From: Halohasta litchfieldiae
Lineage (GTDB): Archaea > Halobacteriota > Halobacteria > Halobacteriales > Haloferacaceae
Assembly (NCBI RefSeq): GCF_002788215.1
Contig: NZ_CP024845.1
Location: 1,240,001 to 1,304,000 of the forward strand
Direction of reading: 5' to 3'
DNA: 64,000 nucleotides
Below, one piece after another: positions 1-64,000 of the stretch; positions within the stretch are counted from its first letter, which is position 1, and every line of letters starts with the position of its first letter. A program made the translations under genes and the position numbers. Under the pieces are notes generated by a model that saw only the letters and a list, made by a program, of their open reading frames with translations, searched no databases and was not told where the DNA came from.

Positions 1-5
1 ACAGT

Positions 6-1103
6 GTGGTAGGGGATACAGTACTCGGTCGGAGAGATATTACCGAACGCAGATCGGAGACGAGGGAAGCTATCGCCCTGAGTGCTGAGACCGGATCGAT
101 TACATGGAGCTATGAAACCGAACGAGACGTTGATCACTTTACTGCCGTCACAGTTGACGATGGAATATACCTCACCCGGAGTGGCCCCCAAGACGGCAAC
201 GGAGTGGTTGCTCTCAATATGGACGGCACGAAGCGCTGGATCGTGAACACTGCAGTCGGTTACGAGCGTCCACGTGTAGCCAACGACACAGTCTACGTCG
301 CCGACAGCCGGGTGTACGCATTTGATGTAGCTTCAGGAGATCTACGCTGGGAGTACAACCTACAGGGTAGTAGATTGTCGCCGACAATCGTCGACGTCAC
401 CGACACTGTCGTTGTCGAAACGGGCTACACAGTCCTCGGACTCGATCCGACTGCGGGAACCGTGCGGTGGGAGTTCGAAACCGGCGATCAAGTGATAGGG
501 GAAGTTCAGCTCTCGGACGGAATCAGTTACGTTATGACCAGTGATCGGATCGCTGCGAGTTCGGACGGTGCCGAGCAGTGGCGCACAGAATTCGACACTA
601 CTACTGCACAAACAGGCGAGAGTATTGTCGGGACCACGTCTGATCGTGTGTTCGTCTTTACAAGCGGTGATGACGGAGACGCCCACCAACTCCAGGCTTT
701 CGAGGTTGCAACCGGCGAGCGATCCTGGACCTCCGAGCCGATCCAACCGATTGTCCAACCAGATTTTGAATGGACTCCGAGGACAACTGTATACGGAGAC
801 ATCGCCTATCTCGGTGGCGAGACGCTCCGTGCAATAGACGCGACAACTGGAGACGAACTCTGGCAGGCGTCAGTCGGCGATGGGCCGATCAAAACGCTGA
901 CCGTCATCAATAACGGCGCTGAGGCCGATCACACCGTGTTCGTTCAAGGGGGCGAGACACAGCTCGCAACGTTCACCCCAGACGGCGAGCAGACGTGGAG
1001 CCACTCGGTCAACGCCCCTGATCGGGTCTCTGCGATAGGGGAGTACGTGTTCGTTGGGACGGACAACGAGATCTGCTCGCTGAATCGACTGGAAAAGTCG
1101 TAA
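6..1103 (+). CDS. PQQ-like beta-propeller protein, probably 5'-truncated by the window edge
   Basis: The protein is built of repeated blades with the PQQ-type signature A-x-D-x-x-T/S-G-x-x-x-W: for example VYAFDVASGDLRWEY, VLGLDPTAGTVRWEF and LRAIDATTGDELWQ. At least six blades can be counted, which is typical of haloarchaeal PQQ-binding-like repeat proteins, usually exported or lipid-anchored. The first possible start is a GTG at base 6, but the frame is open to the window edge, so a signal peptide may lie outside. Such proteins act as protein scaffolds or quinoprotein-like domains; the substrate cannot be told from sequence. The next gene on this strand is more than 400 bases downstream. 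Confidence 0.8.
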   Translation: MVGDTVLGRRDITERRSETREAIALSAETGSITWSYETERDVDHFTAVTVDDGIYLTRSGPQDGNGVVALNMDGTKRWIVNTAVGYERPRVANDTVYVADSRVYAFDVASGDLRWEYNLQGSRLSPTIVDVTDTVVVETGYTVLGLDPTAGTVRWEFETGDQVIGEVQLSDGISYVMTSDRIAASSDGAEQWRTEFDTTTAQTGESIVGTTSDRVFVFTSGDDGDAHQLQAFEVATGERSWTSEPIQPIVQPDFEWTPRTTVYGDIAYLGGETLRAIDATTGDELWQASVGDGPIKTLTVINNGAEADHTVFVQGGETQLATFTPDGEQTWSHSVNAPDRVSAIGEYVFVGTDNEICSLNRLEKS

Positions 1104-1224
1104 TTCACTGTTGGTTAGGCACGGTTGTCTCTACCTTGTCGATATAATTACAGTGACTATCGCCACTTGAGTTCAGTTTAGAATTCTACTTACAGGATCT
1201 ACCCGAATGCCTCATCTGTGTTTT

Positions 1225-1428
1225 TCAGACGACCCATTCCCCAATCTGTATACGGTACCACTCACCATTGTACTGGACGTACTCTACTTGATCACTGGAG
1301 GTATTGGTCTCAAGCAAAGACAGTGTGGTTCTGAGTTCGTCGACTGCTGTGCGCTGGTGGGGTGGTGCAACGTTCTCATCTGAGCCACTCAGACAGATAT
1401 CTGTTTCACCACCGTTTGTTTTCGTCAT
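1225..1428 (-). CDS. small acidic hypothetical protein (67 aa)
   Basis: A short acidic protein with no signal peptide or membrane segment. Its last 20 residues (VEYVQYNGEWYRIQIGEWVV) resemble the C-terminal end of the lipoprotein encoded at 1553-2014 (TYVRYNNRTYIMTYGEIVC): a YVxYNxxxYxxxxGExV pattern is common to both. Start is the ATG at 1428; a CTCCTTT tract just upstream is not a clear ribosome site. It could be a genuine small gene or a surviving C-terminal domain of a larger gene. Function unknown. Confidence 0.4.
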   Translation of the reverse strand: MTKTNGGETDICLSGSDENVAPPHQRTAVDELRTTLSLLETNTSSDQVEYVQYNGEWYRIQIGEWVV

Positions 1429-1552
1429 CTAAAGGAGTTTCGTGGCGTTCTCACTAAGTTCGGGGAGTCGAGCACCGTTCTCCTTGAGGATGTAGTCGAC
1501 AAAGTTCCAATCTTAGGAGAAAATATATACTCATAGAGATCAATTCATTTTC

Positions 1553-2014
1553 ATGAAGAGACGAACTCTCGTTGGTCTCACTGTTGGGGTCTCGACTGGA
1601 TTCAGTGGATGTCTGTCTCAGGTGCTTGGTGGCTGCCCTGGGGTCGGTGAGATTGAAGTATTTGTTGCAGGTGATGTGCCAAAAGGTGTAGACGTTCTCG
1701 ATGGAGCATCAGAGCAATTTGTTGATTCTAAATATCTTTCTCAAGCACTTTCAGAAGCCGAAGAAAATTATGAACCAGAAATGGCAGGTGTCAGTACTAG
1801 TATCAATACCTCAAATGAGACAAATCATAGCGAAGTTGATGACGGTCTTGATGATCAATCGTTTCGAGATCCTGATGCACGGGTAGCGAGAGTCTCAAGC
1901 CAAGAAATGTATTCGGACGGTACAGTGGAAGGAGTCATTGGGTTTAGGGAAGAGACGTATGTGAGATACAACAATCGCACCTACATAATGACGTATGGAG
2001 AAATTGTCTGCTGA
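1553..2014 (+). CDS. Tat-type lipoprotein of unknown function
   Basis: The N-terminus has an RR pair followed by a hydrophobic stretch and a lipobox FSGC at residues 17-20, as in halobacterial Tat-exported lipoproteins, so the mature protein should be anchored outside the cell by Cys20. The middle (residues 60-115) is acidic and rich in Ser/Asn/Glu; the C-terminus ends in YVRYNNRTYIMTYGEIVC. A TATA-like AAATATATAC lies about 35 bases upstream of the ATG. The first 36 residues are repeated almost exactly in a truncated frame at 5674. The gene is less GC-rich than the core genes to the right, consistent with acquired DNA. No known domain recognised. Confidence 0.7.
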   Translation: MKRRTLVGLTVGVSTGFSGCLSQVLGGCPGVGEIEVFVAGDVPKGVDVLDGASEQFVDSKYLSQALSEAEENYEPEMAGVSTSINTSNETNHSEVDDGLDDQSFRDPDARVARVSSQEMYSDGTVEGVIGFREETYVRYNNRTYIMTYGEIVC

Positions 2015-2142
2015 GATGTGCGTGTTGACTATTTAGCTGAAAGTGGCGCTAAACCCCTTTTCGTCGACCAGTGAGACCGACACCCTCCGCTAAGAGTTCG
2101 TGTGATCGTAGTGTAGCGTCATGGTCGGCAATGACATCCTAG

Positions 2143-2771
2143 ATCATAACGTGGTACTTCATCTACGCCCTCGGAGAGACATACCATCAGGGATATCTTG
2201 GTCAGTACATCCTAGACCGTTCAGAGGAAATGCCGGATGCGACCGTCTCAGCCGCGTCGACCGTCCAGCCGGATAACAGCGATTACCGGGTGATGTTGCC
2301 GCTGTCGAACCCCCGGACCGAGAAGAACCTGATCAAACTCGGGAGCCTGCTGGCGAAAGCTAAAGGCGGCAATGTGGTCGCCACACACATCGTCCAATTG
2401 CCTGACCAGACGCCTCTTCACGGAGGTTCAGAACATGTCGACCGGATCGACGCTGATCGTAGGTCAAATTTGTCGCTGCTCTATCTTGTAGACAACCCCC
2501 TACCGAGCGGGAAGACGGTGAAACGTTCCTCGCTGAGTAGGCCGCAGATCATAATCTCGATGATGCAAGCCAGATCGTCGATGATTCCGGCGATGTCGAG
2601 GATGCAATTGCCCGCCATGCCGAGGACCACTCGATGGTTATGATCGGGGCCGCACAGGAGGGGCTACTTTCGCGGTTAGTCCATGGCTCGCTGGCCTTCA
2701 AGGTACTCAACGACGTCGAATCGTCAGTTCTGTTGGCCGACCGGCCACAATCTCGCTCGTTGGCTGACTGA
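2143..2771 (+). pseudogene. remnant of an APC-type transporter with C-terminal UspA domain
   Basis: Translation from 2143 gives a membrane-helix end (IITWYFIYA) and then, from 2230, VMLPLSNPRTEKNLIKLGSL and VVATHIVQLPDQTPL, typical of the UspA domain fused to haloarchaeal amino-acid permeases. The frame goes off after about 2500. The rest of the UspA domain reappears in another frame (MVMIGAAQEGLLSRLVHGSL, then SSVLLADRP), ending at the TGA 2769-2771. An in-frame TAG at 2140-2142 precedes the helix and nothing of the permease body is found upstream. The gene is therefore dead: truncated at the 5' side and frameshifted. Confidence 0.7.
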
Positions 2772-2815
2772 TTGTTCGGGCGCTAACTGGACCTACCCAA
2801 TAGCCCTCATCGATT

Positions 2816-3745
2816 TTACCTACGATTCAGAGAATCAACCTCGTTGAGGGCTTCTGTAGCAACATCACCTAACTCCCCAGCCTCAATATGTGAATACCGC
2901 TCACGGACCATCTCCTCTGAATTGTCGAGATACCGGGCAGCGACTGTATACCCGAACGTGCGAACGAGGACCTCACCCATACCACGCCGGCCACCGTGGG
3001 GCGCGAGGTAGTCGTGTTTCGGATGGTCGATATCAATCTTTGCAGCCTCTGAAAGCCGCTGAAGAATCGACCGTGCACCGTCAGTCGTGATCGACGGTGG
3101 CCGAATATCATTATCGAGCGCCAGCAGTAGGTCGCGAGCGTACTTCTGTCGACACTCAGTAATTGCTTTCGAGCGTTCCCCTCGGTCAGTTAGCTCATCC
3201 TGGACGAGCCCTGCGAGTGTCCGTTGGTCGAACGTCGGAAACACCGGCCAACGCTCTGTCGGCGGGTCCATCAGCTGGCGATAGCTCCGCAGCGGCGTAA
3301 TAACCGGGTCGGGGAGACTCGCGGCGTCCCACTGCTGTTTCTTCCGGTAGACGTCCATACTCCCGTCGTCGAGCGAAAGTTCCTCCCAGCGGACGCCACG
3401 TCGACGCGGATCGTTCGGGTCCCGAAGAAGTTCCCCGACCCGAACGGCGGTGTATGCTAGGACGAACACCAAGGCTCGGTCTCGGGCAGCTCTCAGGGCA
3501 GTATATCTAGCTTGTTGCTTCTCACGTGGGTCGACATCCTCTGAGAGTGTAGTGAGTGCCTCGATGGCATTACGGGCTTGTTCGTCGACGTGACGGGTAA
3601 GTGCGTGACGCTGCTCGGAGGTCCAAGCCTGCTGGTCACCGGGCTTGCGACCGTCGTCATCAGGGAGTGGCGCGGTCGCACTGGCCCGCTGGGCGTAGTG
3701 TGCTTCAAGATAGCCTTCGTTGACACACCAGCCGCACCACGTCAA
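2816..3745 (-). CDS. tyrosine recombinase/integrase, N-terminally truncated
   Basis: The C-terminal catalytic domain of a phage-type integrase is recognisable: the first Arg in AYTAVRVGELLRD, an H-x-x-R-like box in APHGGRRGMGEVLVR and the tyrosine in MVRERYSHIEAGEL. The only usable start is a TTG at 3745, which follows an in-frame TGA 24 bases upstream, so most of the N-terminal core-binding domain is missing (309 residues; relatives are about 100 residues longer). It lies next to the decayed UspA gene and is probably a non-functional leftover of an integrated element, although an intact catalytic half remains. Confidence 0.7.
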   Translation of the reverse strand: MTWCGWCVNEGYLEAHYAQRASATAPLPDDDGRKPGDQQAWTSEQRHALTRHVDEQARNAIEALTTLSEDVDPREKQQARYTALRAARDRALVFVLAYTAVRVGELLRDPNDPRRRGVRWEELSLDDGSMDVYRKKQQWDAASLPDPVITPLRSYRQLMDPPTERWPVFPTFDQRTLAGLVQDELTDRGERSKAITECRQKYARDLLLALDNDIRPPSITTDGARSILQRLSEAAKIDIDHPKHDYLAPHGGRRGMGEVLVRTFGYTVAARYLDNSEEMVRERYSHIEAGELGDVATEALNEVDSLNRR

Positions 3746-3968
3746 GTTACGAACGACACAAAACGTTCACGGCCTCTCTTCACCCGGTATATTCCTGTAT
3801 CAAATTTTCAGCTGATGTTACACTGTCTTAGACCTATTCGATGGGTTTGATTGTTTTACTAAGGAATAACTCCCAAAGAACTTTATTTCTAGGTTTTGTT
3901 TTTTGACACCGCTGATCACTACGACTGCGTATAGAAAAATTATTGACAATCGACTTTAACGATACTGC

Positions 3969-4484
3969 ATGGCCTCCACCCATCGCCGTTCATTTCTGAG
4001 AGTAGCAGGAATTATCGGAGTGAGCACGTCATTAGCAGGCTGTTCTGGAATCGGCTTGATGGATTCTTCTGAGGATCTTCCTGCAGGAAGCCTGAAATTT
4101 GACAACGATCATACCGTCCCACATGAGATCTCTATTGAGGTTCTCAATGTGGGAACTTCGAAAGGTGAACGAAGAGACGGACACGATACCGTTACCGGAA
4201 CTCCCGACACTGCAGTCCCCCAACGAAATCTCACTGCGACAACTATCGTTGAACCCGGACAAACACAGACCTATGAATCCGTGTTCGAGTCACGAGTCTG
4301 GTATGACGTTCGATTCACACTCGACGACGAGTACTCGGGGGAGGACCTCGGAAGGACTGTATTCCATCCAAACTCTTCGAGCGACGAAACTACTGGTCAG
4401 ATATTAGGCGGTAACGTATCGGACGGTGGAGAACTATCGTGGCAAATTTCGACAACCGATAATCTAGGACCGTCATTCCAATAA
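3969..4484 (+). CDS. Tat-type lipoprotein, halobacterial family
   Basis: N-terminus STHRRSFLRVAG with the twin arginine, then a hydrophobic segment and lipobox LAGC at residues 22-25. The mature part begins with an acidic linker and then a beta-rich domain (GSLKFDNDHTVPHEISIEVL), the pattern of a cupredoxin- or CARDB-like fold seen in many small haloarchaeal lipoproteins. No metal-binding motif is evident. Single gene; AT-rich upstream DNA (TATAGAAAAATTATT) supplies a plausible promoter. Function unknown. Confidence 0.7.
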   Translation: MASTHRRSFLRVAGIIGVSTSLAGCSGIGLMDSSEDLPAGSLKFDNDHTVPHEISIEVLNVGTSKGERRDGHDTVTGTPDTAVPQRNLTATTIVEPGQTQTYESVFESRVWYDVRFTLDDEYSGEDLGRTVFHPNSSSDETTGQILGGNVSDGGELSWQISTTDNLGPSFQ

Positions 4485-4609
4485 CCTACCCATAGTGTCG
4501 GATATGGGGATTTCATCCCGTCAGGGGGTGAGTTTCTACTAACTGACCTCAGATCTATAATAATGGAACTTAGCTGCACAGCTGAGAGAATAGGTACTGC
4601 AGACTCTGT

Positions 4610-4975
4610 TCAGTCACAAACGCTCTGATCAAGGATTATCTCATCTATTTCCACTCCAATGAAAAACCGAGTTCCGGGACATCGACCGACACCTAACTCG
4701 AATTCCTCGCTTCTCTCGTTATCGACTATGACTTCTGCCTCAAAAACACCGTCATTAAATGCGTCGTCAATACGCTGGTCGGAGTTAGGCTCAACGTGGT
4801 AAGTTTCATCAAGAACTGTTTCTTGGGATTCTTGCTGGACCAACGTTACAGTAACATCCCGTACAGAATCGGTTCGATTGTGTATGTCGATGAATCCGTC
4901 ACCACCTCCAGAGAAGGCTATACATCCACTAAGAAGGGAAGAAAAAACCACTCCAATGAACCCACGTCGAAACAT
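4610..4975 (-). CDS. small lipoprotein
   Basis: Starts MFRRGFIGVVF with one RR pair and a lipobox LSGC at residues 15-18, so export and lipid anchoring are likely. The mature domain opens GFIDIHNRTDSVRDVTVTLV, again the short beta-sandwich type common in haloarchaeal lipoproteins, and has a Cys pair near the C-terminus (GRCPGTRFFIG ... QSVCD) that could form a disulphide. It converges with the lipoprotein gene at 3969-4484. Function unknown. Confidence 0.65.
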   Translation of the reverse strand: MFRRGFIGVVFSSLLSGCIAFSGGGDGFIDIHNRTDSVRDVTVTLVQQESQETVLDETYHVEPNSDQRIDDAFNDGVFEAEVIVDNERSEEFELGVGRCPGTRFFIGVEIDEIILDQSVCD

Positions 4976-5050
4976 ACTATTTAGAAATAATCAAACTGTA
5001 ATTATATACTTTCTGTATGTGTCAACACATTTTAGAAATTTCGCAGTCTA

Positions 5051-5515
5051 GTGACACAATATTTGCGCTCGCAGTACTACACACCTCTCCTGTTTGAACA
5101 CACGAACAACAGGTTGGTTTGCTTGTCGGAGAATGATGTCTATCCCGGCACATATGAGCGGTTATACTCAGAACTACGCTCTTTCAGGACCTCTGTGGAC
5201 GAATCAGATATGTCCGTGTTCGCAAGGGGAAGTTATATTGTCGGAGAAAGTGAATTATCTATCATGTCCGTGAAAACATCATCCTCTAATAAACCACTAG
5301 TCAAGGCTGGCATAGTGTACTTTGCTTCTGTCCTTGGTATAGGATTTCCAATTATGTATACTGCGTACGTGCTTCTTGTAGGGATATTCAGTACTCTCGG
5401 TGTTGGATGGTTTGTTTCCTCTGCTGCAGGTATTACGCTAGTCGCCATTGCATTTCTACTTGGAATGGTAGTCGCTGAGAAGGTGGCAAGTCAAGTCGTT
5501 AAGAAAGTATTTTAA
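5051..5515 (+). CDS. membrane protein with two transmembrane helices
   Basis: A GTG start at 5051 gives 154 residues. Residues 1-75 are soluble; residues about 83-108 and 112-140 form two hydrophobic helices (AGIVYFASVLGIGFPIMY and WFVSSAAGITLVAIAFLL), followed by a basic tail (KVASQVVKKVF). Topology would place the soluble part and tail on the same side, probably the cytoplasm. It is AT-rich compared with the core genes. No family recognised. Confidence 0.55.
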   Translation: MTQYLRSQYYTPLLFEHTNNRLVCLSENDVYPGTYERLYSELRSFRTSVDESDMSVFARGSYIVGESELSIMSVKTSSSNKPLVKAGIVYFASVLGIGFPIMYTAYVLLVGIFSTLGVGWFVSSAAGITLVAIAFLLGMVVAEKVASQVVKKVF

Positions 5516-5673
5516 CTCGCTTTATGAGTTTCAGTCTATTTGACTTCCCCAACCTTCTATAGAAACTAGGTCACTTGCGCTCGCAGTCTTGTAGTAGCCT
5601 TTAGGTAGTCATGTGTTGTTTATGCAGTTATCCTTGGAAAAGATATTTATTTTAAGTTTGTTTATTTGTATAC

Positions 5674-5802
5674 ATGAATAGACGAGCTGTTGTCGGTCTG
5701 TCTGTTGGAATCTTAACTGGCTTTAGTGGATGTTTGTCTCAGGTTCTTGGTGGCTGTCCTGGAAGGGGTGAGATTGATGTGTTTTCATCTTCGATGCAAT
5801 GA
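5674..5802 (+). pseudogene. truncated copy of the lipoprotein gene at 1553
   Basis: A 42-codon frame reads MNRRAVVGLSVGILTGFSGC, then LSQVLGGCPGRGEIDVF, matching the first 36 residues of the lipoprotein at 1553-2014 (MKRRTLVGLTVG...GFSGCLSQVLGGCPGVGEIEVF). It then stops at TGA 5800-5802. The DNA upstream of both copies is AT-rich. This is a partial duplication, cut off before the mature domain, and unlikely to make a useful product. Confidence 0.7.
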
Positions 5803-5875
5803 GCGTGGCGGGACAGTGCTTCGACGATCGGAAGTAGACCTGTGGCTGGGTACTTGACCGAATCTTCATTAGTTG

Positions 5876-6760
5876 GTGTATCTACCTGCAACTGTGTCAT
5901 CGGTGATTACCAAACAGTGGGCGGACATCGACGGGTGGTGGGACAACCACGTCGAGTACCACGGCCATGGTCTCGAGGTGGTCAGCAAGCTGATCGAGCA
6001 ATCGAATTTACAGTGGGCAGCCAACGAGAGCATTTTCACTCAGGATCCTCTGTGCGAGAGTTGGGAGCCACAATCGCCAATGTCTGGGCCCTTACGCACA
6101 AACCAAGAGGAAAACTGGTCACAGTGGCTTGCGCATTTGATTCGGTCCTCAGACGGTCGGTTTTCCCACGAGCTGTTTGGAGTACCAGAACAGTCGACGA
6201 CGTCGGTCGACAGGGAAATCCACATGTCCAGTCAAGAACACCACGACCGACGAGTCGACATCATTGTCGAGTTTCCGGAGCTGTCGTTTTCAATCGAATT
6301 GAAGAAAGGCGACGAACATTACGAAAAATCCTCAGAGGCAGCCTACCTCGCAGAGGCAAACACTGACCACGACAAGCCGTGGACACACTATCTCTTGGTT
6401 CCCGAACTGAAACAACCAGCCGTTGTGGATGCGTTTGGAGATAATATCGATCTATCCGGTGCGGGCACTCCAACAATCTACTCTGAGGCCTTTGTTGACG
6501 TAGAGATCCTGTGGTGGAACGACGTTGCAGCGGCACTCCGGCGTGCAATTACAGCGGAAATCAACGAAAATTGGCAGGCGAGTGCGTACCTCTTTATTAC
6601 GTTGATCGAACAGAAGATTATGCAATTCCACTCGCAGTCGGCGATCGAACAGATCACCGCCGGAGGGGACGTGCCCGATCTTGCTAGTGTACGTGGTGTC
6701 GACATTGACGACCAGATCAAGTATCTGAGAGCCTCTTTGGGAGGTGACCCTCGTGACTAA
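5876..6760 (+). CDS. PD-(D/E)XK-type nuclease domain protein
   Basis: The centre of the protein has the PD-(D/E)XK pattern: RRVDIIVEF, then SIELKKGDEHYEK, giving Asp of RVD and Glu-x-Lys of IELKK on two neighbouring strands. Upstream, ENWSQWLAHLIRSSDGRFSHELFG resembles the helical lead-in seen in predicted nucleases of this fold. Such enzymes cut DNA or RNA with a divalent metal; the specificity is unknown. A TAG precedes TTG (5873) and GTG (5876), so the start must be one of these or internal. It overlaps or abuts the next gene, with which it forms a two-gene unit just upstream of a ParA partition locus. A defence or plasmid-stabilisation role is an inference from context only. Confidence 0.65.
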   Translation: MYLPATVSSVITKQWADIDGWWDNHVEYHGHGLEVVSKLIEQSNLQWAANESIFTQDPLCESWEPQSPMSGPLRTNQEENWSQWLAHLIRSSDGRFSHELFGVPEQSTTSVDREIHMSSQEHHDRRVDIIVEFPELSFSIELKKGDEHYEKSSEAAYLAEANTDHDKPWTHYLLVPELKQPAVVDAFGDNIDLSGAGTPTIYSEAFVDVEILWWNDVAAALRRAITAEINENWQASAYLFITLIEQKIMQFHSQSAIEQITAGGDVPDLASVRGVDIDDQIKYLRASLGGDPRD

Positions 6761-7322
6761 CGACACACTCACGGATGGATTGACGAACGATCGCTACGTG
6801 AAGGCCGTCCGGTTGGTCGACGATTTCGAGGATGAGGTCTACGATAGGATCAAGGATACACTCGACGATATTATGACGAGTGAGCAAGAGGGATTGTTCG
6901 ACAATAATTTGGACTACGACAAGGGACACAACCCGACCCCAGGGCCGACGTATGGGACCTTACGGTTCGAGGGAACCATGATGCAGACCAACAGCGATGG
7001 AAACAATCTCAAATTGAATATTGGTCTCGAGTGGGTCGAGCCAGAAACCCAGGGCCGCGACGAGTGGCCCGAGCCATTGTTGTGCTATGTCTATTACAAA
7101 ATTAAATACGCACCCACCGAACCATTTCAGGCGGTCTCAGCAGCAACTCGGGAGTCAAATGAGTGGGATGCAATAAGCGTCGGTGACGAACAATGGGATT
7201 CGGGACAGCGAGTTGCACCGGGTATTTTCTACGTGCCGATCGTTGATGGTGATGATATTGAGGAGGGGCTGTCTGTCCTTGGAGATCACTGTACGACGTT
7301 TGTTCAGCAAATGGTCGAGTAA
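6753..7322 (+). CDS. hypothetical partner of the PD-(D/E)XK protein
   Basis: A 189-residue acidic protein without membrane helices. A strong ribosome site GGAGGTGA (6740-6747) stands five bases before the GTG at 6753, favouring this start over the GTG at 6744; either way the gene overlaps the end of the nuclease gene, implying coupled translation. The N-terminal half is helical (residues 1-50); the C-terminal half is beta-rich with many aromatic residues (LLCYVYYKIKYAPTEPF). No family recognised. Because it is translated together with a predicted nuclease, it may be a sensor, inhibitor or specificity subunit. Confidence 0.6.
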   Translation: MTNDTLTDGLTNDRYVKAVRLVDDFEDEVYDRIKDTLDDIMTSEQEGLFDNNLDYDKGHNPTPGPTYGTLRFEGTMMQTNSDGNNLKLNIGLEWVEPETQGRDEWPEPLLCYVYYKIKYAPTEPFQAVSAATRESNEWDAISVGDEQWDSGQRVAPGIFYVPIVDGDDIEEGLSVLGDHCTTFVQQMVE

Positions 7323-7397
7323 GGTAGAGGGATCGAATCCTACTTGTGGAAGGTCGACTTGCTCAACCAATATTCCAGCGGATATCTCCCCCAAAAA

Positions 7398-7547
7398 GAT
7401 AGCTATCAACTATAGCTATACTGTTCAACTATACTTTATAGCTATACTATAATGGCGTCTCTCGATATAAGGCGCAGCTATTGACTATAGCTGAACGGTA
7501 TAGTTAGAATGTATAGTTACATCATATAGCTGGATGATGTAGCTACA
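7398..7547. repeat. AGCT-centred palindromes upstream of parA (candidate centromere/operator)
   Basis: This AT-rich stretch holds four 10-bp palindromes: GATAGCTATC (7398-7407), TATAGCTATA (7411-7420 and 7437-7446) and TGTAGCTACA (7538-7547). Half-matches (CTATAGCTGA, ATATAGCTGG) lie between them, along with several AACTATA/TATAGTT elements. It lies directly before the parA-like gene and after the nuclease module. Partition systems of plasmids carry such iterated sites as centromere or autoregulatory operator, so this is the most likely role. A replication origin function cannot be excluded, but no Rep or Orc gene is in the window. Confidence 0.6.
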
Positions 7548-7593
7548 ATGTCTGACTTAGATTTATATTCATAGCTTCCTACTATTACCTATA

Positions 7594-8451
7594 ATGCTCA
7601 CTTATGCACCCGTTTCAGAGGCTGGAGGGGTCGGAAAGACGACCACTGCAGCGACACTTGCAGCGAGTCACGCACGCGCGGGACATGAGGTCCTCGTAAT
7701 CGACATGGACACACAGAACGGCAGTCTCACCTATTTCTTCGGTCCAGATTACGACCGTGGAGATCCAAACGTCGACAATCTGGTCCGACATCTCGTAGGG
7801 CGTCCAAAAGGAGAATTCCACGATCTTGCTATTGAGGTCGAAGAAGGGATTGACCTAATACCATCTCACAATATGCTCGAGGACCTCCACGAGTTCCTAC
7901 TGAACGAAAAAAATCAGGCTGAGAATTTCGGTGAGTCCTACAGTATGTACCATCAACTCCATCGTGTTCTCAGTGAGGCAAACGTTCGCGATAAATACGA
8001 CGTCGTCATCGTAGATTCTGCAGGTAAGGCAGGTCCAATTCTGTACAATGCATTGGTTGCAGTCAGGAACGTCGTTATTCCATTTGAGGCAACTGCAAAG
8101 GGTCAAGAATCGATTGAAGGTCTCGACGATCTCGTCGATGGCCTAGAGGAAAGTATTGATATTGACGTGGGAGTGCTTGCAGTCCTCCCGATTGGGTATA
8201 AGGACACACGTGACCAGAAAGAAATTCTGGCAGATCTCCGTGGGAGTGGATTCTCAGTTCCCGTTGTTATTGGCGAACGAGGGTCGCTGATGGAAGGGTG
8301 CTGGAAACAGCAGTGTAGCCCGTACAGGTACGTTGAGGAGCATCGGAGCCGGAAGCGCGACTACGAAACTGAGACACTCAACCAGTTTGACGAGCTGGCT
8401 CGTCATCTAGAACGGGAAGCAGGGCTTGAGATTCCAGAGGTGACTGCATAA
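7594..8451 (+). CDS. parA: ParA-family partition ATPase
   Basis: The deviant Walker A motif EAGGVGKTTTAATLA sits at residues 9-23, the A' motif VLVIDMDTQNGSLTYF at about 34-50, and the Walker B region VVIVDSAGKAG at about 138. All three mark a ParA/MinD-type ATPase that moves plasmids or chromosomes along the nucleoid. Length (285) is normal for archaeal ParA. The start ATG lies just after TATA-rich DNA with palindromes that could be its operator. It overlaps the next gene by one base (TAATG), as ParA and its DNA-binding partner usually do. Confidence 0.85.
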   Translation: MLTYAPVSEAGGVGKTTTAATLAASHARAGHEVLVIDMDTQNGSLTYFFGPDYDRGDPNVDNLVRHLVGRPKGEFHDLAIEVEEGIDLIPSHNMLEDLHEFLLNEKNQAENFGESYSMYHQLHRVLSEANVRDKYDVVIVDSAGKAGPILYNALVAVRNVVIPFEATAKGQESIEGLDDLVDGLEESIDIDVGVLAVLPIGYKDTRDQKEILADLRGSGFSVPVVIGERGSLMEGCWKQQCSPYRYVEEHRSRKRDYETETLNQFDELARHLEREAGLEIPEVTA

Positions 8452-8894
8452 TGGGACTCAAATCCGGTTCACGAGATGCTGGCCTCGACGACTCCGAAAG
8501 CGACGTCGACCAATCTACTGAGAAGGAACGAAATACACCCCAGACAGAGAGCGAAGAAGACGCCGATCCATCATCAACCGAAATAAAGGACGAACACGAG
8601 AGTACGCCATCGTCGACCTCCTCTGAAACAGAATCTCAACGACCGACAATGGACTCGATCCCGTACAAGTTACGGCGAGACAAAGTAAACGAAGGCCGCG
8701 AACAGGTTCCCTACTTCCTTCGTGAAGGTGTGCTTGAAGCCGAGGACGAACTCCAGGATACGCTCGAAGAGCTGCTCGGTGAAAAGGTGTACAAATCTGA
8801 TTACCGAGAGGCTTCGATGGTCGTCGCACAGCGGAATCCAGAGCTCATTGCAGAGGTACTCCGGGAGTGGGGTTACGACCTAGATGAAATCTAA
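8451..8894 (+). CDS. ParA partner, putative DNA- or centromere-binding protein
   Basis: This 147-residue protein has a disordered acidic Ser/Glu-rich N-terminal half (residues 1-65) and a folded C-terminal half with IPYKLRRDKVNEGREQVPYFLREGV and a helical end (EASMVVAQRNPELIAEVLREWGY). It is translationally coupled to parA. In haloarchaeal plasmids the gene after parA commonly encodes a small protein of this shape, taken to be the partner that binds the centromere. The binding fold itself is not recognisable here. Confidence 0.6.
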   Translation: MGLKSGSRDAGLDDSESDVDQSTEKERNTPQTESEEDADPSSTEIKDEHESTPSSTSSETESQRPTMDSIPYKLRRDKVNEGREQVPYFLREGVLEAEDELQDTLEELLGEKVYKSDYREASMVVAQRNPELIAEVLREWGYDLDEI

Positions 8895-10312
8895 CTCTCA
8901 CCCCTGAAGATTCCCATCAGTTGCTCACGCATGAATTCGCGACGTAACTGGCGAGATCGTGAGTCGGAGAGGTAATTCTGCATAACGACCTGTGGATCGC
9001 TACTACCCTGCTCTGCAGCTATTTCTTCGACGCCTTCGAGGACTCCTTCGAGAACTGCAGTATAGGTATCATACCAGAACCGTCGACAGAGCTGCGGACT
9101 CGGACGCTCGCCTTCGATCCGATCTGGAAGATCGGCTTCTGAAGCAAGCTTTTGGAACCAATTACGGATTGTGTCCCGCGTTACGTGTGGGATTTGGCCC
9201 TGCGGTGAGGGGAACAAGTATCCGTCCCACGTCTCATCTTCTCCAAGTTCATCAATTCGGGAGTCCAGGATATCTAGACCGAACAGTACCGATACTTCTC
9301 CAGGACCGTTCTTACGGCTCTCGAATGCGATATGGGGGACGTCGTCGTCGGGAACATCGCGATTGAACTGCGAAATGTGGAGTGCCGCGACCTCGCCTGC
9401 TCGGAGTCCCCACCCAGCGAGGGCAACCACCAATAGTTGGTCTCGTGAGGTCGTTTCCATCTCCATCAGCTGGCGAATATGGGCCGCTGACAGTGATGGG
9501 GTCGGCGAGTCTTTGGTTTCCCACTTGAATTCTTCATACAATCCGCTGGCGGGATTCATCGAAGCGATTCGTCGACCGACCAGATGCTGATACCAAGCGT
9601 CGACGATGCGTCGCACCCGTTGGAGGGTCTGAGCACTGTACTCGCGTTCGGCCCCCTCATTCAGCCAGTCAAATGCACCATAGCATGCATCGACAGCTTC
9701 GTATGCGGGTGCGTCTCGATCACGTTGAATTGGCGAGAGGAGATCATCCGTGTCGTTTGCCTCAGAGTACGCCCGGACATAGAGGTTCAGCCGCGTTCGG
9801 AGGGTGTCGACAGAAGACGTCGAAAGACCGTACCGCGACTGTCGACGATCCAAGAATCGCTCGAGTGCGTCGACTGTTTGCTCATCGGAAGTTGCCCAAG
9901 TGTAGCCGTCATCGTCGTCACCAAGTCCGAGATCTTCACTCCAGAACTCTCCGAAAGATCGGTCGTGGTGTCGACGAAAGGCCGCGAGAAATGACCGCAC
10001 ACCGTGATCACTGAACCACTGGTGGGTTGGTTTCTCCGCCGTAGGATCAAGGCCTTCTGCTTCGAGACACGGAGCAACCTGCTCCCAGTAGAGCTGTGTG
10101 AAGTCTTCGAGTGAACAGGCCGACCACCGGACATCGTCGAACGAAGGCTGCTGTGGTTCGAGCTCGCTTTCCTGATCGGACTCAGGGTGACTCATTGGGT
10201 TATGCCCCGGCTGTTGTCTGGATGAGGTTCTGAGAACAGATTTCGAAGTAGAAGCCTGCTCGCTGCCTCGTGTGGTAATTCTAAGAGTCCCATATTCTGG
10301 TTGTTCAGTCAT
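8891..10312 (-). CDS. tyrosine recombinase (integrase)
   Basis: Full-length integrase-like protein of 473 residues. The catalytic domain shows the first arginine in AGWGLRAGEVAALHI, a lysine in FESRKNGPGEVSV, the second-box region SPQLCRRFWYDTY (the usual His of H-x-x-R is Gln here), and the tyrosine candidate in VMQNYLSDSRSRQLR. An N-terminal arm of about 60 residues is rich in Ser/Gln; an internal ATG (MSHPESDQ, residue 40) may be the real start. It converges with the parA operon, overlapping its last four bases, and probably integrates or resolves this plasmid-like segment. Confidence 0.75.
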   Translation of the reverse strand: MTEQPEYGTLRITTRGSEQASTSKSVLRTSSRQQPGHNPMSHPESDQESELEPQQPSFDDVRWSACSLEDFTQLYWEQVAPCLEAEGLDPTAEKPTHQWFSDHGVRSFLAAFRRHHDRSFGEFWSEDLGLGDDDDGYTWATSDEQTVDALERFLDRRQSRYGLSTSSVDTLRTRLNLYVRAYSEANDTDDLLSPIQRDRDAPAYEAVDACYGAFDWLNEGAEREYSAQTLQRVRRIVDAWYQHLVGRRIASMNPASGLYEEFKWETKDSPTPSLSAAHIRQLMEMETTSRDQLLVVALAGWGLRAGEVAALHISQFNRDVPDDDVPHIAFESRKNGPGEVSVLFGLDILDSRIDELGEDETWDGYLFPSPQGQIPHVTRDTIRNWFQKLASEADLPDRIEGERPSPQLCRRFWYDTYTAVLEGVLEGVEEIAAEQGSSDPQVVMQNYLSDSRSRQLRREFMREQLMGIFRGES

Positions 10313-10805
10313 TCAGTAGGATTAATTATAAATTTATGGGTTACGCTGACTACGAGAGTCTGCTAAACCCATGGTATATTCGGCGCGAAACCACGCCACA
10401 TCAATAAATCACATATTGCGATATAGATTTCTGGGCAGTCACGCTGCGAATGGCGGCTCTCACGTCACGAGGTAGACGTTTTCTCGCCGGTATTCGCGGC
10501 AGATTAAGGGTAAATCAGTGTAAAAATCCGTCTCTTAGAACTATCTCGTTAAATACAAGCAACTAATTGCTGAAAACTAAACAACCGCGAAAAGATGTCT
10601 CTACCGGCTAGCAGACCTGGAACATATAATATAAACCAACAGAGTGTGTGGTTGTACGGCCTGTGTTGGTTAAGTCATATCAGCAATCCCGATTTGAAGA
10701 TGAGCAACTAGATGTCTAAAAGGCTGATTTCTTTCCAGACAGCTGAACTCATGTATCACAAAATGTTCGTTAAATTATAGTGCTCTTAATCGAGATTATA
10801 TCAGC
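10313..10805. other. intergenic stretch without recognisable gene
   Basis: About 490 bases between the integrase start and the Lrp-type regulator. I see AT-rich segments (for example around 10611-10640 and 10760-10800) that can hold promoters for the flanking genes, no open frame with coding character and no clear repeat. An attachment site for the integrase would be expected near here, but no duplicated core can be identified within the window. Confidence 0.5.
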
Positions 10806-11267
10806 ATGTCGTACGATAATTTAGACAGTCAGTTAATCAACGCACTACTCGATGACGGTCGGGCCAGCCTTCGAAGCCTTGGAGAGGGGCTTGATGTATC
10901 AGTGACCACCGTCTCAAATCACATCAACGATCTCGAAGCAGAAGGTGTTATTGAAGGCTATACACCGGTCATTAACTACGGCGAACTGGGCTACGACGTT
11001 ACCGCAATCATGCAGCTGAAGGTCGAAGGAGCCGCGCTTGCAGAAATTGTCGACAGGCTTCGCGACCAGGTACAGATAATCACTGTCTATGAAGTCACCG
11101 GTGATTATGACATTATTGCGATTGGTAAGTTCGAAGATACAAACGGAATGAACGCTCAGATCAAAGAGCTGCTATCTGACGTTGACATACGGGAATCCAA
11201 CACCAGCGTCGTACTCAAGTCAGTCTGCGAGAACGAACAATCCGAACTCAATGTCGACGACGAATAA
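10806..11267 (+). CDS. Lrp/AsnC-family transcription regulator
   Basis: N-terminal winged helix ([20 protein letters not shown], then [22 protein letters not shown]) followed by a C-terminal ligand-binding/oligomerisation domain (residues about 60-145, [11 protein letters not shown] ... [16 protein letters not shown]), the RAM/AsnC_trans_reg arrangement. Length 153 is typical. Such regulators bind as dimers to octamers and often sense amino acids. A TTAAATTATAGTG stretch upstream of the ATG could serve as TATA element. It stands alone, so its targets are unknown. Confidence 0.85.
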
Positions 11268-11553
11268 ATTATTCAGTCATCACTAGCTCCCGTTTCGCGA
11301 CCTCAAATAGGGTCGACTGAATCAGAAATCGTTAACACATTCTCAGATGGTGGCAATTCCCCCGGTGAGGTTCTCAACGTAACCGACGAACAGGCCGACG
11401 AACTGTTCGGCGTTGCACACCGAGGTGAGATACAGCAACAATACGAGCGAAAAAAGAGGAGTACACACCACCAAACCTGCCTGATCAACGTATTGGCGGC
11501 ACCCGTCGATGTGGATATCACTCATCGCCATAGAGAATCCGAACTGGACGTAG

Positions 11554-11850
11554 TTATGGTGCTACGTACTGCTCTTTCCAGTCCGAACGAGCCTCGATCT
11601 CGCGGCGTCCACGTCGAGTGATTGTATAAGAGTTGGTCCGGCGGTCGAGTTGACCTTTCTCGACGAGTCCTTTCTCAACGAGTGTATCGAGGTTTGGATA
11701 CAGCCGGCCATGGTGGACCTCTTTTTCGTAGTAGTCTTGGAGCTCCTCTTCGATCCCTAAGCCGTGTGGCTCGTCAAGACCAGCGATAACATACAGCAAG
11801 TCACGTTGGAATCCTGTTAGGTCGTACATCTGTAAGATCCTAGCTTGCAT
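11554..11850 (-). CDS. PadR-type winged-helix regulator
   Basis: The protein reads YDLTGFQRDLLYVIAG at its start and continues with GLGIEEELQDYYEKEVHHGR, LYPNLDTLVEKGLVEKG and TNSYTITRRGRREIEAR, the PadR winged-helix pattern common in haloarchaea. The ATG at 11850 or, more likely, the ATG at 11832 (MYDLTGFQ) is the start. A close relative is encoded at 30923-31303 and sits in front of a kinase gene; here no partner gene is adjacent. It is immediately next to the IS6-family element, whose arrival may have separated it from a neighbour. Confidence 0.8.
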   Translation of the reverse strand: MQARILQMYDLTGFQRDLLYVIAGLDEPHGLGIEEELQDYYEKEVHHGRLYPNLDTLVEKGLVEKGQLDRRTNSYTITRRGRREIEARSDWKEQYVAP

Positions 11851-11885
11851 TTATTATATAAATTAAATAAATTTATCGGTCAAAC

Positions 11886-12630
11886 GGTACTGTCTAGTTA
11901 AGCCAGTTTGAGAAGTGAGCAGTTCGTGGTTTGAGTTGTCTATGCTGTCGCCAGAACTGCTCAGAGAGACGTTGGATACGGCAAATCTTGAATGTTGGGA
12001 GCGAGAGCGGACGGCGACGCCCGTCAGGGCGTTCGCTGTCCGACTCCACGCGACCGGTTGTTCACTCAGAGAAACACAAGCAATTCTCCGACTATTTGGC
12101 GTTCAACGGTCTCATCAAGCAATCTTTCAGTGGGTACATCGAGTAGCTGACAGCGTTCCCGACCCGCCTGAGGCGCAGCCGAAGCGGGTCGCTGTAGACG
12201 AAACCGCTGTCAAAATCAATGGCGAGTGGTCTTGGTTGTATGCTGCAATAGACCTCGACACCAAGTTGATTTTGGGTGTCGATCTGTTCGGCACTCACGG
12301 GACCGATCCAACTGCTGCGTTTCTGCATGGACTCTCCGAGAAACACGACCTCTCCGAGGCCGTGTTTCTCGTCGATGGTTTCGGCTATCAGACTGCCCTT
12401 GCTCGATTAGGACTCAGCGGTCGGCGTGATTATACAGACCGAAACCTGATCGAAAAATGGTTTCAGACGCTCAAAATGAGGATCGACCGCTTCCATAATT
12501 CGTGGGTGGGCAGTCGGTCGAGCGTTCGTCGCTGGTGTTCACAGTTTGCACATTATTATAACCGCCAGCGACCGCATCAATCGCTAGATGATCGAACGCC
12601 AGCTGAGGTGGTCGTTAACTAGACAGTGCC
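11886..12630 (+). mobile_element. IS6-family insertion sequence (745 bp), complete
   Basis: Ends carry 16-bp inverted repeats with one mismatch: GGTACTGTCTAGTTAA at 11886-11901 and TTAACTAGACAGTGCC at 12615-12630. They enclose a single transposase gene that fills the element. The flanking 8 bases differ (GGTCAAAC versus CTCGAGTC), so no target duplication survives; the element may have moved by cointegrate resolution or the flanks have recombined. A TnpB gene begins 45 bases after its right end. Confidence 0.85.
11915..12622 (+). CDS. IS6-family transposase
   Basis: DDE transposase of 235 residues: first Asp in RVAVDETAVKINGEWSWLY, second Asp in EAVFLVDGFGYQTAL, and Glu in DRNLIEKWFQTLKMRIDRF, with the YYNRQRPHQSLDDRTPAEVV ending of integrase-core proteins. 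The N-terminal part has the helix-turn-helix-like segment GCSLRETQAILRLFGV. The stop codon lies inside the right inverted repeat. The reading frame is intact, so the element may be active. Confidence 0.9.
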   Translation: MSSSWFELSMLSPELLRETLDTANLECWERERTATPVRAFAVRLHATGCSLRETQAILRLFGVQRSHQAIFQWVHRVADSVPDPPEAQPKRVAVDETAVKINGEWSWLYAAIDLDTKLILGVDLFGTHGTDPTAAFLHGLSEKHDLSEAVFLVDGFGYQTALARLGLSGRRDYTDRNLIEKWFQTLKMRIDRFHNSWVGSRSSVRRWCSQFAHYYNRQRPHQSLDDRTPAEVVVN

Positions 12631-12674
12631 CTCGAGTCCATACCTTCAAATAAATTTGACTACATAGGTTACGT

Positions 12675-13949
12675 ATGGCGAAACAGGTCGTCACACGCAC
12701 CTACACTGCTTCTATTCAGAACCAGTCACGGGTACAGGACGACCTTGATTCGCTTGGGTTCTCAGCCTCGAAACTCTGGAACGTCGGACGGTGGGTTTGT
12801 GACCGCGTATGGTCTGAGATAGGTCATATCCCCGGTCACAACGAACTCACCTCGTACCTCAAGTCGCACGAACGCTACGATGACCTGCATTCTCAGTCAA
12901 GTCAGCGAGTCCTTCAAGAACTCGCTGAAGCATTCAACGGCTGGTACGGAAAACGACGCAACGAAGATGCGAGAGCAAACCCACCGAAGTACCGCAAACA
13001 CAACGACGAACACCCGCGAAGCACGGTCACGTTCAAAGCCGCTGGATTCAAACTCGACACCAAGTACAACCGGGTTCGACTCAGCAAAGGATCGAACCTC
13101 AAGGTGTATTGGTCGGACTTCATCCTCTGCGAATACCAGACTCGCCCCGACTTTGACCTCTCCACCGTAGAGAGTGTCCAACAAGTTCGAGCCGTCTGGA
13201 CGGGTGACAAGTGGGAACTGCACTTCGTGTGCAAGGTTGAAATCGAGGTTGTTGAATCGCCCGGTGAGAAAACCGTTGGTGTAGACCTCGGTATCAAAAA
13301 CTTCGCCGCCCTTGCCTACGAAGACGGTCACAGCGAACTGTACCCGCTCAACTGTCTGAAGCAGGATGACTACTACTTCAGCAAGCGGATTGCTTGCTGT
13401 GATGATTCGGACTCCGTGAAATCCACGCGATTGAACCAGAAGAAATCGGCTCGCCGCACTCACTACTTCCACACTCTTTCCAAACACTTCGTTGAGCGGT
13501 GTGTTGATGAGGGTGTTGGGACGATTGTGGTCGGCAACCTCTCTGATATCCGTGAAGACGAGGAGAATGGGGATTCGAAGAACTGGGGTACACACGGGAA
13601 TCTTGACTTACATTCGTGGGCGTTCGACCGCTTCACCTCAATGCTTGAATACAAAGCCGAGATGGAAGGTATCACGGTTGAGCAAGTGTCCGAGCGTGAT
13701 ACGTCGAAGTCGTGTTCGTGTTGTGGTCGCAAACGCAAGAAGAACCGTGTTGAGCGTGGGTTGTACGTGTGCGATGAGTGCGGGACGGTGGCGAACGCGG
13801 ATGTGAACGGTGCTGAGAACATTCGACAGAAAGTATCTCCGAGTCCTCGTTCAGAGGATAGGAGTAACGGCTGGTTGGCACAGCCATCGACGTTCTTGTT
13901 TGACAAGGAAACTGGTGCGTTCGCACCTCAAGATCAGGCTACGTCGTAA
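12675..13949 (+). CDS. TnpB-like protein (IS200/IS605 group, IS1341-type), no TnpA
   Basis: The RNA-guided nuclease family of IS605 elements: an N-terminal helical/wedge region, the RuvC-I motif TVGVDLGIKNFA (about residue 205), the zinc ribbon CSCCGRKRKKNRVERG with CDECG, and RuvC-III ANADVNGAENIRQ. At the place of the RuvC-II glutamate the sequence reads IVVGNLSDIRED, with Gly-Asn instead of Glu-Asp. A glutamate in MLEYKAEMEGI could substitute, as reported for rearranged TnpBs. No TnpA is nearby, so the unit depends on another transposase or serves the host. The 3' hairpin that usually forms the guide RNA end follows the stop. Confidence 0.9.
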   Translation: MAKQVVTRTYTASIQNQSRVQDDLDSLGFSASKLWNVGRWVCDRVWSEIGHIPGHNELTSYLKSHERYDDLHSQSSQRVLQELAEAFNGWYGKRRNEDARANPPKYRKHNDEHPRSTVTFKAAGFKLDTKYNRVRLSKGSNLKVYWSDFILCEYQTRPDFDLSTVESVQQVRAVWTGDKWELHFVCKVEIEVVESPGEKTVGVDLGIKNFAALAYEDGHSELYPLNCLKQDDYYFSKRIACCDDSDSVKSTRLNQKKSARRTHYFHTLSKHFVERCVDEGVGTIVVGNLSDIREDEENGDSKNWGTHGNLDLHSWAFDRFTSMLEYKAEMEGITVEQVSERDTSKSCSCCGRKRKKNRVERGLYVCDECGTVANADVNGAENIRQKVSPSPRSEDRSNGWLAQPSTFLFDKETGAFAPQDQATS

Positions 13950-13959
13950 ACCACAATAT

Positions 13960-14012
<53 letters not shown>

Positions 14013-14477
14013 CTGATACAGAAGTGTACTACTATCGGCGAGCTTCGTGTAGTCGTGATGGGGATTGAAAGCCTCTGACCGGCATGAATACAATAATCAG
14101 TCAAACAATTATGTTTTTCGGTTGGATGTTCAACGCTAGCCGGTCGACACATTCTCAGTCAATCATCGTAGCTCTCAATCACCATCCGATAGTTAGATTT
14201 ACTATTCTTGGGGTTACTGGCGTTGTGTATAATCAAAAAGTGAGATCTTTCGAGACCTCGATAGAACCCTGTTCCATCGGTGTCCCGTCACTAGAAGTCC
14301 AAGACTTCTAGATATTAGCCAAAATCTGGCAGGTTATGGCGACATCCTCAAGAACCAACGCGCAGAGCGCCGATAGAGTAGGAAAATTCACAGATGGAGT
14401 TTCAATCTAGCAGTGTGAAGTATTAAAAATGATAATTACTACCCAATGTTGATATTGTCTCTCTGGCCAGAATCAAT
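14013..14477. other. AT-rich intergenic stretch, no convincing gene
   Basis: A 75-codon frame (14084-14311, starting MNTIISQTIMFFGWMFN) exists but has no recognisable domain, poor codon character for this genome and no clear ribosome site, so I do not call it. A single 30-base CRISPR-repeat-like string occurs at 14042-14071 without a second copy. The rest is AT-rich and probably carries the promoter of the small membrane protein that follows. Confidence 0.4.
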
Positions 14478-14621
14478 ATGGTGCAAAAAGGAGCTGATGA
14501 TGCTGGTTTGGCAACCCAGCAATCAGAAGATTATCCAGTTTTTATCTCACCCACAATTGATTTTCTTTTAATTTTTGTTCTAATTAGCGTGCTAGCGTTT
14601 TTACCTGTAATCCTCATATGA
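14478..14621 (+). CDS. small membrane protein (47 aa)
   Basis: A short frame starting ATG at 14478 and ending TGA at 14621. Residues 1-26 are polar (MVQKGADDAGLATQQSEDYP) and residues 27-47 form one hydrophobic helix (TIDFLLIFVLISVLAFLPVI), a tail-anchored layout. It lies 85 bases before another membrane protein gene on the same strand and may be cotranscribed. Function unknown; being so short it could be spurious, though the sharply divided polar/hydrophobic composition argues for a real product. Confidence 0.4.
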   Translation: MVQKGADDAGLATQQSEDYPVFISPTIDFLLIFVLISVLAFLPVILI

Positions 14622-14705
14622 CACTCCGATATATTTTTATACCACATATTAGTACTTGTTGATGAGTTGCCCTATGAGTAGACACAATTTTGTGAGAGAT
14701 CGATT

Positions 14706-15032
14706 GTGAGTGATCAAGGTGGATTATGGCAGCTTGTCGACAATGAGCACATATTGTGGCTTATGGCTGTATTGCTCTATGGAGTTGGCGATACATCAAC
14801 AACACTCTGGGGATTCTCTACCAAGGGGGCCGACGAGATCGGCCCTCTTGTTGGACCTTTAATGGACCTCTATGGAGTTAGTGGTCTTTTTATCGTCAAA
14901 ATATCTTCCTTTTTATTTTTTATAGTGGTTTGGCATTTTCTCTGGAAGCCAACGCGTGTTGCTGTTCCGCTCGCTCTAATCGTTGTTGGTGGGGGTATTA
15001 CAGTTTGGAATCTATATGTGGTTTTGTTATAA
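14706..15032 (+). CDS. haloarchaeal membrane protein (about three helices)
   Basis: GTG start at 14706, 108 residues with three hydrophobic segments: about 16-34, 57-80 and 86-107. The loop motif GVGDTSTTLWGFSTKGADEIGP between the first two helices resembles small haloarchaeal membrane proteins of the DUF5658 kind, though the assignment is tentative. It precedes the broken kinase gene by about 110 bases; no operon is evident. Confidence 0.6.
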   Translation: MSDQGGLWQLVDNEHILWLMAVLLYGVGDTSTTLWGFSTKGADEIGPLVGPLMDLYGVSGLFIVKISSFLFFIVVWHFLWKPTRVAVPLALIVVGGGITVWNLYVVLL

Positions 15033-16292
15033 ATAATCACTGGGTCAAAAAGAGTTCCTCGCTTTAGGGTGAATATGATAACCTCACTCATCAAGTAGAT
15101 ACATATACCTAGGATGTGTAAGTGGCGAATACAATTTGGCATCTATGAACAAAAGATCAATACAAGTCCTACACGTCGATGATGATCTAGATCTAACGAA
15201 TTTAGTAGGAAATTATCTCGAACGAAAAGATACACAAATCGAATTGCAGACAGCAGCGAGCATTGACGAAGGGCTAAGTATTGTTTCTGAAGGGAACATC
15301 GATTGTATCATCTCTGACTATGACATGTCCAATAAAACAGGGGTAGAATTCCTTCGATCCGTTAGAAAGCAAGATAAGAACCTTCCATTTATTTTATTTA
15401 CTGGAAAAGGAAGTGAGGAAGTCGCTAGCGAAGCGATCTCGATGGGTGTCACAGACTATATTCAAAAAAAGACTGCAACTTCTCAGTATGCACTTTTAGC
15501 AAATCGAATTAGAAACGCAGTCGAAAGTGTGTGGGCTCAAAACGAACGTGATCGCCACCTTGAGGCCATTGAAACTGCCCGTGAGGGAATCAGTATTCTC
15601 GATGAAGATGGGTATTTTGTATATGTTAACCAAGCCTATGCTGATCTCTATGGATACCAACCTAACGAGATTCTTGGCGAACACTGGGAGTTTCTTTCTC
15701 CTGCTGATGAAATTCCCTATACTTACGAAGAGATTTTGCCTATTCTAAACGAGTCGGGATACTGGCATGGGGTTACAACTGGCCTTCGGGCCGATCAAAG
15801 TACCTTTGTTGAAGATCAGGTCCTTGCGAGGACTAATGCTGACGGTGTTGTATGTACTGTTCGAAATATCACCGAACAAGAAGAGAATAAAAAAGAGCTC
15901 AAGCAAACGAATGTTTTGCTTTCGACACTCTTTGATGCCCTACCAGTTGGTGTGCTTGCCGAAGATGACAACCGCGATGTAATGGCAGTCAATCAACAAC
16001 TATATGAGTTTTTCGAGGTATCTGGTTCACCGAGTGAAGCCATTGGAAAAGACTGCGAACAGTTCGCAAGCAAAGTTAGTGAATTAGTAGTCGATTCTAC
16101 CGAATTTGTTGAACAAATTAACACAGTAGCGAGTGAGGGTGAACCAATCGAAGAAGATGAGATTGTTCGAACAAATGGGCAGACCTTTGAACGGAGTTAC
16201 CAACCGATTGAATTTGCTGGTGGAGATGGCCATCTCTGGGTCTATTATGACGCTACAGATCGAACAAATCATGAGCGCCAACTTAAAGCATT

Positions 16293-17736
16293 GGTCGTGT
16301 TGCAAAGCGGTCTAGACTTTGCCGCTGGTACTCTCAATTGAGAGGTCACAGTTGATGGCTGTTTTGGTCGAACGTTGGAGCAGTTCGTCGAGGAACGCTT
16401 GGTAGTACTCGGGGTCGGCGTACTTCACCAACCGAAGTTGGAGTATCGCTTCCAATCCCTCTGCTGTCCAGCGCATCCACTGGTTCTTGCACCGCTTGCT
16501 GACCTCGCCCATCAGTCGTTCGACGGGGTTCGAGGTCCACGGAACCTCGAACCCCTCGACAGCGTGCTCGGCGAACGTCACAATCGACGGCAGCCACCGC
16601 CGAAGATACCCTGCAGCCTTTGCTGACCCGAACTGCTCCAGTTGCCACGCTGTCTTCTCTAATCGCTCTCTCGTTCGCGCGATCCGCGAGCGGATCGCCG
16701 CGAACTCCTCCGCTGGACGATGCTTCGCCACAGAGTTCTTCAGATGGAACACCTCGTCGATCACCTCCGAAACGATCTCCTTCCGACGGTCCAAGGAGAA
16801 GACGCCATCGTCCCAGAGGGTGTAACCCAGCGTTCGGCCGACGTGGACGAGATCGAGCTGGTGGTCACGGTTTTCGTCGGTAAAGGCTGTGACGATGCCG
16901 CTATCAGCGTCACTGACGACCGTCGCGTCGTCAGTGACTGCGCCGATATCATCGAGTTCGGCGGCAGTTTCGTCCCAGTCAGCGTTGACCGACAGATCCA
17001 GCAGGGAGCGTGACTCTTCGGCGGTGTCTTCGCCGAGCGTTGCTTGGACGGAGTGGGACGAGCGGTCGTCGTCTTGGCTGTGGCACTTTGTCCCGTCAGG
17101 AATGACGGCGTCAGCGTCTGTGCCAGCGACACAGTCTGGAAGGAACTGTTTGAGCTTGTGGCCGTATTTCTTGGCACGGCGGTTGATGGTGGTCGGCGAC
17201 GGCATCGAGACGAAGCTGTCGCCGTGATTGGCAGCGTCTCGATAGCTGAGCGAGGTAGCGAGATCGACGCTTTTGGCGGCGATGTCCTGCTGATAGCGGT
17301 TCTGCCCGTCGAAGTCGAGAACGTCTTCGACGGGCCGGAAGTAGCTGGATTCGTCTGGGGAAGCGGCTGTATCTTCGACGTAGTGGAGAGAGAACTCGTG
17401 TTCTCCGGCAGTTGTGACAGCTGTGCGGGTGTCGGTGCCGGCGCGTTGGAAGCGCTGGTCACCGTTGCCATGTGCGTGTTTCTCACCACAGAGCGCCTCG
17501 ACGCTGGCGGCGTCGAGGCTCTCGACCAGCGATTCGAGAAGGACTGCTTCGAGGTTCTGGTCAGTGACGGCCTCGGCAAGCGTGGCGAGCGGTAGCGTTT
17601 TGTCGTCGTCGATACTCAGTTCGAACCGCACGTCGATTGTGGCGTGCATGGGGTACCTCGGTTTGGACACCAGAGGCAACCCCGCCTTCACGGGAGTCAG
17701 TTACTACTGAACTCTAGAGGACTTTGCGACACGACC
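16293..17736 (-). mobile_element. ISH6-like insertion sequence, copy 1 (1444 bp)
   Basis: Ends are imperfect inverted repeats (GGTCGTGTTGCAAAGCGG at left; the complement of the right end reads GGTCGTGTCGCAAAGTCC). The element is flanked by the exact 8-bp duplication AAAGCATT at 16285-16292 and 17737-17744. Length, 8-bp duplication and transposase type agree with the ISH6 group of haloarchaea. It has inserted into a sensor kinase gene, and the duplication shows that this is a simple, recent transposition. Confidence 0.9.
16312..17691 (-). CDS. ISH6-family transposase (copy 1)
   Basis: A 459-residue transposase whose catalytic residues can be placed at Asp of AVIPDGTKCHS, Asp of TVVSDADSGIVTAF and Glu of TSNPVERLMGEVSKRCKNQW, a layout like that of Mutator-type enzymes. 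The real start may be the ATG that gives MHATIDVRFELSIDDD (residue 15). The frame is intact and identical in sequence to copy 2. Confidence 0.85.
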   Translation of the reverse strand: MKAGLPLVSKPRYPMHATIDVRFELSIDDDKTLPLATLAEAVTDQNLEAVLLESLVESLDAASVEALCGEKHAHGNGDQRFQRAGTDTRTAVTTAGEHEFSLHYVEDTAASPDESSYFRPVEDVLDFDGQNRYQQDIAAKSVDLATSLSYRDAANHGDSFVSMPSPTTINRRAKKYGHKLKQFLPDCVAGTDADAVIPDGTKCHSQDDDRSSHSVQATLGEDTAEESRSLLDLSVNADWDETAAELDDIGAVTDDATVVSDADSGIVTAFTDENRDHQLDLVHVGRTLGYTLWDDGVFSLDRRKEIVSEVIDEVFHLKNSVAKHRPAEEFAAIRSRIARTRERLEKTAWQLEQFGSAKAAGYLRRWLPSIVTFAEHAVEGFEVPWTSNPVERLMGEVSKRCKNQWMRWTAEGLEAILQLRLVKYADPEYYQAFLDELLQRSTKTAINCDLSIESTSGKV

Positions 17737-18747
17737 AAAGCATTAAATAAGACGAGTCAGGACCTCATGGCTGCAAAAACGCATAATAAAGTCTGTGAGA
17801 TTGGTACCAAAGCAGCTCGTGATATTCTTGGACTTCAATTAAATGGGATCCATCTTTATGATGAGAATAAATCAGGACTTGTACCGATGGCAACCACTGA
17901 TGGTCTAACTGATCTCATCGGTGAGCCCCCGGTACTCACAGGTGATAATAGTATCGCATGGCGTGTCTACAACAAAGGAGATGCACTTGCACTTGATAAT
18001 GTCCATACAGATCCTGATAGATATAATCCAGATACGTTAATTCGGAGTGAAATATATCTCCCAATCGGTGATTATGGTATCTTAATCGGTGGTTCAACAG
18101 AGTCAGAACAATTTGATGATCAAGATATAGTACTTGGTGAAATACTAGCAGGGAACATCAACACAGCACTTGAGCAGGTTTCACAAACACAACAATTGCA
18201 GGCTCGCGAAAGAGAACTCACGCGTCAAAATGAGCGCTTAGAGGAGTTTACCAGTGTTGTTTCGCATGATATCCAAAATCCACTGACAGTCGCTGCAGGT
18301 AATTTGCAACTCGCTATTGAAAACAATGATAGCGAGTATCTCAATAAGGTAAAGCGTGCACACGACCGAATGGAGGCCTTGGTTGATAATCTCCTCACAC
18401 TCGCCCAGGAGGGTGCTAATACAGCAGACATCACCCCTGTATCACTTACTGAACTCTCTGAGGGTTGTTGGCAGAATGTGGAAACATCGACAGCTACTCT
18501 CAATGTTACTACTAATAGTATAGTTTTCGCTGACAAGAATCGGCTCAAGCAACTCTTTGAGAACCTTTTTGCAAATGCTGTCGAACACGGTGGAGAGACT
18601 GTGACAGTTGGCGCCTTAGAAGATGGGTTCTACGTCTCTGATGATGGGCCGGGAATACCCGTTGATGAACGTGATCAAGTGTTCAAATTCGGTCATTCAA
18701 CCTCAGATAGCGGAACTGGATTTGGTTTAAACATCGTCAAAGAAATT

Positions 18748-20191
18748 GGTCGTGTTGCAAAGCGGTCTAGACTTTGCCGCTGGTACTCTCAATTGAGAGG
18801 TCACAGTTGATGGCTGTTTTGGTCGAACGTTGGAGCAGTTCGTCGAGGAACGCTTGGTAGTACTCGGGGTCGGCGTACTTCACCAACCGAAGTTGGAGTA
18901 TCGCTTCCAATCCCTCTGCTGTCCAGCGCATCCACTGGTTCTTGCACCGCTTGCTGACCTCGCCCATCAGTCGTTCGACGGGGTTCGAGGTCCACGGAAC
19001 CTCGAACCCCTCGACAGCGTGCTCGGCGAACGTCACAATCGACGGCAGCCACCGCCGAAGATACCCTGCAGCCTTTGCTGACCCGAACTGCTCCAGTTGC
19101 CACGCTGTCTTCTCTAATCGCTCTCTCGTTCGCGCGATCCGCGAGCGGATCGCCGCGAACTCCTCCGCTGGACGATGCTTCGCCACAGAGTTCTTCAGAT
19201 GGAACACCTCGTCGATCACCTCCGAAACGATCTCCTTCCGACGGTCCAAGGAGAAGACGCCATCGTCCCAGAGGGTGTAACCCAGCGTTCGGCCGACGTG
19301 GACGAGATCGAGCTGGTGGTCACGGTTTTCGTCGGTAAAGGCTGTGACGATGCCGCTATCAGCGTCACTGACGACCGTCGCGTCGTCAGTGACTGCGCCG
19401 ATATCATCGAGTTCGGCGGCAGTTTCGTCCCAGTCAGCGTTGACCGACAGATCCAGCAGGGAGCGTGACTCTTCGGCGGTGTCTTCGCCGAGCGTTGCTT
19501 GGACGGAGTGGGACGAGCGGTCGTCGTCTTGGCTGTGGCACTTTGTCCCGTCAGGAATGACGGCGTCAGCGTCTGTGCCAGCGACACAGTCTGGAAGGAA
19601 CTGTTTGAGCTTGTGGCCGTATTTCTTGGCACGGCGGTTGATGGTGGTCGGCGACGGCATCGAGACGAAGCTGTCGCCGTGATTGGCAGCGTCTCGATAG
19701 CTGAGCGAGGTAGCGAGATCGACGCTTTTGGCGGCGATGTCCTGCTGATAGCGGTTCTGCCCGTCGAAGTCGAGAACGTCTTCGACGGGCCGGAAGTAGC
19801 TGGATTCGTCTGGGGAAGCGGCTGTATCTTCGACGTAGTGGAGAGAGAACTCGTGTTCTCCGGCAGTTGTGACAGCTGTGCGGGTGTCGGTGCCGGCGCG
19901 TTGGAAGCGCTGGTCACCGTTGCCATGTGCGTGTTTCTCACCACAGAGCGCCTCGACGCTGGCGGCGTCGAGGCTCTCGACCAGCGATTCGAGAAGGACT
20001 GCTTCGAGGTTCTGGTCAGTGACGGCCTCGGCAAGCGTGGCGAGCGGTAGCGTTTTGTCGTCGTCGATACTCAGTTCGAACCGCACGTCGATTGTGGCGT
20101 GCATGGGGTACCTCGGTTTGGACACCAGAGGCAACCCCGCCTTCACGGGAGTCAGTTACTACTGAACTCTAGAGGACTTTGCGACACGACC
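18748..20191 (-). mobile_element. ISH6-like insertion sequence, copy 2 (1444 bp)
   Basis: Identical in length and, as far as I can read, in sequence to copy 1 and in the same orientation. The flanking octamers differ, however: AAGAAATT on the left (18740-18747) and GATATATT on the right (20192-20199). The left flank is inside the kinase gene and the right flank is inside a DUF7344-like gene. Thus the element marks a deletion or recombination junction, not a simple insertion. Confidence 0.9.
18767..20146 (-). CDS. ISH6-family transposase (copy 2)
   Basis: Same 459-residue protein as copy 1, with no residue difference, so both elements are young or are kept alike by recombination. An intact gene could provide transposase for both copies. 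The two copies are in direct orientation, and homologous exchange between them would delete the kinase segment 17737-18747. Confidence 0.85.
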   Translation of the reverse strand: MKAGLPLVSKPRYPMHATIDVRFELSIDDDKTLPLATLAEAVTDQNLEAVLLESLVESLDAASVEALCGEKHAHGNGDQRFQRAGTDTRTAVTTAGEHEFSLHYVEDTAASPDESSYFRPVEDVLDFDGQNRYQQDIAAKSVDLATSLSYRDAANHGDSFVSMPSPTTINRRAKKYGHKLKQFLPDCVAGTDADAVIPDGTKCHSQDDDRSSHSVQATLGEDTAEESRSLLDLSVNADWDETAAELDDIGAVTDDATVVSDADSGIVTAFTDENRDHQLDLVHVGRTLGYTLWDDGVFSLDRRKEIVSEVIDEVFHLKNSVAKHRPAEEFAAIRSRIARTRERLEKTAWQLEQFGSAKAAGYLRRWLPSIVTFAEHAVEGFEVPWTSNPVERLMGEVSKRCKNQWMRWTAEGLEAILQLRLVKYADPEYYQAFLDELLQRSTKTAINCDLSIESTSGKV

Positions 20192-20566
20192 GATATATTG
20201 GCTGAACTCTCGGGATGTCGGGAGCAGTTTCACATCACCACTCCGCGAGTCGTAGTCGACAATTCCATTGGTATGCAACGCCGAGAGATGTGTCTGATAC
20301 AGTGAGATGTGGACGCGTTTCCGCTGTTTGTACGTCACTTCTTCGACCGGTATGTCGTTTTCTGCGGCGGCGATGAGTTCAGAGAGTTCTCGAATCTGGA
20401 GGCTACCGTCTGCACTCGGTTGATCTCGAAGGAACTGTACGGCAAGTCGCCGCCGCCGATTCGAGAGCATTTTGAACATATTGTCTTTCGAAAGCGCAAT
20501 CTCATCTGTTGTTTCGTTCAGACTGTGAGGGTAGTTTTGGCTTTCCAACCTCGATTGTGGGGGCAT
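20192..20566 (-). pseudogene. DUF7344-type winged-helix regulator, 3' end cut off by ISH6-like element
   Basis: The N-terminal winged helix is intact (LSKDNMFKMLSNRRRRLAVQFL, RISLYQTHLSALHTNGIVDYD-like segment, EFSQYI) and matches the pattern in the gene at 21751-22278 (ILANSRRRETIRHL ... SLHQTHLPKLAELGIVEYN ... DQYL). The relative goes on for about 60 residues with two membrane helices; here the frame runs into the insertion sequence and ends at 20159 after ten foreign residues. The DNA-binding half may still be made, without its membrane anchor. Confidence 0.75.
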
Positions 20567-20805
20567 ATAGGTATTATAGATTGTCTGGATAATAACTATG
20601 TATGTCAGTAACTAAATTAACGAAGCCAATAAGGTGTTCCTAACACCGACACGGTCGTGTGGTTTTCATTTGAAACCACTATGTTGACATGATAGCCACT
20701 CTGTGGGTACTGTGCAGAGATCGCTCCGAGACCACAGCACAAACCAACGATTTGCCAGTCGGTAGGGGGGTGCCAACTACGGTCTTGCCAGTCGGTCGAC
20801 GAGGT

Positions 20806-21651
20806 ATGCATCCCGAACCACGGTTGCCTCGGTTGATTACGACCATCAAGCAGCCAGAATACACTGGCGACAATCGATGTCTCCCATGCACGATTCTGAA
20901 CAGTCTCATCAGTGTTGGGCTCGCTGTTCTCATTGGCGGGACCATCGAGGCAGTCGTCGGCTCATACGGCGTCCTAGTTGGGATCCTCGTGGTGGTAGTC
21001 TGTCTCGCAGTAATCTACCTCCGTGGCTATCTGGTTCCGGGAACACCAGCGCTCACCAAGCGATATCTGCCGACCCAACTCCGGGGCTGGTTCAAATCCA
21101 ACAGTCGACAACCGCTGTTGGATGGGACCGACCCCACCGAACTGCTCGTCGAGATAGGAGTCGTCGTCGACGATCCGAGCGCTGCCGACTACACGCTCGC
21201 GCCGGTGTTCCTCGAAGAGTGGCGCGAATCGATCCGACTCCATTGGGGCGACGAGGAACTCGCCCGCGAGAGTCTGGGGAAGCTCTCGGGTGCCGACCCT
21301 GATTCGCTCGCGTTCGAACACGAGGCCCAGCGGTTCCGCGTGACTGCCGAGGGACTGCATCTCGCGACGTGGCCCTCACGGGAGGCCTGTATCGCTGATG
21401 CCGCCGCCGCACGGGAGTTGGTCGACTGGGACCCCGACTGGAGCCGCCGTCGGCTCGTCGTCCAGTCGGATATTCTCGGTGCGCTTCGGCTCTTTATCGA
21501 GCGGTGTCCGGCCTGCGACGGGACGGTTTCGTTGTCCCACGAGGCTGTCGAGTCGTGCTGTTGGAGCTACGATGTCGTCGCTGCAACCTGTGACCACTGT
21601 GATGCGAGGCTGTTCGAGATGGATATCGACCCCGACACACTGCCGCAGTAA
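20806..21651 (+). CDS. haloarchaeal membrane protein with zinc-ribbon-like C-terminus
   Basis: From ATG 20806 the protein begins MHPEPRLPRLITTIKQPEYT and continues GDNRCLPCTILN, a conserved haloarchaeal start with a Cys pair. Two hydrophobic helices follow (residues about 30-50 and 52-75). The remainder is a large soluble domain ending in paired cysteines, RCPACDGTVSL and ATCDHCDARLFEMD, arranged as a zinc ribbon. The frame is open upstream to 20689 but that part has no protein character. It is divergent from the truncated DUF7344 gene and convergent with the intact one. Function unknown. Confidence 0.7.
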   Translation: MHPEPRLPRLITTIKQPEYTGDNRCLPCTILNSLISVGLAVLIGGTIEAVVGSYGVLVGILVVVVCLAVIYLRGYLVPGTPALTKRYLPTQLRGWFKSNSRQPLLDGTDPTELLVEIGVVVDDPSAADYTLAPVFLEEWRESIRLHWGDEELARESLGKLSGADPDSLAFEHEAQRFRVTAEGLHLATWPSREACIADAAAARELVDWDPDWSRRRLVVQSDILGALRLFIERCPACDGTVSLSHEAVESCCWSYDVVAATCDHCDARLFEMDIDPDTLPQ

Positions 21652-21750
21652 TCGGAGAGAACAGTTGGAAAACAAAATCGACGCCAAGCAGTCAGCGTCG
21701 TATCCGTTTGATTTATAAACAGAGCAAAGTCGACTCGGACTGACAATCTA

Positions 21751-22278
21751 TTATAAAAACCGTTGTCGGAGATACCACCGCACCGACCACAACTGATAGG
21801 TGACCGACAGTGCGAAGGCGACCAGAAAACCGCTGGCCCACAGTAGCGGGTCGACACTGTCGACAAGAGGGATCTCTGCGAGCGACGTGACGACCGCAAG
21901 TAGTGAGACGATGCCGAGCGTCCGGTAATACTCTCCCCATGTGAGCCCGGAGGGCGACAGCAGCGCTAGGTACTGGTCGACCTCACGCGCGGAGTTCCGG
22001 ACACTGACCGTCCGTGCTTCCAGGTTGTATTCGACGATCCCGAGTTCGGCGAGCTTCGGGAGGTGTGTCTGATGCAAGGAGTTGTAGACGCTCTCCCGAC
22101 ACGGTCGCGGCGGTGGCGACTGTCCCGTTTCATCGGTCGCAATCGCCTCCGAGAGCTTCCGAAGCGACACCGTTCGCCCCCCAGCGGTGTCGGTCAGGTG
22201 GCGGATCGTTTCCCGTCGACGGGAGTTAGCAAGAATATCGTACACGACCGACTCCGGGAGCGATCGATTTCTGAGCAT
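21751..22278 (-). CDS. DUF7344-type regulator with two membrane helices
   Basis: Residues 1-110 form a winged helix of the haloarchaeal DUF7344 type (VYDILANSRRRETIRHLTDT, ESVYNSLHQTHLPKLAELGI, VEYNLEARTVSVRN). Two hydrophobic helices follow at about 125-142 and 146-168 and a basic tail (RWYLRQRFL). Such membrane-tethered regulators are abundant in haloarchaea and are often near chemotaxis, surface or signalling genes. Upstream of its start is a five-unit 22-bp tandem repeat. Confidence 0.75.
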   Translation of the reverse strand: MLRNRSLPESVVYDILANSRRRETIRHLTDTAGGRTVSLRKLSEAIATDETGQSPPPRPCRESVYNSLHQTHLPKLAELGIVEYNLEARTVSVRNSAREVDQYLALLSPSGLTWGEYYRTLGIVSLLAVVTSLAEIPLVDSVDPLLWASGFLVAFALSVTYQLWSVRWYLRQRFL

Positions 22279-22316
22279 ACATCTCTATTGAGCAAGATCA
22301 TCATGATTTCGAGCGA

Positions 22317-22426
22317 CATACCGGAATGGATCGTAGCACATACCGGATCAGATACCAGTACATATTGGATCGGACGCCAGCACATACTGGATCGGATACT
22401 AGTACATACCGGAACAGTTTGGAATG
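22317..22426. repeat. tandem repeat of five 22-bp units
   Basis: Units begin at 22317, 22339, 22361, 22383 and 22405, each opening with CATACYGGATC or CATATTGGATC and mostly ending in CYAGTA or CCAGCA; a partial sixth unit (CATACC) follows at 22427. The period is two helical turns, so proteins bound to each unit would face the same side of the DNA. It lies between the divergent DUF7344 gene (ATG at 22278) and the secretion cluster (ATG at 22679) and could be an operator array. The rest of the 22279-22678 gap holds no gene. Confidence 0.8.
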
Positions 22427-22678
22427 CATACCACCGGTGAGTTCGTCCGTAATGATTGATTTGACACCCTGTCGACTGGCAGTAGGAGTCCTCAACGATC
22501 CGGATGCGCTGGGTTACGCCACTCAAATACGGGGTTTAAACGGATAGCTGCGGCACTATGGTGCTGTTCGAAACCCGGGTGTGGAATCGTAACTACGTGG
22601 GTCGCTGTTCAGGGGTGTAGCAACCGAACTCGGACGAACCGTCCATCGATATCGGTCGACCAGTTCGGGAGCAAACCA

Positions 22679-23602
22679 ATGACAAACGACAACACGCAAA
22701 TCGGCCTCTCGCGGCGAAAAGTACTCGGTGGAATCGGTGCAGTCGGCGTCGCAAGCGCAGGTGCAGGTATCGGGACAACGGCCTTCTTCAGCGACAACGA
22801 AAGCTTCGAGAACAACACGATCACCGCCGGCCAGTTCGAGCTGGCGGTCACCCAGTCGACACATTTCGTCGATCAAGATGGAATCGGCCCCGATGAACAG
22901 AACTTCGAGACGATGCTTGCCGAAGCACAGTCCGTGGACGACTCCGTCGAAGTCCTGGATGGCTTCCTCGACATCACCGACGCAAAGCCCGGTGACAGCT
23001 ACAAATACTGCTGGGATATCTGTGTGAACCATAACCCCGGCTACGTCCAGATCACCCTCGACAGCGAGGAACTGACCGGCAACGACAACGGTGTCACCCA
23101 CACCGACGCCTCGGGCACGCTCGGGGAGTACATGCTTGCGGTCGTCACCATCGACGACCAGCGCGCTGGCGACGACACGGATATCGTCTTCACCGGCACG
23201 CTTGCGGAACTCGTCGAGGAGTGGAACGAGGGGGGCCTCATTCACGCCGTCGCGGATGTCGACCCAGAAACTGAAGAGCCATTCGTCGAATACTGCCATC
23301 TCCCATGTGAGTCAGCTGTCGAGGGTGGCGAACTCTCGCCCGACGAAGATGGGGTCGAGGTCTGTGTCTACCTCTACCTGCCCTCGCATGCGGATATCGG
23401 ATCGGAAGTCGACGTCGACGGCCACACCTTCGGCCCACTCGACGCAGCAGACTCCCCCGGAAATCTGGTCCAGGGCGCTTCGTTCAGCGGTGATCTCGCG
23501 TTCGCCGCCGAGCAGTGCCGCCACAACGACGACCCGTTCACACACAACGGGACCGCAGACAGCGGGACCGATGGTGATGGGCTGACCAACCAGACTGCCT
23601 GA
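22679..23602 (+). CDS. secreted protein with SipW-type leader (TasA/CalY-like)
   Basis: The N-terminus has the run GLSRRKVLGGIGAVGVASAG, then GTTAFFSDNESFENNTITAG. An RR motif precedes a hydrophobic core, and the FFSDxESFxNNxITAG junction is the hallmark of proteins cleaved by SipW-type signal peptidases. The mature part (about 265 residues) is acidic, beta-rich, with several Cys (YCWDICVNHNPGY, YCHLPCES) and the shared tail LAFAAEQCRHND. TasA-type proteins form extracellular fibres in bacteria; the archaeal ones are thought to be matrix or surface proteins. It is first in a row of similar genes ending in a signal peptidase. Confidence 0.8.
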   Translation: MTNDNTQIGLSRRKVLGGIGAVGVASAGAGIGTTAFFSDNESFENNTITAGQFELAVTQSTHFVDQDGIGPDEQNFETMLAEAQSVDDSVEVLDGFLDITDAKPGDSYKYCWDICVNHNPGYVQITLDSEELTGNDNGVTHTDASGTLGEYMLAVVTIDDQRAGDDTDIVFTGTLAELVEEWNEGGLIHAVADVDPETEEPFVEYCHLPCESAVEGGELSPDEDGVEVCVYLYLPSHADIGSEVDVDGHTFGPLDAADSPGNLVQGASFSGDLAFAAEQCRHNDDPFTHNGTADSGTDGDGLTNQTA

Positions 23603-23648
23603 GCTGGCCGCCTGACTACCGAACACCCTCTTTCGAACCCATATTCAA

Positions 23649-25367
23649 ATGACAAACAACAACATACCGCTCTCTCGTCGCAGTGTACTCGGTGGTCTCG
23701 GCGCAATCGGCGTCGCCTCGGCCGGTGCCGGACTCGGCACAACCGCCTTTTTCAGCGACACCGAGAGCTTCGAGAACAACACGATCACTGCTGGTGGAGT
23801 CGAACTCCGGATGGACTGGCAACAGAGCTACTACACCGGTATTTCGGGGCAAGACCCAGAAGACCACACGACCTGGGAGCCGATCAACGCCTACCCCGAT
23901 CTGGACGGTGACAACCGCCAGGACCCGATCTACACACGCTTCCAACTGGCCGAGGACCCGACACTGGTCGGACTCCCAGTCGACGCTGACGACGAGGAGA
24001 TCGAACAGGCCTACCGCGGTCAGTTCGCCAGCTTCGAGGAGACGACTGGAAGCGGGAACACCCCATTCGTGGGTCCGGTGATCAATCTCGACGATGTCAA
24101 ACCCGGTGACAGAGGCGAGATCACGATCAGCAAACACGTCTTCGACAACCCGGCGTACCTCTGGCTGAACGCAAGCGGCTTCGAAAACACCATCGGCGAG
24201 CTGAACGAGCCGAAACGGGCGGCGCTCGTCGACCGGTACAGCGCGGAACTGGGCGACTCGTTCACTGACGCGGATCTGGTCGCGTTGGCAGAGGCCGAGG
24301 CCCAGTTCGCCAAAGAGATCGAAGCCACGCTCTGGTATGACGACGACTGTGACAACTTCTTCGACGGCGGCTCGCCGTCCTGTATCCAGTTCGTCGTCGA
24401 CAACACGGATTCGATGGGGAGCCAGGCTCCGGGCTCGTTTACCGAACTAAAAGACGAACTGCTGATCGAGGCACTCGAAACCTACGTCGGTCGACTCGAC
24501 ACCAAAGACGGCACAGAGCCAGCCGATGGCGATACCGGCTTGTTCAGTGTCGGACTCACCAACTGGACGACCGTCGCCGATACGGTTCTCACGCCGACGA
24601 GTACCGCGGCCGACATCGTTGGTACCGATGGTGGATCCTACACCGATTCGACAGGGCTCCAGACGATCAACTACCAGGACGAAATCATCGGTGGGACGGA
24701 TCTCCCGAACGCAATCGAAGCGGGGGCTTCGGTGCTCGGAGGGTGTCCAGAGGACGAAGATCGGATTATGGTTCTGATCACGAACGGGATCAACGTCGAC
24801 ACGAGTGACTTCCTGGCGTCAGCGAGCGCCAATCTTCGAAGCAACGGTGGCGAGGTCGACCAGTTCCTCATCATCGGGTTCGGAACCAGCGCCGACGACG
24901 CACAGACGCTGGGAGAGATCAGCACGCTTCCGGGGAACCACGCGTTCATGCTCGTCTCCGGTTCAAATATCGACGCCGCGATCAACGGCCCGACAGATCC
25001 AAACACGGAGCCGGTTACGAGCGTCGCCGAGGAGATCGGCTTTACTGCGGGGGGCGAAGAGACGATCTTCGAGGGCTCGCTGTACGATCTACTCACACAG
25101 CCCGCAGGGATCACCGATGGCTCGGTCGAGGGCTACCAAGTCGACGGGATTGCCGAGGGCTACCCGCTCGATGCCGACCGGAACCGCGATGGTCGACAGT
25201 GTTATCCCAACTCCGATACGCGCTGTATCGCCTTAGAGTGGCATCTCCCTTTCGAGGTCGGCAACGAAATCCAGGGTGATTCGGCAGTGTTCTCGCTCGA
25301 TTTCTACGCCGAACAGTGCCGCCACAACGACGGCTCGCACAATCCGTTCGTGGAGGCCGCCGACTGA
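23649..25367 (+). CDS. SipW-type secreted protein with von Willebrand A-like domain (altered MIDAS)
   Basis: Leader nearly identical to its neighbours (SRRSVLGGLGAIGVASAGAG, then TTAFFSDTESFENNTITAG). Residues about 245-450 form a von Willebrand A-like domain: CIQFVVDNTDSMGSQ at the metal-site strand, IMVLITNGINVDTSDF further on. The metal-ion-dependent adhesion site should read DxSxS; here it is DNTDS, so metal binding may be lost or altered. The C-terminus carries LPFEVGNEIQGDSAVF and FYAEQCRHNDGSHNPF, the tail shared by this cluster. Probably exported, processed and assembled on the cell surface. Confidence 0.8.
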   Translation: MTNNNIPLSRRSVLGGLGAIGVASAGAGLGTTAFFSDTESFENNTITAGGVELRMDWQQSYYTGISGQDPEDHTTWEPINAYPDLDGDNRQDPIYTRFQLAEDPTLVGLPVDADDEEIEQAYRGQFASFEETTGSGNTPFVGPVINLDDVKPGDRGEITISKHVFDNPAYLWLNASGFENTIGELNEPKRAALVDRYSAELGDSFTDADLVALAEAEAQFAKEIEATLWYDDDCDNFFDGGSPSCIQFVVDNTDSMGSQAPGSFTELKDELLIEALETYVGRLDTKDGTEPADGDTGLFSVGLTNWTTVADTVLTPTSTAADIVGTDGGSYTDSTGLQTINYQDEIIGGTDLPNAIEAGASVLGGCPEDEDRIMVLITNGINVDTSDFLASASANLRSNGGEVDQFLIIGFGTSADDAQTLGEISTLPGNHAFMLVSGSNIDAAINGPTDPNTEPVTSVAEEIGFTAGGEETIFEGSLYDLLTQPAGITDGSVEGYQVDGIAEGYPLDADRNRDGRQCYPNSDTRCIALEWHLPFEVGNEIQGDSAVFSLDFYAEQCRHNDGSHNPFVEAAD

Positions 25368-25403
25368 ACTGGTTGCCAGCGCTCACCTGCTCCCTTCGTC
25401 TCC

Positions 25404-25492
25404 ACCCACTTGGAGCACGGTCTCTCGACATCGTTGAGATGCTGTGACACGGGCCTCGCCCGTGGATGGCGGTTCGATTCCGTCAGTGGGTA
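25404..25492 (+). other. tRNA-like fold (remnant or coincidence)
   Basis: An acceptor-like pairing ACCCACT (25404-25410) with AGTGGGT (25485-25491) closes 89 bases that contain a T-arm with GGTTCGATTCC (25471-25481 region), an anticodon-arm-like stem CACGG/CCGTG and a possible AGCA/TGCT D-stem. Against a working tRNA: the D-loop is about 22 bases, the base before the would-be anticodon is C instead of T, and there is no TATA element upstream. It lies just before the ATG of the next secreted protein and may be a degenerate tRNA insertion. Confidence 0.3.
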
Positions 25493-25515
25493 TTCCCCTC
25501 TTGGGGACCCAAATC

Positions 25516-27081
25516 ATGACAGACGACAACACACCAATCGGTCTCTCCCGTCGACACATCCTCGGTGGAATCGGCGCAATCGGTGTCGCCTCGGCCGGTG
25601 CCGGACTCGGCACGACCGCCTTTTTCAGCGACACCGAGAGCTTCGAGAACAACACGATCACCGCGGGCGAGCTCGACTTGAAGATGGATTACCGGATGAC
25701 CTACCGCGGCGGGCGCGGCCGGCTCGCGGAGATACAGAACAACTACCCGAATGCGACGTTCGTCGACGAGGATATGGAGCCGACCGACGAGGACACCGGC
25801 GTCTACCTCCTCGACCAGGTTCCGAGTCTTGATCGCTACCCTACTGCGGACGGCTGGGTCCGCGGCGCAAACAGCATCTTCAACCCCGAAACAGGGGAGG
25901 GAGAGGGGTTCCGACGAGAGGATCTGGTCGACGCGGGCGATCTCGACGAGGCGCTCATCCGTCTCGACGACGTCAAACCCGGCGACTACGGGGAAGTTAC
26001 GTTCAGCACGCACCTTTACGACAACCCCGGCTACATGTGGATCAGCGGCGCGCTGACCGCCAACGACCAAAACGGGTACAACGACCCGGAGATGGCCGCA
26101 CTCGATGAGCTCGGGCTTCCGACTGACGACCCTGCTGGGGAGGGCCAACTCGCCGACGCGATTCAGGCGAAGGTGTGGTACGACGACAACTGTGACAACA
26201 TTCATCAGGCAGACGGGAGCGGCGAAGACAGTGGCGGCGTCGACGTGATGCTCTCGATTGACACCTCCGGCTCGATGGGAAGCGGTTCGGGAAGCAAGAT
26301 GGAGGACGCCAAGGCGGCCGCGTTGAACTTCGTCGACAATCTCGGACCAAATGACCGAATCGGACTGGTCACGTTCGATAGCTCCGGTTCGCTCGTCCAG
26401 GGACTCACGCTCGATCACTCGTTGGTCGCCGACGATCTCCAGCCCGGCTCGGCAGGCATCACCGCTGGCGGTCGGACGATGATGGACGCCGGTGTCGACC
26501 TCGCGGCGAACGAGCTCACCGCAAACGACCGCGGTGTCGACCAAGTCATCATTCTGCTCGGCGATGGCCAGCCCAACGAGTCTGCACGCCCTGGGAATGA
26601 TGACGTCCAGAATGCAATCGATGCAGCAGCGGACGCGAAAAATGCGGGCATCACCGTGTTTACGATCGGGCTCGATGTCAGCAGTGGCAGTACTGCCCAG
26701 AACACGCTCATCACAATGGCGAGTACGGACAACGGTACCACACTCTACTACGATACGCCGACCGGCGCGGACCTCGATGCGATCTACGCACAAATCTCCT
26801 CGGTCATTCTCACCGGCGAAGCAGTCATCGCCGAAGGGTCACTGCGTGATGTACTGACCGAACTGTCCGCAGGCATTCCCCTGGACGCGAACCTCGACGA
26901 CGAAAACCGCGTCTGCTTTACCAACTCCGTGACTCGCTGTTTCGGCTTCGAGTGGGAACTCCCCTTCGAGGTGGGCAACGAGGTCCAGTCGGATTCGGTG
27001 GCGTTCGCAGTTGGCTTTGCCGCCGAACAGTGCCGCCACAACGACGGCGAGACGAACCCGTTCGCGGTGGCTGACGACTGA
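25516..27081 (+). CDS. SipW-type secreted protein with von Willebrand A domain (intact MIDAS)
   Basis: ATG 25516 gives the cluster leader (GLSRRHILGGIGAIGVASAG, FFSDTESFENNTITAG). Residues about 240-440 are a full von Willebrand A domain: VMLSIDTSGSMGSGSGSKM has the canonical DxSxS site, TAGGRTMMDAGVDLA the Thr, and VIILLGDGQPNES the Asp of the metal site. The C-terminus ends FGFEWELPFEVGNEVQSDSV, FAAEQCRHNDGETNPF. Such domains bind protein ligands through a metal ion, which suits cell-surface adhesion or matrix assembly. It follows a paralogue with a degenerate metal site. Confidence 0.85.
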   Translation: MTDDNTPIGLSRRHILGGIGAIGVASAGAGLGTTAFFSDTESFENNTITAGELDLKMDYRMTYRGGRGRLAEIQNNYPNATFVDEDMEPTDEDTGVYLLDQVPSLDRYPTADGWVRGANSIFNPETGEGEGFRREDLVDAGDLDEALIRLDDVKPGDYGEVTFSTHLYDNPGYMWISGALTANDQNGYNDPEMAALDELGLPTDDPAGEGQLADAIQAKVWYDDNCDNIHQADGSGEDSGGVDVMLSIDTSGSMGSGSGSKMEDAKAAALNFVDNLGPNDRIGLVTFDSSGSLVQGLTLDHSLVADDLQPGSAGITAGGRTMMDAGVDLAANELTANDRGVDQVIILLGDGQPNESARPGNDDVQNAIDAAADAKNAGITVFTIGLDVSSGSTAQNTLITMASTDNGTTLYYDTPTGADLDAIYAQISSVILTGEAVIAEGSLRDVLTELSAGIPLDANLDDENRVCFTNSVTRCFGFEWELPFEVGNEVQSDSVAFAVGFAAEQCRHNDGETNPFAVADD

Positions 27082-27353
27082 TCGAAGCCGTGGTAAACAG
27101 GAATCACTCCGACGATACCGAGACCGCATCTCGTCATTCCTGATATCCTCCCTGAGGGCGTTCGACGCGATCTCGTATGTACCTAAAGTAGCTCGAAACC
27201 GTGCGGTAGCCCACCAAACCGGCGGTTGGCACACCCTACGGGCCCCGGTAGGTAATCCATGGATATACCACCGGCTGCCGATGGAACCGATACCAACCGA
27301 ACCACGCCGACCGCAGTCTGCGGTTTCGGGTCAGCAGCGTTCGGGTGCGGACC

Positions 27354-28118
27354 ATGACAATGAAAGATCGACGATTCCCAGATCCAACCCGCCGCCATCT
27401 ACTGACGAGCGTCGGTGTCGCTGGCGTCGGCGCATACGGTTTTCTCCGGCTCCGTGGCGCGTCGACGGCCACGCCACCCGACCAGTATCCGAACTACACA
27501 ATTGCCGACACCGATGGCCCACGCCTTATCGTCGGCTGGTACAGCACCTACAACGGAGCGGTGCTCTCCGGCTCGCCGCTCGACGACACCGAGTGGGACG
27601 CCAACGCGACCGATAGCTACATTGACGACGTCGCGACTGTTCTCGCTGACGACCCAGCAGTCGACGTCGACAATCTCCTGCCGGGAGACAGCGGCACGCT
27701 CAGCATCGGCCTGTTCGCCGACTCGGAGCCGCTCCGGGTGTGGGCGAGACTCGTCAGCACGGACAGTGGGCCACTCAGCGAGGCAGTCGGAATCGAAGCC
27801 TGGTACGACACCGGGATCTTCGGTGTCGGTGGCTGTCAGGGAGCCGAAGCTGGACCGTCGTTCGATCCAATTACCGACTCGGGTGCAACGCTTGCCGATC
27901 CGGGTGCACTCGTCGACGGTGTCGAGATCAATCCCGGAGCCTTTGACAACGGTGTTCTCGAGGCCGGCCAGCGAGTATGTGTCGCTCTCGCATGGACGCT
28001 GCCGGAGACTGCCGGAAACGAACTCCAGAACACGGCCGTCGGCTTCGATCTGCAGTTCGCTGCAGTCGCCGCAGATGGGATCGACACCGGGACGAACCCC
28101 TTCGCGGAGGGCCCCTGA
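27354..28118 (+). CDS. secreted protein of the SipW cluster
   Basis: The N-terminus (DPTRRHLLTSVGVAGVGAYG) has a twin-arginine signal and hydrophobic core but lacks the FFSDxESF junction of its neighbours. The mature domain has TasA-like features (LIVGWYSTYNGAVLSGSPL, LLPGDSGTLSIGLF) and the tail LPETAGNELQNTAVGFDLQF ... GTNPFAEGP, lacking the EQCRHN box. Possible starts are GTG 27345 and ATGs 27354 and 27360. The following gene starts one base after its stop codon, so they are one transcript. Confidence 0.7.
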   Translation: MTMKDRRFPDPTRRHLLTSVGVAGVGAYGFLRLRGASTATPPDQYPNYTIADTDGPRLIVGWYSTYNGAVLSGSPLDDTEWDANATDSYIDDVATVLADDPAVDVDNLLPGDSGTLSIGLFADSEPLRVWARLVSTDSGPLSEAVGIEAWYDTGIFGVGGCQGAEAGPSFDPITDSGATLADPGALVDGVEINPGAFDNGVLEAGQRVCVALAWTLPETAGNELQNTAVGFDLQFAAVAADGIDTGTNPFAEGP

Positions 28119-28119
28119 G

Positions 28120-29109
28120 ATGGCGGCTCCGGAGCTCACCCGCCGGAAGATCTTGGCCGGGATCTGTGGGATCGGCGCTACCGGCGCTGTCAGCGGAGGC
28201 GGTACGTATGCGTTTCTGACACGGAGAGTCGACACCGGCGGACAGATCCAGTCCGGAACGGTCTCGATCAACGTCGACTGCTCGCTGTGTTCGGTAGTTG
28301 ATAATACGGTCTCCTTTGCGGTCGACGGAATCGACCGTGGCGAGAGCGGGCGTGAAACGCTCGATATAACAGTGGGAACCAACCCGGCGCGGCTGTGGCT
28401 TCGGACCGACTGTCCGGCGGTTCCTGATCGGCTCGGCGATGCATTGCGGGTTCGACTCGGCCGCGACGATGAAACGCTCGCATCGGGGAGCCTTTCGTCC
28501 GTTCGGCGGGCGTTACGGACCGGAATCAGACTCGATACGGACTGCACCATTCCAGGAGAGCCTATTGAACTCCATCTCGACTGGGAGCTTCCCGGAGAGA
28601 CGGCTGATTCGGTCGCCGGATCGGGGACCGCACTCCGTTTCGATCTCGTCGCCGAGCAATGTCGACACACGCCGGAAGATGCAGAAACGGTCGACGTTAT
28701 CAATCCCTTCGCCACCACGCCCCCATGTGACGAAGCTGAAACCTGTCAGCCGTGTCAAGATGACCGTGTCGCCAGTGCGACCTTCGAGTACAATGGTCCA
28801 ACCGATCTCGTCGAGCTGATCCGAGCCGGCAACGGTGCCGGTAATGGGTCCGGGAACGGAGAAGTTCTGACAAGTCAATCCCTTGAGGCTGGTGACCTGT
28901 TCGGCGCGACCTTCCACGACCCTCCGGATATACGAGGTGGTCCTGATATCGAGTTCGTCGTCGACGGACAGCGTGTCGACACGTTCCACATCAGCTGTTC
29001 ACAGCCGTTTGGTCCGGGGCTCGTGATAACCGACGGCACGTACACACTGACCGTCCTATCGGCGGTCGATGCCGGCGGACACACGCTGTGTGAGGTGAGT
29101 TCACAATGA
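28120..29109 (+). CDS. secreted two-domain protein of the SipW cluster
   Basis: From ATG 28120: a Tat-like leader LTRRKILAGICGIGATGAVS, a first TasA-like domain to residue about 195 (ending LRFDLVAEQCRHTPEDAETV, VINPFAT). After a Cys-rich hinge CDEAETCQPCQDD comes a second domain of about 115 residues (ATFEYNGPTDLVELIRAGNG ... FHISCSQPFGPGLVITDGTY), a type found at the end of many haloarchaeal secreted proteins. The Gly/Asn-rich NGAGNGSGNGE loop is low complexity. Its stop overlaps the signal peptidase start by four bases. Confidence 0.7.
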   Translation: MAAPELTRRKILAGICGIGATGAVSGGGTYAFLTRRVDTGGQIQSGTVSINVDCSLCSVVDNTVSFAVDGIDRGESGRETLDITVGTNPARLWLRTDCPAVPDRLGDALRVRLGRDDETLASGSLSSVRRALRTGIRLDTDCTIPGEPIELHLDWELPGETADSVAGSGTALRFDLVAEQCRHTPEDAETVDVINPFATTPPCDEAETCQPCQDDRVASATFEYNGPTDLVELIRAGNGAGNGSGNGEVLTSQSLEAGDLFGATFHDPPDIRGGPDIEFVVDGQRVDTFHISCSQPFGPGLVITDGTYTLTVLSAVDAGGHTLCEVSSQ

Positions 29110-30122
29110 ATCTCAAAAAAGTAGCCAACATCGTCGCCGGACTGCTGTTGATCGCCATCGTCGTCCCGTTTGTCATCTACTCGGTGCCAGCGGTCGTCGG
29201 CGCTGACTACAGTTTCGTCGTTCTGACCGCCAGCATGACGCCCGCAATCGCTCCCGGAGACGTGGTCATCGTCGACGACCGTGACACAGCAACGATTGCA
29301 GCGGGTGACGTGATCACGTTCACCCGTGGAACCAACGAGGTTCCGGTAACACATCGGGTGACTGCAGTCACTGCGAGCGACGGCGAACTCGCCTTCGAGA
29401 CGAAGGGAGACGCCAACAGCGATCCTGACGCCTCGGTCGTGGTGGCCAGCAACGTCCTCGGGACAGTGATATTCTCAATTCCCTTCATTGGGTACGTGAT
29501 CCAGTTCACCAATACCCCCTACGGGTTTCTGGCACTCGTCGTTGTTCCGATTGGGTTGCTCATCGTCTCGGAGCTATGGACGCTCTACGACGGTCGGTCG
29601 TCCGCAACTACGTCTGCGTCGACCCCAGCGGCTGCTGGCGAACTTGCTACAGCGGCCGTTGCGGAACCGGCTACAGCGGCGGCTGACGAATCGGACTCAG
29701 CGGTGGCTCCTGGAGAGACTGCCACGGCAGCCGAGAAGTCGACCGAGGATATGTCTGGATTCGTCATCACGTCTAGGACGCTCGAAGGCGCATTCGGTCC
29801 ACTCCTCGTGCTGGCGATCTACAGCGGGTACGTCGCCTACATTGGAGCAACACAGACGGGACTGACAGCGGTCGCTATCGCTATGGTTGTCGGTAGTGGG
29901 ATTTCACTGCTTGCAGTTTCGATGCTCCTTGTTTGGCCTCGACTGCGACCGGAGGTCTCACTGCCGGAGTCCGTAACCGTTGAGTCGGAGAGCGACCCAG
30001 AGCTGTCGGATGCCGACCTAGAGCTGTCAGATACCGCTCCCGAACAGCCCACCGCTGACGGTGGCGTCGACCAAGTGGCCGACACACCACCCGCAGCAGC
30101 CGACGGGAGGGGAGACGAATGA
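29106..30122 (+). CDS. signal peptidase I (archaeal/ER type, SipW-like)
   Basis: N-terminal membrane helix (residues 8-33), then the catalytic serine in VVLTASMTPAIAPGDVVIV (Ser43), the histidine of VPVTHRVTAVTA (His83) and the aspartate in TKGDANSDPD (Asp102), as in archaeal and ER-type enzymes that use Ser/His/Asp. A second helix lies at about 123-165. After an Ala/Thr-rich linker there are two more helices (about 225-280) and an acidic tail. Encoded in the middle of a set of SipW-type substrates and overlapping genes on both sides by four bases, it is almost certainly their dedicated leader peptidase, active at the outer face of the membrane. Confidence 0.9.
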   Translation: MNLKKVANIVAGLLLIAIVVPFVIYSVPAVVGADYSFVVLTASMTPAIAPGDVVIVDDRDTATIAAGDVITFTRGTNEVPVTHRVTAVTASDGELAFETKGDANSDPDASVVVASNVLGTVIFSIPFIGYVIQFTNTPYGFLALVVVPIGLLIVSELWTLYDGRSSATTSASTPAAAGELATAAVAEPATAAADESDSAVAPGETATAAEKSTEDMSGFVITSRTLEGAFGPLLVLAIYSGYVAYIGATQTGLTAVAIAMVVGSGISLLAVSMLLVWPRLRPEVSLPESVTVESESDPELSDADLELSDTAPEQPTADGGVDQVADTPPAAADGRGDE

Positions 30123-30744
30123 GTCTTCGAGGGGTGGCTGTGATCGTCGCTCTCGTGGTCTTTGTCTCGGCTGCCGGAGGCGGCGTCTACACCGTGGGGC
30201 TGTTCTCCGATTCGTCGACCGTCGACGGACAGTTCTCGACTGTCGAGGCATTCTCCATGATCGAACCGACCGGTTCGATACCCAACAGTACGACTGGTTC
30301 ACTGTCTAACAGTACGCTGGTCGCTGGCAACGAGACAATGGTCAGTCCCGGTGACAACGAAACAGTGAGCAATGAAACGCTCTCTGATACAATCAGTACC
30401 AACGAAACCGCTAGCGAGCCAAACAGGAGCGATAAAACCGTCAGTGATGAGATGGCTGATACTGACGCTATGAACAATGGCACTGCCGAACCGGATGCGG
30501 TCGAAGAACCCGCTACTGAAACAGGAACTGAGACTGCCACCGAGGAGCCGACGACACCGACTCACAGCCGGTTGAGACTATTGTAGGACCGGTCGACCCC
30601 GAGTCGGACAGCGATACCGGGAGCAACGACATCCCAGAGAGCGGTTCCGATTCCGATTCAGAGACCGACACGACCGATGGGAGTTCGGAACGTAGCGATG
30701 AGCGGACTCCGGACAAGGAGAGCGATCTGAGTACAGCCAACTAG
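30119..30744 (+). pseudogene. SipW-type membrane/secreted protein, frame shifted near the C-terminus
   Basis: Starts MSLRGVAVIVALVVFVSAAG with the cluster-type junction GLFSDSSTVDGQFSTVEAF, so it has a SipW-type leader. The mature part is Ser/Thr/Asn/Glu-rich and disordered, with many N-x-S/T sites. The ATG frame stops at 30584-30586, but acidic coding (TIVGPVDPESDSDTGSNDIP ... DERTPDKESDLSTAN) continues in another frame to TAG 30742-30744, so one base appears lost or gained near 30560. The first 150 residues may still be made. Last gene of the cluster, overlapping the signal peptidase by four bases. Confidence 0.6.
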
Positions 30745-30922
30745 AGCATCAAAACCCAGTTAGACATATTGAGACAATCAACAGTGGTGCTTAAATCAGG
30801 GATATTTTGGGTTCTAAGATGTGATTAGCATCGTAGATTCGGTGTTACGCTCCCCGAAACGATCTTGGATAACTGGATATTCATAACTTAACTAATAGGT
30901 ATGACTGTGTCTTGGGAACAGA

Positions 30923-31303
30923 ATGGGATACATACAGTCATTCGAACTGACCGGCTTTCAGCGGGACCTCCTGTACGTAATCGCAGGCTCCGGACGACCC
31001 TCTGGCCAAACTGTCCGACGTGAGATGGAAACCCACATCGATGGTGTCAACCACGGTCGAATCTACCCAAACCTCGACAAGCTCGTCGAATACTCCCTCG
31101 TTACAAAAGGGAGTCTCGATCAACGGACCAACTATTACGAGATCACGGACCGTGGCAAAGCGCTGCTCTCGCAGCGCCGCAGATGGGAAAACCGGTATAT
31201 TACCCTCCCGCAGGTCCTCGCTTTCGCCACGGTAGCGATGTCCACTCGAACAGGCATCCCTGTTGAAAACGGGTTCCTGTCGAAAATCAGTCGATTTCTA
31301 TGA
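30923..31303 (+). CDS. PadR-type winged-helix regulator
   Basis: FELTGFQRDLLYVIAG, TVRREMETHIDGVNHGRIYP, NLDKLVEYSLVTKG and NYYEITDRGKALL show the PadR fold of about 95 residues, followed by a 30-residue tail. It resembles the regulator at 11554-11850. The stop overlaps the ATG of the kinase gene by four bases, so both are translated together. A link to control of the preceding secretion cluster is plausible from position only. Confidence 0.8.
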   Translation: MGYIQSFELTGFQRDLLYVIAGSGRPSGQTVRREMETHIDGVNHGRIYPNLDKLVEYSLVTKGSLDQRTNYYEITDRGKALLSQRRRWENRYITLPQVLAFATVAMSTRTGIPVENGFLSKISRFL

Positions 31304-32319
31304 CCAACCAGCCGATCAACGTTCTCTACGTTGGCGGTGATCGAGAGTGGACGCAGCTACTGACGACAGTTCTCGAACGCGAGGAGACGAACATCGATCT
31401 CCAGACCACACCGAGCGTCGACAGAACACGGCGTATCGTTGCTCGGGGGAACACTGACTGTCTCGTTTTCGACTGTGATCTGTCCCGGCTGGCTGGGATC
31501 GAACTGCTTCGATCCATTCGACGGGGAGACGAGGACCTTCCATTCATCCTGTGTACTCGAAACGGAACTGAACCCCTCGCCAGTGAGGCGAGTTCGATGG
31601 GTGCGACAGTATACCGTAGACAACAGACCAAGACGGACCAGTCTGTCGCGGCAGCAAACCTGATACGACACATAGAGATCGAACAGTTGCGTGTTCGGCT
31701 GAAAACAGTTCGGCGTCACAATGAACGCTTGGAAGAGTTCACCAGTGTTGTCGCACACGATCTTCGAAACCCACTGACAATCGCGTCGGGTAGTTTAGAA
31801 CTCGCTATGGAAGACTGTGATAGCGACCGACTCAGGGTGATCGAGCGTGCACACACTCGTATGAAGATGTTAGTTGCTGATCTCCTCACACTCGCTCGGG
31901 ATGGGACCTCGTCGACAAATATCACCCAGTTGTCGATTGCTGAACTCTGTGTTGACTGTTGGCAGAACGTCGACACAACGAATGCAACACTCAATGTTAC
32001 TACCGATCGCAGTATTTTGGCAGATAGAAATCGACTCAAACAGCTCTTCGAGAACCTCTTTCGAAATGCGATCGAACACGGTGGCAAGATGGTAACAGTT
32101 GGCACAATCGACACTGGGTTCCATGTCTCCGATGATGGTCCAGGAATACCGATCGAGAACCGTGATCACGTGTTCACTGGTGGATATTCGACTGCTGCTG
32201 AGGGGACTGGACTTGGACTACAGATTGTCAAACAAATCGTTGAGGCACACGGTTGGGGTATCTGTGTTACAGAAGGGACGGCCGGTGGTGCACGGTTCGA
32301 AATCACAGGTGTTGACTGA
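31300..32319 (+). CDS. receiver/histidine kinase with degenerate receiver
   Basis: Residues 1-125 are receiver-like but weakened: the acidic pair is GGD (INVLYVGGDREW), the phospho-acceptor Asp remains (LVFDCDLSRLAG), and the conserved Lys is missing (VYRRQQTK). Residues 140-339 are a complete HisKA (EEFTSVVAHDLRNPLTIASG) and HATPase (LFRNAIEHGG, DDGPGIP, GTGLGLQIVKQIVEAHGW) kinase. No membrane helix, so cytoplasmic. The kinase half is a close paralogue of the broken kinase at 15145-18747 and supplies the C-terminal end missing there. Cotranscribed with the PadR gene. Confidence 0.85.
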   Translation: MTNQPINVLYVGGDREWTQLLTTVLEREETNIDLQTTPSVDRTRRIVARGNTDCLVFDCDLSRLAGIELLRSIRRGDEDLPFILCTRNGTEPLASEASSMGATVYRRQQTKTDQSVAAANLIRHIEIEQLRVRLKTVRRHNERLEEFTSVVAHDLRNPLTIASGSLELAMEDCDSDRLRVIERAHTRMKMLVADLLTLARDGTSSTNITQLSIAELCVDCWQNVDTTNATLNVTTDRSILADRNRLKQLFENLFRNAIEHGGKMVTVGTIDTGFHVSDDGPGIPIENRDHVFTGGYSTAAEGTGLGLQIVKQIVEAHGWGICVTEGTAGGARFEITGVD

Positions 32320-32400
32320 GTTCGTGATCGTGGCTAACAAAGTTCCTCATCTCAAATTGCGTCTTTCAACGACTTCACACAACTATCTGTGTTTTTAATT

Positions 32401-32445
32401 ATCGAACGCCAGAGGAACTCTTTGAATTGGTGCGTCTGTAACTCC
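32401..32445. repeat. direct repeat A, copy 1 (about 43 bp)
   Basis: The stretch ATCGAACGCCAGAGGAAC ... GGTGCGTCTGTAACTCC matches ATCGAACACTAGAGAAC ... GGGTGCGTCTGTGACCC at 37656-37697 with a few mismatches and small gaps, in the same orientation. The two copies bracket the segment with the lipoprotein paralogues, PrsW-like protease and ISH3-family element. The second copy runs straight into the 78-bp repeat of the toxin-antitoxin array. Confidence 0.6.
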
Positions 32446-32522
32446 AGTTGTACTATGAGAGGTTACACCCCAGAATATCGAGAGAGAACAAATAATTATC
32501 TTTTCCACTGCTGGCCAGTCAG

Positions 32523-33098
32523 TTAAAAACTCCCGACCCAGTATTGAGCACCCTGAATAGGCCCTACCAACCAGATTTCAACGTCTCTCAGGTCAGCGTC
32601 GATAACGAGTGATTCACTGCTTCCGATAACACTAATCCGGACATCTCCATAGCCCTTGAATCCAGCGCGCTCAGAGACAGTTAGTTCTCGGGTTAACTCT
32701 GGTTCACCATCATCAACGTCATCTCCAAATACCTCTACTCGAACTGCATAGCCTCCCGCATTAAAAATGTGTATCCAATCAGGTTGATACTCGATGCGTG
32801 GCTTATACTCCCGTGGATCATACCTGCCTTCAAAGCTCATATTATCACTCTCGATCCCACTTGGTTCTCCGGTTGCACTGCCTGCAAGGCTCGTATCTAC
32901 TGATGGCTCCTCATAAGGTGCCTCAACTGTTCCCGTTGCTTCCTCACGAGTGATTTCGGTCGTTGTCCCGGTCCCGTTTGTTTGGCCGAGACACCCACTT
33001 ATCGTACCGATAGAGCCGACTGCCAACCCCGCCCCAACTGCTCGAAGTAGATCCCGTCGATTGACCGAATTAATACCGTTTTTCATCAACGTACCCAC
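32523..33098 (-). CDS. Tat lipoprotein, paralogue 1 of the YWxG-tail family
   Basis: Signal with twin arginine (SVNRRDLLRAVGAGLAVGSI) and lipobox ISGC, then a Thr/Glu-rich linker and a compact domain of about 110 residues. The last residues, VEIWLVGPIQGAQYWVGSF, correspond to EIWISGTLQIEKYWIGLF and EVWFSGALGTEHYWVGLI at the ends of the lipoproteins at 36212 and 36977. All three share the scheme leader, acidic linker, PDWI motif, beta domain, YWxG tail. Likely anchored on the outer face of the membrane. An upstream ATG (MGTLMK) and the ATG four codons on are both possible starts. Confidence 0.7.
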   Translation of the reverse strand: MGTLMKNGINSVNRRDLLRAVGAGLAVGSIGTISGCLGQTNGTGTTTEITREEATGTVEAPYEEPSVDTSLAGSATGEPSGIESDNMSFEGRYDPREYKPRIEYQPDWIHIFNAGGYAVRVEVFGDDVDDGEPELTRELTVSERAGFKGYGDVRISVIGSSESLVIDADLRDVEIWLVGPIQGAQYWVGSF

Positions 33099-33193
33099 GT
33101 TAAATGATCTATTAAACTTTTGTAATATTACCGTAGACTCGGTGGCTCAAAGAATCTCGTTGTCGCTGGTTTGCAGTGTCACTCCAAACCCAA

Positions 33194-33841
33194 TCAGTGG
33201 AGTGTCCGAAACAGAACCCAGAGAACGAGATACGACACGAGTCCACTCAGGATGGCAACCGTCTGGCCGAGGACTGCAAATAACACGACAATATTGAAAA
33301 GCGCATGTAGCAGTACCGCCAGACAGTAGCTGTAGAGTGCGAATAGCGGCTTGAATCCGAACTGATCGAGCGTCTGTCCCGACAGATAGTAGACTGTTGC
33401 GCCGATGACACCGGTTGCGGTTCCGTGCATCACCGTCGTCGACACACTTCGTGTGATCACATACTGGGTCAGTGCAAACGAACTCAACTGTTGTTGCTGG
33501 ATGAGATACGAGAAGTTCTCAACGAGACTAAAGCCAAAGCCTGCAAACACTGCAGCCAGAACGATCTCCCGTCGCCGGAGATATTTCGGAGCGACGACTA
33601 CCAGCACTGCGAGCGGCACCGCTTTGAGTAGCTCCTCGACGAGCGGCGCGAACTGTATTTGGAGTGCCTGCAAGGAGATCCCAGCGACTGCCAGCAGTTC
33701 GCTGTTGATTTCCGAGGCCAGAAAGCCCGCGGTCGACCCCCAAATAAAAAACAACAGGAGAAATCGGGTCTGGGCGTTGTCGACGAGGAGCACTAACAAC
33801 AACAGCGGGACGGTGATCGCAACCGAGAGCGCCAGCATCAT
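33194..33841 (-). CDS. PrsW-family intramembrane metalloprotease-like protein
   Basis: Six or so hydrophobic helices and the motifs of the PrsW/CPBP-like group: FAPLVEELLKAVPLAV (the EExxK element), GFGFSLVENFSYL, VMHGTATGVIGATVYY and LLHALFNIV, which together supply the Glu and His residues expected to hold zinc. Enzymes of this family cut membrane-bound anti-sigma factors in bacteria; in archaea the substrate is unknown. Its ATG overlaps the stop of the membrane protein gene that is split by the ISH3-family element, so the two form a pair. Confidence 0.8.
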   Translation of the reverse strand: MMLALSVAITVPLLLLVLLVDNAQTRFLLLFFIWGSTAGFLASEINSELLAVAGISLQALQIQFAPLVEELLKAVPLAVLVVVAPKYLRRREIVLAAVFAGFGFSLVENFSYLIQQQQLSSFALTQYVITRSVSTTVMHGTATGVIGATVYYLSGQTLDQFGFKPLFALYSYCLAVLLHALFNIVVLFAVLGQTVAILSGLVSYLVLWVLFRTLH

Positions 33842-33957
33842 TCGACTACACCCGCTCGTTGGTATCGAATCAGTGCGGCAGTCAGCAGCGTCGCACTCAG
33901 ATACCAGACTCAGTACTTCACAAAGCCGCTTAGTTAGAACGTCTGCTTGCTGAAGGT

Positions 33958-35124
33958 GTGTCTAAAACCAAACAAGCAGACGGTGAGATCCACGAGGACC
34001 AGCTTCTTAACTTTCTCGTCAACCGCCTTGACGAGGAAGTTTCGCTCTCGTTAGCCAATAACGCTGAAATCACTGCTGAAGACATCTATGAGGTCCTCGT
34101 CGGCGCTTGCGCCGACGGGACCTCTGTCTCTACGCTCTGTGCGTCGAGCCAGAACTCACCCGCTGGGAACACGGTCCTCTACCATCTTCGGACGAAGTTC
34201 GAGCCGGAACGGCTCGAACGAGTCGCTAACACGCTCCTGCGAAAGGATCTCGATGAATTGCTCCCCGAACAGGTGGAGGTCTGCGCAGACCTCCACCTGC
34301 GGCCCTACTACGGTGACGAAGACGACACAGACGGCCTCTATCACTCGGTAGCGAAGCGTGGAACCACTGCGTTCCACGCCTATGCCACACTCTACGCGCG
34401 TGTGAAGAACAAACGCTACACGCTGGCGGTACGCCGTCTCAAAGACGGCGATACCGCAAGTAGTGTCCTCGCTGAGTTCTTCGGTGTCCTCGACGGCCTT
34501 GACGCCGGGGTCAAGGCCGTCTACCTTGATCGCGGATTCTACGACAGTAAGTGTCTCACGCTGCTTCAGGCGCACAATTACGCGTACGTGATCCCGATCA
34601 TCCGGTGGGGTGAGGCGATTCAGCAAGAGCTCTCGGAAGGATGGAGTCGCGTCATTCAGCATGATCTGACGGGGAAACTCGACGGTCACAGCTGGACCGT
34701 CGATTTTCCCGTCTACATCGACTGTACGTACCTAAATGGGAAGTATGACGAGAACGGTGTGGCGCGTCACGGCTACGCCGCTGACGCGCCGTTCATCGAC
34801 TCACCACGGGACGCTCGATACCACTACTCGAAACGCTTCGGTATCGAGTCAAGCTATCGCTTGTTTGAGCAAGCGATAGCGACAACGACAACACGAGATC
34901 CAACGGTACGGCTGCTGTACGTGGTGGTGAGTCTCCTCTTACAGAACGTCTGGCGGTACCTTCACTACGAGTATGTGGCGACGCCCCGCCGAGGCGGGCG
35001 TCGCCTCTGGTGGTGGCCGTACAAGGAGTTCGTCAATATGATTCGACGAGCTGCGTGGACGGCCCTCGCGGTGCGTCGGGCCGTCCCCGCGAATCGGCCA
35101 CCTGACGACCGATTCCACCGCTAA
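33958..35124 (+). CDS. ISH3-family transposase
   Basis: 388-residue DDE enzyme of the IS4 superfamily: first Asp in VEVCADLHLRPYYG, second Asp in VKAVYLDRGFYDSKCLTLL, and Glu in YSKRFGIESSYRLFEQA (the Y-R-E block). GTG start at 33958, about 45 bases inside the left inverted repeat. The frame is intact, so the element may be active. Confidence 0.85.
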   Translation: MSKTKQADGEIHEDQLLNFLVNRLDEEVSLSLANNAEITAEDIYEVLVGACADGTSVSTLCASSQNSPAGNTVLYHLRTKFEPERLERVANTLLRKDLDELLPEQVEVCADLHLRPYYGDEDDTDGLYHSVAKRGTTAFHAYATLYARVKNKRYTLAVRRLKDGDTASSVLAEFFGVLDGLDAGVKAVYLDRGFYDSKCLTLLQAHNYAYVIPIIRWGEAIQQELSEGWSRVIQHDLTGKLDGHSWTVDFPVYIDCTYLNGKYDENGVARHGYAADAPFIDSPRDARYHYSKRFGIESSYRLFEQAIATTTTRDPTVRLLYVVVSLLLQNVWRYLHYEYVATPRRGGRRLWWWPYKEFVNMIRRAAWTALAVRRAVPANRPPDDRFHR

Positions 35125-35160
35125 CCACCGACCGAGCAAGCCAGCGGAGTGAGTGGCGAC

Positions 35161-35200
35161 GCTGTCGCGTCGGCGGCTGACCGCCGCCGACAGCGACAGC
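35161..35200. terminator. 40-base hairpin inside the ISH3-family element
   Basis: GCTGTCGC-GTCGGCGGC-TGACC-GCCGCCGAC-A-GCGACAGC folds as a 17-bp stem with one bulged base and a 5-base loop, 36 bases after the transposase stop. It is far more stable than chance and would block read-through in either direction, or act at the RNA level. No T-run follows, so it is not a standard archaeal terminator; it may be a structural part of the element. Confidence 0.55.
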
Positions 35201-36177
35201 TCTCCGTCGATCCGTCCGTAATTCTCTCGTCGAGACCGTCAGTACAACCGCTTCGACACAGAACTCAGGCCGCAGAAACAGCTAGCCGAGGATGCTTTGT
35301 GAGGTACTGAGACTGGATCGACGTAGGGGACCGAAAGCACGGGGCTACTGATGGCCAACACGATATAGATCCCGTCAGCAGCCGCGAACAGACAGAGTCC
35401 GGCCCCGAACAGTCGGTATCGAGTATACAACACGAGCGCGAGCCCAAACAGCAGAACTGTTCCGACAAGCGTGGCCGACACCGTGGTGTAGACGAACAGC
35501 GAAACGCCCGTGCCGTACATCATATTCGTGCCGATTACAGCACCAACGAGCAGCAAGACTGTACCAACCAACCAGACGGGTCGGTCAGCCCCGGAACGTT
35601 GCTGTAAAGAGACGACCGCCGGGATCAGGACTATATAAAACCCCTGAAACCCGAGTTCAGCAACCGACGGGTAGGTAATCGGTTGGCCAGCCAGATAGAC
35701 GTAGAGCGTCCAGTAAATGTGTGCGAGTGTCCAACTTCCGATCCCACAGCTCCCGATGAACAGGAGAATATTTTTCGACTGATAGGCGGCCACACCCAAC
35801 AGCCCTGCGGCGGCAATGAGAACCGAGTTCATCACGAGATAGTGAACATCGAACCCGAACTGGCTCAGCAGTGGTCGACCAGCGAGCGATCGGTACACCA
35901 TCACACTCTCGGTGAGCAGTACCGCAGTGGCTGCGGCGGCCACGAGAAGAACCGACAGTCGCTGTACTGTCTCCGAAATCGCCATTAACTGTGTATCCTC
36001 AGCAGGGAGGTCGTATGAATATATCGTCCCGCAATACTGTCTTGGTTTTGCGTACCGACTCAACATAAGAAATCCTCGCTCGTGGGACCAGCGCTCTGGG
36101 ATTCGGTCTGTATCATCTCTGCTCAAATACCGATGTTCGACACTGTCGATGATAAATAAACATCGCTATAGATCGAA

Positions 36178-36185
36178 TATAAATA
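36178..36185 (+). promoter_or_regulatory. TATA element of lipoprotein gene 36212
   Basis: TATAAATA ends 26 bases before the ATG, so transcription would start close to the start codon with almost no leader. The stretch continues AAATAGTCT, also found at the same distance (TTTAAATAGTCT, 36943-36954) before the paralogous gene at 36977; the last bases before both ATGs (TAAGAG) also agree. The promoter was duplicated together with the gene. Confidence 0.6.
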
Positions 36186-36211
36186 GTCTTAGCGATAATA
36201 GCAGGTAAGAG

Positions 36212-36784
36212 ATGGTCTTTTCACCCGATTCCACGTTTACAGGCAGTTCTCGACGACGTGTGCTCAGACAAACAGGGGCGATGATTGCCGGCGGGAGCGT
36301 CCTCACGCTGGCTGGCTGTACTGAGTCGACCGCGAGCGACGAGACACAGCAGCGTACGGAAGTCAGGAGTTTTGAGAGGGACGAGGAGTCGATCGACGAG
36401 CCAGCTCCCGCCGGTCAGTCTTCGCTCTCCGGAACATCGGTTCCTAACGAGCCACCCGACTGGATCGAGACAAATATGACCTACCAAGGCTGGTACGACA
36501 CGACATTGTACAACGAATCAATAGGGTGGGACTTCGACAGCGATTATTTCTATGTCAGAAACAGGGGGCTGTTCAATATTCGTGCAACCACTCCAGACGA
36601 TGTTACTAATACGCACGTATATGCTACGAGCATAGAGTACTCCAACTACCTTGAGGGAGAGTTACATATCGAAGCGGTCGGAAGTAATGCGTTTTTGACC
36701 GTCTCGTTACCCGACGCAAATGGGTACGAAATATGGATTAGTGGAACGTTGCAGATAGAAAAGTACTGGATCGGACTCTTCTAA
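36212..36784 (+). CDS. Tat lipoprotein, paralogue 2 of the YWxG-tail family
   Basis: Leader with RRRVLRQTGAMIAGGSVLTL and lipobox LAGC, then an acidic linker, the motif PPDWIETNMTYQGWYD, a beta-rich domain and the tail YEIWISGTLQIEKYWIGLF. It differs from the next gene (36977) mainly in the middle; the first 35 residues are nearly the same, so the two arose by tandem duplication. The product is probably exported folded by Tat and lipid-anchored. Function unknown. Confidence 0.75.
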   Translation: MVFSPDSTFTGSSRRRVLRQTGAMIAGGSVLTLAGCTESTASDETQQRTEVRSFERDEESIDEPAPAGQSSLSGTSVPNEPPDWIETNMTYQGWYDTTLYNESIGWDFDSDYFYVRNRGLFNIRATTPDDVTNTHVYATSIEYSNYLEGELHIEAVGSNAFLTVSLPDANGYEIWISGTLQIEKYWIGLF

Positions 36785-36942
36785 CCGACCCGCCGATGTC
36801 GACAGTTGTGGCCCACGATCATCCTCCGACACGATCGTCTGTACCAGATCCAACATTACTCACCGACCGCTAAATAAATAGTTAATACATAAAATATAAC
36901 TTGCAAAATAGTAAAATGCAGGCAAAATAAATGTAAGATATA

Positions 36943-36950
36943 TTTAAATA
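36943..36950 (+). promoter_or_regulatory. TATA element of lipoprotein gene 36977
   Basis: TTTAAATA lies 26 bases before the ATG, the same spacing as in the paralogue at 36212, and is followed by the same GTCT. The AT-rich DNA from 36870 to 36950 offers no other obvious signal. Confidence 0.55.
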
Positions 36951-36976
36951 GTCTCGGCGAGATACGTAGCTAAGAG

Positions 36977-37564
36977 ATGGTCTTTTCACCCGATTCCACG
37001 GTTACAAGTAGCTCTCGACGGCGTGTACTCAGACAGACGGGGGCGATGATTGCTGGCGGAAGCGTCCTCACGCTGGCCGGCTGTACTGATTCAGCCGTAA
37101 GCGATGAGCCACAGCGGAGTGAAGAAGTCGAGACCATGGCGGTCGACGGCGACGACGTTCCCAGCGAGCCGTCTCGGATTAGCCAGTCCGGTCTCGCCGG
37201 AACAGCGTTGCCTGACGGACCACCCGACTGGATCGAGACGAACATGGATTTCAGTGGCTATTACGACGCAAACGCGTATATGGAACCAGCAGAGAGTCCC
37301 TATGGTGTCGAATACAAAGACTGGAACTCATACTTTATGAACTTCGGTGGCTATGCGATCGACGTCGTTTATCCGGGGGGTCGAGAATTACAAATCACGC
37401 TGTTTGAACGGTTTTGGTATCATCACGGTGGGACGAGTCCAATCGAGATTTCAGTGGTAGGTAGCAATGCCGAACTGCGGGCATATAATCCGGGCTCGCA
37501 GAACCATGAAGTATGGTTCAGCGGCGCCCTCGGAACCGAACACTACTGGGTCGGTCTTATCTAA
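36977..37564 (+). CDS. Tat lipoprotein, paralogue 3 of the YWxG-tail family
   Basis: Leader SSRRRVLRQTGAMIAGGSVL with LAGC, as in paralogue 2. After an acidic linker comes PPDWIETNMDFSGYYDAN, a domain with aromatic residues (DWNSYFMNFGGYAIDVVY), and the tail HEVWFSGALGTEHYWVGLI. The conserved tail in otherwise diverged proteins suggests a buried strand or binding site. It ends 92 bases before direct repeat A. Confidence 0.75.
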   Translation: MVFSPDSTVTSSSRRRVLRQTGAMIAGGSVLTLAGCTDSAVSDEPQRSEEVETMAVDGDDVPSEPSRISQSGLAGTALPDGPPDWIETNMDFSGYYDANAYMEPAESPYGVEYKDWNSYFMNFGGYAIDVVYPGGRELQITLFERFWYHHGGTSPIEISVVGSNAELRAYNPGSQNHEVWFSGALGTEHYWVGLI

Positions 37565-37655
37565 TAGACATACATCAGTTGTATCTGATGAGTATGTGAA
37601 TTAGTTCTCGGTTAGGCCCCGCTGTTCGCCGTGTGGTTACTGAGGCTCACTGGAT

Positions 37656-37697
37656 ATCGAACACTAGAGAACTTTTTGAAGGGTGCGTCTGTGACCC
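37656..37697. repeat. direct repeat A, copy 2
   Basis: ATCGAACACTAGAGAAC ... GGGTGCGTCTGTGACCC corresponds to 32401-32445. It stands seven bases before the first 78-bp repeat. A shortened form of its end (GGCGCACCTGTGATAC) also precedes the third 78-bp repeat at about 40160-40176. Confidence 0.6.
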
Positions 37698-37704
37698 GAT
37701 TTGT

Positions 37705-37782
37705 CGGAAGTAGATGGTGGCTCAGTGTGGTGCCTCGTCACAAGGGGCTCGGAGGGGGTAACACGATTTCTATTAATAGATT
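37705..37782. repeat. 78-bp toxin-antitoxin boundary repeat, copy 1
   Basis: Begins CGGAAGTAGATGGTGGCTCA, contains GTGTG-gtg-CCTCGTCACAAGGGG and GGAGGGGGTAACAC, and ends with the palindrome TCTATTAATAGA plus TT. Copies 2 and 3 have exactly the same length; copy 4 keeps only the core. It lies 28 bases after the stop of the HEPN toxin gene (which runs leftward). Confidence 0.9.
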
Positions 37783-37810
37783 CATTATATACTACTGGTC
37801 CCCGTCTCGG

Positions 37811-38323
37811 TTACTCGGAATCACAGACGCAGACACCCCCTTCACGGATTTGATCGGTGACATACGTGTGAACGCTTCGGGCCAGCTCCCGCATTGTCTC
37901 TGCTTGTCGTTCGGTGGGCCGTCGACCACCATAATAACTGTCCGTGCGATTCGTGTCGTACAGGTGTCGAAGATTATCAGTTGTTGTGGAAGAAAGCAAA
38001 CCAAGCGCAGTCGCACGGTCGTAACAATAGGTGTGGTCGTGGAAGTCGTTGAGATCGTCGCCACCTTCAGCTAACGCGAAAGCTTCGACGGATCGTTCGG
38101 TCGCGCCGAAGCACAACTCGATGGTCGCAGTGTAAAATCCCTGTTCGGCGATCTGGTCGACCGCTGCAAGGAGTCGACAGGCTTTCGTGAGTTGGGTTTT
38201 CCAGTCGGCGTCCGGGTCGATTTCGTCTTCTCGGGTTGGGACGCCGTACCCTTCTTCATTGAACGCATCGATAGCCGCGTCGAGTGCATCCGTAATGGCG
38301 TTCGGGTCAGACCCATTACTCAT
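37811..38323 (-). CDS. HEPN-domain toxin-like protein of an MNT/HEPN pair
   Basis: ATG 38323 (MSNGSDPNAITDALDAAIDA) gives 170 residues, all helical, with YTATIELCFGATERSVEAFA, NDFHDHTYCYDRATALGLL and NRTDSYYGGRRPTERQAETM, the pattern of HEPN proteins that accompany minimal nucleotidyltransferases. The open frame extends upstream to 38767 but that part is only the antisense-frame shadow of the partner gene. HEPN toxins act as RNases; the partner silences them, in known cases by AMPylation. The start overlaps the end of the nucleotidyltransferase gene by eight bases. Confidence 0.75.
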   Translation of the reverse strand: MSNGSDPNAITDALDAAIDAFNEEGYGVPTREDEIDPDADWKTQLTKACRLLAAVDQIAEQGFYTATIELCFGATERSVEAFALAEGGDDLNDFHDHTYCYDRATALGLLSSTTTDNLRHLYDTNRTDSYYGGRRPTERQAETMRELARSVHTYVTDQIREGGVCVCDSE

Positions 38324-39008
38324 CGAGATCACCGTGGAAGACCATGCTCTGAACAGTGTCGAATTTCTCCGTGTCGTGGACGACGAGGCCGTCACTGAGG
38401 ATCTCCCGAAGCTCGTCAACGTAGTTTGGAACGGCTGGGAGTCCCTCGACATCGATCTCGTATGCGTATCGTCCAGTATCGAACTCTTGGTCTTCGAGGT
38501 CCTGCCGAACTCGGTTCGCCGTTCGTTGATTCGCCATTCGGTCTTCGTCGACGAGTACCCACAAATCGATGTCACTCCGTCGGTCAGCCTCACCGCGGGC
38601 GACACTGCCGTACAGCACGATTCCGATGACAGTGTCGAGTTCGTCGAGCAGCTGGTCGACAGCGGTTCGGACTGGTGGCTGGAACTCCGCTTGGGGGATC
38701 TGCAGGAACGGATCGTCCGGACGGGAGAGCCGGTTGGCATTGATCTGGACCTGTCGAGTGTTGCCATCGCGGCGGTCGACGACGAGATCGTTGGCGGCTA
38801 AGACGTCGACAGCCTTGGACACGCTGGGTTGTGAGTACGCTACGGCATCGGTTAATTCGGTGATAGAGAACTCTTCGGTATGATATCGAGATAAAAATGA
38901 AAGGATATCATGAACCGCCTGGCTCCTGAATAGATCTGTGTTCTTTGCTGGGATATCGAAAAGAAGTTGCGATCCATTCTCAGGAGATACATTCGAGCTG
39001 CTTTGCAT
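38316..39008 (-). CDS. HTH-nucleotidyltransferase (MNT) antitoxin-like protein
   Basis: Residues 1-95 form a winged helix (FRSQAVHDILSFLSRYHTEE, ITELTDAVAYSQPSVSKAVD, VVDRRDGNTRQVQINANRL). Residues 105-215 form a minimal nucleotidyltransferase with the full signature LYGSVARGEADRRSDIDLWV (GSxxRGxxxxxSDxDLxV). The HTH presumably represses the operon while the enzyme part modifies the HEPN protein. Start ATG 39008; the gene precedes the HEPN gene as is usual for this pair. Confidence 0.85.
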   Translation of the reverse strand: MQSSSNVSPENGSQLLFDIPAKNTDLFRSQAVHDILSFLSRYHTEEFSITELTDAVAYSQPSVSKAVDVLAANDLVVDRRDGNTRQVQINANRLSRPDDPFLQIPQAEFQPPVRTAVDQLLDELDTVIGIVLYGSVARGEADRRSDIDLWVLVDEDRMANQRTANRVRQDLEDQEFDTGRYAYEIDVEGLPAVPNYVDELREILSDGLVVHDTEKFDTVQSMVFHGDLDE

Positions 39009-39174
39009 AGTGAAGTATACGGTATGCCTTTTATTTAAACTTCATACCTATCAGCCGATTTGTTTATATAGTGAACGCGATCCTTCTTCTCTATCCGTGT
39101 TTTCTACACGGGATTCGATTACTGAGGAGGTGGCACTATGATTTCAACTGTCCCCGATCACAGAACCGCTGTAC

Positions 39175-39252
39175 CGGAAGTGGATGGTGGCTCAGTGTGA
39201 TACCTCGTCACAAGGGGCTCAGTGGGGGTAACACAGAATCTATTAATAGATT
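39175..39252. repeat. 78-bp toxin-antitoxin boundary repeat, copy 2
   Basis: CGGAAGTGGATGGTGGCTCA, GTGTG-ata-CCTCGTCACAAGGGG, AGTGGGGGTAACAC, then TCTATTAATAGATT: same length as copies 1 and 3, with changes at the variable triplet and in GGAGG, here AGTGG. It lies between the MNT start side (39008) and the MazF-like stop (39291). Confidence 0.9.
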
Positions 39253-39290
39253 ACATTGCCCGAATATGACGATACAGTTGCAAGATGTAG

Positions 39291-39629
39291 CTACGAATTA
39301 TCGAAATAGGAGATTGTAGCTGTGGTAACCCGATCTGTGAACTCATCTGTAACAGAACCTTGGGTACCAACGATATGGAGGCTGTCCTTGAGAGTCGCCA
39401 CCGTCCACGGTAAGACGTAACTCTGCTGGCCCGGTTCGCCACGTACCCACGCTTCATTCGGGACGGTAATGCTCCCCGGATGGTGTGATTGTGTTGTGAA
39501 TACCACGGCAATAGATTCTTGTTCCGGATACGGCATCCGCTCATCGGAGACAACCAGCCACGGCCGTGGGTTTCCCCCATCCGTTTTGAATGGATCGGGT
39601 GCCCACACCACCGTTCCTTGATCTACCAC
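39291..39629 (-). CDS. MazF/PemK-like endoribonuclease toxin
   Basis: 112 residues beginning VDQGTVVWAPDPFKTDGG, then NPRPWLVVSDERMPYPEQESI, VVFTTQSHHPGSITV and SYVLPWTVATLKDSL, the barrel of MazF/PemK toxins that cleave RNA. Preceded by an HTH gene with a 6-base gap, the order antitoxin then toxin. No MazE-type gene is next to it; the HTH protein is the likely antitoxin. Confidence 0.75.
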   Translation of the reverse strand: MVDQGTVVWAPDPFKTDGGNPRPWLVVSDERMPYPEQESIAVVFTTQSHHPGSITVPNEAWVRGEPGQQSYVLPWTVATLKDSLHIVGTQGSVTDEFTDRVTTATISYFDNS

Positions 39630-39635
39630 CTCCGA

Positions 39636-40034
39636 TCACTCTCTTTGGTCGCTATGGTTTGAGTCACTGTCAATGGGATCGACTGCCGTCTCCATCCAGG
39701 AGTCGACAGCGTCATCGGAGAACCCACCATCGAGCTCGTCGGCTGTCGCAGCACCGTGGAGGCCAGCCGAGGCGACACCATGTTCGGCGTCTGCAATCGC
39801 CCAAAACTGATCTCGGTGGTCGACAAGCCCATGTTCTTCGAGCCGTTTGAGAGTCGGTCCAACACTTCCCGCCGGAACATCAATAGCGTCGACAAGTTCA
39901 CGCTGTCGGAACGCTTGATCAGCATGCTCGACGAGAAAGCGATACACTGTCCCTTGGGTGGTGTCCGGCGATAGGTCCGGCAGTGAAGGGCCGTCCTCAC
40001 CGATGGTCTGGAATTTGTCTTTAGAGATCGGCAT
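39636..40034 (-). CDS. winged-helix protein, putative antitoxin of the MazF-like toxin
   Basis: Residues 25-80 form a MarR-like winged helix (TTQGTVYRFLVEHADQAFRQ, RELVDAIDVPAGSVGPTLKR, LEEHGLVDHRDQFWAIADAE); the C-terminal 45 residues are acidic and disordered, as antitoxin neutralising tails are. Gene order and spacing with the toxin suggest an autoregulated pair. ATG start at 40034. Confidence 0.7.
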   Translation of the reverse strand: MPISKDKFQTIGEDGPSLPDLSPDTTQGTVYRFLVEHADQAFRQRELVDAIDVPAGSVGPTLKRLEEHGLVDHRDQFWAIADAEHGVASAGLHGAATADELDGGFSDDAVDSWMETAVDPIDSDSNHSDQRE

Positions 40035-40189
40035 CTTGTGTATTGATTTGTATTAGAAGCTATTAGATCTTATGTGGCATCTCTGAATCCTACTCCAGGA
40101 TTTTACCGAGTCAAGTCAACTAACCGAGTTTGAAACTTCTCTATCAAGACGGTTTATACAGGCGCACCTGTGATACAGAACCTATTTGA

Positions 40190-40267
40190 CGGAAGTAGAT
40201 GGTGGCTCAGTGTGAAACCTCGTCACAAAGGGCTCGGAGGGGGTAACACAATATCTATTAATAGATT
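40190..40267. repeat. 78-bp toxin-antitoxin boundary repeat, copy 3
   Basis: CGGAAGTAGATGGTGGCTCA, GTGTG-aaa-CCTCGTCACAAAGGG, CTCGGAGGGGGTAACAC, TCTATTAATAGATT. Lies between the HTH antitoxin start side (40034) and the VapC stop (40347). Confidence 0.9.
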
Positions 40268-40346
40268 ACGTGGTGGTCTCTCTCGAATGAGGAACAGAAT
40301 CTCAATGGCGAAAATGACGGGTACAAATAACAGAGCCAGTCATCAG

Positions 40347-40784
40347 TTACACGCTACCGTCTCGAAACCGAACCACGTCGACATCGATGGGGAGAGAATC
40401 AAAGTCATCGTCTCCGCCGGCGATGAGAGTACCATCGGTCTCGGCTGCAAGCCCAACGGCGTGGGCATCCGCCAGTGAGATGTGACCATCCGCCTTCACC
40501 TCACCCGCCATCCGCCAGTTGGCCCGTTTCAAGACGACACCCCACCGTTGGAGGGCCCGCACGTCCCGATCCGCGGTCCGGAACGAGTCCGGTGTCGGGC
40601 CGTCGTCGACGCCCTCGGCCCGGGCGATGAGGTAGAACAGTTCAGCAGCGTTCGTCTCGGCCATCAACCCCTCAACGGAGCCGTCGCGGACCTCCGTGAG
40701 GTATTCTTCGACGACATCACGGCCGGGTTCGTCGTAGAGGTATGCAATGATCGCCTCGGTGTCAAAGACGTACGTAGCGCTCAT
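40347..40784 (-). CDS. vapC: VapC-like PIN-domain toxin
   Basis: PIN-domain ribonuclease of 145 residues: first acidic residue in TYVFDTEAIIAYLYDEPGRD, Glu in AETNAAELFYLIARAEGVDD, Asp in ISLADAHAVGLAAETDGTLI and GGDDDFDSL. Archaeal VapC toxins cut tRNA or rRNA. Its ATG overlaps the end of vapB by four bases. Confidence 0.85.
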   Translation of the reverse strand: MSATYVFDTEAIIAYLYDEPGRDVVEEYLTEVRDGSVEGLMAETNAAELFYLIARAEGVDDGPTPDSFRTADRDVRALQRWGVVLKRANWRMAGEVKADGHISLADAHAVGLAAETDGTLIAGGDDDFDSLPIDVDVVRFRDGSV

Positions 40785-41086
40785 TCGTCCCCAGAACCGC
40801 TCGACCGGAGACGGTCAATACGTTCCTTGTCGCGTTCCATCTCTTCGCGCTTGCGCTCCCGGACCGTCTCGATCATCTCCCCGCGGTCGCGGTCGTCACT
40901 GGCGTGGATGCCGCCCAGTTCTTCGAGGGAGGGGACGGGCTCGACGACGATCCGCTCACCCTCCTCGTAAATGAACACCTCACCAGGCGTGTCGATCCCA
41001 AACTTCTCCCGTAGTGGCTTCGGGATCGTAGCTTGCCCCTTCTGGGAAACACGAACTACATCCGGCTCTCGTGTATTACTTGACAT
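40781..41086 (-). CDS. vapB: VapB-like AbrB/SpoVT antitoxin
   Basis: Residues 8-52 are an AbrB/MazE-type DNA-binding fold (VVRVSQKGQATIPKPLREKF, GEVFIYEEGERIVVEPV), followed by a charged helical tail (ETVRERKREEMERDKERIDR) that would wrap the toxin. Standard order and four-base overlap with vapC. Confidence 0.85.
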   Translation of the reverse strand: MSSNTREPDVVRVSQKGQATIPKPLREKFGIDTPGEVFIYEEGERIVVEPVPSLEELGGIHASDDRDRGEMIETVRERKREEMERDKERIDRLRSSGSGDE

Positions 41087-41235
41087 GGTTGGTTGTACTT
41101 AATTCGTCAAGATACTACTAACTACCGGTGACGCAACACTGTGTCGAAGTCAGTGTGTTGAGTAAGATCAGCTGGTCAACTTTGGCATGACTTACTAGGA
41201 AGTAGATTCGCACGACGACGTGGCGGCCAGTATCG

Positions 41236-41287
41236 AAGATGGTGGCTCAGTGTGAGACCTCGTCACAAGGGGCTCGGAGGGGGTAAC
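41236..41287. repeat. toxin-antitoxin boundary repeat, copy 4 (partial core)
   Basis: Core GATGGTGGCTCAGTGTG-aga-CCTCGTCACAAGGGG, CTCGGAGGGGGTAAC is intact, but the end with the palindrome is missing. GGAAGTAGAT, the usual start, is found 32 bases further left (41198-41207), separated by foreign sequence. The surrounding 41087-41443 stretch has no gene. Confidence 0.8.
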
Positions 41288-41443
41288 TCTCTTCACTGCC
41301 ACCACTGAGCGATCGGTCGACGAAATACAAGAATGTACGCATCTATCCGAGATCCGAACCCCATCCGGTTTGATATGTGTTCTACCCGGCCAAATTAGCG
41401 AAATGTCGACTGTCGACAATTACATCCCCTGTTGTGAAATCAG

Positions 41444-42457
41444 TTACTGAGCGACGTTCTGTCGACCCGTCTGTTGGATCGCGATACCGACGATATTCGC
41501 ACCGTATTCGGCACTCCGTCGAATACTGTCGAGGAGGAGTCCGACGACGTACGCCTCTCCGGGGTCATCGTGGGTATACAGGTCACGATCTAACTCGGTG
41601 AGATCTTCGCTGAGACGGCTCCGACGCTCAAGTGCCAGATGGGCGGCGTCAATACCGGCATTGGTGAGGATAACATCCCCGGCAGTGTCGACCACCTTCC
41701 GTGAGCTGGCTGCCAGCGATTCGAGGCGATCGGCGAACGCAGGAGGGACTGTTGCGTCTGGGTCTGCGGCGAACCGCGCGATCTTGACAGCGTGGTCGGC
41801 GACACGTTCGAACTGACGACTGGCGTAGTAGTACTCGAAGAGTTCGTCACGGCCGTAATCGAGTTTCTCGACCTCATGAAGGTCTGTCAGTGCCCGTCGG
41901 AAGTGGCGAGTCACCATTGCAAACAGTTTGTCGGCCTCGTTGTCGCGTTCGATGACTCGTTCGGAGAGCGTAGTGTCGTCGGAAAGAACGGCATCGATCG
42001 CATCTCGATGCATCGCAAGCATCACCAATCGGAGGCGGAGTACCGATTTGCGTATATCGACATTTTCGGCATCAATAAGATTCGTGAGCTGGAGTCGAGT
42101 GTCAGTCGACGAGAGGAGTTCGAACCCCGAAAGCTCCGTAAGTGTGTTTTCGACGACTGCACGCCGCGTGTCGGAATGTCCGGTCGTGTCGACAAGCGTC
42201 ACCGTATCGAAGCCAACTGCGTGCAGTGCCCGGATACGGTGGCGGAGAATCGTCTCGGAGTCGGTCGCAACATCGACAGTGGTGGTGCGTTTGATAGCCG
42301 AACGGTCCATCCGGGTCTCGACAAGCAACGAGCCGTCACCGTTGGGATGCAACGAGAGCACCGATCCAGCGTCGATACCGTGTTCTTGGGCCCACGCTTT
42401 GGGGAGCGAAACCGTGTATGTTGTCCCTCCAGAGAGCTGCACTTTCCGTGTCTCCAT
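41444..42457 (-). CDS. PhoU-domain regulator with AbrB-type DNA-binding domain
   Basis: Residues 1-45 are an AbrB-like domain (ETRKVQLSGGTTYTVSLPKA, WAQEHGIDAGSVLSLHPNGD). The rest is a PhoU-type helical bundle (RLRLVMLAMHRDAIDAVLSD, DRNEADKLFAMVTRHF-like segment, YYASRQFERVADHAVKIARF, SIRRSAEYGANIVGIAIQQT). Haloarchaeal proteins of this build regulate phosphate uptake. Its position 1.9 kb from the phosphonate transporter suggests control of that locus. It is divergent from another PhoU-domain gene. Confidence 0.85.
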   Translation of the reverse strand: METRKVQLSGGTTYTVSLPKAWAQEHGIDAGSVLSLHPNGDGSLLVETRMDRSAIKRTTTVDVATDSETILRHRIRALHAVGFDTVTLVDTTGHSDTRRAVVENTLTELSGFELLSSTDTRLQLTNLIDAENVDIRKSVLRLRLVMLAMHRDAIDAVLSDDTTLSERVIERDNEADKLFAMVTRHFRRALTDLHEVEKLDYGRDELFEYYYASRQFERVADHAVKIARFAADPDATVPPAFADRLESLAASSRKVVDTAGDVILTNAGIDAAHLALERRSRLSEDLTELDRDLYTHDDPGEAYVVGLLLDSIRRSAEYGANIVGIAIQQTGRQNVAQ

Positions 42458-42584
42458 ACGGTGTGGTTCTGGCAGTACCTATCTTATAGTTTATATGAGT
42501 GGTACATGTTAGTCTAAACCAATATATATCCAAACACACCCCACAGAACCACGTCCGAATCCCTTGCTGTCGACGGCCGGTCTA

Positions 42585-42602
42585 GACGAATATATAGTCG
42601 TC
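42585..42602. promoter_or_regulatory. palindrome overlapping a TATA element before the PhoU/HTH gene
   Basis: GACGA-ATATATAG-TCGTC is an inverted repeat of 5-bp arms around a TATA-like core, about 50 bases before the ATG at 42652. A regulator bound here would compete with the transcription machinery; the gene product itself, with its HTH, is one candidate. Inference from position only. Confidence 0.4.
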
Positions 42603-42651
42603 CGGATTGTCTGTGGGGTACTGATAACAGCGATAGCACAGACTGGTAGGT

Positions 42652-43560
42652 ATGTCCCGGCACCGCTGGCAGCGTCCACTCGCGTCGACACAACAGGGTC
42701 GCGAGGCCACACGCGCACAGGTCATCGAAGCCATAGACCGAACTGCACCCGAAACCAAATCCGATCTCGCTTCGACAGTCGGAATCTCCGAACAGTATCT
42801 CTCGGAGATCCTCCAGACACTGAAAGCCGACAGTGTCGTTCGGAAAGGGTACGTCGTCGACGATGCGGCAGTCTACGAGGAGACGACGGGCATCTCTCGG
42901 CTTTACAGTGATTCGGCTCCTGAGTCAGTCGACGGGATGACCTCGCCTAGCGATCGTGGACCAGCAGTACTGTCCCTCCTCGAACGGCTCGAAACCGTCA
43001 CGACGACACAGTACGAGGCCGCCCGAACGGCCTTTGATGGCGGTGAGCCCGAACAACCGGCTGACACGCTCGAATCACTGACCAACGAGCGCTACGGGGC
43101 CGTGATTTCGGAGCTCAAATCCTACACGTTGACCACCGACTGGCCCGGTAACCGCGTGGCAGCAGATCTTGCGAGTATTGCAACCAATTTGGAGATCGTT
43201 GGCGACCGTGCCTGTTTCATCGCAGACGTTGTCGACGGGCGGCCAGAGCCAGCAGCAGGTATTATCACAGAACGGATCGGCGACATCTTTCGGGCTGGAG
43301 ATCGCATCAACGACAGGTTCTCGACGATTCTGTTCGAGTGTGATCTCTCGGCGTACACAGACCTCAGAAGCGAAGAAGAAACCATCCACCGGGATATCGA
43401 TGAACTGTTTGAGCTGGTGACTGCCTACGATATGGAGCTGTATGGCTATCTTGTCACAGTCATTCGGGCCTTAGAACGGGCGATCTACTACTGGGCCGAT
43501 GCCGCCGAACTCGCAGTCAATCTCCATTCGGGGCTCACACCAAATCACGGACTGGAATAG
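42652..43560 (+). CDS. HTH/PhoU-domain regulator
   Basis: Residues 10-75 form a winged helix (REATRAQVIEAIDRTAPETK, SDLASTVGISEQYLSEILQT, DSVVRKGYVVDDAAVYEETT). Residues 100-300 form a PhoU-like bundle (VAADLASIATNLEIVGDRAC, RSEEETIHRDIDELFELV, YGYLVTVIRALERAIYYWAD). Different N-terminal domain from the neighbour at 41444, same C-terminal family. Presumed phosphate-dependent regulator. Confidence 0.8.
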   Translation: MSRHRWQRPLASTQQGREATRAQVIEAIDRTAPETKSDLASTVGISEQYLSEILQTLKADSVVRKGYVVDDAAVYEETTGISRLYSDSAPESVDGMTSPSDRGPAVLSLLERLETVTTTQYEAARTAFDGGEPEQPADTLESLTNERYGAVISELKSYTLTTDWPGNRVAADLASIATNLEIVGDRACFIADVVDGRPEPAAGIITERIGDIFRAGDRINDRFSTILFECDLSAYTDLRSEEETIHRDIDELFELVTAYDMELYGYLVTVIRALERAIYYWADAAELAVNLHSGLTPNHGLE

Positions 43561-43670
43561 CAGCCGTCGATAGCAGCGAATCTCGTAAGAATCTCGTGAC
43601 GACGACCAGTCGACAGTGGTAGCCAACAGTGTTAGTCGACAAACAGAGCTGAGAGAATCAGTCGACAGTA

Positions 43671-44330
43671 TTAGTCGACTGTCTCGATAGATTCTGGAGC
43701 ATACTGTTCGAGAAATCGATCGAGGTCGCGGAACTCGCCGAGTCGGTCGGCCAGCGTTTCATGGTCCCAGAGCCACCACTCGGTCGACTCGATACGTTCG
43801 GCGACCGTGGGGGAAAACCGGCGTCGAATCGGGGTTGCGGGAACGCCCCCAACCACAGTGTAGGCTGGCACATCGTGAGTGACGACAGCACCGGCAGCGA
43901 CCACCGCACCGTTGGCAATGGTCACCCCTGGAAGAACGATTGCACCATGACCAATCCAGACATCGTGGCCAATGTCGACCGGCTGGTCGGCGCGCCACTC
44001 GAAGATCGACTCGTCGTCGGCACCGAGCTCGTAGAGCTCTGAACGGTAGGTGAAATGGTGGGCTGTCGGACGGTCGATGGGATGGTTAGTCGCTCCCAGT
44101 CGAACGTCCGCGGCGACATTGCCAAAGCGACCGATCGTAGTGTAATCCAGTTGGACCCGGGCCATGAGATAGCTGTAGTCGCCGAGCGTCGACTCGTTGA
44201 GTCGAGAGCCCGCATGGACTTCGGTCCACTCGCCGAGTTCGCTCTCGGAGATCGAAACCGGGTCGTGTAGTGTCGGTTCGGGTCCTAACGTGCGAGTTTG
44301 ATTGGGTCCGTGTGAGTCGATATAGACCAT
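43671..44330 (-). CDS. hexapeptide-repeat transferase associated with phosphonate genes
   Basis: A left-handed beta-helix acyltransferase of the chloramphenicol/xenobiotic acetyltransferase kind: [81 protein letters not shown] family of such proteins accompanies C-P lyase operons in bacteria. Its role is not established; acetylation of aminoalkylphosphonates or intermediates is one idea. It abuts the phnE stop, so it is the last gene of the transporter operon. Confidence 0.8.
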
Positions 44331-45329
44331 CTACGAGCGACGCCCCGCGGTCGACTCAATGATCTTTCTCGGTGCGTTGAGGAACGTCTCTATGATACCG
44401 CGTTGCTCGATTTCCTCGTCGTCACGGAGATACGACCGGACGCGCTGGCTCAACAGTTCGACGGTCCCCGCAAGCAGGAGGATGAGGATGATACAGGCCA
44501 TCATCTCGGTGTAGTTGAACGTTCTGCGCTGGAGATCCAGTTCGAGACCGAGACCACCGGCTCCGATAAGCCCAAGTCCGATGGCGACCCGGACGTTGTG
44601 TTCGAGATCGAAGGCGATCCAGGCGATAAACTGGCGGAACACTTGACTCAACATCCCGAACGAGATGATCTGGGATTTGTTTGCGCCCGTGCTCCGAATC
44701 CCCTCAATGGGGCCGGTGGCAATCTCTTCGAGTTCGTCAGTGAACAGTCGACCCAGATAGCCGGTGGTGTCGATCATGATGGCGAGTGTCGCCGTAAAGG
44801 GAGTGACACCGCCGAGCGGGATGAGGATGAGCACCCAGACGAGCGCCGGGATGGCTCGGATCAGACTCATCGTCCCGCGGAACAGGAAATTAAACGGGTA
44901 GGGCACAACGCGTTCGCTGGCCATCACACCGAAAAAGATCGCCGCAGGAAGCCCGAGTACCGACCCGGCAAACGCGATCGAGACGGTGACAAGCGAGGCC
45001 TGAAACAGGTTTTCGGCCACGATGAACTCCCAGTACTGCATCACGTCGACGAAGGGGATTCCGTAGTAGGTCGTTGGCGGGAAGTACCCCCCGAGTGCAT
45101 CGATGAACTGTGGGATCTGCGTGATTAGTTCCGAGATCGAAAACCCGACCGAACGGAGCGAGATGATAAAAAAGCCGGTCCCGACAATGAGGCCGATAAG
45201 TGTGTAGAGCCGCCGCATCGTCTTGCGGCGTTTCATCTCGGTGAGTTTTTGGTCTATTGGACTGTCGCCAGTTGCTTCGAAGCCGAGATAGGTTTTGAGG
45301 CGGTTGGCCCCCGATGATTTGGAACTCAC
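44331..45329 (-). CDS. phnE: phosphonate ABC transporter permease PhnE
   Basis: 332 residues with a membrane helix near residue 45, a periplasmic-type loop (residues 70-110) and a permease domain with five helices. The cytoplasmic EAA-type loop is visible in DELEEIATGPIEGIRSTGANKSQII, before GAGGLGLELDLQRRTFNYTE, typical of PhnE. A 30-residue basic N-terminal extension is present. Overlaps phnC by four bases. Confidence 0.9.
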   Translation of the reverse strand: MSSKSSGANRLKTYLGFEATGDSPIDQKLTEMKRRKTMRRLYTLIGLIVGTGFFIISLRSVGFSISELITQIPQFIDALGGYFPPTTYYGIPFVDVMQYWEFIVAENLFQASLVTVSIAFAGSVLGLPAAIFFGVMASERVVPYPFNFLFRGTMSLIRAIPALVWVLILIPLGGVTPFTATLAIMIDTTGYLGRLFTDELEEIATGPIEGIRSTGANKSQIISFGMLSQVFRQFIAWIAFDLEHNVRVAIGLGLIGAGGLGLELDLQRRTFNYTEMMACIILILLLAGTVELLSQRVRSYLRDDEEIEQRGIIETFLNAPRKIIESTAGRRS

Positions 45330-46123
45330 CCTTGAACCCTCGGAGTGTCCGACTGGTCGCTGTTGGACTCGACCGGCTCCGTACTGCTCGTCTCGGCGAG
45401 ACCGACGGTTTCGACGTTTCCGTAGAGGTTGTCGACGCGTTCGGGCGTGAGGTCCTCGGGGCCACAGTCGAACAACAACTGGCCGTCCCGCAGGCCGATA
45501 AATCGCTCTCCGAAGTGGGCGGCGATGTTGACCTGGTGGAGACTCACCAGTGCAGTGACCTCATGGACACCGGCGGCTTTCTTCAGATACCCCATCACTG
45601 TCTCAGCACTGGAGGGATCGAGGCTGGCGACCGGTTCGTCGGCCAGCAGTAGTTCAGGATCTTGGACAAGCGCACGAGCAATACCAACTCGCTGCTGTTG
45701 GCCGCCGCTCATCTGGGAGACCCGTTGGTGGGCCTCATCGAGCAGGCCGACTGTCGAAAGCGCATCCAAGGCGCGTTTTTTGTCCTCGCGGCACTGCCAC
45801 TGAAAGAGGCTTTCGACGAGACCGGTTCGTTCGAGCGAACCGTTCAGTGCGTTCAGATACGCCGAAACGCCGTCGACGAGATTGTGCTGTTGAAAGATCA
45901 TGCCGACCTCGGGTTGGGAGCCAGCCAATGGCTCGTTGTCAAGGTAGACACCACCACTGGTGGGCTCAGTCAGGCCATTGACACAGCGCAACAGGGTTGA
46001 TTTCCCTGCACCGGACTCACCGAGCAGGACGACGAACTCGTCTTCGATCTCGAACGAGACGTCTTCGACTGCGGTTACGTCACCATACTCCTTGGTTAGG
46101 TTCTCGACTTTGAGTGTACTCAT
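45326..46123 (-). CDS. phnC: phosphonate ABC transporter ATP-binding protein PhnC
   Basis: ABC ATPase with Walker A LLGESGAGKSTLLRCVNGLT, Q-loop GMIFQQHNLVDGVSA, signature MSGGQQQRVGIARALVQDPE, Walker B LLLADEPVASLDPSSAETVM and the switch His in VSLHQVNIAAHFGERFIG. Length 265 with a short acidic tail. Energises phosphonate uptake together with PhnE and PhnD. Confidence 0.92.
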   Translation of the reverse strand: MSTLKVENLTKEYGDVTAVEDVSFEIEDEFVVLLGESGAGKSTLLRCVNGLTEPTSGGVYLDNEPLAGSQPEVGMIFQQHNLVDGVSAYLNALNGSLERTGLVESLFQWQCREDKKRALDALSTVGLLDEAHQRVSQMSGGQQQRVGIARALVQDPELLLADEPVASLDPSSAETVMGYLKKAAGVHEVTALVSLHQVNIAAHFGERFIGLRDGQLLFDCGPEDLTPERVDNLYGNVETVGLAETSSTEPVESNSDQSDTPRVQG

Positions 46124-46153
46124 GTTGAAAGAAAGGGGAAAGGATGGCTGCGA

Positions 46154-47155
46154 TTACTCGCCCAGTTCGATACCGAGATCGTTGAGTCGGGTGATGACCG
46201 GCTCGTAGTCTTCCATTGAAGTATCTCGGAGTGTTGTAAACGGAAGTTCTTCTTCGTCGTAATCGTCGGGGTAGTACTGCTCGATCTGTGACTGATCTGA
46301 GTTCAAAAGCACCTCACCAATCTCATCTCGCAAGGGAGAGTCCCAGGTCGCCCGGGTATACACTGGCTGTTTCGGAATGGGGAATGACCACCAGAACGGT
46401 CGGAACTGCGGCGTCTCGGTGCCGATCGTGTCGAGGGCGGTGCTGTACTCGGTGACACGGTCGGGGAGTTCAGTATCTTCCGGGATATGTGGGACACCGT
46501 TGCCACCGTAGGTGGTTGCAGCATCGGCCTCGCCGTTACCGACTTTCTCTAAGGCAATGTCGTGGTTCGACCAGCTGCCCTCGAAGTCGACCGGGTCACC
46601 ATCGGGTGCCTCGCCGACATTGAGACCGGCTTGCTTGAGCGCATACAGGGCGAAAATGGAGCCACTCGTCGAGAGTCGGTCGGCGAAGGCCATTGTCCGT
46701 CCCTCGATATCTGTTCGTTGTTCGATATCCGAATCCGGCTGAGTGACCATCATCGAAAAGTAGAACGCCGAGCCGCCGGTAACGGTGGTGCCGTAGACGT
46801 CCATCAGGTCCGGATTCGAGATGAGCGTGATGTCGTCCATCCCGATCTCGGCCTGTTCGCTTTCGAGTGCCGGACGAACCGCCGAGTAGTCCTGGGGGAC
46901 CTGCATCTCGACACTGACGTCGACCTCCCCTTCGATGAGATTTTTCATGGGCATATACCGCTGTTCGGTATCAGCTGGCGTCCCCGGTGTGAGTACCATA
47001 GTGACTGTATCCATGTCATCACTGGACCCCAGGACACCTGCACAGCCCGAAAGGCTGGCAAGCGCTCCGGTAGCGAGGCCTGCTTTTGTGAGATACCCTC
47101 GTCGACTCGTTTTCGACCCTACACCTGCTGTTGCTGACGTGCCGTCTATCATCAT
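46154..47155 (-). CDS. phnD: phosphonate-binding lipoprotein PhnD
   Basis: Tat leader with SRRGYLTKAGLATGALASL and lipobox LSGC, then a PhnD-type binding protein: VTMVLTPGTPADTEQRYMPM, a FADRLSTSGSIFALYALKQA segment and YTRATWDSPLRDEIGEVLLN. Anchored on the outer surface it would catch phosphonates and pass them to PhnE. First gene of the minus-strand operon; 233 bases separate it from phnG, so a shared divergent promoter region lies at 47156-47388. Confidence 0.92.
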   Translation of the reverse strand: MMIDGTSATAGVGSKTSRRGYLTKAGLATGALASLSGCAGVLGSSDDMDTVTMVLTPGTPADTEQRYMPMKNLIEGEVDVSVEMQVPQDYSAVRPALESEQAEIGMDDITLISNPDLMDVYGTTVTGGSAFYFSMMVTQPDSDIEQRTDIEGRTMAFADRLSTSGSIFALYALKQAGLNVGEAPDGDPVDFEGSWSNHDIALEKVGNGEADAATTYGGNGVPHIPEDTELPDRVTEYSTALDTIGTETPQFRPFWWSFPIPKQPVYTRATWDSPLRDEIGEVLLNSDQSQIEQYYPDDYDEEELPFTTLRDTSMEDYEPVITRLNDLGIELGE

Positions 47156-47388
47156 CCGAACGGTTACAAAGAGCCGGGATAACGATTTGCAGCATAGAGT
47201 CTGGATGGAACCGTCTCAGAGAGGCAGTACGTGGGTCGAGTCAGCACCGAACCAGCCGAGTATAGACTCGTCCGGATAGGTCTGGACGCCTAGAGATGGG
47301 ACAGTGATTGAGCCTCGAAATCGAATTGGCAATAGAGAGTACCCAGCGAACGCTTATGCAGTAGTTGTGGCTGGTCTCGACCGACTGC

Positions 47389-47832
47389 ATGGTAGACCCA
47401 CATGACCGTTCGGACCGGTTCGAACTCATCGCAGGCTGCGATGGGGAGACACTCGCCCGGTTCGCCAACGACGTCCTCGAAGCCGACCCACCACTCGCCG
47501 TCAGACAAGAGCCACAACCACAGCTGTTGATGCAGCAGGTTGTCGAGCCCGTCGAGCGCCGGGCGTTCAACCTCGGTGAAGTTGTCGTCACACCCGCAGC
47601 CGTCGAACTGGACGGCCACCGAGGGTTCGCGATGATCCCCGGAAAGGCCGAACGGGCCGCCCTCTCGGGGGCAATTGTCGACGCCGCCGTCGCGGGCGAC
47701 CACCCGATTTCAGACGAGATAACCACCGCACTCGAAGCCGCCGCCGCCGACCGCGAGGCCGAACGCGCCCAACGATGGGCCGAGAGCAAACACACCACCG
47801 TCGACTTCGAGACGATGGAGGACCAACAGTGA
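47389..47832 (+). CDS. phnG: C-P lyase subunit PhnG
   Basis: 147 residues from ATG 47389 (MVDPHDRSDRFELIAGCDGE); the frame is open a few codons further upstream. Matches PhnG in RFELIAGCDGETLARFANDV, PQLLMQQVVEPVERRAFNLG, EVVVTPAAVELDGHRGFAMI and GDHPISDEI. PhnG, H, I and J make the core complex that displaces adenine from ATP with phosphonate and then cleaves the C-P bond. Its TGA overlaps the phnH GTG. Confidence 0.88.
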   Translation: MVDPHDRSDRFELIAGCDGETLARFANDVLEADPPLAVRQEPQPQLLMQQVVEPVERRAFNLGEVVVTPAAVELDGHRGFAMIPGKAERAALSGAIVDAAVAGDHPISDEITTALEAAAADREAERAQRWAESKHTTVDFETMEDQQ

Positions 47833-48410
47833 GAACACTCGGCGTCGATCCAGTCCACGGCACACGCGAGACGTTTCGGTCGCTACTGGACGTGATGAGT
47901 CGACCAGGAACTGTCGAAACAGTAGCCGATCCAGCCGATTACGCGGTCGTTTCGACGCTCGTCGACCACGAGGTGCGTGTCGCCACAGACGACGAGACAC
48001 TCAAAGAGGCACTGTCGGCCCAGGGTCGACTCGACGAGGTGGCTCCGAGTAAAGCAAATATTGTTCACGCGCGCGATCACGACTTCCTTGACGTCCGTGA
48101 CTGTGGGCGTGGCTCACTTATCGAGCCCAGCAACGGCACGACAGTTATCTACCGTGTCGAGGGACTCGCCGCTGGCTCCCACGACAACCTCACCACCGTC
48201 TCGCTGTCGGGGCCAGGCGTCGACGGGACCGCAGTGCTTTCGGTCGGACTCCCACCGGCCGAACTCGATGCGATTGCTGCGGCACAGTCGACCTACCCAC
48301 GTGGTGTCGACGTTATTTTCACCGCTGCCGAGACGGTGGCAGCGATTCCGCGCTCGGTAACCATAGAGCGGCCCGCCGAACAGCCGGCGTCGACCTCGGA
48401 GGTGGCCTAA
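47829..48410 (+). CDS. phnH: C-P lyase subunit PhnH
   Basis: GTG 47829 (overlap GTGA with phnG) gives 193 residues: LGVDPVHGTRETFRSLLDVM, SRPGTVETV, LVDHEVRVATDDETLKEALS, SLIEPSNGTTVIYRVEGL and LSGPGVDGTAVLSVGLPPAE, the PhnH pattern. Structural partner of PhnG and PhnI in the core complex. The frame is open to 47775 but that would overlap phnG too far. A GGAGGTGG site near its end serves phnI. Confidence 0.88.
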   Translation: MRTLGVDPVHGTRETFRSLLDVMSRPGTVETVADPADYAVVSTLVDHEVRVATDDETLKEALSAQGRLDEVAPSKANIVHARDHDFLDVRDCGRGSLIEPSNGTTVIYRVEGLAAGSHDNLTTVSLSGPGVDGTAVLSVGLPPAELDAIAAAQSTYPRGVDVIFTAAETVAAIPRSVTIERPAEQPASTSEVA

Positions 48411-49687
48411 TGGGGTACGTCGCGGTCACTGCCGGCGAGGAGATCATCGAACGGGCCGAACAGCTGTTCGAAAAACAGCGGATCGACGGCCAAGAGACAG
48501 ACATCTCGGTCGACCAACTGGACGGACAGCTGGGTCGACTCACTGCCCAGGCAATGAGCGAAGGAGGGCTGTATGCTCCTCGACTCGCCGCGCTCGCGGT
48601 CAAGCAGGCACAGGGCGACACTGTCGAGGCCGCCTTCCTGCTTCGGGCCTACCGGTCGACGCTCGAACGATTCGATGAGACCGTCCCGGTCGAACCAAGT
48701 GAGATGCTCGCCAGTCGGCGCGTCTCGCCAGCGTTCAAAGACGTCCCCGGCGGCCAGATCCTCGGTCCAACGAAAGATTACACCCAGCGCCTTTTGGATT
48801 TTGACTTGATCGAGGGCGATTCGAAGGATCCGACTGCGGACTGGGAGACGACCGAGGGGAGTGACCCTGACAACGCTGACGACCCTGAGAAACTGACCAA
48901 CGTGATGGAACTGCTCCGCGAGGAGGGGTTGATCGACGAACCCGACGAGCCCGACGAACTGGCAGTCGACGAGCCGATTGAGCCGACCGATACGACCCGG
49001 GAGCCGGTAACACACCCACCCGACCGCGATGCAGTTCTCCAGGAACTCGCACGGGGCGAAACGGGTGCGGTGACTGCGCTCGGCTACTCTGCACTGCGCG
49101 GGTACGGTCAGGTCCACCCGACACTCGCAGAGGTCCGAGTCGGTCGACTGCCAGTAACGATCGAGCATCCCTACACTGGCGATGAGGTGACAGTCACCCA
49201 CACCGAGGTCAGCGAATCGGAGGCGATCGTTCCCGTGTACGCCAAACGGGACGACCCGCAGTTCGCCTTCGGCTACGGGCTGACCTTCGGCCGCAACGAG
49301 CGCAAGGCCATCGGGATGACAATTCTCGATGCCTCCATCCAACTCGATGGCGTCACAGAACCGGCCGAGAATCCCGAATTTGTGCTCGATGTCGTCGACG
49401 GGATGGACTCGTTTGGATTCATAGAACACCTGAAACTGCCTCACTACGTCACCTTCCAGTCGACACTCGACCGGATACGGTCGATCCGTGAGCGCAAAGG
49501 AGTGGGCCAAACAGGGCAGGTCGACACTGAGATTCGAGACGATGGGAGTGATGACGATAGCGGGAACGATGGTTCCGCCAGCGGGAGCAGTGATCCCGAC
49601 TGCGGGCACGATGATCCCGACAGCGCAGTCGACGAGCCAACGCCTGACGAGGAACCAGTTGTTGCGGAGGTAAGCGACGATGACTGA
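48410..49687 (+). CDS. phnI: C-P lyase nucleosidase subunit PhnI
   Basis: 425 residues, starting at the ATG that overlaps the phnH stop (TAATG). Family blocks: GYVAVTAGEEIIERAEQLFE, TAQAMSEGGLYAPRLAALAV, YRSTLERFDETVPVEPSEML, RRVSPAFKDVPGGQILGPTK, HPTLAEVRVGRLPVTIEHPY and FGYGLTFGRNERKAIGMTIL. PhnI with the other subunits forms the 5-triphosphoribosyl-1-phosphonate. A 35-residue acidic tail (DDDSGNDGSASGSSDPDCGH) is an addition typical of halophiles. Overlaps phnJ by eight bases. Confidence 0.9.
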   Translation: MGYVAVTAGEEIIERAEQLFEKQRIDGQETDISVDQLDGQLGRLTAQAMSEGGLYAPRLAALAVKQAQGDTVEAAFLLRAYRSTLERFDETVPVEPSEMLASRRVSPAFKDVPGGQILGPTKDYTQRLLDFDLIEGDSKDPTADWETTEGSDPDNADDPEKLTNVMELLREEGLIDEPDEPDELAVDEPIEPTDTTREPVTHPPDRDAVLQELARGETGAVTALGYSALRGYGQVHPTLAEVRVGRLPVTIEHPYTGDEVTVTHTEVSESEAIVPVYAKRDDPQFAFGYGLTFGRNERKAIGMTILDASIQLDGVTEPAENPEFVLDVVDGMDSFGFIEHLKLPHYVTFQSTLDRIRSIRERKGVGQTGQVDTEIRDDGSDDDSGNDGSASGSSDPDCGHDDPDSAVDEPTPDEEPVVAEVSDDD

Positions 49688-50846
49688 CCAGATTATGACC
49701 GACGAGCCACCAGAAACAGTCGAGTATCAACTCAGAACAGCCGATGAGTCATCTGTAGCGACCGACGGTGGGACGACTGTTTCGTCTGACACAGTCGACG
49801 GTGAGACAGATGCTGTCGACGCTACCCTCGACGCACTGGAAAGCGACGGACTGTCGGGCTACAACTACGCGTATCTCGACGAACACACCAAACGCGAGGT
49901 CCGGCGGTCGATGCTGAAAGCCGTCGCCATCCCCGGCCATCAGGTACCCTACGCCTCCCGGCCGATGCCACTGGCCCGTGGCTGGGGGACCGGTGGCATT
50001 CAGGCGTCACTGTCGATTCTGGGACCGGACGACCGGTTCAAAGTAATCGACCAGGGAGCCGACGAGAGCGTTAATGCGGCCAACATCCGTCGACTGGCCG
50101 AAAACACCGCCGAGATCGAGACGACCACCGACACGACCGACGCAGATCTGATCCAGACGCGCCACCGTATTCCCGAGGAAGTGCTGACCGACGATCAGAT
50201 CCTCGTTTTGCAGGTGCCGATCACCGATGCACTCCGGAAAGTCGACCCCTCGGATGCGGCCAACCGGCGTCGACACGCCCACAAGAACTACGGAAAAATG
50301 TGGGTCCATCTCTACGAAAACGTCGTCGAGTGGGGTGAAATCAACATCTCCTCCCGGTATCCGACGATGGTCGGCGGGCGGTATCTGATGGATCCCTCGC
50401 CGATTCCGCGCTGGGACGTGCCGAAACTCGATGATGCCGACAATCTGTTTGTCTTCGCTGCAGGTCGAGAGGCCCGCATCTATGCGGTCCCACCGCACAC
50501 CGATGTCGAACCGCTGGCGTTCAGTGATCGCGAGTTCACCGTCGAGCGATTCGGCGGGCAGTCGTGTCACGCCTGTGGGTCGACCGACACCTATCTCGTG
50601 GAGGTCTCAGAGGAAGCAGGCGACACTGACCGAGAAACAAACAACACTGACCGGGAGTTCGAGACGCGCTATGCCTGCAACGATTCGAGCTTCTGTGCGA
50701 AGCGCCGGGAAAACCCCGAGCTACCCAAAGACCACCACCTCGACCGCGGGGGCGTCGACTGGGGGCCGAAAACGGCCAGCGAAACCACCGGGAGTCGAAA
50801 AACGGCCGCGGGAAAAACCAAGAGCCCAGGAGGTGAGGCCGAATGA
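49680..50846 (+). CDS. phnJ: C-P lyase radical-SAM subunit PhnJ
   Basis: 388 residues; the enzyme core begins GYNYAYLDEHTKREVRRSML after a disordered Thr/Ser/Asp-rich N-terminus of about 55 residues. The glycine-radical motif RGWGTGGIQASLSILG and the Fe-S cysteines are present: Cys296 and Cys299 (SCHACGS), Cys333 and Cys339 (YACNDSSFCAKRR). The order C-x2-C ... C-x5-C matches the E. coli enzyme, but the middle loop is about 12 residues longer. It cleaves the C-P bond using S-adenosylmethionine, so it needs anaerobic or low-oxygen assembly. A basic tail of 30 residues follows. Confidence 0.92.
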   Translation: MTDQIMTDEPPETVEYQLRTADESSVATDGGTTVSSDTVDGETDAVDATLDALESDGLSGYNYAYLDEHTKREVRRSMLKAVAIPGHQVPYASRPMPLARGWGTGGIQASLSILGPDDRFKVIDQGADESVNAANIRRLAENTAEIETTTDTTDADLIQTRHRIPEEVLTDDQILVLQVPITDALRKVDPSDAANRRRHAHKNYGKMWVHLYENVVEWGEINISSRYPTMVGGRYLMDPSPIPRWDVPKLDDADNLFVFAAGREARIYAVPPHTDVEPLAFSDREFTVERFGGQSCHACGSTDTYLVEVSEEAGDTDRETNNTDREFETRYACNDSSFCAKRRENPELPKDHHLDRGGVDWGPKTASETTGSRKTAAGKTKSPGGEAE

Positions 50847-51673
50847 CGCTACTTTCGGCCACAGGACTCCAGACCGTCTACGGCGAGGGGTGTTCGCGCT
50901 GTATTGAGTCGACTGGCGATCGTGCCGGGACGAACCAGTGTCCCCACTGTGGAAGCGTCGTCGCCTGTGCTGAGGCCGATCTGTCGGTTCGAGAAGGCGA
51001 GGTGCTGGGCATCGTTGGTGAATCCGGTTCGGGAAAATCGAGTCTCGCAGAACAGCTTGCCTTAGAACGGGACCCCGATGCCACCACCACCGGGATGGTC
51101 GACTACGACGGCTATGACGGCAATCTGTTAGCTGTCGATTACGAGACGCGACACGACCTCCGAACCAGTGATATCGCACTCGTCCACCAGCACATCCGGG
51201 ATGGTCTCAATCCCGAGTTTACCGGTGGTGGCAACGTTGCCGAAAAACTGCTGTCGGCTGGCTGGCGCTCCTACGAGGACGTTCGCGACCGGGTCCAAGA
51301 GCTGTTCGAAGCGACCGAGATTCCGGTCGACCGAATGGACGACCCGACGAGCACCTACTCCGGTGGGATGCAGCGCCGAGTCCAGATCGCACGCGCACTC
51401 GCGACCGATCCAGAACTCGTTGTGCTGGATGAGCCAACGACTGGCCTCGACGTGAGCGTCCAGGCCCGCGTGTTGGATATGTTCCGACAGGTCCAGCGCG
51501 AGGAGGGCGTCGCCTGCGTCGTCGTCTCACACGATCTCGGCGTCGTCCGCCTGCTGGCCGACCGAACGCTGGTGATGCGTCATGGTCGCATCGTTGAATC
51601 GGGGCTCACCGACCGCGTGATGGAAGATCCGCACCACGAATACACCCAGACACTTATCAATTCAGTAATATGA
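50843..51673 (+). CDS. phnK: C-P lyase ABC-type protein PhnK with cysteine-rich insertion
   Basis: Walker A IVGESGSGKSSLAEQLALE, signature YSGGMQRRVQIARALATDPE and Walker B LVVLDEPTTGLDVSVQARVL, as in PhnK, which docks on the PhnGHIJ core and uses ATP. Between strand one and the Walker A region is GEGCSRCIESTGDRAGTNQC, PHCGSVVACAEA: two C-x2-C pairs (Cys17/20 and Cys33/36) that look like a zinc ribbon and are absent from E. coli PhnK. An AGGAGGTGA ribosome site precedes the ATG, which overlaps phnJ by four bases. Confidence 0.9.
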   Translation: MTLLSATGLQTVYGEGCSRCIESTGDRAGTNQCPHCGSVVACAEADLSVREGEVLGIVGESGSGKSSLAEQLALERDPDATTTGMVDYDGYDGNLLAVDYETRHDLRTSDIALVHQHIRDGLNPEFTGGGNVAEKLLSAGWRSYEDVRDRVQELFEATEIPVDRMDDPTSTYSGGMQRRVQIARALATDPELVVLDEPTTGLDVSVQARVLDMFRQVQREEGVACVVVSHDLGVVRLLADRTLVMRHGRIVESGLTDRVMEDPHHEYTQTLINSVI

Positions 51674-52440
51674 CAGCACTTACCGTCGACGGCTTGTCCA
51701 AAACCTTCGACATGCACGTTCTCGGCGACACCCAAGTCGTCGGGCTCGACGACGTCTCGTTCGATGTCCGCGAGGGAGAGTTCCTCGCGGTCGTCGGAGC
51801 ATCCGGCAGCGGCAAATCCTCACTGTTGAAATGCCTCTACCGGACCTACGATCCGACAGGCGGTCGGGTCGTGTATCATCGCAACGCCTTGGTCGACAGT
51901 TCATCAGACAATTCATCGGACAATTCATCGGTCGACCTCGCTTCCTGTGACGACCAGACAGTCATCGGGCTCCGAAACACCGCGATCGGCTACACCTCTC
52001 AGTTCCTCGATGAGATACCACGCGTTCCCGCGGTCGACGTGGTTTCGCGTCCCCTCCGCGAACAGGGTGTTCCAGCCGAGGAGGCCCGCCAACGAGCCCG
52101 GGAGCTGTTGTCTCGGCTCCGACTTCCCGAGGAGCTGTGGGAGGCATATCCCGCGACCTTCTCGGGCGGCGAGCGACAGCGAGTCAACCTCGCCCAAGCA
52201 CTCGCCCCGAAACCGGATCTCCTGTTGCTCGACGAGCCGACCAGCGCGCTCGATCCCGACACCAGACAGGCTGCGATTGATCTTTTGCGGGAGTATCTCG
52301 ACGCCGACACTACCGTCATCGGTGTGTTCCACAATACGGCGGTCATCGAGGCGGTTGCCGACCGAGTTGTCATGCTCGAAGACGGGCAACTCCAAGGGGT
52401 CGTTCCGGTCGACGACTACGACGGGGAGGTGGTGAGATGA
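51670..52440 (+). CDS. phnL: C-P lyase ABC-type protein PhnL
   Basis: Walker A VGASGSGKSSLLKCLYRTYD, signature FSGGERQRVNLAQALAPKPD and Walker B LLLLDEPTSALDPDTRQAAI. Residues 76-90 carry a Ser/Asp/Asn repeat (SSSDNSSDNSSVDL) encoded by short tandem repeats. PhnL is thought to bind on top of PhnK in the complex. Overlaps both neighbours by four bases. Confidence 0.9.
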   Translation: MTALTVDGLSKTFDMHVLGDTQVVGLDDVSFDVREGEFLAVVGASGSGKSSLLKCLYRTYDPTGGRVVYHRNALVDSSSDNSSDNSSVDLASCDDQTVIGLRNTAIGYTSQFLDEIPRVPAVDVVSRPLREQGVPAEEARQRARELLSRLRLPEELWEAYPATFSGGERQRVNLAQALAPKPDLLLLDEPTSALDPDTRQAAIDLLREYLDADTTVIGVFHNTAVIEAVADRVVMLEDGQLQGVVPVDDYDGEVVR

Positions 52441-53723
52441 CCAACTCTACGACCAGCGATACCGCATCGACCGGCGAAACCACACCAACCAGCGAGGACG
52501 CATCGACCGGCGAAACCACACCGATCGGTGAGGCTGCATCGACTGGTTCGATAGCCACGACAGACACCCAAACAGTCGACTCGCTTGCGGTCGTCGGTGG
52601 GCAGGTCGTTACCCCAGAAACGGTCATCGAGGGGGGAATTCGAATCGAAGGCGACCGGATTGTCGAGGTTGGCGATGTCGACACAGACGCTGACAGAGTG
52701 ATCGACGCCAATGGGCGTTACGTGCTTCCCGGACTGATCGATCTCCACGGCGACGATATAGAGGGTCATCTTCATCCCCGATCGGGAGCCCGGATGTCGA
52801 CGCCGATGGCGCTTGCCTCGGCCGATCGGGCCAACGTTGCCGCCGGGATTACGACGAAGTTCCACGCAATCTCCTTCGAACTCGATGAGGACGCCGATCG
52901 GTCACCGGAGCTGGCCGCCGAACTCACTGGGGCGATTACCGCCGCCAACGGGCTGCTAGTCGACCACCGGCTCCATGCCCGATGTGAGGTCACCCAACCG
53001 GAGTGCGTCGAAGCAGTACTGGCTGTCGTCGAAAACGGCGACGCCGATCTCGTCTCGGTGATGAGCCACATCCCCGGCAAGGGGCAGTTCCGAAACATCG
53101 AGTCGTTCCGCGAGTATTACGCGGAGTCGACCGACCACACCGTCGAGGAGGCCGACCGAATCATCGAAAAGCGGGGCGACGTTCCGATGTCGACCATCCG
53201 AAAACGAGTCCAGCAGGTCATCGAGCGGGCCCACGACGCCGGGGCGGTCACGGCCTCTCACGATGACGAAGACCCTGAGGAAGTAGCCCGACTTGCCGAT
53301 GTCGGCGTCGACATTACCGAGTACCCGATCACAATGGCGACCGCCGAGCGGGCTGCCGAACGCGGCATGAACACCGCGATGGGCGCACCGAACCTGGTTC
53401 GTGGCGAAAGTCAGTGGGGGAATCTTGCGACAGTCGACGCCATCGAAGCCGGTGTCGTGGATATCCTCGTCGCCGACTACCATCCACCATCACTTCTGGC
53501 GGGCGCGTTCGTCGAAACCGGCGAACCGTTGGCAGATCGGATCAGACGGGTGACTGCAACGCCTGCCGACGCTATTGGATTCGCGGATCGAGGTCGTCTC
53601 GAAGCCGGCAAACGGGCCGATCTCGTAGTCGTCGACAGCGAACCGACGCCGACAGTCACTCAAGCAATCGTGGGTGGACAGCCGGTGTATCGAGCAGATG
53701 GAACGCTTGGAGGCAAGCGATGA
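52437..53723 (+). CDS. phnM: PhnM, phosphoribosyl-phosphonate triphosphate diphosphatase
   Basis: Amidohydrolase-fold enzyme of 428 residues that removes pyrophosphate from the triphosphoribosyl phosphonate. Metal-site block PGLIDLHGDDIEGHLHPRSG (E. coli has a similar D-x-H-x-DN-x-E-x-H), then SVMSHIPGKGQFRNIESFRE, HDDEDPEEVARLADVGVDI, and YHPPSLLAGAFVETGEPLAD near the end. The first 45 residues are a disordered Thr/Ser/Glu tract containing a 36-bp tandem duplication (units at 52464 and 52500). Ribosome site GGGAGGTGG precedes the ATG. Confidence 0.9.
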   Translation: MTNSTTSDTASTGETTPTSEDASTGETTPIGEAASTGSIATTDTQTVDSLAVVGGQVVTPETVIEGGIRIEGDRIVEVGDVDTDADRVIDANGRYVLPGLIDLHGDDIEGHLHPRSGARMSTPMALASADRANVAAGITTKFHAISFELDEDADRSPELAAELTGAITAANGLLVDHRLHARCEVTQPECVEAVLAVVENGDADLVSVMSHIPGKGQFRNIESFREYYAESTDHTVEEADRIIEKRGDVPMSTIRKRVQQVIERAHDAGAVTASHDDEDPEEVARLADVGVDITEYPITMATAERAAERGMNTAMGAPNLVRGESQWGNLATVDAIEAGVVDILVADYHPPSLLAGAFVETGEPLADRIRRVTATPADAIGFADRGRLEAGKRADLVVVDSEPTPTVTQAIVGGQPVYRADGTLGGKR

Positions 53724-54529
53724 CCGACCGCAGACTCGGCGCAGCAATGGATATCCGGTTTGATGCCAACGTCCCGGAGTTTCTCGACTACATCACGGAT
53801 CGGGGACTGAACCACATCGAACTCAAACGCGAGTATCTCTACGGCCATCCCGAGGCACCGACCCCCGAGCGACTGGGCGAACTGGCCGATCAGTACGATG
53901 TTTCGGTCACCTACCACGCCCCCTTCCGAGACTGGAATCTCGGGAGTATCAACGAGGCCTCCCGACAGGCATCAGTCGACCAGGTCAAACAGACCATCGA
54001 CGATGCTGCGACCGCGGGTGCCGGGGCGGTCGTCGTCCACGGTGGCTCAGTTCCCCACCGCTACCCCGAGTGGGTTCGGAGCGCCGCCCACGAGAACGCC
54101 CTCCAGTCACTGGCTGAATGTGCCCAGTACGCCCAACTCATTGGCGTCCCGATTTGTCTGGAAAACCAGCCCAAAAGCCGGTCGAAACGCCGGTATACCA
54201 CCACGCCAGCCGATCTTGCAGCAGTACTCGACGAGGTCGACGTGGTTCCCAAATACTTCGGTGTGACACTGGATGTCGGCCACGCGAAGGTCAACGGCTA
54301 CGACTGGGAGGCGTTTGTCGACCGCTTTGGCGACCGGATTCGGGTCTGTCACCTCCACGACAACGATGGCACTGCAGATCAACATGAGCCACTGGTCGAC
54401 CACGAATCAATCGTCGAGCACGTTCCGGCCGACTACTTCGTCTTCGAGACGAAATCTGTCGACGACGTGGCTCGGTCGGTTGGTGCCGAGCCGGTTGTCC
54501 CGGAGACAACACTTGCAGCCGACAACTGA
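53720..54529 (+). CDS. TIM-barrel sugar-phosphate isomerase/epimerase-like protein, last gene of the phn operon
   Basis: ATG 53720 overlaps the phnM stop (ATGA), so it is translated with the C-P lyase genes; an open frame further upstream is only a shadow of phnM. The 269-residue protein belongs to the endonuclease IV-like TIM barrels: NHIELKREYLYGHPEAPTPE, VTYHAPFRDWNLGSINEASR, GAGAVVVHGGSVPHRYPEWV, VPICLENQPKSRSKRRYTTT, FGVTLDVGHAKVNGYDWEAF, VCHLHDNDGTADQHEPLVDH supply the Glu/His/Asp metal ligands. It stands where bacteria keep phnN/phnP and may work on a ribose-phosphate product of PhnM/PhnJ; this is inference. Confidence 0.8.
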   Translation: MTDRRLGAAMDIRFDANVPEFLDYITDRGLNHIELKREYLYGHPEAPTPERLGELADQYDVSVTYHAPFRDWNLGSINEASRQASVDQVKQTIDDAATAGAGAVVVHGGSVPHRYPEWVRSAAHENALQSLAECAQYAQLIGVPICLENQPKSRSKRRYTTTPADLAAVLDEVDVVPKYFGVTLDVGHAKVNGYDWEAFVDRFGDRIRVCHLHDNDGTADQHEPLVDHESIVEHVPADYFVFETKSVDDVARSVGAEPVVPETTLAADN

Positions 54530-54536
54530 ACCCAGT

Positions 54537-54932
54537 ATGAAACGACGAACTGTGCTCGGGATGGCAGCAACAGTCTGCGGAACAGTGGCTGCTGGCTGTC
54601 TGGGATCGACTGTAGCCGGAGACGTGGTGAGAAACGAGACGCCACTGGAACTGAGCCACGACTACGAAATACAGGGGACACCGTCAGGTACGCGGGTGGT
54701 TGTCGACGTTACGGCCAAAAACGGTGGCGAGAGCCCGATTACTCCCGATGGCCGAGTGCCACAGCTCTCGTGTGCGTTTTTAAATGAATCCGAGGAAACG
54801 CTTCATCAGTCCGGCGTCCAACCTGTCGAACCGATCGACGTCAGCGAGACCGCGAGCTTCGAGTTCTCGCTCGGGACCCGTGTCGACGAGGTGACGCGAT
54901 ACGAACTCGGGGTCGACTGGATCGACGCCTGA
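54537..54932 (+). CDS. small Tat-type lipoprotein
   Basis: MKRRTVLGMAATVCGTVAAG with the Cys of AAGC as lipid anchor, then an acidic beta-rich domain of about 105 residues (LELSHDYEIQGTPSGTRVVV, VTAKNGGESPITPDGRVPQL) like the CARDB/FxLYD-type domains of other haloarchaeal lipoproteins. It starts eight bases after the TIM-barrel gene stop and may be a read-through product of the phn transcript. Confidence 0.7.
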   Translation: MKRRTVLGMAATVCGTVAAGCLGSTVAGDVVRNETPLELSHDYEIQGTPSGTRVVVDVTAKNGGESPITPDGRVPQLSCAFLNESEETLHQSGVQPVEPIDVSETASFEFSLGTRVDEVTRYELGVDWIDA

Positions 54933-54956
54933 CCCACCGATCCCACAGTCGCTCTC

Positions 54957-56219
54957 TCAGAGATCCGACATCCAGTCGGCGTTCGACCGGTGTTGGGCTG
55001 CGACGACCTTGATTCCACGCTGATCGAGCAGACCGTCTTCTGTGAGGACACCGGTGATGAGATCCCCCGGTGTCAGATCGAAGATCGGATTACAAACCGA
55101 GATCGCCTCGCTTCCGTCGTAGACTGCGGCTGCTGGACCTGACTCCGAATGGAATGTGTCGTCAGTGGCGACCTTATCGCGGGCTGCAACCACATAGACA
55201 GGCACGTCAGCGCGGTCTGCGGCCAGAGCGAGCGCACGCGTTCCGACTTTATTGACGATGTCCCCATTCGGAAGGATCGTATCTGCACCAACGAGGACGG
55301 CACCGAACTCCCGGTCCGAGAGGATCGCTGGCAGTGCGCTGTCGGTCGTCACTGTCACATCGAGCCCAGCGGCCGCCAGCGATTCGGCGGCCTCGATCCC
55401 CTCACGATCCGGTCGCGATTCGGCGACGGTGACCGCCTCACCGAGTTCGATGAGGGCATCTCCGACTGTCCCGGATCGCGAGAGTGTCGCAATCGGTCCC
55501 GAGAGTCGATCTGCGGCCGTCGACGCGGCGGTGGCATCGGCATCGAGTGCCGCCCCGATCTCGTCGAGAGCCCGGTCGTGAACCGCGGCTGGTGACTGTT
55601 CTGCGGTCGTCATCACGCGGTTGATCCGGTTTGCCAACACCGCCATGCTCGGCCGAGAATCCTGGAGTGCGAGGGCTGGTTCGACGAGTTCACTCCACTC
55701 TGAGACTACCGCTGCCTGATCCCGAAGCACTTCGAGGGCCCGAATCGAGAGCGCCGCCGACCCGTGAACCGTATCGGCCGCAATCGTCGTCACCGAGGGC
55801 GCGACCTGCTGGTAGGCTTCCCAGAGCCCAGGAACGGTCTCGCGGTCGAGCATCGCGGTCGGAGCGATCCAGTCGACCGCATCGACACCATCGATCGAGC
55901 CGATCTCGCGGCTCGGTGTGTCGAACAACACCGGGTGGACAGTCCGTTCGCGGCCATCCGAGACAGTGAACGATTCGCCTGCGTAGGCAAGCGTGAGCCC
56001 CGAGAGCCCGGTGAGATCACGAACGAGTCGACGGCCGGCGTCGACCCGACTCCCCGAGCCGGTCGCAAGCGAGCCGGAGATCCCATCCCAGCGCCCCGAA
56101 TCGACCTCGGCGTCGGCTCCGCGACGAGTCACAAGCACCTCACCACGGTTTCGGACGAACGCAGTAACGATCTCGGTCATCGTTTCATTGTTGTCGTCGA
56201 CCGATACCATGGTTTCCAT
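54957..56219 (-). CDS. Nudix domain fused to eIF2B alpha/beta/delta-like domain
   Basis: Residues 12-135 are a Nudix-like domain (TAFVRNRGEVLVTRRGADAE, SGRWDGISGSLATGSGSRVD); the usual GX5EX7REUXEEXGU box is weak, so hydrolase activity is doubtful. Residues 150-415 are an eIF2B-type domain (SVTTIAADTVHGSAALSIRA, GVLVGADTILPNGDIVNKVG, ALALAADRADVPVYVVAARD). Relatives include ribose-1,5-bisphosphate isomerase and methylthioribose-1-phosphate isomerase. Known as a fused gene in haloarchaea. The adjacent C-P lyase operon would yield ribose phosphates, but a link is speculative. Confidence 0.75.
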   Translation of the reverse strand: METMVSVDDNNETMTEIVTAFVRNRGEVLVTRRGADAEVDSGRWDGISGSLATGSGSRVDAGRRLVRDLTGLSGLTLAYAGESFTVSDGRERTVHPVLFDTPSREIGSIDGVDAVDWIAPTAMLDRETVPGLWEAYQQVAPSVTTIAADTVHGSAALSIRALEVLRDQAAVVSEWSELVEPALALQDSRPSMAVLANRINRVMTTAEQSPAAVHDRALDEIGAALDADATAASTAADRLSGPIATLSRSGTVGDALIELGEAVTVAESRPDREGIEAAESLAAAGLDVTVTTDSALPAILSDREFGAVLVGADTILPNGDIVNKVGTRALALAADRADVPVYVVAARDKVATDDTFHSESGPAAAVYDGSEAISVCNPIFDLTPGDLITGVLTEDGLLDQRGIKVVAAQHRSNADWMSDL

Positions 56220-56340
56220 TGTTCGGATGTATGACTAGTAGTATAAATGAAACTCGTACTGTAAGCCGACCTCTCCGTCGACACCGGTTCGACCGGCCCC
56301 TATCGTCGGCCTTTTTGAGTCGACAAGCCGTACTCACGTC

Positions 56341-57111
56341 ATGGAACTATTCGCTGTGGCAGACATACCCGAAATCCAGCCGGGTGACGATCTCGCCGCC
56401 CAGATCCGAAACCGGGTCGACCTCCGACCCGACGACGTGGTCTGTGTCGCCAGTACAGTCGTCTCGAAGGCCGAAGGCCGAGTTGCTGACCTCGAAGACT
56501 ACCCCGCGGGACCACGCGCCCGAGAGATTGCTGCCCATCTTTCGGAACTCGAAGATAGAGAGAAGGATCCCAGATTCGCCCAGGCGGTCCTCGAAGAGAG
56601 CGTCGAAATCATCATGGAGTCGCCCTTTTTGCTCACAGAAACGCGATTCGGCCACGTCGGCGTCAACGCCGGTATCGACCGCTCGAACGTGCCGGGCGGC
56701 GACCTGCTTTTGCTCCCGAAACGGCCCAGCGAGAGCGCGGCTCGGATCCAAGCCGAACTTCCTGCCGAGCAGGTCATCGTCACCGATACCTGTGGTCGAC
56801 CCTTCCGCTACGGCCAACGTGGGGTTGCCATCGGCTGGGATGGGATGCCCGCAAGTCGTGATTGGCGAGGGGCGGTCGACCGCGATGGCCGAGAACTCGG
56901 AGTAACGGTCCAGAACGTGATCGACGAACTCGCCGCGGCCGCGAATCTTGTCGCTGGCGAAGGCAACGGTGGAACACCGGTTGTCGTCGTCCGTGGCTTT
57001 GAGTTCGGCGACCTCCCGGGCAGCCAGAACCATTTCCGAGATCTCGATGGCGACTACGTCCGCCAGGCGTTGCGTGGCTGGTCCCACAGCCCAACGGAGG
57101 GTGAAGCCTAA
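56341..57111 (+). CDS. cofE: coenzyme F420-0:L-glutamate ligase CofE
   Basis: Adds glutamate to F420-0 with GTP. Matching blocks: IPEIQPGDDLAAQIRNRVDL, DDVVCVASTVVSKAEGRVAD, ETRFGHVGVNAGIDRSNVPG, EQVIVTDTCGRPFRYGQRGV and AIGWDGMPASRDWRGAVDRD. 256 residues, the normal size. It overlaps the mer gene by one base (TAATG), pairing F420 synthesis with an F420-dependent enzyme. Confidence 0.92.
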   Translation: MELFAVADIPEIQPGDDLAAQIRNRVDLRPDDVVCVASTVVSKAEGRVADLEDYPAGPRAREIAAHLSELEDREKDPRFAQAVLEESVEIIMESPFLLTETRFGHVGVNAGIDRSNVPGGDLLLLPKRPSESAARIQAELPAEQVIVTDTCGRPFRYGQRGVAIGWDGMPASRDWRGAVDRDGRELGVTVQNVIDELAAAANLVAGEGNGGTPVVVVRGFEFGDLPGSQNHFRDLDGDYVRQALRGWSHSPTEGEA

Positions 57112-58094
57112 TGTTCGGGATCGAACTCACGCCTGAACACCCAATCGAGCGACTCACTGATCTCGGGGTTCGAGCCGAGAAAGCCGGGTTTGACACCCTC
57201 TTTTCGTCGTGCCACTACAACAACCGTGATGCCTTTGCCGCACTCCACCACATCGGCGCAGCAACCGACGACCTCCGTGTTGGACCGGGCGTTGCCAACC
57301 CTTTTGAGATCCACCCCGTCACGCTGGCCTCGAAGGTCGCAACCATCGATGAGGCGACTGGTGGCCGTGCTGTCTTCGGCATCGGGCCGGGCGATCCGTC
57401 GACGCTCGCCAATCTCGGCTACGCCGACGATCGCGGGCTCCGACCCGTGCTTGAGGCATTTAAAACAGCACAGAAGCTTTGGGCTGGCGAACGCGTCGAC
57501 CACGATGGCACCTTCGAGGCAACCAACGCGGGACTCAACTACGAACCACCAAGCGGCCCTGGAATTCCGGTCTATGTCGGTGGCGAGGGGCCGCACATGT
57601 GCCGGATGGCCGCCAAACATGCCGGTGGGCTGTTGTTCAATGGCTCTCATGAGGCAGATCTCGCGTGGGCGCGCGAGCAAGTTGAAAAAGGGCTGGCCGA
57701 CCGACCAGACTCTCGCGGCGAGTTCGATCTCGCAGCCTACGCCAGTGTGAGCGTCGACGAGGATCGTAAAGCTGCCCGTGAGGCTGCTCGGCCGCCGGTT
57801 GCATTTATTACCGCGGGGGCAGCCCCACCGGTACTTGATCGACACAATATTGACAAACAGACCGCCAGCGAGATCGGGACCAAAATCAGTGCCGGTGAGT
57901 TTTCGGCGGCATTCGAACTCGTGACCCCAGGGATGATCAATGCCTTCTGTATGGCTGGCACCGTCGACGACGTGGCCGACCGGATGGCCGGTGTGTTGGA
58001 CCATGCCGACAGTATTGTCGTTGGCTCACCGCTTGGGCCGGATCTCGAAAGCGCAATCGACCTCGCAGCCGAGGCCTACGACCAGGTCGACTAA
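57111..58094 (+). CDS. mer: F420-dependent methylenetetrahydromethanopterin reductase (Mer)
   Basis: Luciferase-like TIM barrel of 327 residues: MFGIELTPEHPIERLTDLGV, GFDTLFSSCHYNNRDAFAAL, RVGPGVANPFEIHPVTLASK, VFGIGPGDPSTLANLGYADD, GIPVYVGGEGPHMCRMAAKH. Mer reduces methylene-H4MPT to methyl-H4MPT with F420H2; non-methanogenic haloarchaea use it in C1 metabolism. Translationally coupled to cofE. Confidence 0.9.
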   Translation: MFGIELTPEHPIERLTDLGVRAEKAGFDTLFSSCHYNNRDAFAALHHIGAATDDLRVGPGVANPFEIHPVTLASKVATIDEATGGRAVFGIGPGDPSTLANLGYADDRGLRPVLEAFKTAQKLWAGERVDHDGTFEATNAGLNYEPPSGPGIPVYVGGEGPHMCRMAAKHAGGLLFNGSHEADLAWAREQVEKGLADRPDSRGEFDLAAYASVSVDEDRKAAREAARPPVAFITAGAAPPVLDRHNIDKQTASEIGTKISAGEFSAAFELVTPGMINAFCMAGTVDDVADRMAGVLDHADSIVVGSPLGPDLESAIDLAAEAYDQVD

Positions 58095-58234
58095 GGACGA
58101 AGCCACCAGTAGCGGTCACCGACCCAGTAGGACACGTCGACTGAGAATCGAGTCAACTGAAACGGTGAGGCGATTCGAGTACAGAAACAGTACGAGTCGG
58201 TGGGGTATTTGATTTTATGCGGTGTTATTCGATA

Positions 58235-58459
58235 TTACTCTATTTTGTCGTCGGGGCCACGGCCGAGACGCGGCAGTGGGATTCCAAGCGCACCGAGGAG
58301 GGGATAGCCCATCGCCGCAACCGCAGTGACGACAAAGACCGTCCCAACAGCCATAATAAGCGGAGACAGTGGATCGGCCAGTGCGACCTCTCCGAACAGT
58401 CCAGGCATCTGTATCGCATCACCAAGCAGGCGGACGACAAAGTCGACGAGTGCGTTCAT
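58235..58459 (-). CDS. small membrane protein (74 aa)
   Basis: One long hydrophobic segment (residues 30-58, LSPLIMAVGTVFVVTAVAAM) with an amphipathic N-terminal helix (ALVDFVVRLLGDAIQMPGLF) and a polar C-terminus (PRLGRGPDDKIE). Divergent from the site-2 protease gene that starts 100 bases to the right. Related to small haloarchaeal membrane proteins of unknown role. Confidence 0.6.
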   Translation of the reverse strand: MNALVDFVVRLLGDAIQMPGLFGEVALADPLSPLIMAVGTVFVVTAVAAMGYPLLGALGIPLPRLGRGPDDKIE

Positions 58460-58558
58460 GACTATCGCTTTGGGTTCCCAGTATATGTGTGTTCATGTCT
58501 CGTGGTCGACCAGCCCAGACCCGAACCGCTTTCCTGTTTCGATAACCAATAAAACCCA

Positions 58559-60343
58559 ATGAGTACGTTACCCTGGATTCTCACAGGGATTTTGATCTAC
58601 TCGGTTGTGGCGATTGCGCTCAACCAGCGCGGGCTCTTGCCCGGGTATGTCAAAGTCTCAGGTCCACTAATGACGATCCACACCGGACGTGGACGAGCCT
58701 TCCTCAACTGGCTTGCGACACCGAAACGAGCCTGGCGAGCCCTCGCGAATATCGGCGTCGGAATTGCACTGGTCACGATGATCGGGACGTTTGTGATGTT
58801 GATCATCCAGAGTGTCACGATCATCCAGTCGCCACCGACCGAAACAGTCCTCCAGAATCCGCGGAATGCGCTCGTGATTCCCGGTGTCAACGAGTTCCTC
58901 CCACTGTCTGTAGCCCCCGAGATCATTATCGGTCTTCTCGTCGGGTTGGTCGTCCACGAAGGCGGCCACGGACTGCTCTGTCGCGTCGAGAACATCGATA
59001 TTGATTCGATAGGTGTCGTGCTGTTCGCGCTGTTGCCGATTGGCGCATTTGTTGAACCAGACGACGAGAGCGCAAATACCGCCAGCCGTGGGGCACAGAC
59101 CCGAATGTTCGCGGCGGGTGTTCTCAACAATCTACTTATTACAGCCCTCGTTTTCGGACTTCTCTTTGGGCCAGTCGGGAGTGCAATTGCGGTCGCTCCG
59201 GGAGCCCCCGTCGGTGGTGTCTACCCCGGGGGTGCTGCGGACCTTGCGGATATTAATCAAGGCGACCGGATCGTTGCGATCGATGGCACCGAGATCGAAT
59301 CGGACGAAACACTCAGCCAAGCCCTCGCTGAGATTGACGCTGAGACTGTGAGTGTCACCCTGGCGAGTGGAGAAGAGGTGATGGTCGAGCGATCTGCGTT
59401 CGTCACGACGCTCCTCGAAAACTCACCGTTTGCCGGCGAGAACGGGCTTGCGGTCAACGATACGATCACCGCCGTCGACAACACGTCTGTGACGACCGAA
59501 CAAGAGATCAAAGCGGCAGCCCAAAACAAGTCGGTCGTCACGCTGACCTACAATGACGGTGAGACTGGTGAGGAACAAACAGCAACAGGACCACTTGGCG
59601 TCATGACAACGGTCTCTCCAGATGATCCGCTTGATGCAGCGGGAGCACCCGGAGACGAGCAGGTGGTTATCACGAGCATCGATGGCAACCGGATCCTCGA
59701 TTTCGAGGACGTGAGCCAATCGCTCACCGACCGTGAGCCGGGCGAGACAGTCGACATAGTCGCCTATGCTGACGGAGAGCGGGGCCAGTACACCGTCGAA
59801 CTCGGCTCACATCCAGAGGATGACGACCGGGCCTACGTCGGGATTCTCGGAAGCACACCGCTGAGTGGCATCGGCGTCAACAGTTTTGGCGTGATCTCAT
59901 ACCCGGCCGAAAACTTCTTGTCAATTCTCACCGGGGCCCTCGACGGGGGGGTCGCTGTCCTCCTGTTGTGGCTGCTTATCCTCCCATTTGCCTCGATCAT
60001 TGATCCGACAATTCAGTTCAATTTCGCTGGCTTTGTCGACGTCAACGCAGCCTTCTATGAGGTTGTTGGGCCACTGTCTGTGCTTGGAGACGGCGGTGTG
60101 TTCCTCCTGGCAAACATCCTGTTTTGGACCGGCTGGGTCAATATCAATCTCGCGCTGTTCAACTGTATTCCGGCGTTCCCATTGGATGGGGGTCGGATTC
60201 TCAGATCTGCGACAGAGGCAGTCGTTGCACGGCTTCCCGTCGACTCGAAACCCGAGTTCACGAGGGCGATTACGACCAGTATTGGCCTGATTATGCTGAT
60301 CAGCCTCATCCTCATGATCTTCGGTCCGCGGCTGTTGAGCTAA
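58559..60343 (+). CDS. site-2 protease-like M50 metallopeptidase with PDZ domains
   Basis: 594 residues. Helices near residues 5-20, 60-85 and 120-140; the zinc motif is in VGLVVHEGGHGLLCRVENID (HExxH form HEGGH), the third ligand in NCIPAFPLDGGRILRSATEA near the C-terminus. Between are two PDZ-like domains (GAPVGGVYPGGAADLADINQ, GDRIVAIDGTEIESD; and ENGLAVNDTITAVDNTSVTT), which usually gate access of the substrate. S2P enzymes cut membrane proteins within the bilayer to release regulators. Target unknown. Confidence 0.88.
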   Translation: MSTLPWILTGILIYSVVAIALNQRGLLPGYVKVSGPLMTIHTGRGRAFLNWLATPKRAWRALANIGVGIALVTMIGTFVMLIIQSVTIIQSPPTETVLQNPRNALVIPGVNEFLPLSVAPEIIIGLLVGLVVHEGGHGLLCRVENIDIDSIGVVLFALLPIGAFVEPDDESANTASRGAQTRMFAAGVLNNLLITALVFGLLFGPVGSAIAVAPGAPVGGVYPGGAADLADINQGDRIVAIDGTEIESDETLSQALAEIDAETVSVTLASGEEVMVERSAFVTTLLENSPFAGENGLAVNDTITAVDNTSVTTEQEIKAAAQNKSVVTLTYNDGETGEEQTATGPLGVMTTVSPDDPLDAAGAPGDEQVVITSIDGNRILDFEDVSQSLTDREPGETVDIVAYADGERGQYTVELGSHPEDDDRAYVGILGSTPLSGIGVNSFGVISYPAENFLSILTGALDGGVAVLLLWLLILPFASIIDPTIQFNFAGFVDVNAAFYEVVGPLSVLGDGGVFLLANILFWTGWVNINLALFNCIPAFPLDGGRILRSATEAVVARLPVDSKPEFTRAITTSIGLIMLISLILMIFGPRLLS

Positions 60344-60423
60344 GGGGCACCGCTGTTGGCCAATAATGGCTCTGGGCATCCCAACACGCAAGGTCCATAG
60401 TTCCGGCGACCGAACCAGTAGCT

Positions 60424-61947
60424 ATGGCCGATGTCCCGCAGACTGACGAAGGCTGGTACGTGTTACACGATTTTCGGACGATCGATTGGGACGAGTGGCG
60501 AGCGACGCCCGAGGGGGATCGACAGCGTGCAATCAGCGAGGGTGTCGACTACCTCAGTGACCACGAGTCGGTCGACGAGGGTGCCTCGGCGGTCTTTTCG
60601 ATTCTTGGTCATAAGGCCGACCTGCTGATCCTTCACCTCCGACCGACGCTCGACGAGATTTCGCAGGCCGAACGACAGTTCGAACAGACCGCCCTCGCAG
60701 GTGTCACCGACCAGTCGACCTCCTACGTTTCGGTGACCGAAGTCTCGGGCTACGTCTCGGATGCCTACTTCGAGGAGGATGGCGAGGTCGACGCCGGACT
60801 CAAACGCTACATCGAAGGGAAACTCGAACCCGAGATTCCCGACGACGAGTACGTCTCGTTTTACCCGATGAGCAAACGTCGCGGCGAGGAACACAACTGG
60901 TACGATCTTTCCTTTGACGATCGTGCCGAACTAATGAGCGGCCACGGCGAGACCGGCAAACAGTACGCCGGGAAAATCAAGCAGGTTATCTCCTCGTCGG
61001 TTGGGTTCGACGACCACGAGTGGGGTGTGACGCTGTTTGCGGCCGAACCGACTGATATCAAGGATATCGTCTACGAGATGCGGTTCGACGAGGCGACCTC
61101 GAAGTACGGCGAGTTCGGCTCATTTTATATCGGTCGACGCTTCCCACCGCAGGATTTGGGTGCCTATCTTGCAGGCGAGACGGTTCCGACCGGCGACGAG
61201 ACCAGCGGCCATCCACATAAAGCGGCCCACACACACGGTGATTCCAACCACGGTACCCATGGTGAGAGTGACACCAATCACGGTGAGGGCCATGCCCACG
61301 GCGACTCTCATCACGGCGAGTCGACTACCGACGAGGATTCAGTCGACGACGATCCGGCTGACGAGGAGTCGATCCGCGGCGAGTTGGCGGATCTCGACAT
61401 TTACGCGGGCAAGCCACACGGAGAAGACGTGTATGCGACCGTGCTCTACTCGGAGGCCGACCGCGAGGAGTTATTCGAGGAGGTCGACGGACTGCGAAAG
61501 AACTTCGACCACTACGATTCGCACGTCAAAACCGCCGTCTACGGCGCAACAGACGGGGGCCGAAGCGCAGTCGTCTCGATCTGGGAGACCGCGAGTGCCG
61601 CCGACACCGCCGCGGGCTTCCTGTCGGAGCTCCCTGATATTGTCGAGCGAGCTGGCGAGGAGTCCGGCTTCGGCACGATGGGAATGTTCTATACTGTCAA
61701 ACCGGACTCCCGAGAGGACTTCGTCGACAAGTTCGAGACCGTCGGTGGCGTGCTCGAAGAGACCGAGGGCCACATCGAGACGGATCTGATGGTCAACCAC
61801 GAGGACGAAAACGACATGTTCATCGCTAGCCAGTGGAACTCACAGCAGGACGCAATGGGCTTTTTCGGCTCGGATGCGTTCCGCGATACCGTCCAGTGGG
61901 GACGTGACGTGCTGGCCGACCGACCGCGACACGTCTTTTTGGCCTAG
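60424..61947 (+). CDS. pitA: PitA: chlorite dismutase/HemQ-like domain fused to ABM domain
   Basis: Residues 1-240 are a chlorite dismutase/coproheme decarboxylase (HemQ) domain: EGWYVLHDFRTIDWDEWRAT, YVSFYPMSKRRGEEHNWYDL, LMSGHGETGKQYAGKIKQVI (axial His candidate), EFGSFYIGRRFPPQDLGAYL. Residues 255-305 form a His/Gly-rich linker (HPHKAAHTHGDSNHGTHGES) that could bind metals. Residues 320-507 are an antibiotic-biosynthesis-monooxygenase-like domain. This fusion is typical of haloarchaea, where it is called PitA; it probably makes heme from coproheme. Confidence 0.9.
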   Translation: MADVPQTDEGWYVLHDFRTIDWDEWRATPEGDRQRAISEGVDYLSDHESVDEGASAVFSILGHKADLLILHLRPTLDEISQAERQFEQTALAGVTDQSTSYVSVTEVSGYVSDAYFEEDGEVDAGLKRYIEGKLEPEIPDDEYVSFYPMSKRRGEEHNWYDLSFDDRAELMSGHGETGKQYAGKIKQVISSSVGFDDHEWGVTLFAAEPTDIKDIVYEMRFDEATSKYGEFGSFYIGRRFPPQDLGAYLAGETVPTGDETSGHPHKAAHTHGDSNHGTHGESDTNHGEGHAHGDSHHGESTTDEDSVDDDPADEESIRGELADLDIYAGKPHGEDVYATVLYSEADREELFEEVDGLRKNFDHYDSHVKTAVYGATDGGRSAVVSIWETASAADTAAGFLSELPDIVERAGEESGFGTMGMFYTVKPDSREDFVDKFETVGGVLEETEGHIETDLMVNHEDENDMFIASQWNSQQDAMGFFGSDAFRDTVQWGRDVLADRPRHVFLA

Positions 61948-61992
61948 TTGCTCTCCGCAGCATTCTGATTTCAAAACAGGATAGATTACCGA

Positions 61993-62424
61993 TTACCGAT
62001 TGTAGACCGTAATTTCGTCGTCGACCTGCTGGCGACTATTGAGTCGACGAGCCACCTCCTCAGTTTCCATCAGCTGTTCGAGTCGGCGTTCGAAGGTTCG
62101 CTCGTCGATCTCACCGCTTGCATATCGGTATTTGAGTCGGTCAAGCGGGGTGTCGACACCCGGTGGTGTCTCCTCGACTGGTTCGACAGGCTCGGATTCT
62201 TTTTTGTCCGAGCCAAACAGTCGACCATAGATACCATACAACACGTAACAGGCCATAACGATTGGTGGCCCGAACGTGAGGAGGACTGCCGCCGAAACCC
62301 ACAACGGAATCCCCGGAATGACGACCGTCGGGAGGACAAAAAACAGCGTTATCGCGATCCCGGTCCAGAGGGGCGACTGGAGGACCCGTCGACCGCCTGC
62401 CTCAATGTGGGACTCCAAGGACAT
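61993..62424 (-). CDS. membrane protein with SHOCT-like C-terminus
   Basis: The ATG at 62424 (MSLESHIEAGGRRVLQSPLW) is the likely start; the frame goes on to 62619 but without protein character. Two helices (GIAITLFFVLPTVVIPGIPL and WVSAAVLLTFGPPIVMACYV) precede an acidic linker and a short C-terminal helical motif TPLDRLKYRYASGEIDERTF, ERRLEQLMETEE, the SHOCT oligomerisation motif. 143 residues. Function unknown. Confidence 0.75.
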   Translation of the reverse strand: MSLESHIEAGGRRVLQSPLWTGIAITLFFVLPTVVIPGIPLWVSAAVLLTFGPPIVMACYVLYGIYGRLFGSDKKESEPVEPVEETPPGVDTPLDRLKYRYASGEIDERTFERRLEQLMETEEVARRLNSRQQVDDEITVYNR

Positions 62425-62578
62425 ACAAGTGTTATCGGCAGGCGTCCATTTACCGGTTTCGTCGGTCGACGCAACCGAGAGTGAAAGTGAAATATGAACA
62501 GCGAGAGACGGCGCAGTCGGGTGGTTTCGAACCGAACTGCACGGGTCGGCTTCGATTTTGCTTGGGCTACTGCTTCGA

Positions 62579-62755
62579 CTACCGATCCAACAGATAGCCC
62601 GCGACGCCAAACAGCCCAAAAATAAGGGTGAGTGGCAGCCATATTCCGGCAGATTGGTCGGTCAACCGACTGTGAACGAACACACACCCAGCCAGTAGTG
62701 TGTGTGTCGCCATGGTCAATTTCAGGAGTTTCAAGAGCGACACAAGTCGACTCAT
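62579..62755 (-). CDS. small membrane protein (58 aa)
   Basis: ATG at 62755, TAG at 62579-62581. The product begins MSRLVSLLKLLKLTMATHTL and has two hydrophobic segments (THTLLAGCVFVHSRL and AGIWLPLTLIFGLFGVAGYL) joined by a polar loop, ending LLDR. The start is three bases after the stop of the aldo/keto reductase gene on the same strand, so it can be read from the same transcript. Good amphipathic layout for so short a frame. Confidence 0.55.
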   Translation of the reverse strand: MSRLVSLLKLLKLTMATHTLLAGCVFVHSRLTDQSAGIWLPLTLIFGLFGVAGYLLDR

Positions 62756-62757
62756 TG

Positions 62758-63813
62758 CTAGTCGCCAGCTACTTTCCGATCCAGTCCGGCAGCTCGGAGA
62801 TCCTCGCCGTCGACCGAGGAGCGAAGACTATCCATCCCGTCAAATCGCTCGATACCGAAACCGTTTGCATAGAGGTCGTCGACGCGGTCGACCTCCTTGT
62901 CAGTGAGCGGAACCTCCGAAGCCCCAGCCCACTCGGTGATATCGGCTTTCGTCCGGAAGGTTGGCGTTACTGAAGCGACTGGGTCGTGGCTCAACAGGTA
63001 GGCAATCGAAGCCTGCCCCATTGTTCGTTTGTCATCGGCTTTGAGGAATTGGAGCGTGTCGAGTTTCTCCCAGCCCGTCTCGTACCATTCGTCGGGCCGG
63101 AAACCACGGTGGTCGCCCGCATCGAGTTCGGTCTCGGGAGTGACCTGCTCGTTGAGCAGCCCCGAAGAGTGAGGCACTCGTGGGATGAGGCTGGTCGACG
63201 ATCCAGTGTTCTCGATGGTTTCGAGGAAGTGGTTGCCGACCTCCTGTTCGAACATATTCCAGACCAGCTGAAGCGAATCGAACTCCTCGGCAATTGCCAT
63301 ATCGCCCTCAGCAAGCCAGCCGATCGAGGGGCCGAGCGCCCATCCGGTCGCCTTGATGATGCCGTCTTCTTTGAGTTCGTCGAACACTTCCAAGATGTCC
63401 TCGTCGACCTCTTCGACATCGGCATTGTGGAGCTGGAGCACGTCGACAGAGTCGACGCCGAGTCGGTCGAGGCTCTTTTCGGTTGCCTCGCGGATGTATT
63501 CGGGGGTGATTTCTTTGGGGAGTTCACCGTGGCCGGCCTGGGGGTTGTTGTAGTAATCGTAGCCGATTTTGGTAGCGATGGTGACCTCATCGCGGTAGTC
63601 GGCCAGCGCCTCGCCGAGAAGCTCCTCGGAGTTGCCGTGGCCATAGACATCGCCCGTATCGAAGTAGGTGATCCCCTGGTCGATCGCGTGGTGGATCATC
63701 TCGATCGACTCGTCTCTGGTCCGGTCGCCCCACCAGTCAGTGCCGACGACCCACGCGCCGAAACCGACCTCGCTGACCGCCACATCGGAATCGCCGAGTT
63801 TGCGCTGTTGCAT
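62758..63813 (-). CDS. aldo/keto reductase
   Basis: 351-residue NADPH-type reductase: N-terminus MQQRKLGDSDVAVSEVGFGA, catalytic Asp and Tyr in TYFDTGDVYGHGNSEELLGE, Lys in EVTIATKIGYDYY, His in DVLQLHNADVEEVDEDILEV; C-terminal SIAYLLSHDPVASVTPTFRT is the cofactor-binding end. It belongs to the YajO/Tas-like group; the physiological carbonyl substrate is unknown. TATA-less GC-rich start region; the next gene on this strand is 65 bases upstream. Confidence 0.88.
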   Translation of the reverse strand: MQQRKLGDSDVAVSEVGFGAWVVGTDWWGDRTRDESIEMIHHAIDQGITYFDTGDVYGHGNSEELLGEALADYRDEVTIATKIGYDYYNNPQAGHGELPKEITPEYIREATEKSLDRLGVDSVDVLQLHNADVEEVDEDILEVFDELKEDGIIKATGWALGPSIGWLAEGDMAIAEEFDSLQLVWNMFEQEVGNHFLETIENTGSSTSLIPRVPHSSGLLNEQVTPETELDAGDHRGFRPDEWYETGWEKLDTLQFLKADDKRTMGQASIAYLLSHDPVASVTPTFRTKADITEWAGASEVPLTDKEVDRVDDLYANGFGIERFDGMDSLRSSVDGEDLRAAGLDRKVAGD

Positions 63814-63877
63814 ACTCCCACGTAGGTAATCGGGGCACTTAGCGAAACTGGTTCGTTTTCAGTGAGTGAGAACGCAC

Positions 63878-64000
63878 TCAGTCTCCGCCACGCCACTCGT
63901 CGGGATCTCGTCTCCCGTGACCGGATTCGAGGTTTCGGGCTTCGTTTAGTAGCTTGCCGTGGTTCTGGACGATGTCGGTCATCGTCAGAATCCCGACAAG
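63878..64000 (-). CDS. C-terminal end of a CBS-domain protein (partial)
   Basis: The last 40 codons of a minus-strand gene running out of the window read LVGILTMTDIVQNHGKLLNE, ARNLESG, ending WRGGD. The VGILTMTDIV segment is the closing part of a CBS domain, which binds adenine nucleotides. The gene start lies beyond base 64000, so the product is otherwise unknown. Confidence 0.65.
   Translation of the reverse strand, partial: LVGILTMTDIVQNHGKLLNEARNLESGHGRRDPDEWRGGD

Follow-up and report, generated by a model that had tools for sequence, protein, structure and literature searches.

A twin-arginine-led, SipW-type gene cluster of Halohasta litchfieldiae as a candidate TasA-type fiber system with von Willebrand A domain subunits

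Gene content and organization of the locus

The window analyzed here, a 64,000-nucleotide stretch of the Halohasta litchfieldiae contig NZ_CP024845.1, contains at positions 22679–30586 a cluster whose products are five exported proteins, a signal peptidase of the SipW type and a membrane protein with a SipW motif. Gene calls, leaders and family matches agree on the five exported proteins and their own signal peptidase, as had been proposed in a sequence-only reading of this DNA. Current automatic annotation spreads the cluster over separate entries labeled 'hypothetical', 'VWA domain-containing' and 'SipW-dependent'. The first gene, g1 (22679–23602, + strand, 307 aa), codes for a TasA-like protein with the Tat leader LSRRKVLG and the putative SipW cleavage and donor-strand motif AFFSDNESFENNTITAG, and is a candidate for the shaft subunit. 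The products of g2 (23649–25367, + strand, 572 aa) and g3 (25516–27081, + strand, 521 aa) combine a TasA-like scaffold with an inserted von Willebrand A (vWA) domain, which is partly degenerate in g2 and intact in g3, the candidate adhesin subunit. A divergent TasA-like protein with the Tat leader PTRRHLLT is encoded by g4 (27354–28118, + strand, 254 aa), and a minimal TasA-like domain with a Cys-rich C-terminal domain by g5 (28120–29109, + strand, 329 aa), whose leader comprises the Tat motif LTRRKILA and a SipW-like motif. The series is completed by the SipW-type, ER-type signal peptidase I gene g6 (29106–30122, + strand, 338 aa) and by g7 (30119–30586, + strand), which codes for a putative membrane anchor whose SipW-like motif is GLFSDSSTVDGQFST and whose tail is acidic and rich in sequons. 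From position 27354 on, the frames had been described as mostly overlapping; there are ATGA overlaps at g5/g6 and g6/g7, and a gap of 1 bp between g4 and g5.

The near identity of three leaders, likewise noticed before, extends over the first approximately 52 residues of g1, g2 and g3, which are 84–86% identical, as compared to 33–37% for the remainder. All three score above the cut-off of TIGR04088, the model of SipW-dependent leaders (26.2 bits for g1, 27.8 bits for g2); g5 reached 22.7 bits in the genome scan (above the cut-off) and 17.9 vs 19 bits in hmmscan (just below). The leader is followed in g1–g3, and roughly in g5, by the segment A-[FY]-F-[SN]-D-x-E-x-F-x-x-N-T-hydrophobic-T-A-G. 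Among 126 mature subunits, residues A1, D5, N12 and G17 of this segment are each conserved in 126/126, F9 in 125/126 and F3 in 124/126. The g4 leader has neither the FFSDxE motif nor a TIGR04088 match, suggesting that g4 may not be a substrate of g6. A feature that the earlier reading did not mention is the twin-arginine motif in all five leaders (LSRRKVLG, LSRRSVLG, LSRRHILG, PTRRHLLT and LTRRKILA), which also occurs in the leaders of 127 of 128 related large subunits; the export route of g1–g5 is thus probably Tat.

The g6 protein matched TIGR02228 at 2.6e-31 and the SipW model NF046067 at 2.5e-30, the latter under the equivalog cut-off, and its best PDB relatives are SEC11 proteins. The proposed catalytic residues Ser43, His83 and Asp102 proved invariant across 14 orthologues. 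Judged by these comparisons, g6 is an ER-type Ser/His signal peptidase of the SipW-like kind. It is the sole SipW-like peptidase of the genome, and the TIGR04088 leaders above the cut-off adjoin it; a search of the same genome with Pfam PF00717 gave no match, this model being too insensitive for a g6-type peptidase. The seventh protein had been read as a SipW-type membrane protein continuing to position 30744. Its SipW-like motif stands, whereas the continuous frame does not: the frame is broken at about 30560–30586 and stops at 30586, and acidic sequence continues to 30744 in another frame, indicating that the tail of g7 is frameshifted. This may reflect either partial decay of the system in this H. 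litchfieldiae strain or a sequencing error. Orthologues of g7 (220–362 aa) have long acidic tails, and g7 contains 8 N-glycosylation sequons, as compared to 2.6 in shuffled sequences.

Scanning the 3.33-Mb genome with TIGR04088 yielded four matches, all within the 8-kb cluster. The set is therefore self-contained, as had been suggested, holding all above-cut-off TIGR04088 leaders of the genome together with its only SipW-like peptidase. Its gene order is shared by 44 or more named loci of haloarchaea, also on megaplasmids; 44 loci have at least two subunits and 41 at least one vWA subunit, with 2–6 subunits of 250–680 aa per related cluster. Since all four genomic TIGR04088 matches fall inside the cluster and the gene order is kept across dozens of genomes, the arrangement is more than a chance assembly. 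By tblastn, g4 is present in 43 of 46 haloarchaeal loci; g6 accompanies g4 in all 82 genomes that have the latter, and the 65 genomes lacking g6 also lack g4. The cluster is absent from three congeneric genomes, indicating that the system is dispensable. Divergently oriented to it is a gene for a DUF7344 protein (21751–22278, – strand, 175 aa; Pfam PF24035, 2.3e-26), a regulator predicted to be of the helix-turn-helix type, whose C-terminal part has hydrophobic segments. Of 40 related clusters open to this test, 32 have a homologue divergently upstream of the first subunit gene; this regulator, which the earlier reading did not mention, belongs to the set. The texts on the biofilm proteome of Halorubrum lacusprofundi (PMC5118699) and on Halorubrum saccharovorum (PMC10223598) do not mention the vWA or signal peptidase proteins of this kind of cluster.

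The TasA-like scaffold and the inserted vWA domains

Profile-profile comparisons (probabilities of 98.6–100%) indicate that g1–g5 are built on one TasA-like scaffold. This includes g4, which lacks any Pfam or NCBIfam match (probability 98.6, E 9.7e-16 against the g1 family), and g5 (99.6, E 1.2e-23). Most g4 orthologues carry Cys, and the Cys-rich C-terminal domain corresponds to DUF7467 in some g5 orthologues. An AlphaFold model of the mature g1 chain, calculated without templates, was compared by Foldseek with 350,542 PDB chains. The best three matches were all TasA (8aur, E 1.2e-5, probability 1.00; 5of2, 1.5e-4; 5of1, 1.6e-4), followed at rank 4 by a match of 2.4e-3. By VIA, 8aur gave a Z of 8.8 (4.9 Å over 170), 5of1 8.7 (4.0 Å over 152) and 5of2 8.5 (3.5 Å over 146), as compared to 6.2 (3.7 Å over 136) for the top non-TasA structure. 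The similarity is moderate, with TM-scores of 0.35–0.48 and a model pLDDT of 72; g1 is predicted to have the TasA jelly-roll fold. Residues 1–15 of the mature model have pLDDT values under 50. The profiles of g1, g3 and g4 each have the same C-terminal strand of TasA, VQNKYQGNSIKLQFSFEATQW, as their top segment; for g1 the score of 25.1 exceeds those of all 100 shuffled-TasA decoys (best 20.3), while TasA as a single sequence is matched only weakly by the profile. With the camelysin/TasA model PF12389, every protein of the window remained under the gathering score (best 20.1 vs 22.5 bits), and two orthologous subunits passed the threshold (29.7 bits); we therefore label the window proteins TasA-like rather than members of the camelysin/TasA family.

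Of the two vWA proteins recognized in the sequence-only reading, g3 is clear (Pfam PF00092, 1.6e-17), whereas the domain of g2 is under the cut-off (PF13519, 0.0033) and its metal ion-dependent adhesion site (MIDAS) is altered. In g3 the MIDAS is complete (DTSGS, T287 and D316 in mature-chain numbering); g2 has DNTDS and a D to N exchange at the last MIDAS position (alignment A3). D215, S219 and T287 are invariant over 28 sequences. Both proteins had been taken for separate matrix proteins, but they are instead TasA-like subunits into which a vWA domain is inserted. In the g3 model (m1840c812cb21), the vWA domain comprises residues 208–399, between scaffold strands 183–189 and 403–408, and the homology of its two flanking regions to g1 supports the insertion. 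This homology is also the basis of the scaffold assignment of g3, as its fold search was filled by vWA matches and is silent on the scaffold. The best structural match of g3 is the pilus-tip adhesin Mfa5 (6tnj; Z 26.5, 1.8 Å over 188 residues, 30% identity), and SpaC and PilB are also among its matches. Given the intact MIDAS and the pilus-adhesin-like fold of the model, metal-dependent adhesion by the g3 vWA domain is plausible; for g2 it is less so.

Known surface systems and alternative explanations

The TasA/SipW fiber system holds Bacillus biofilms together. The analogy to it drawn in the sequence-only reading is strengthened by the predicted TasA fold of g1, the ER-type peptidase and the self-contained gene set. 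As in B. subtilis tapA-sipW-tasA and B. cereus sipW-calY, a dedicated ER-type SipW peptidase is encoded beside its substrates. Phe at the predicted P2' position, which has been linked to SipW processing (PMC10269814), the predicted jelly-roll and the C-terminal strand motif are likewise shared, as is an N-terminal segment which by position and conservation corresponds to the donor strand of TasA fibers, known to form by donor-strand exchange (PMC9674648, PMC10151520). In contrast to the Bacillus system with its Sec leaders, the haloarchaeal set has Tat leaders, a single scaffold for five different subunits, vWA domains inserted in subunits, Cys-bearing g4 and g5, an acidic sequon-rich g7 anchor and a DUF7344 regulator. 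Unlike in the tapA-sipW-tasA operon, TapA was not recognized, no homologue being among the matches of general family scans (Pfam, NCBIfam) of the window proteins. Archaeal bundling pili (AbpA of Pyrobaculum calidifontis; AbpX) are archaeal TasA-like donor-strand pili. A PDB sequence search with the g1 profile returned nothing significant; its best match is AbpX, yet at E 0.26 and from a different lineage, and the alignment covers the TIxxGxL and PG motifs. RrgA and GBS104 are further examples of pilus adhesins with vWA domains. With Mfa5, SpaC and PilB, g3 shares a MIDAS-bearing vWA domain, and with Mfa5 also its location, since the vWA domain of this pilus-tip protein is reported to be flanked on either side by a segment of a beta-sandwich domain (PMC7835359). 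The host scaffold of g3 is, however, TasA-like and not CnaA-type, and the secretion and assembly routes differ.

According to Galeva et al. (2025, iScience 28:111793, via PMC12687288), the haloarchaeal Tat-fimbriae ('tafi') are surface filaments of Tat-exported TafA subunits. The cluster might be a divergent copy of this system of the same organism class, g1 being TafA: in both, the subunits have twin-arginine leaders with a short motif after the cleavage site, and the locus includes a signal peptidase together with a regulator of the DUF7344 type; in addition, the leaders of g2 and g3 weakly match the TafA model NF052520 (20.1 and 16.4 bits). We consider this very unlikely. NF052520 has a cut-off of 190 bits, and its match is confined to the leader (residues 10–46); TafA shows no detectable homology to g1 (profile probability 0.05 of 100) and has zero matches in the H. 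litchfieldiae genome. The TafA-locus neighborhoods lack significant matches to g4 or to the subunit models, the gene sets differ, and the peptidase there is a different, distant S26 enzyme (4.9e-7 with the g6 model). Moreover, both systems occur at separate places in the same genome (G118, G141 and G130). A non-structural, camelysin-type secreted metalloprotease system (Pfam Peptidase_M73), to which the weak PF12389 matches and the two orthologues above threshold could point, is hardly credible, as the match is limited to the leader region (residues 17–71). The candidate metalloprotease itself was rejected, HExxH being absent from every window protein.

An unlikely explanation, albeit less so than the tafi one, is that the proteins are non-polymerizing adhesins or sensors associated with the membrane or S-layer, the TasA fold serving as a display domain and the SipW cut merely releasing them. 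That the subunits are many, large and diverse, unlike a uniform shaft, that g7 supplies an anchor and that single adhesins often have vWA domains would fit this explanation. However, the invariant N-terminal segment corresponds to the donor strand of TasA and, in the model of the monomer, shows the disorder expected of an unfilled donor strand, and several subunits with the same segment are kept in almost every cluster.

Proposed assembly and implications

A shared fold alone is no proof of polymerization; taking the evidence together, we nevertheless consider it likely that the cluster specifies a Tat-exported, SipW-processed donor-strand fiber of the TasA type with vWA adhesin subunits, the Tat routing, polymerization and adhesion being the parts that we infer. 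The subunits would fold in the cytoplasm and then be exported by Tat. Cleavage by g6 near TTA|FFSD would place Phe at P2', as in TasA, where this feature makes the protein a substrate of SipW, and would free the first approximately 15 residues, disordered in the model, as a donor strand filling the groove of the next subunit; we propose that by freeing this strand, cleavage licenses polymerization, outside the membrane. In such a fiber g1 would form the shaft, and g3 (and g2) would act as adhesive subunits or tips presenting the MIDAS as in Mfa5 and SpaC, while g4 and g5 may be minor, initiating or capping subunits. The g7 protein might anchor the fiber or the peptidase to the membrane via a glycosylated acidic stalk, and the divergent DUF7344 protein may control the gene set.

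With considerably more reservation, for we hold the chances to be slightly less than even, the system might be a separate kind of haloarchaeal filament, distinct from type IV pili and tafi, in which TasA-type subunits are folded before they pass through Tat and polymerize once the dedicated SipW peptidase has exposed the donor strand, cleavage being the switch, and in which integrin-like vWA adhesin domains inserted in the subunits are built in or on the fiber. If the fiber interpretation is true, the fiber principle of Bacillus biofilms extends to a large archaeal class. To our knowledge, neither export of folded subunits through Tat nor adhesin domains built into a fiber subunit are known for TasA; the haloarchaeal fiber would combine both. 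It would also give a reason why haloarchaea keep a SipW-like peptidase besides the general one, and, as a compact genetic system open to testing, would serve the study of attachment, aggregation or biofilm formation in archaea.

Gene content, leaders and export route

The genome of this haloarchaeon consists of a single contig of 3.33 Mb. Seven genes, all located on the plus strand at 22679–30586, code for five exported proteins (g1 to g5; 307, 572, 521, 254 and 329 aa), an archaeal/SipW-type signal peptidase according to NCBIfam (g6, 338 aa), and a membrane protein (g7, 155 aa in the open frame). Among the large exported subunits g1–g3, leaders are 84–86% identical, compared with 33–37% for the remainder of the proteins. 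The NCBIfam model of the SipW-dependent leader, TIGR04088, matched g1, g2 and g3, with g5 near the cut-off; scanning of the whole genome yielded exactly four matches, all inside the cluster, which is thus self-contained. Ser43, His83 and Asp102 of g6 are invariant in 14 orthologues, and the closest solved structures are SEC11 subunits. Since gene calls, leader identity, TIGR04088 matches, and family and catalytic residues of g6 agree, the sequence-only reading was right in describing exported proteins with near-identical leaders and a signal peptidase. The genome encodes three TIGR02228 peptidases, namely g6 (111 bits), a protein encoded at 847951 that scores barely above the cut-off (51.9 bits) and presumably is the general signal peptidase, and a third, weakly matching one at 1859452.

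A twin-arginine motif, missed in the sequence-only reading, precedes the hydrophobic core in all five exported proteins (g1, LSRRKVLG; g2, LSRRSVLG; g3, LSRRHILG; g4, PTRRHLLT; g5, LTRRKILA), and [LFI][ST]RR occurs in 127 of 128 large subunits of related clusters. Twin-arginine leader motifs are characteristic of the Tat pathway, i.e., of folded-protein export; the motifs therefore point to export of g1–g5 via Tat. The g7 protein lacks an RR pair and is probably inserted into the membrane by Sec. Its orthologues are membrane-anchored, share the post-leader motif of the subunits, and carry long tails with a high content of Asp, Glu, Gly and Asn. The g7 tail in the window contains eight N-glycosylation sequons (2.6 expected), a number reached by 2 of 5000 shuffles, suggesting a glycosylated stalk or anchor. 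This last gene had been proposed to extend to 30744; the gene is present, but its open frame ends at 30586. The frame breaks within the acidic tail (30540–30744 region), and another frame carries the remainder to 30744, which may reflect a real mutation or an assembly or sequencing error.

A TasA-like scaffold with an inserted vWA domain

In tblastn searches, both ends were common to g1, g2 and g3, with the von Willebrand A (vWA) domain in between. Profile-profile comparisons of g1 with g3 (probability 100, E 7.5e-39; g2 being one row of the g3 alignment), g5 (99.6, E 1.2e-23) and g4 (98.6, E 9.7e-16) confirm one common scaffold of g1–g5. As an extra part, g5 has a Cys-rich C-terminal domain, assigned to DUF7467 in some orthologues.

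The three best PDB matches of an AlphaFold model of mature g1, built without templates (mean pLDDT 72), were the TasA fibre of B. subtilis, 8aur (E 1.2e-5, probability 1.00), followed by 5of2 and 5of1, two crystal forms of TasA. VIA-align gave Z 8.8 for 8aur (4.9 Å, 170 residues), 8.7 for 5of1 (4.0 Å, 152 residues) and 8.5 for 5of2 (3.5 Å, 146 residues), as compared to 6.2 for the best non-TasA chain (3.7 Å, 136 residues). The profiles of g1, g3 and g4 each separately picked the same segment of TasA, VQNKYQGNSIKLQFSFEATQW, facing GNLVQGASFSGDLAFAAEQC of g1; the TasA sequence used was verified to be identical to that of 8aur, and the g1 profile scored higher on this segment than on all 100 shuffled decoys. 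AbpX, the best PDB sequence match of the g1 profile, was insignificant (E 0.26), although the alignment covered the TIxxGxL and PG motifs. Judged from the model, the scaffold is TasA-like; because a PF12389 scan of the cluster proteins remained below threshold, it is not named a member of the camelysin family.

In the g3 model, the vWA domain comprises mature-chain residues 208–399, flanked by scaffold strands 183–189 and 403–408. Its best match by Z was Mfa5 (6tnj; Z 26.5, 1.8 Å over 188 residues, 30% identity), and SpaC and PilB were also among the structural matches. Mfa5, a fimbrial tip protein of P. gingivalis, likewise has its vWA domain flanked by two segments of a beta-sandwich domain, with a metal site (MIDAS) formed by Asp, Ser, Ser, Thr and Asp (PMC7835359). 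Since all five MIDAS residues are present in g3, metal-dependent adhesion seems plausible for this protein; it is doubtful for g2, in which the site is altered (DNTDS, with Asn at the last place). D215, S219 and T287 are invariant among 28 relatives.

The predicted mature N-terminus reads AFFSDNESFENNTITAG. Phe occupies mature position 3 in 124 of 126 subunits, and positions 1, 5, 12 and 17 are invariant, a constancy due partly to selection, as the search for the segment itself relied on position 1 and on some of the motif. Mature TasA starts with AFND, and its Phe at P2' has been tied to processing by SipW versus LepB (PMC10269814). In TasA, the N-terminal segment acts as donor strand, and conservation is highest in the proline box with which it makes contact (PMC10151520, PMC9674648). 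The g1 alignment has an invariant KPGD motif at the place matching LKPGD of TasA. Residues 1–15 of the g1 model are disordered, as expected for a donor strand modelled without its partner. Cleavage by g6 would expose the donor strand and so start assembly; such gating would keep Tat-exported, pre-folded subunits from polymerising early.

Relation to haloarchaeal Tat-fimbriae

Haloarchaeal Tat-fimbriae (tafi) have been described, with TafA as core subunit (cited in PMC12687288). TafA homologues are present in the family, but none was found in this genome. Identity of the cluster with tafi was rejected, as TafA shows no relation to g1 in profile comparison and the peptidase and gene set differ: the TafA loci have a peptidase different from g6 (a distinct S26 peptidase in loci L070–L074), and gave no significant match to the g4 and subunit models and only marginal ones to g5. 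In some genomes both systems occur, each at its own locus. They may function in a similar way, as fibres whose subunits pass through Tat and are cut by a signal peptidase, and yet be distinct systems. Since TafA genes in L070–L074 are, by eye, also accompanied by a DUF7344-like gene, two unrelated Tat-exported systems seem to have the same kind of putative regulator.

Conservation, spread and possible mobility

Of 167 genomes in the family, 102 have a g6 orthologue (E at most 1e-15), whereas the three other genomes of the genus have none. Neighbourhoods were compared for 20 of the g6-bearing genomes and 46 named haloarchaeal loci (Halorubrum, Halobellus, Halalkalirubrum, Natronocalculus, Haloparvum, Halopenitus, Natrialba, Natronosalvus, Natronomonas, Halosimplex, Haloglomus, Halobaculum, Halolamina and others). 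The common order is a divergent regulator gene, at least two (mostly three) large subunits, g4, g5 and g6, followed by a g7-like gene wherever the contig extends far enough. At least one vWA subunit is encoded in 41 of the 44 loci with two or more subunits, and g4 in 43 of the 46 named loci. A divergent upstream DUF7344 gene resembling that at 21751–22278 (minus strand) was observed in 32 of 40 testable loci. Whereas g4 and g6 occur together in 82 genomes, g4 without g6 occurs in none; among 345 genomes sampled from the phylum, 22 were g4-positive, 21 of them within the same taxonomic order and the remaining one weak.

In Natronorubrum aibiense and Halomontanus rarus, such clusters are located on megaplasmids, where the genes bear the annotations "VWA domain-containing", "SipW-dependent-type", "hypothetical" and "signal peptidase I". 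In the window, insertion sequences flank the cluster on both sides: two transposase regions at 16290–17736 and 18745–20191 (minus strand) share 100% identity across the 1338-bp gene and slightly beyond, and a further transposase gene lies at 33958–35124. Patchy occurrence within the genus, copies on plasmids and insertion sequences at the flanks are consistent with a gene set that is mobile and dispensable. The GC content of the left flank is 0.42–0.56, compared with 0.61. To the left of the cluster, an insertion sequence is adjoined by a second DUF7344 gene (20159–20566, minus strand), which may be part of a different locus. By eye, 44331–54529 resembles a phosphonate uptake and C-P lyase region (ABC transporter, phn-like genes).

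In Natronocalculus amylovorans (L090/L061), the first cluster is adjoined by another one of SipW type, which is divergent, lies in inverted orientation and encodes a peptidase of its own. In Actinomycetota MAGs (L126, L127), the gene of a short, g5-like TasA-type protein is located directly upstream of that of a SipW-like peptidase, an arrangement which is a minimal bacterial version of the TasA-type/SipW pairing. The cluster of H. litchfieldiae is a real, conserved gene set and probably a variant, in haloarchaea, of the TasA/SipW fibre system, differing from it by Tat leaders and putative vWA adhesin subunits, and, as far as the literature searched shows, previously unnamed.
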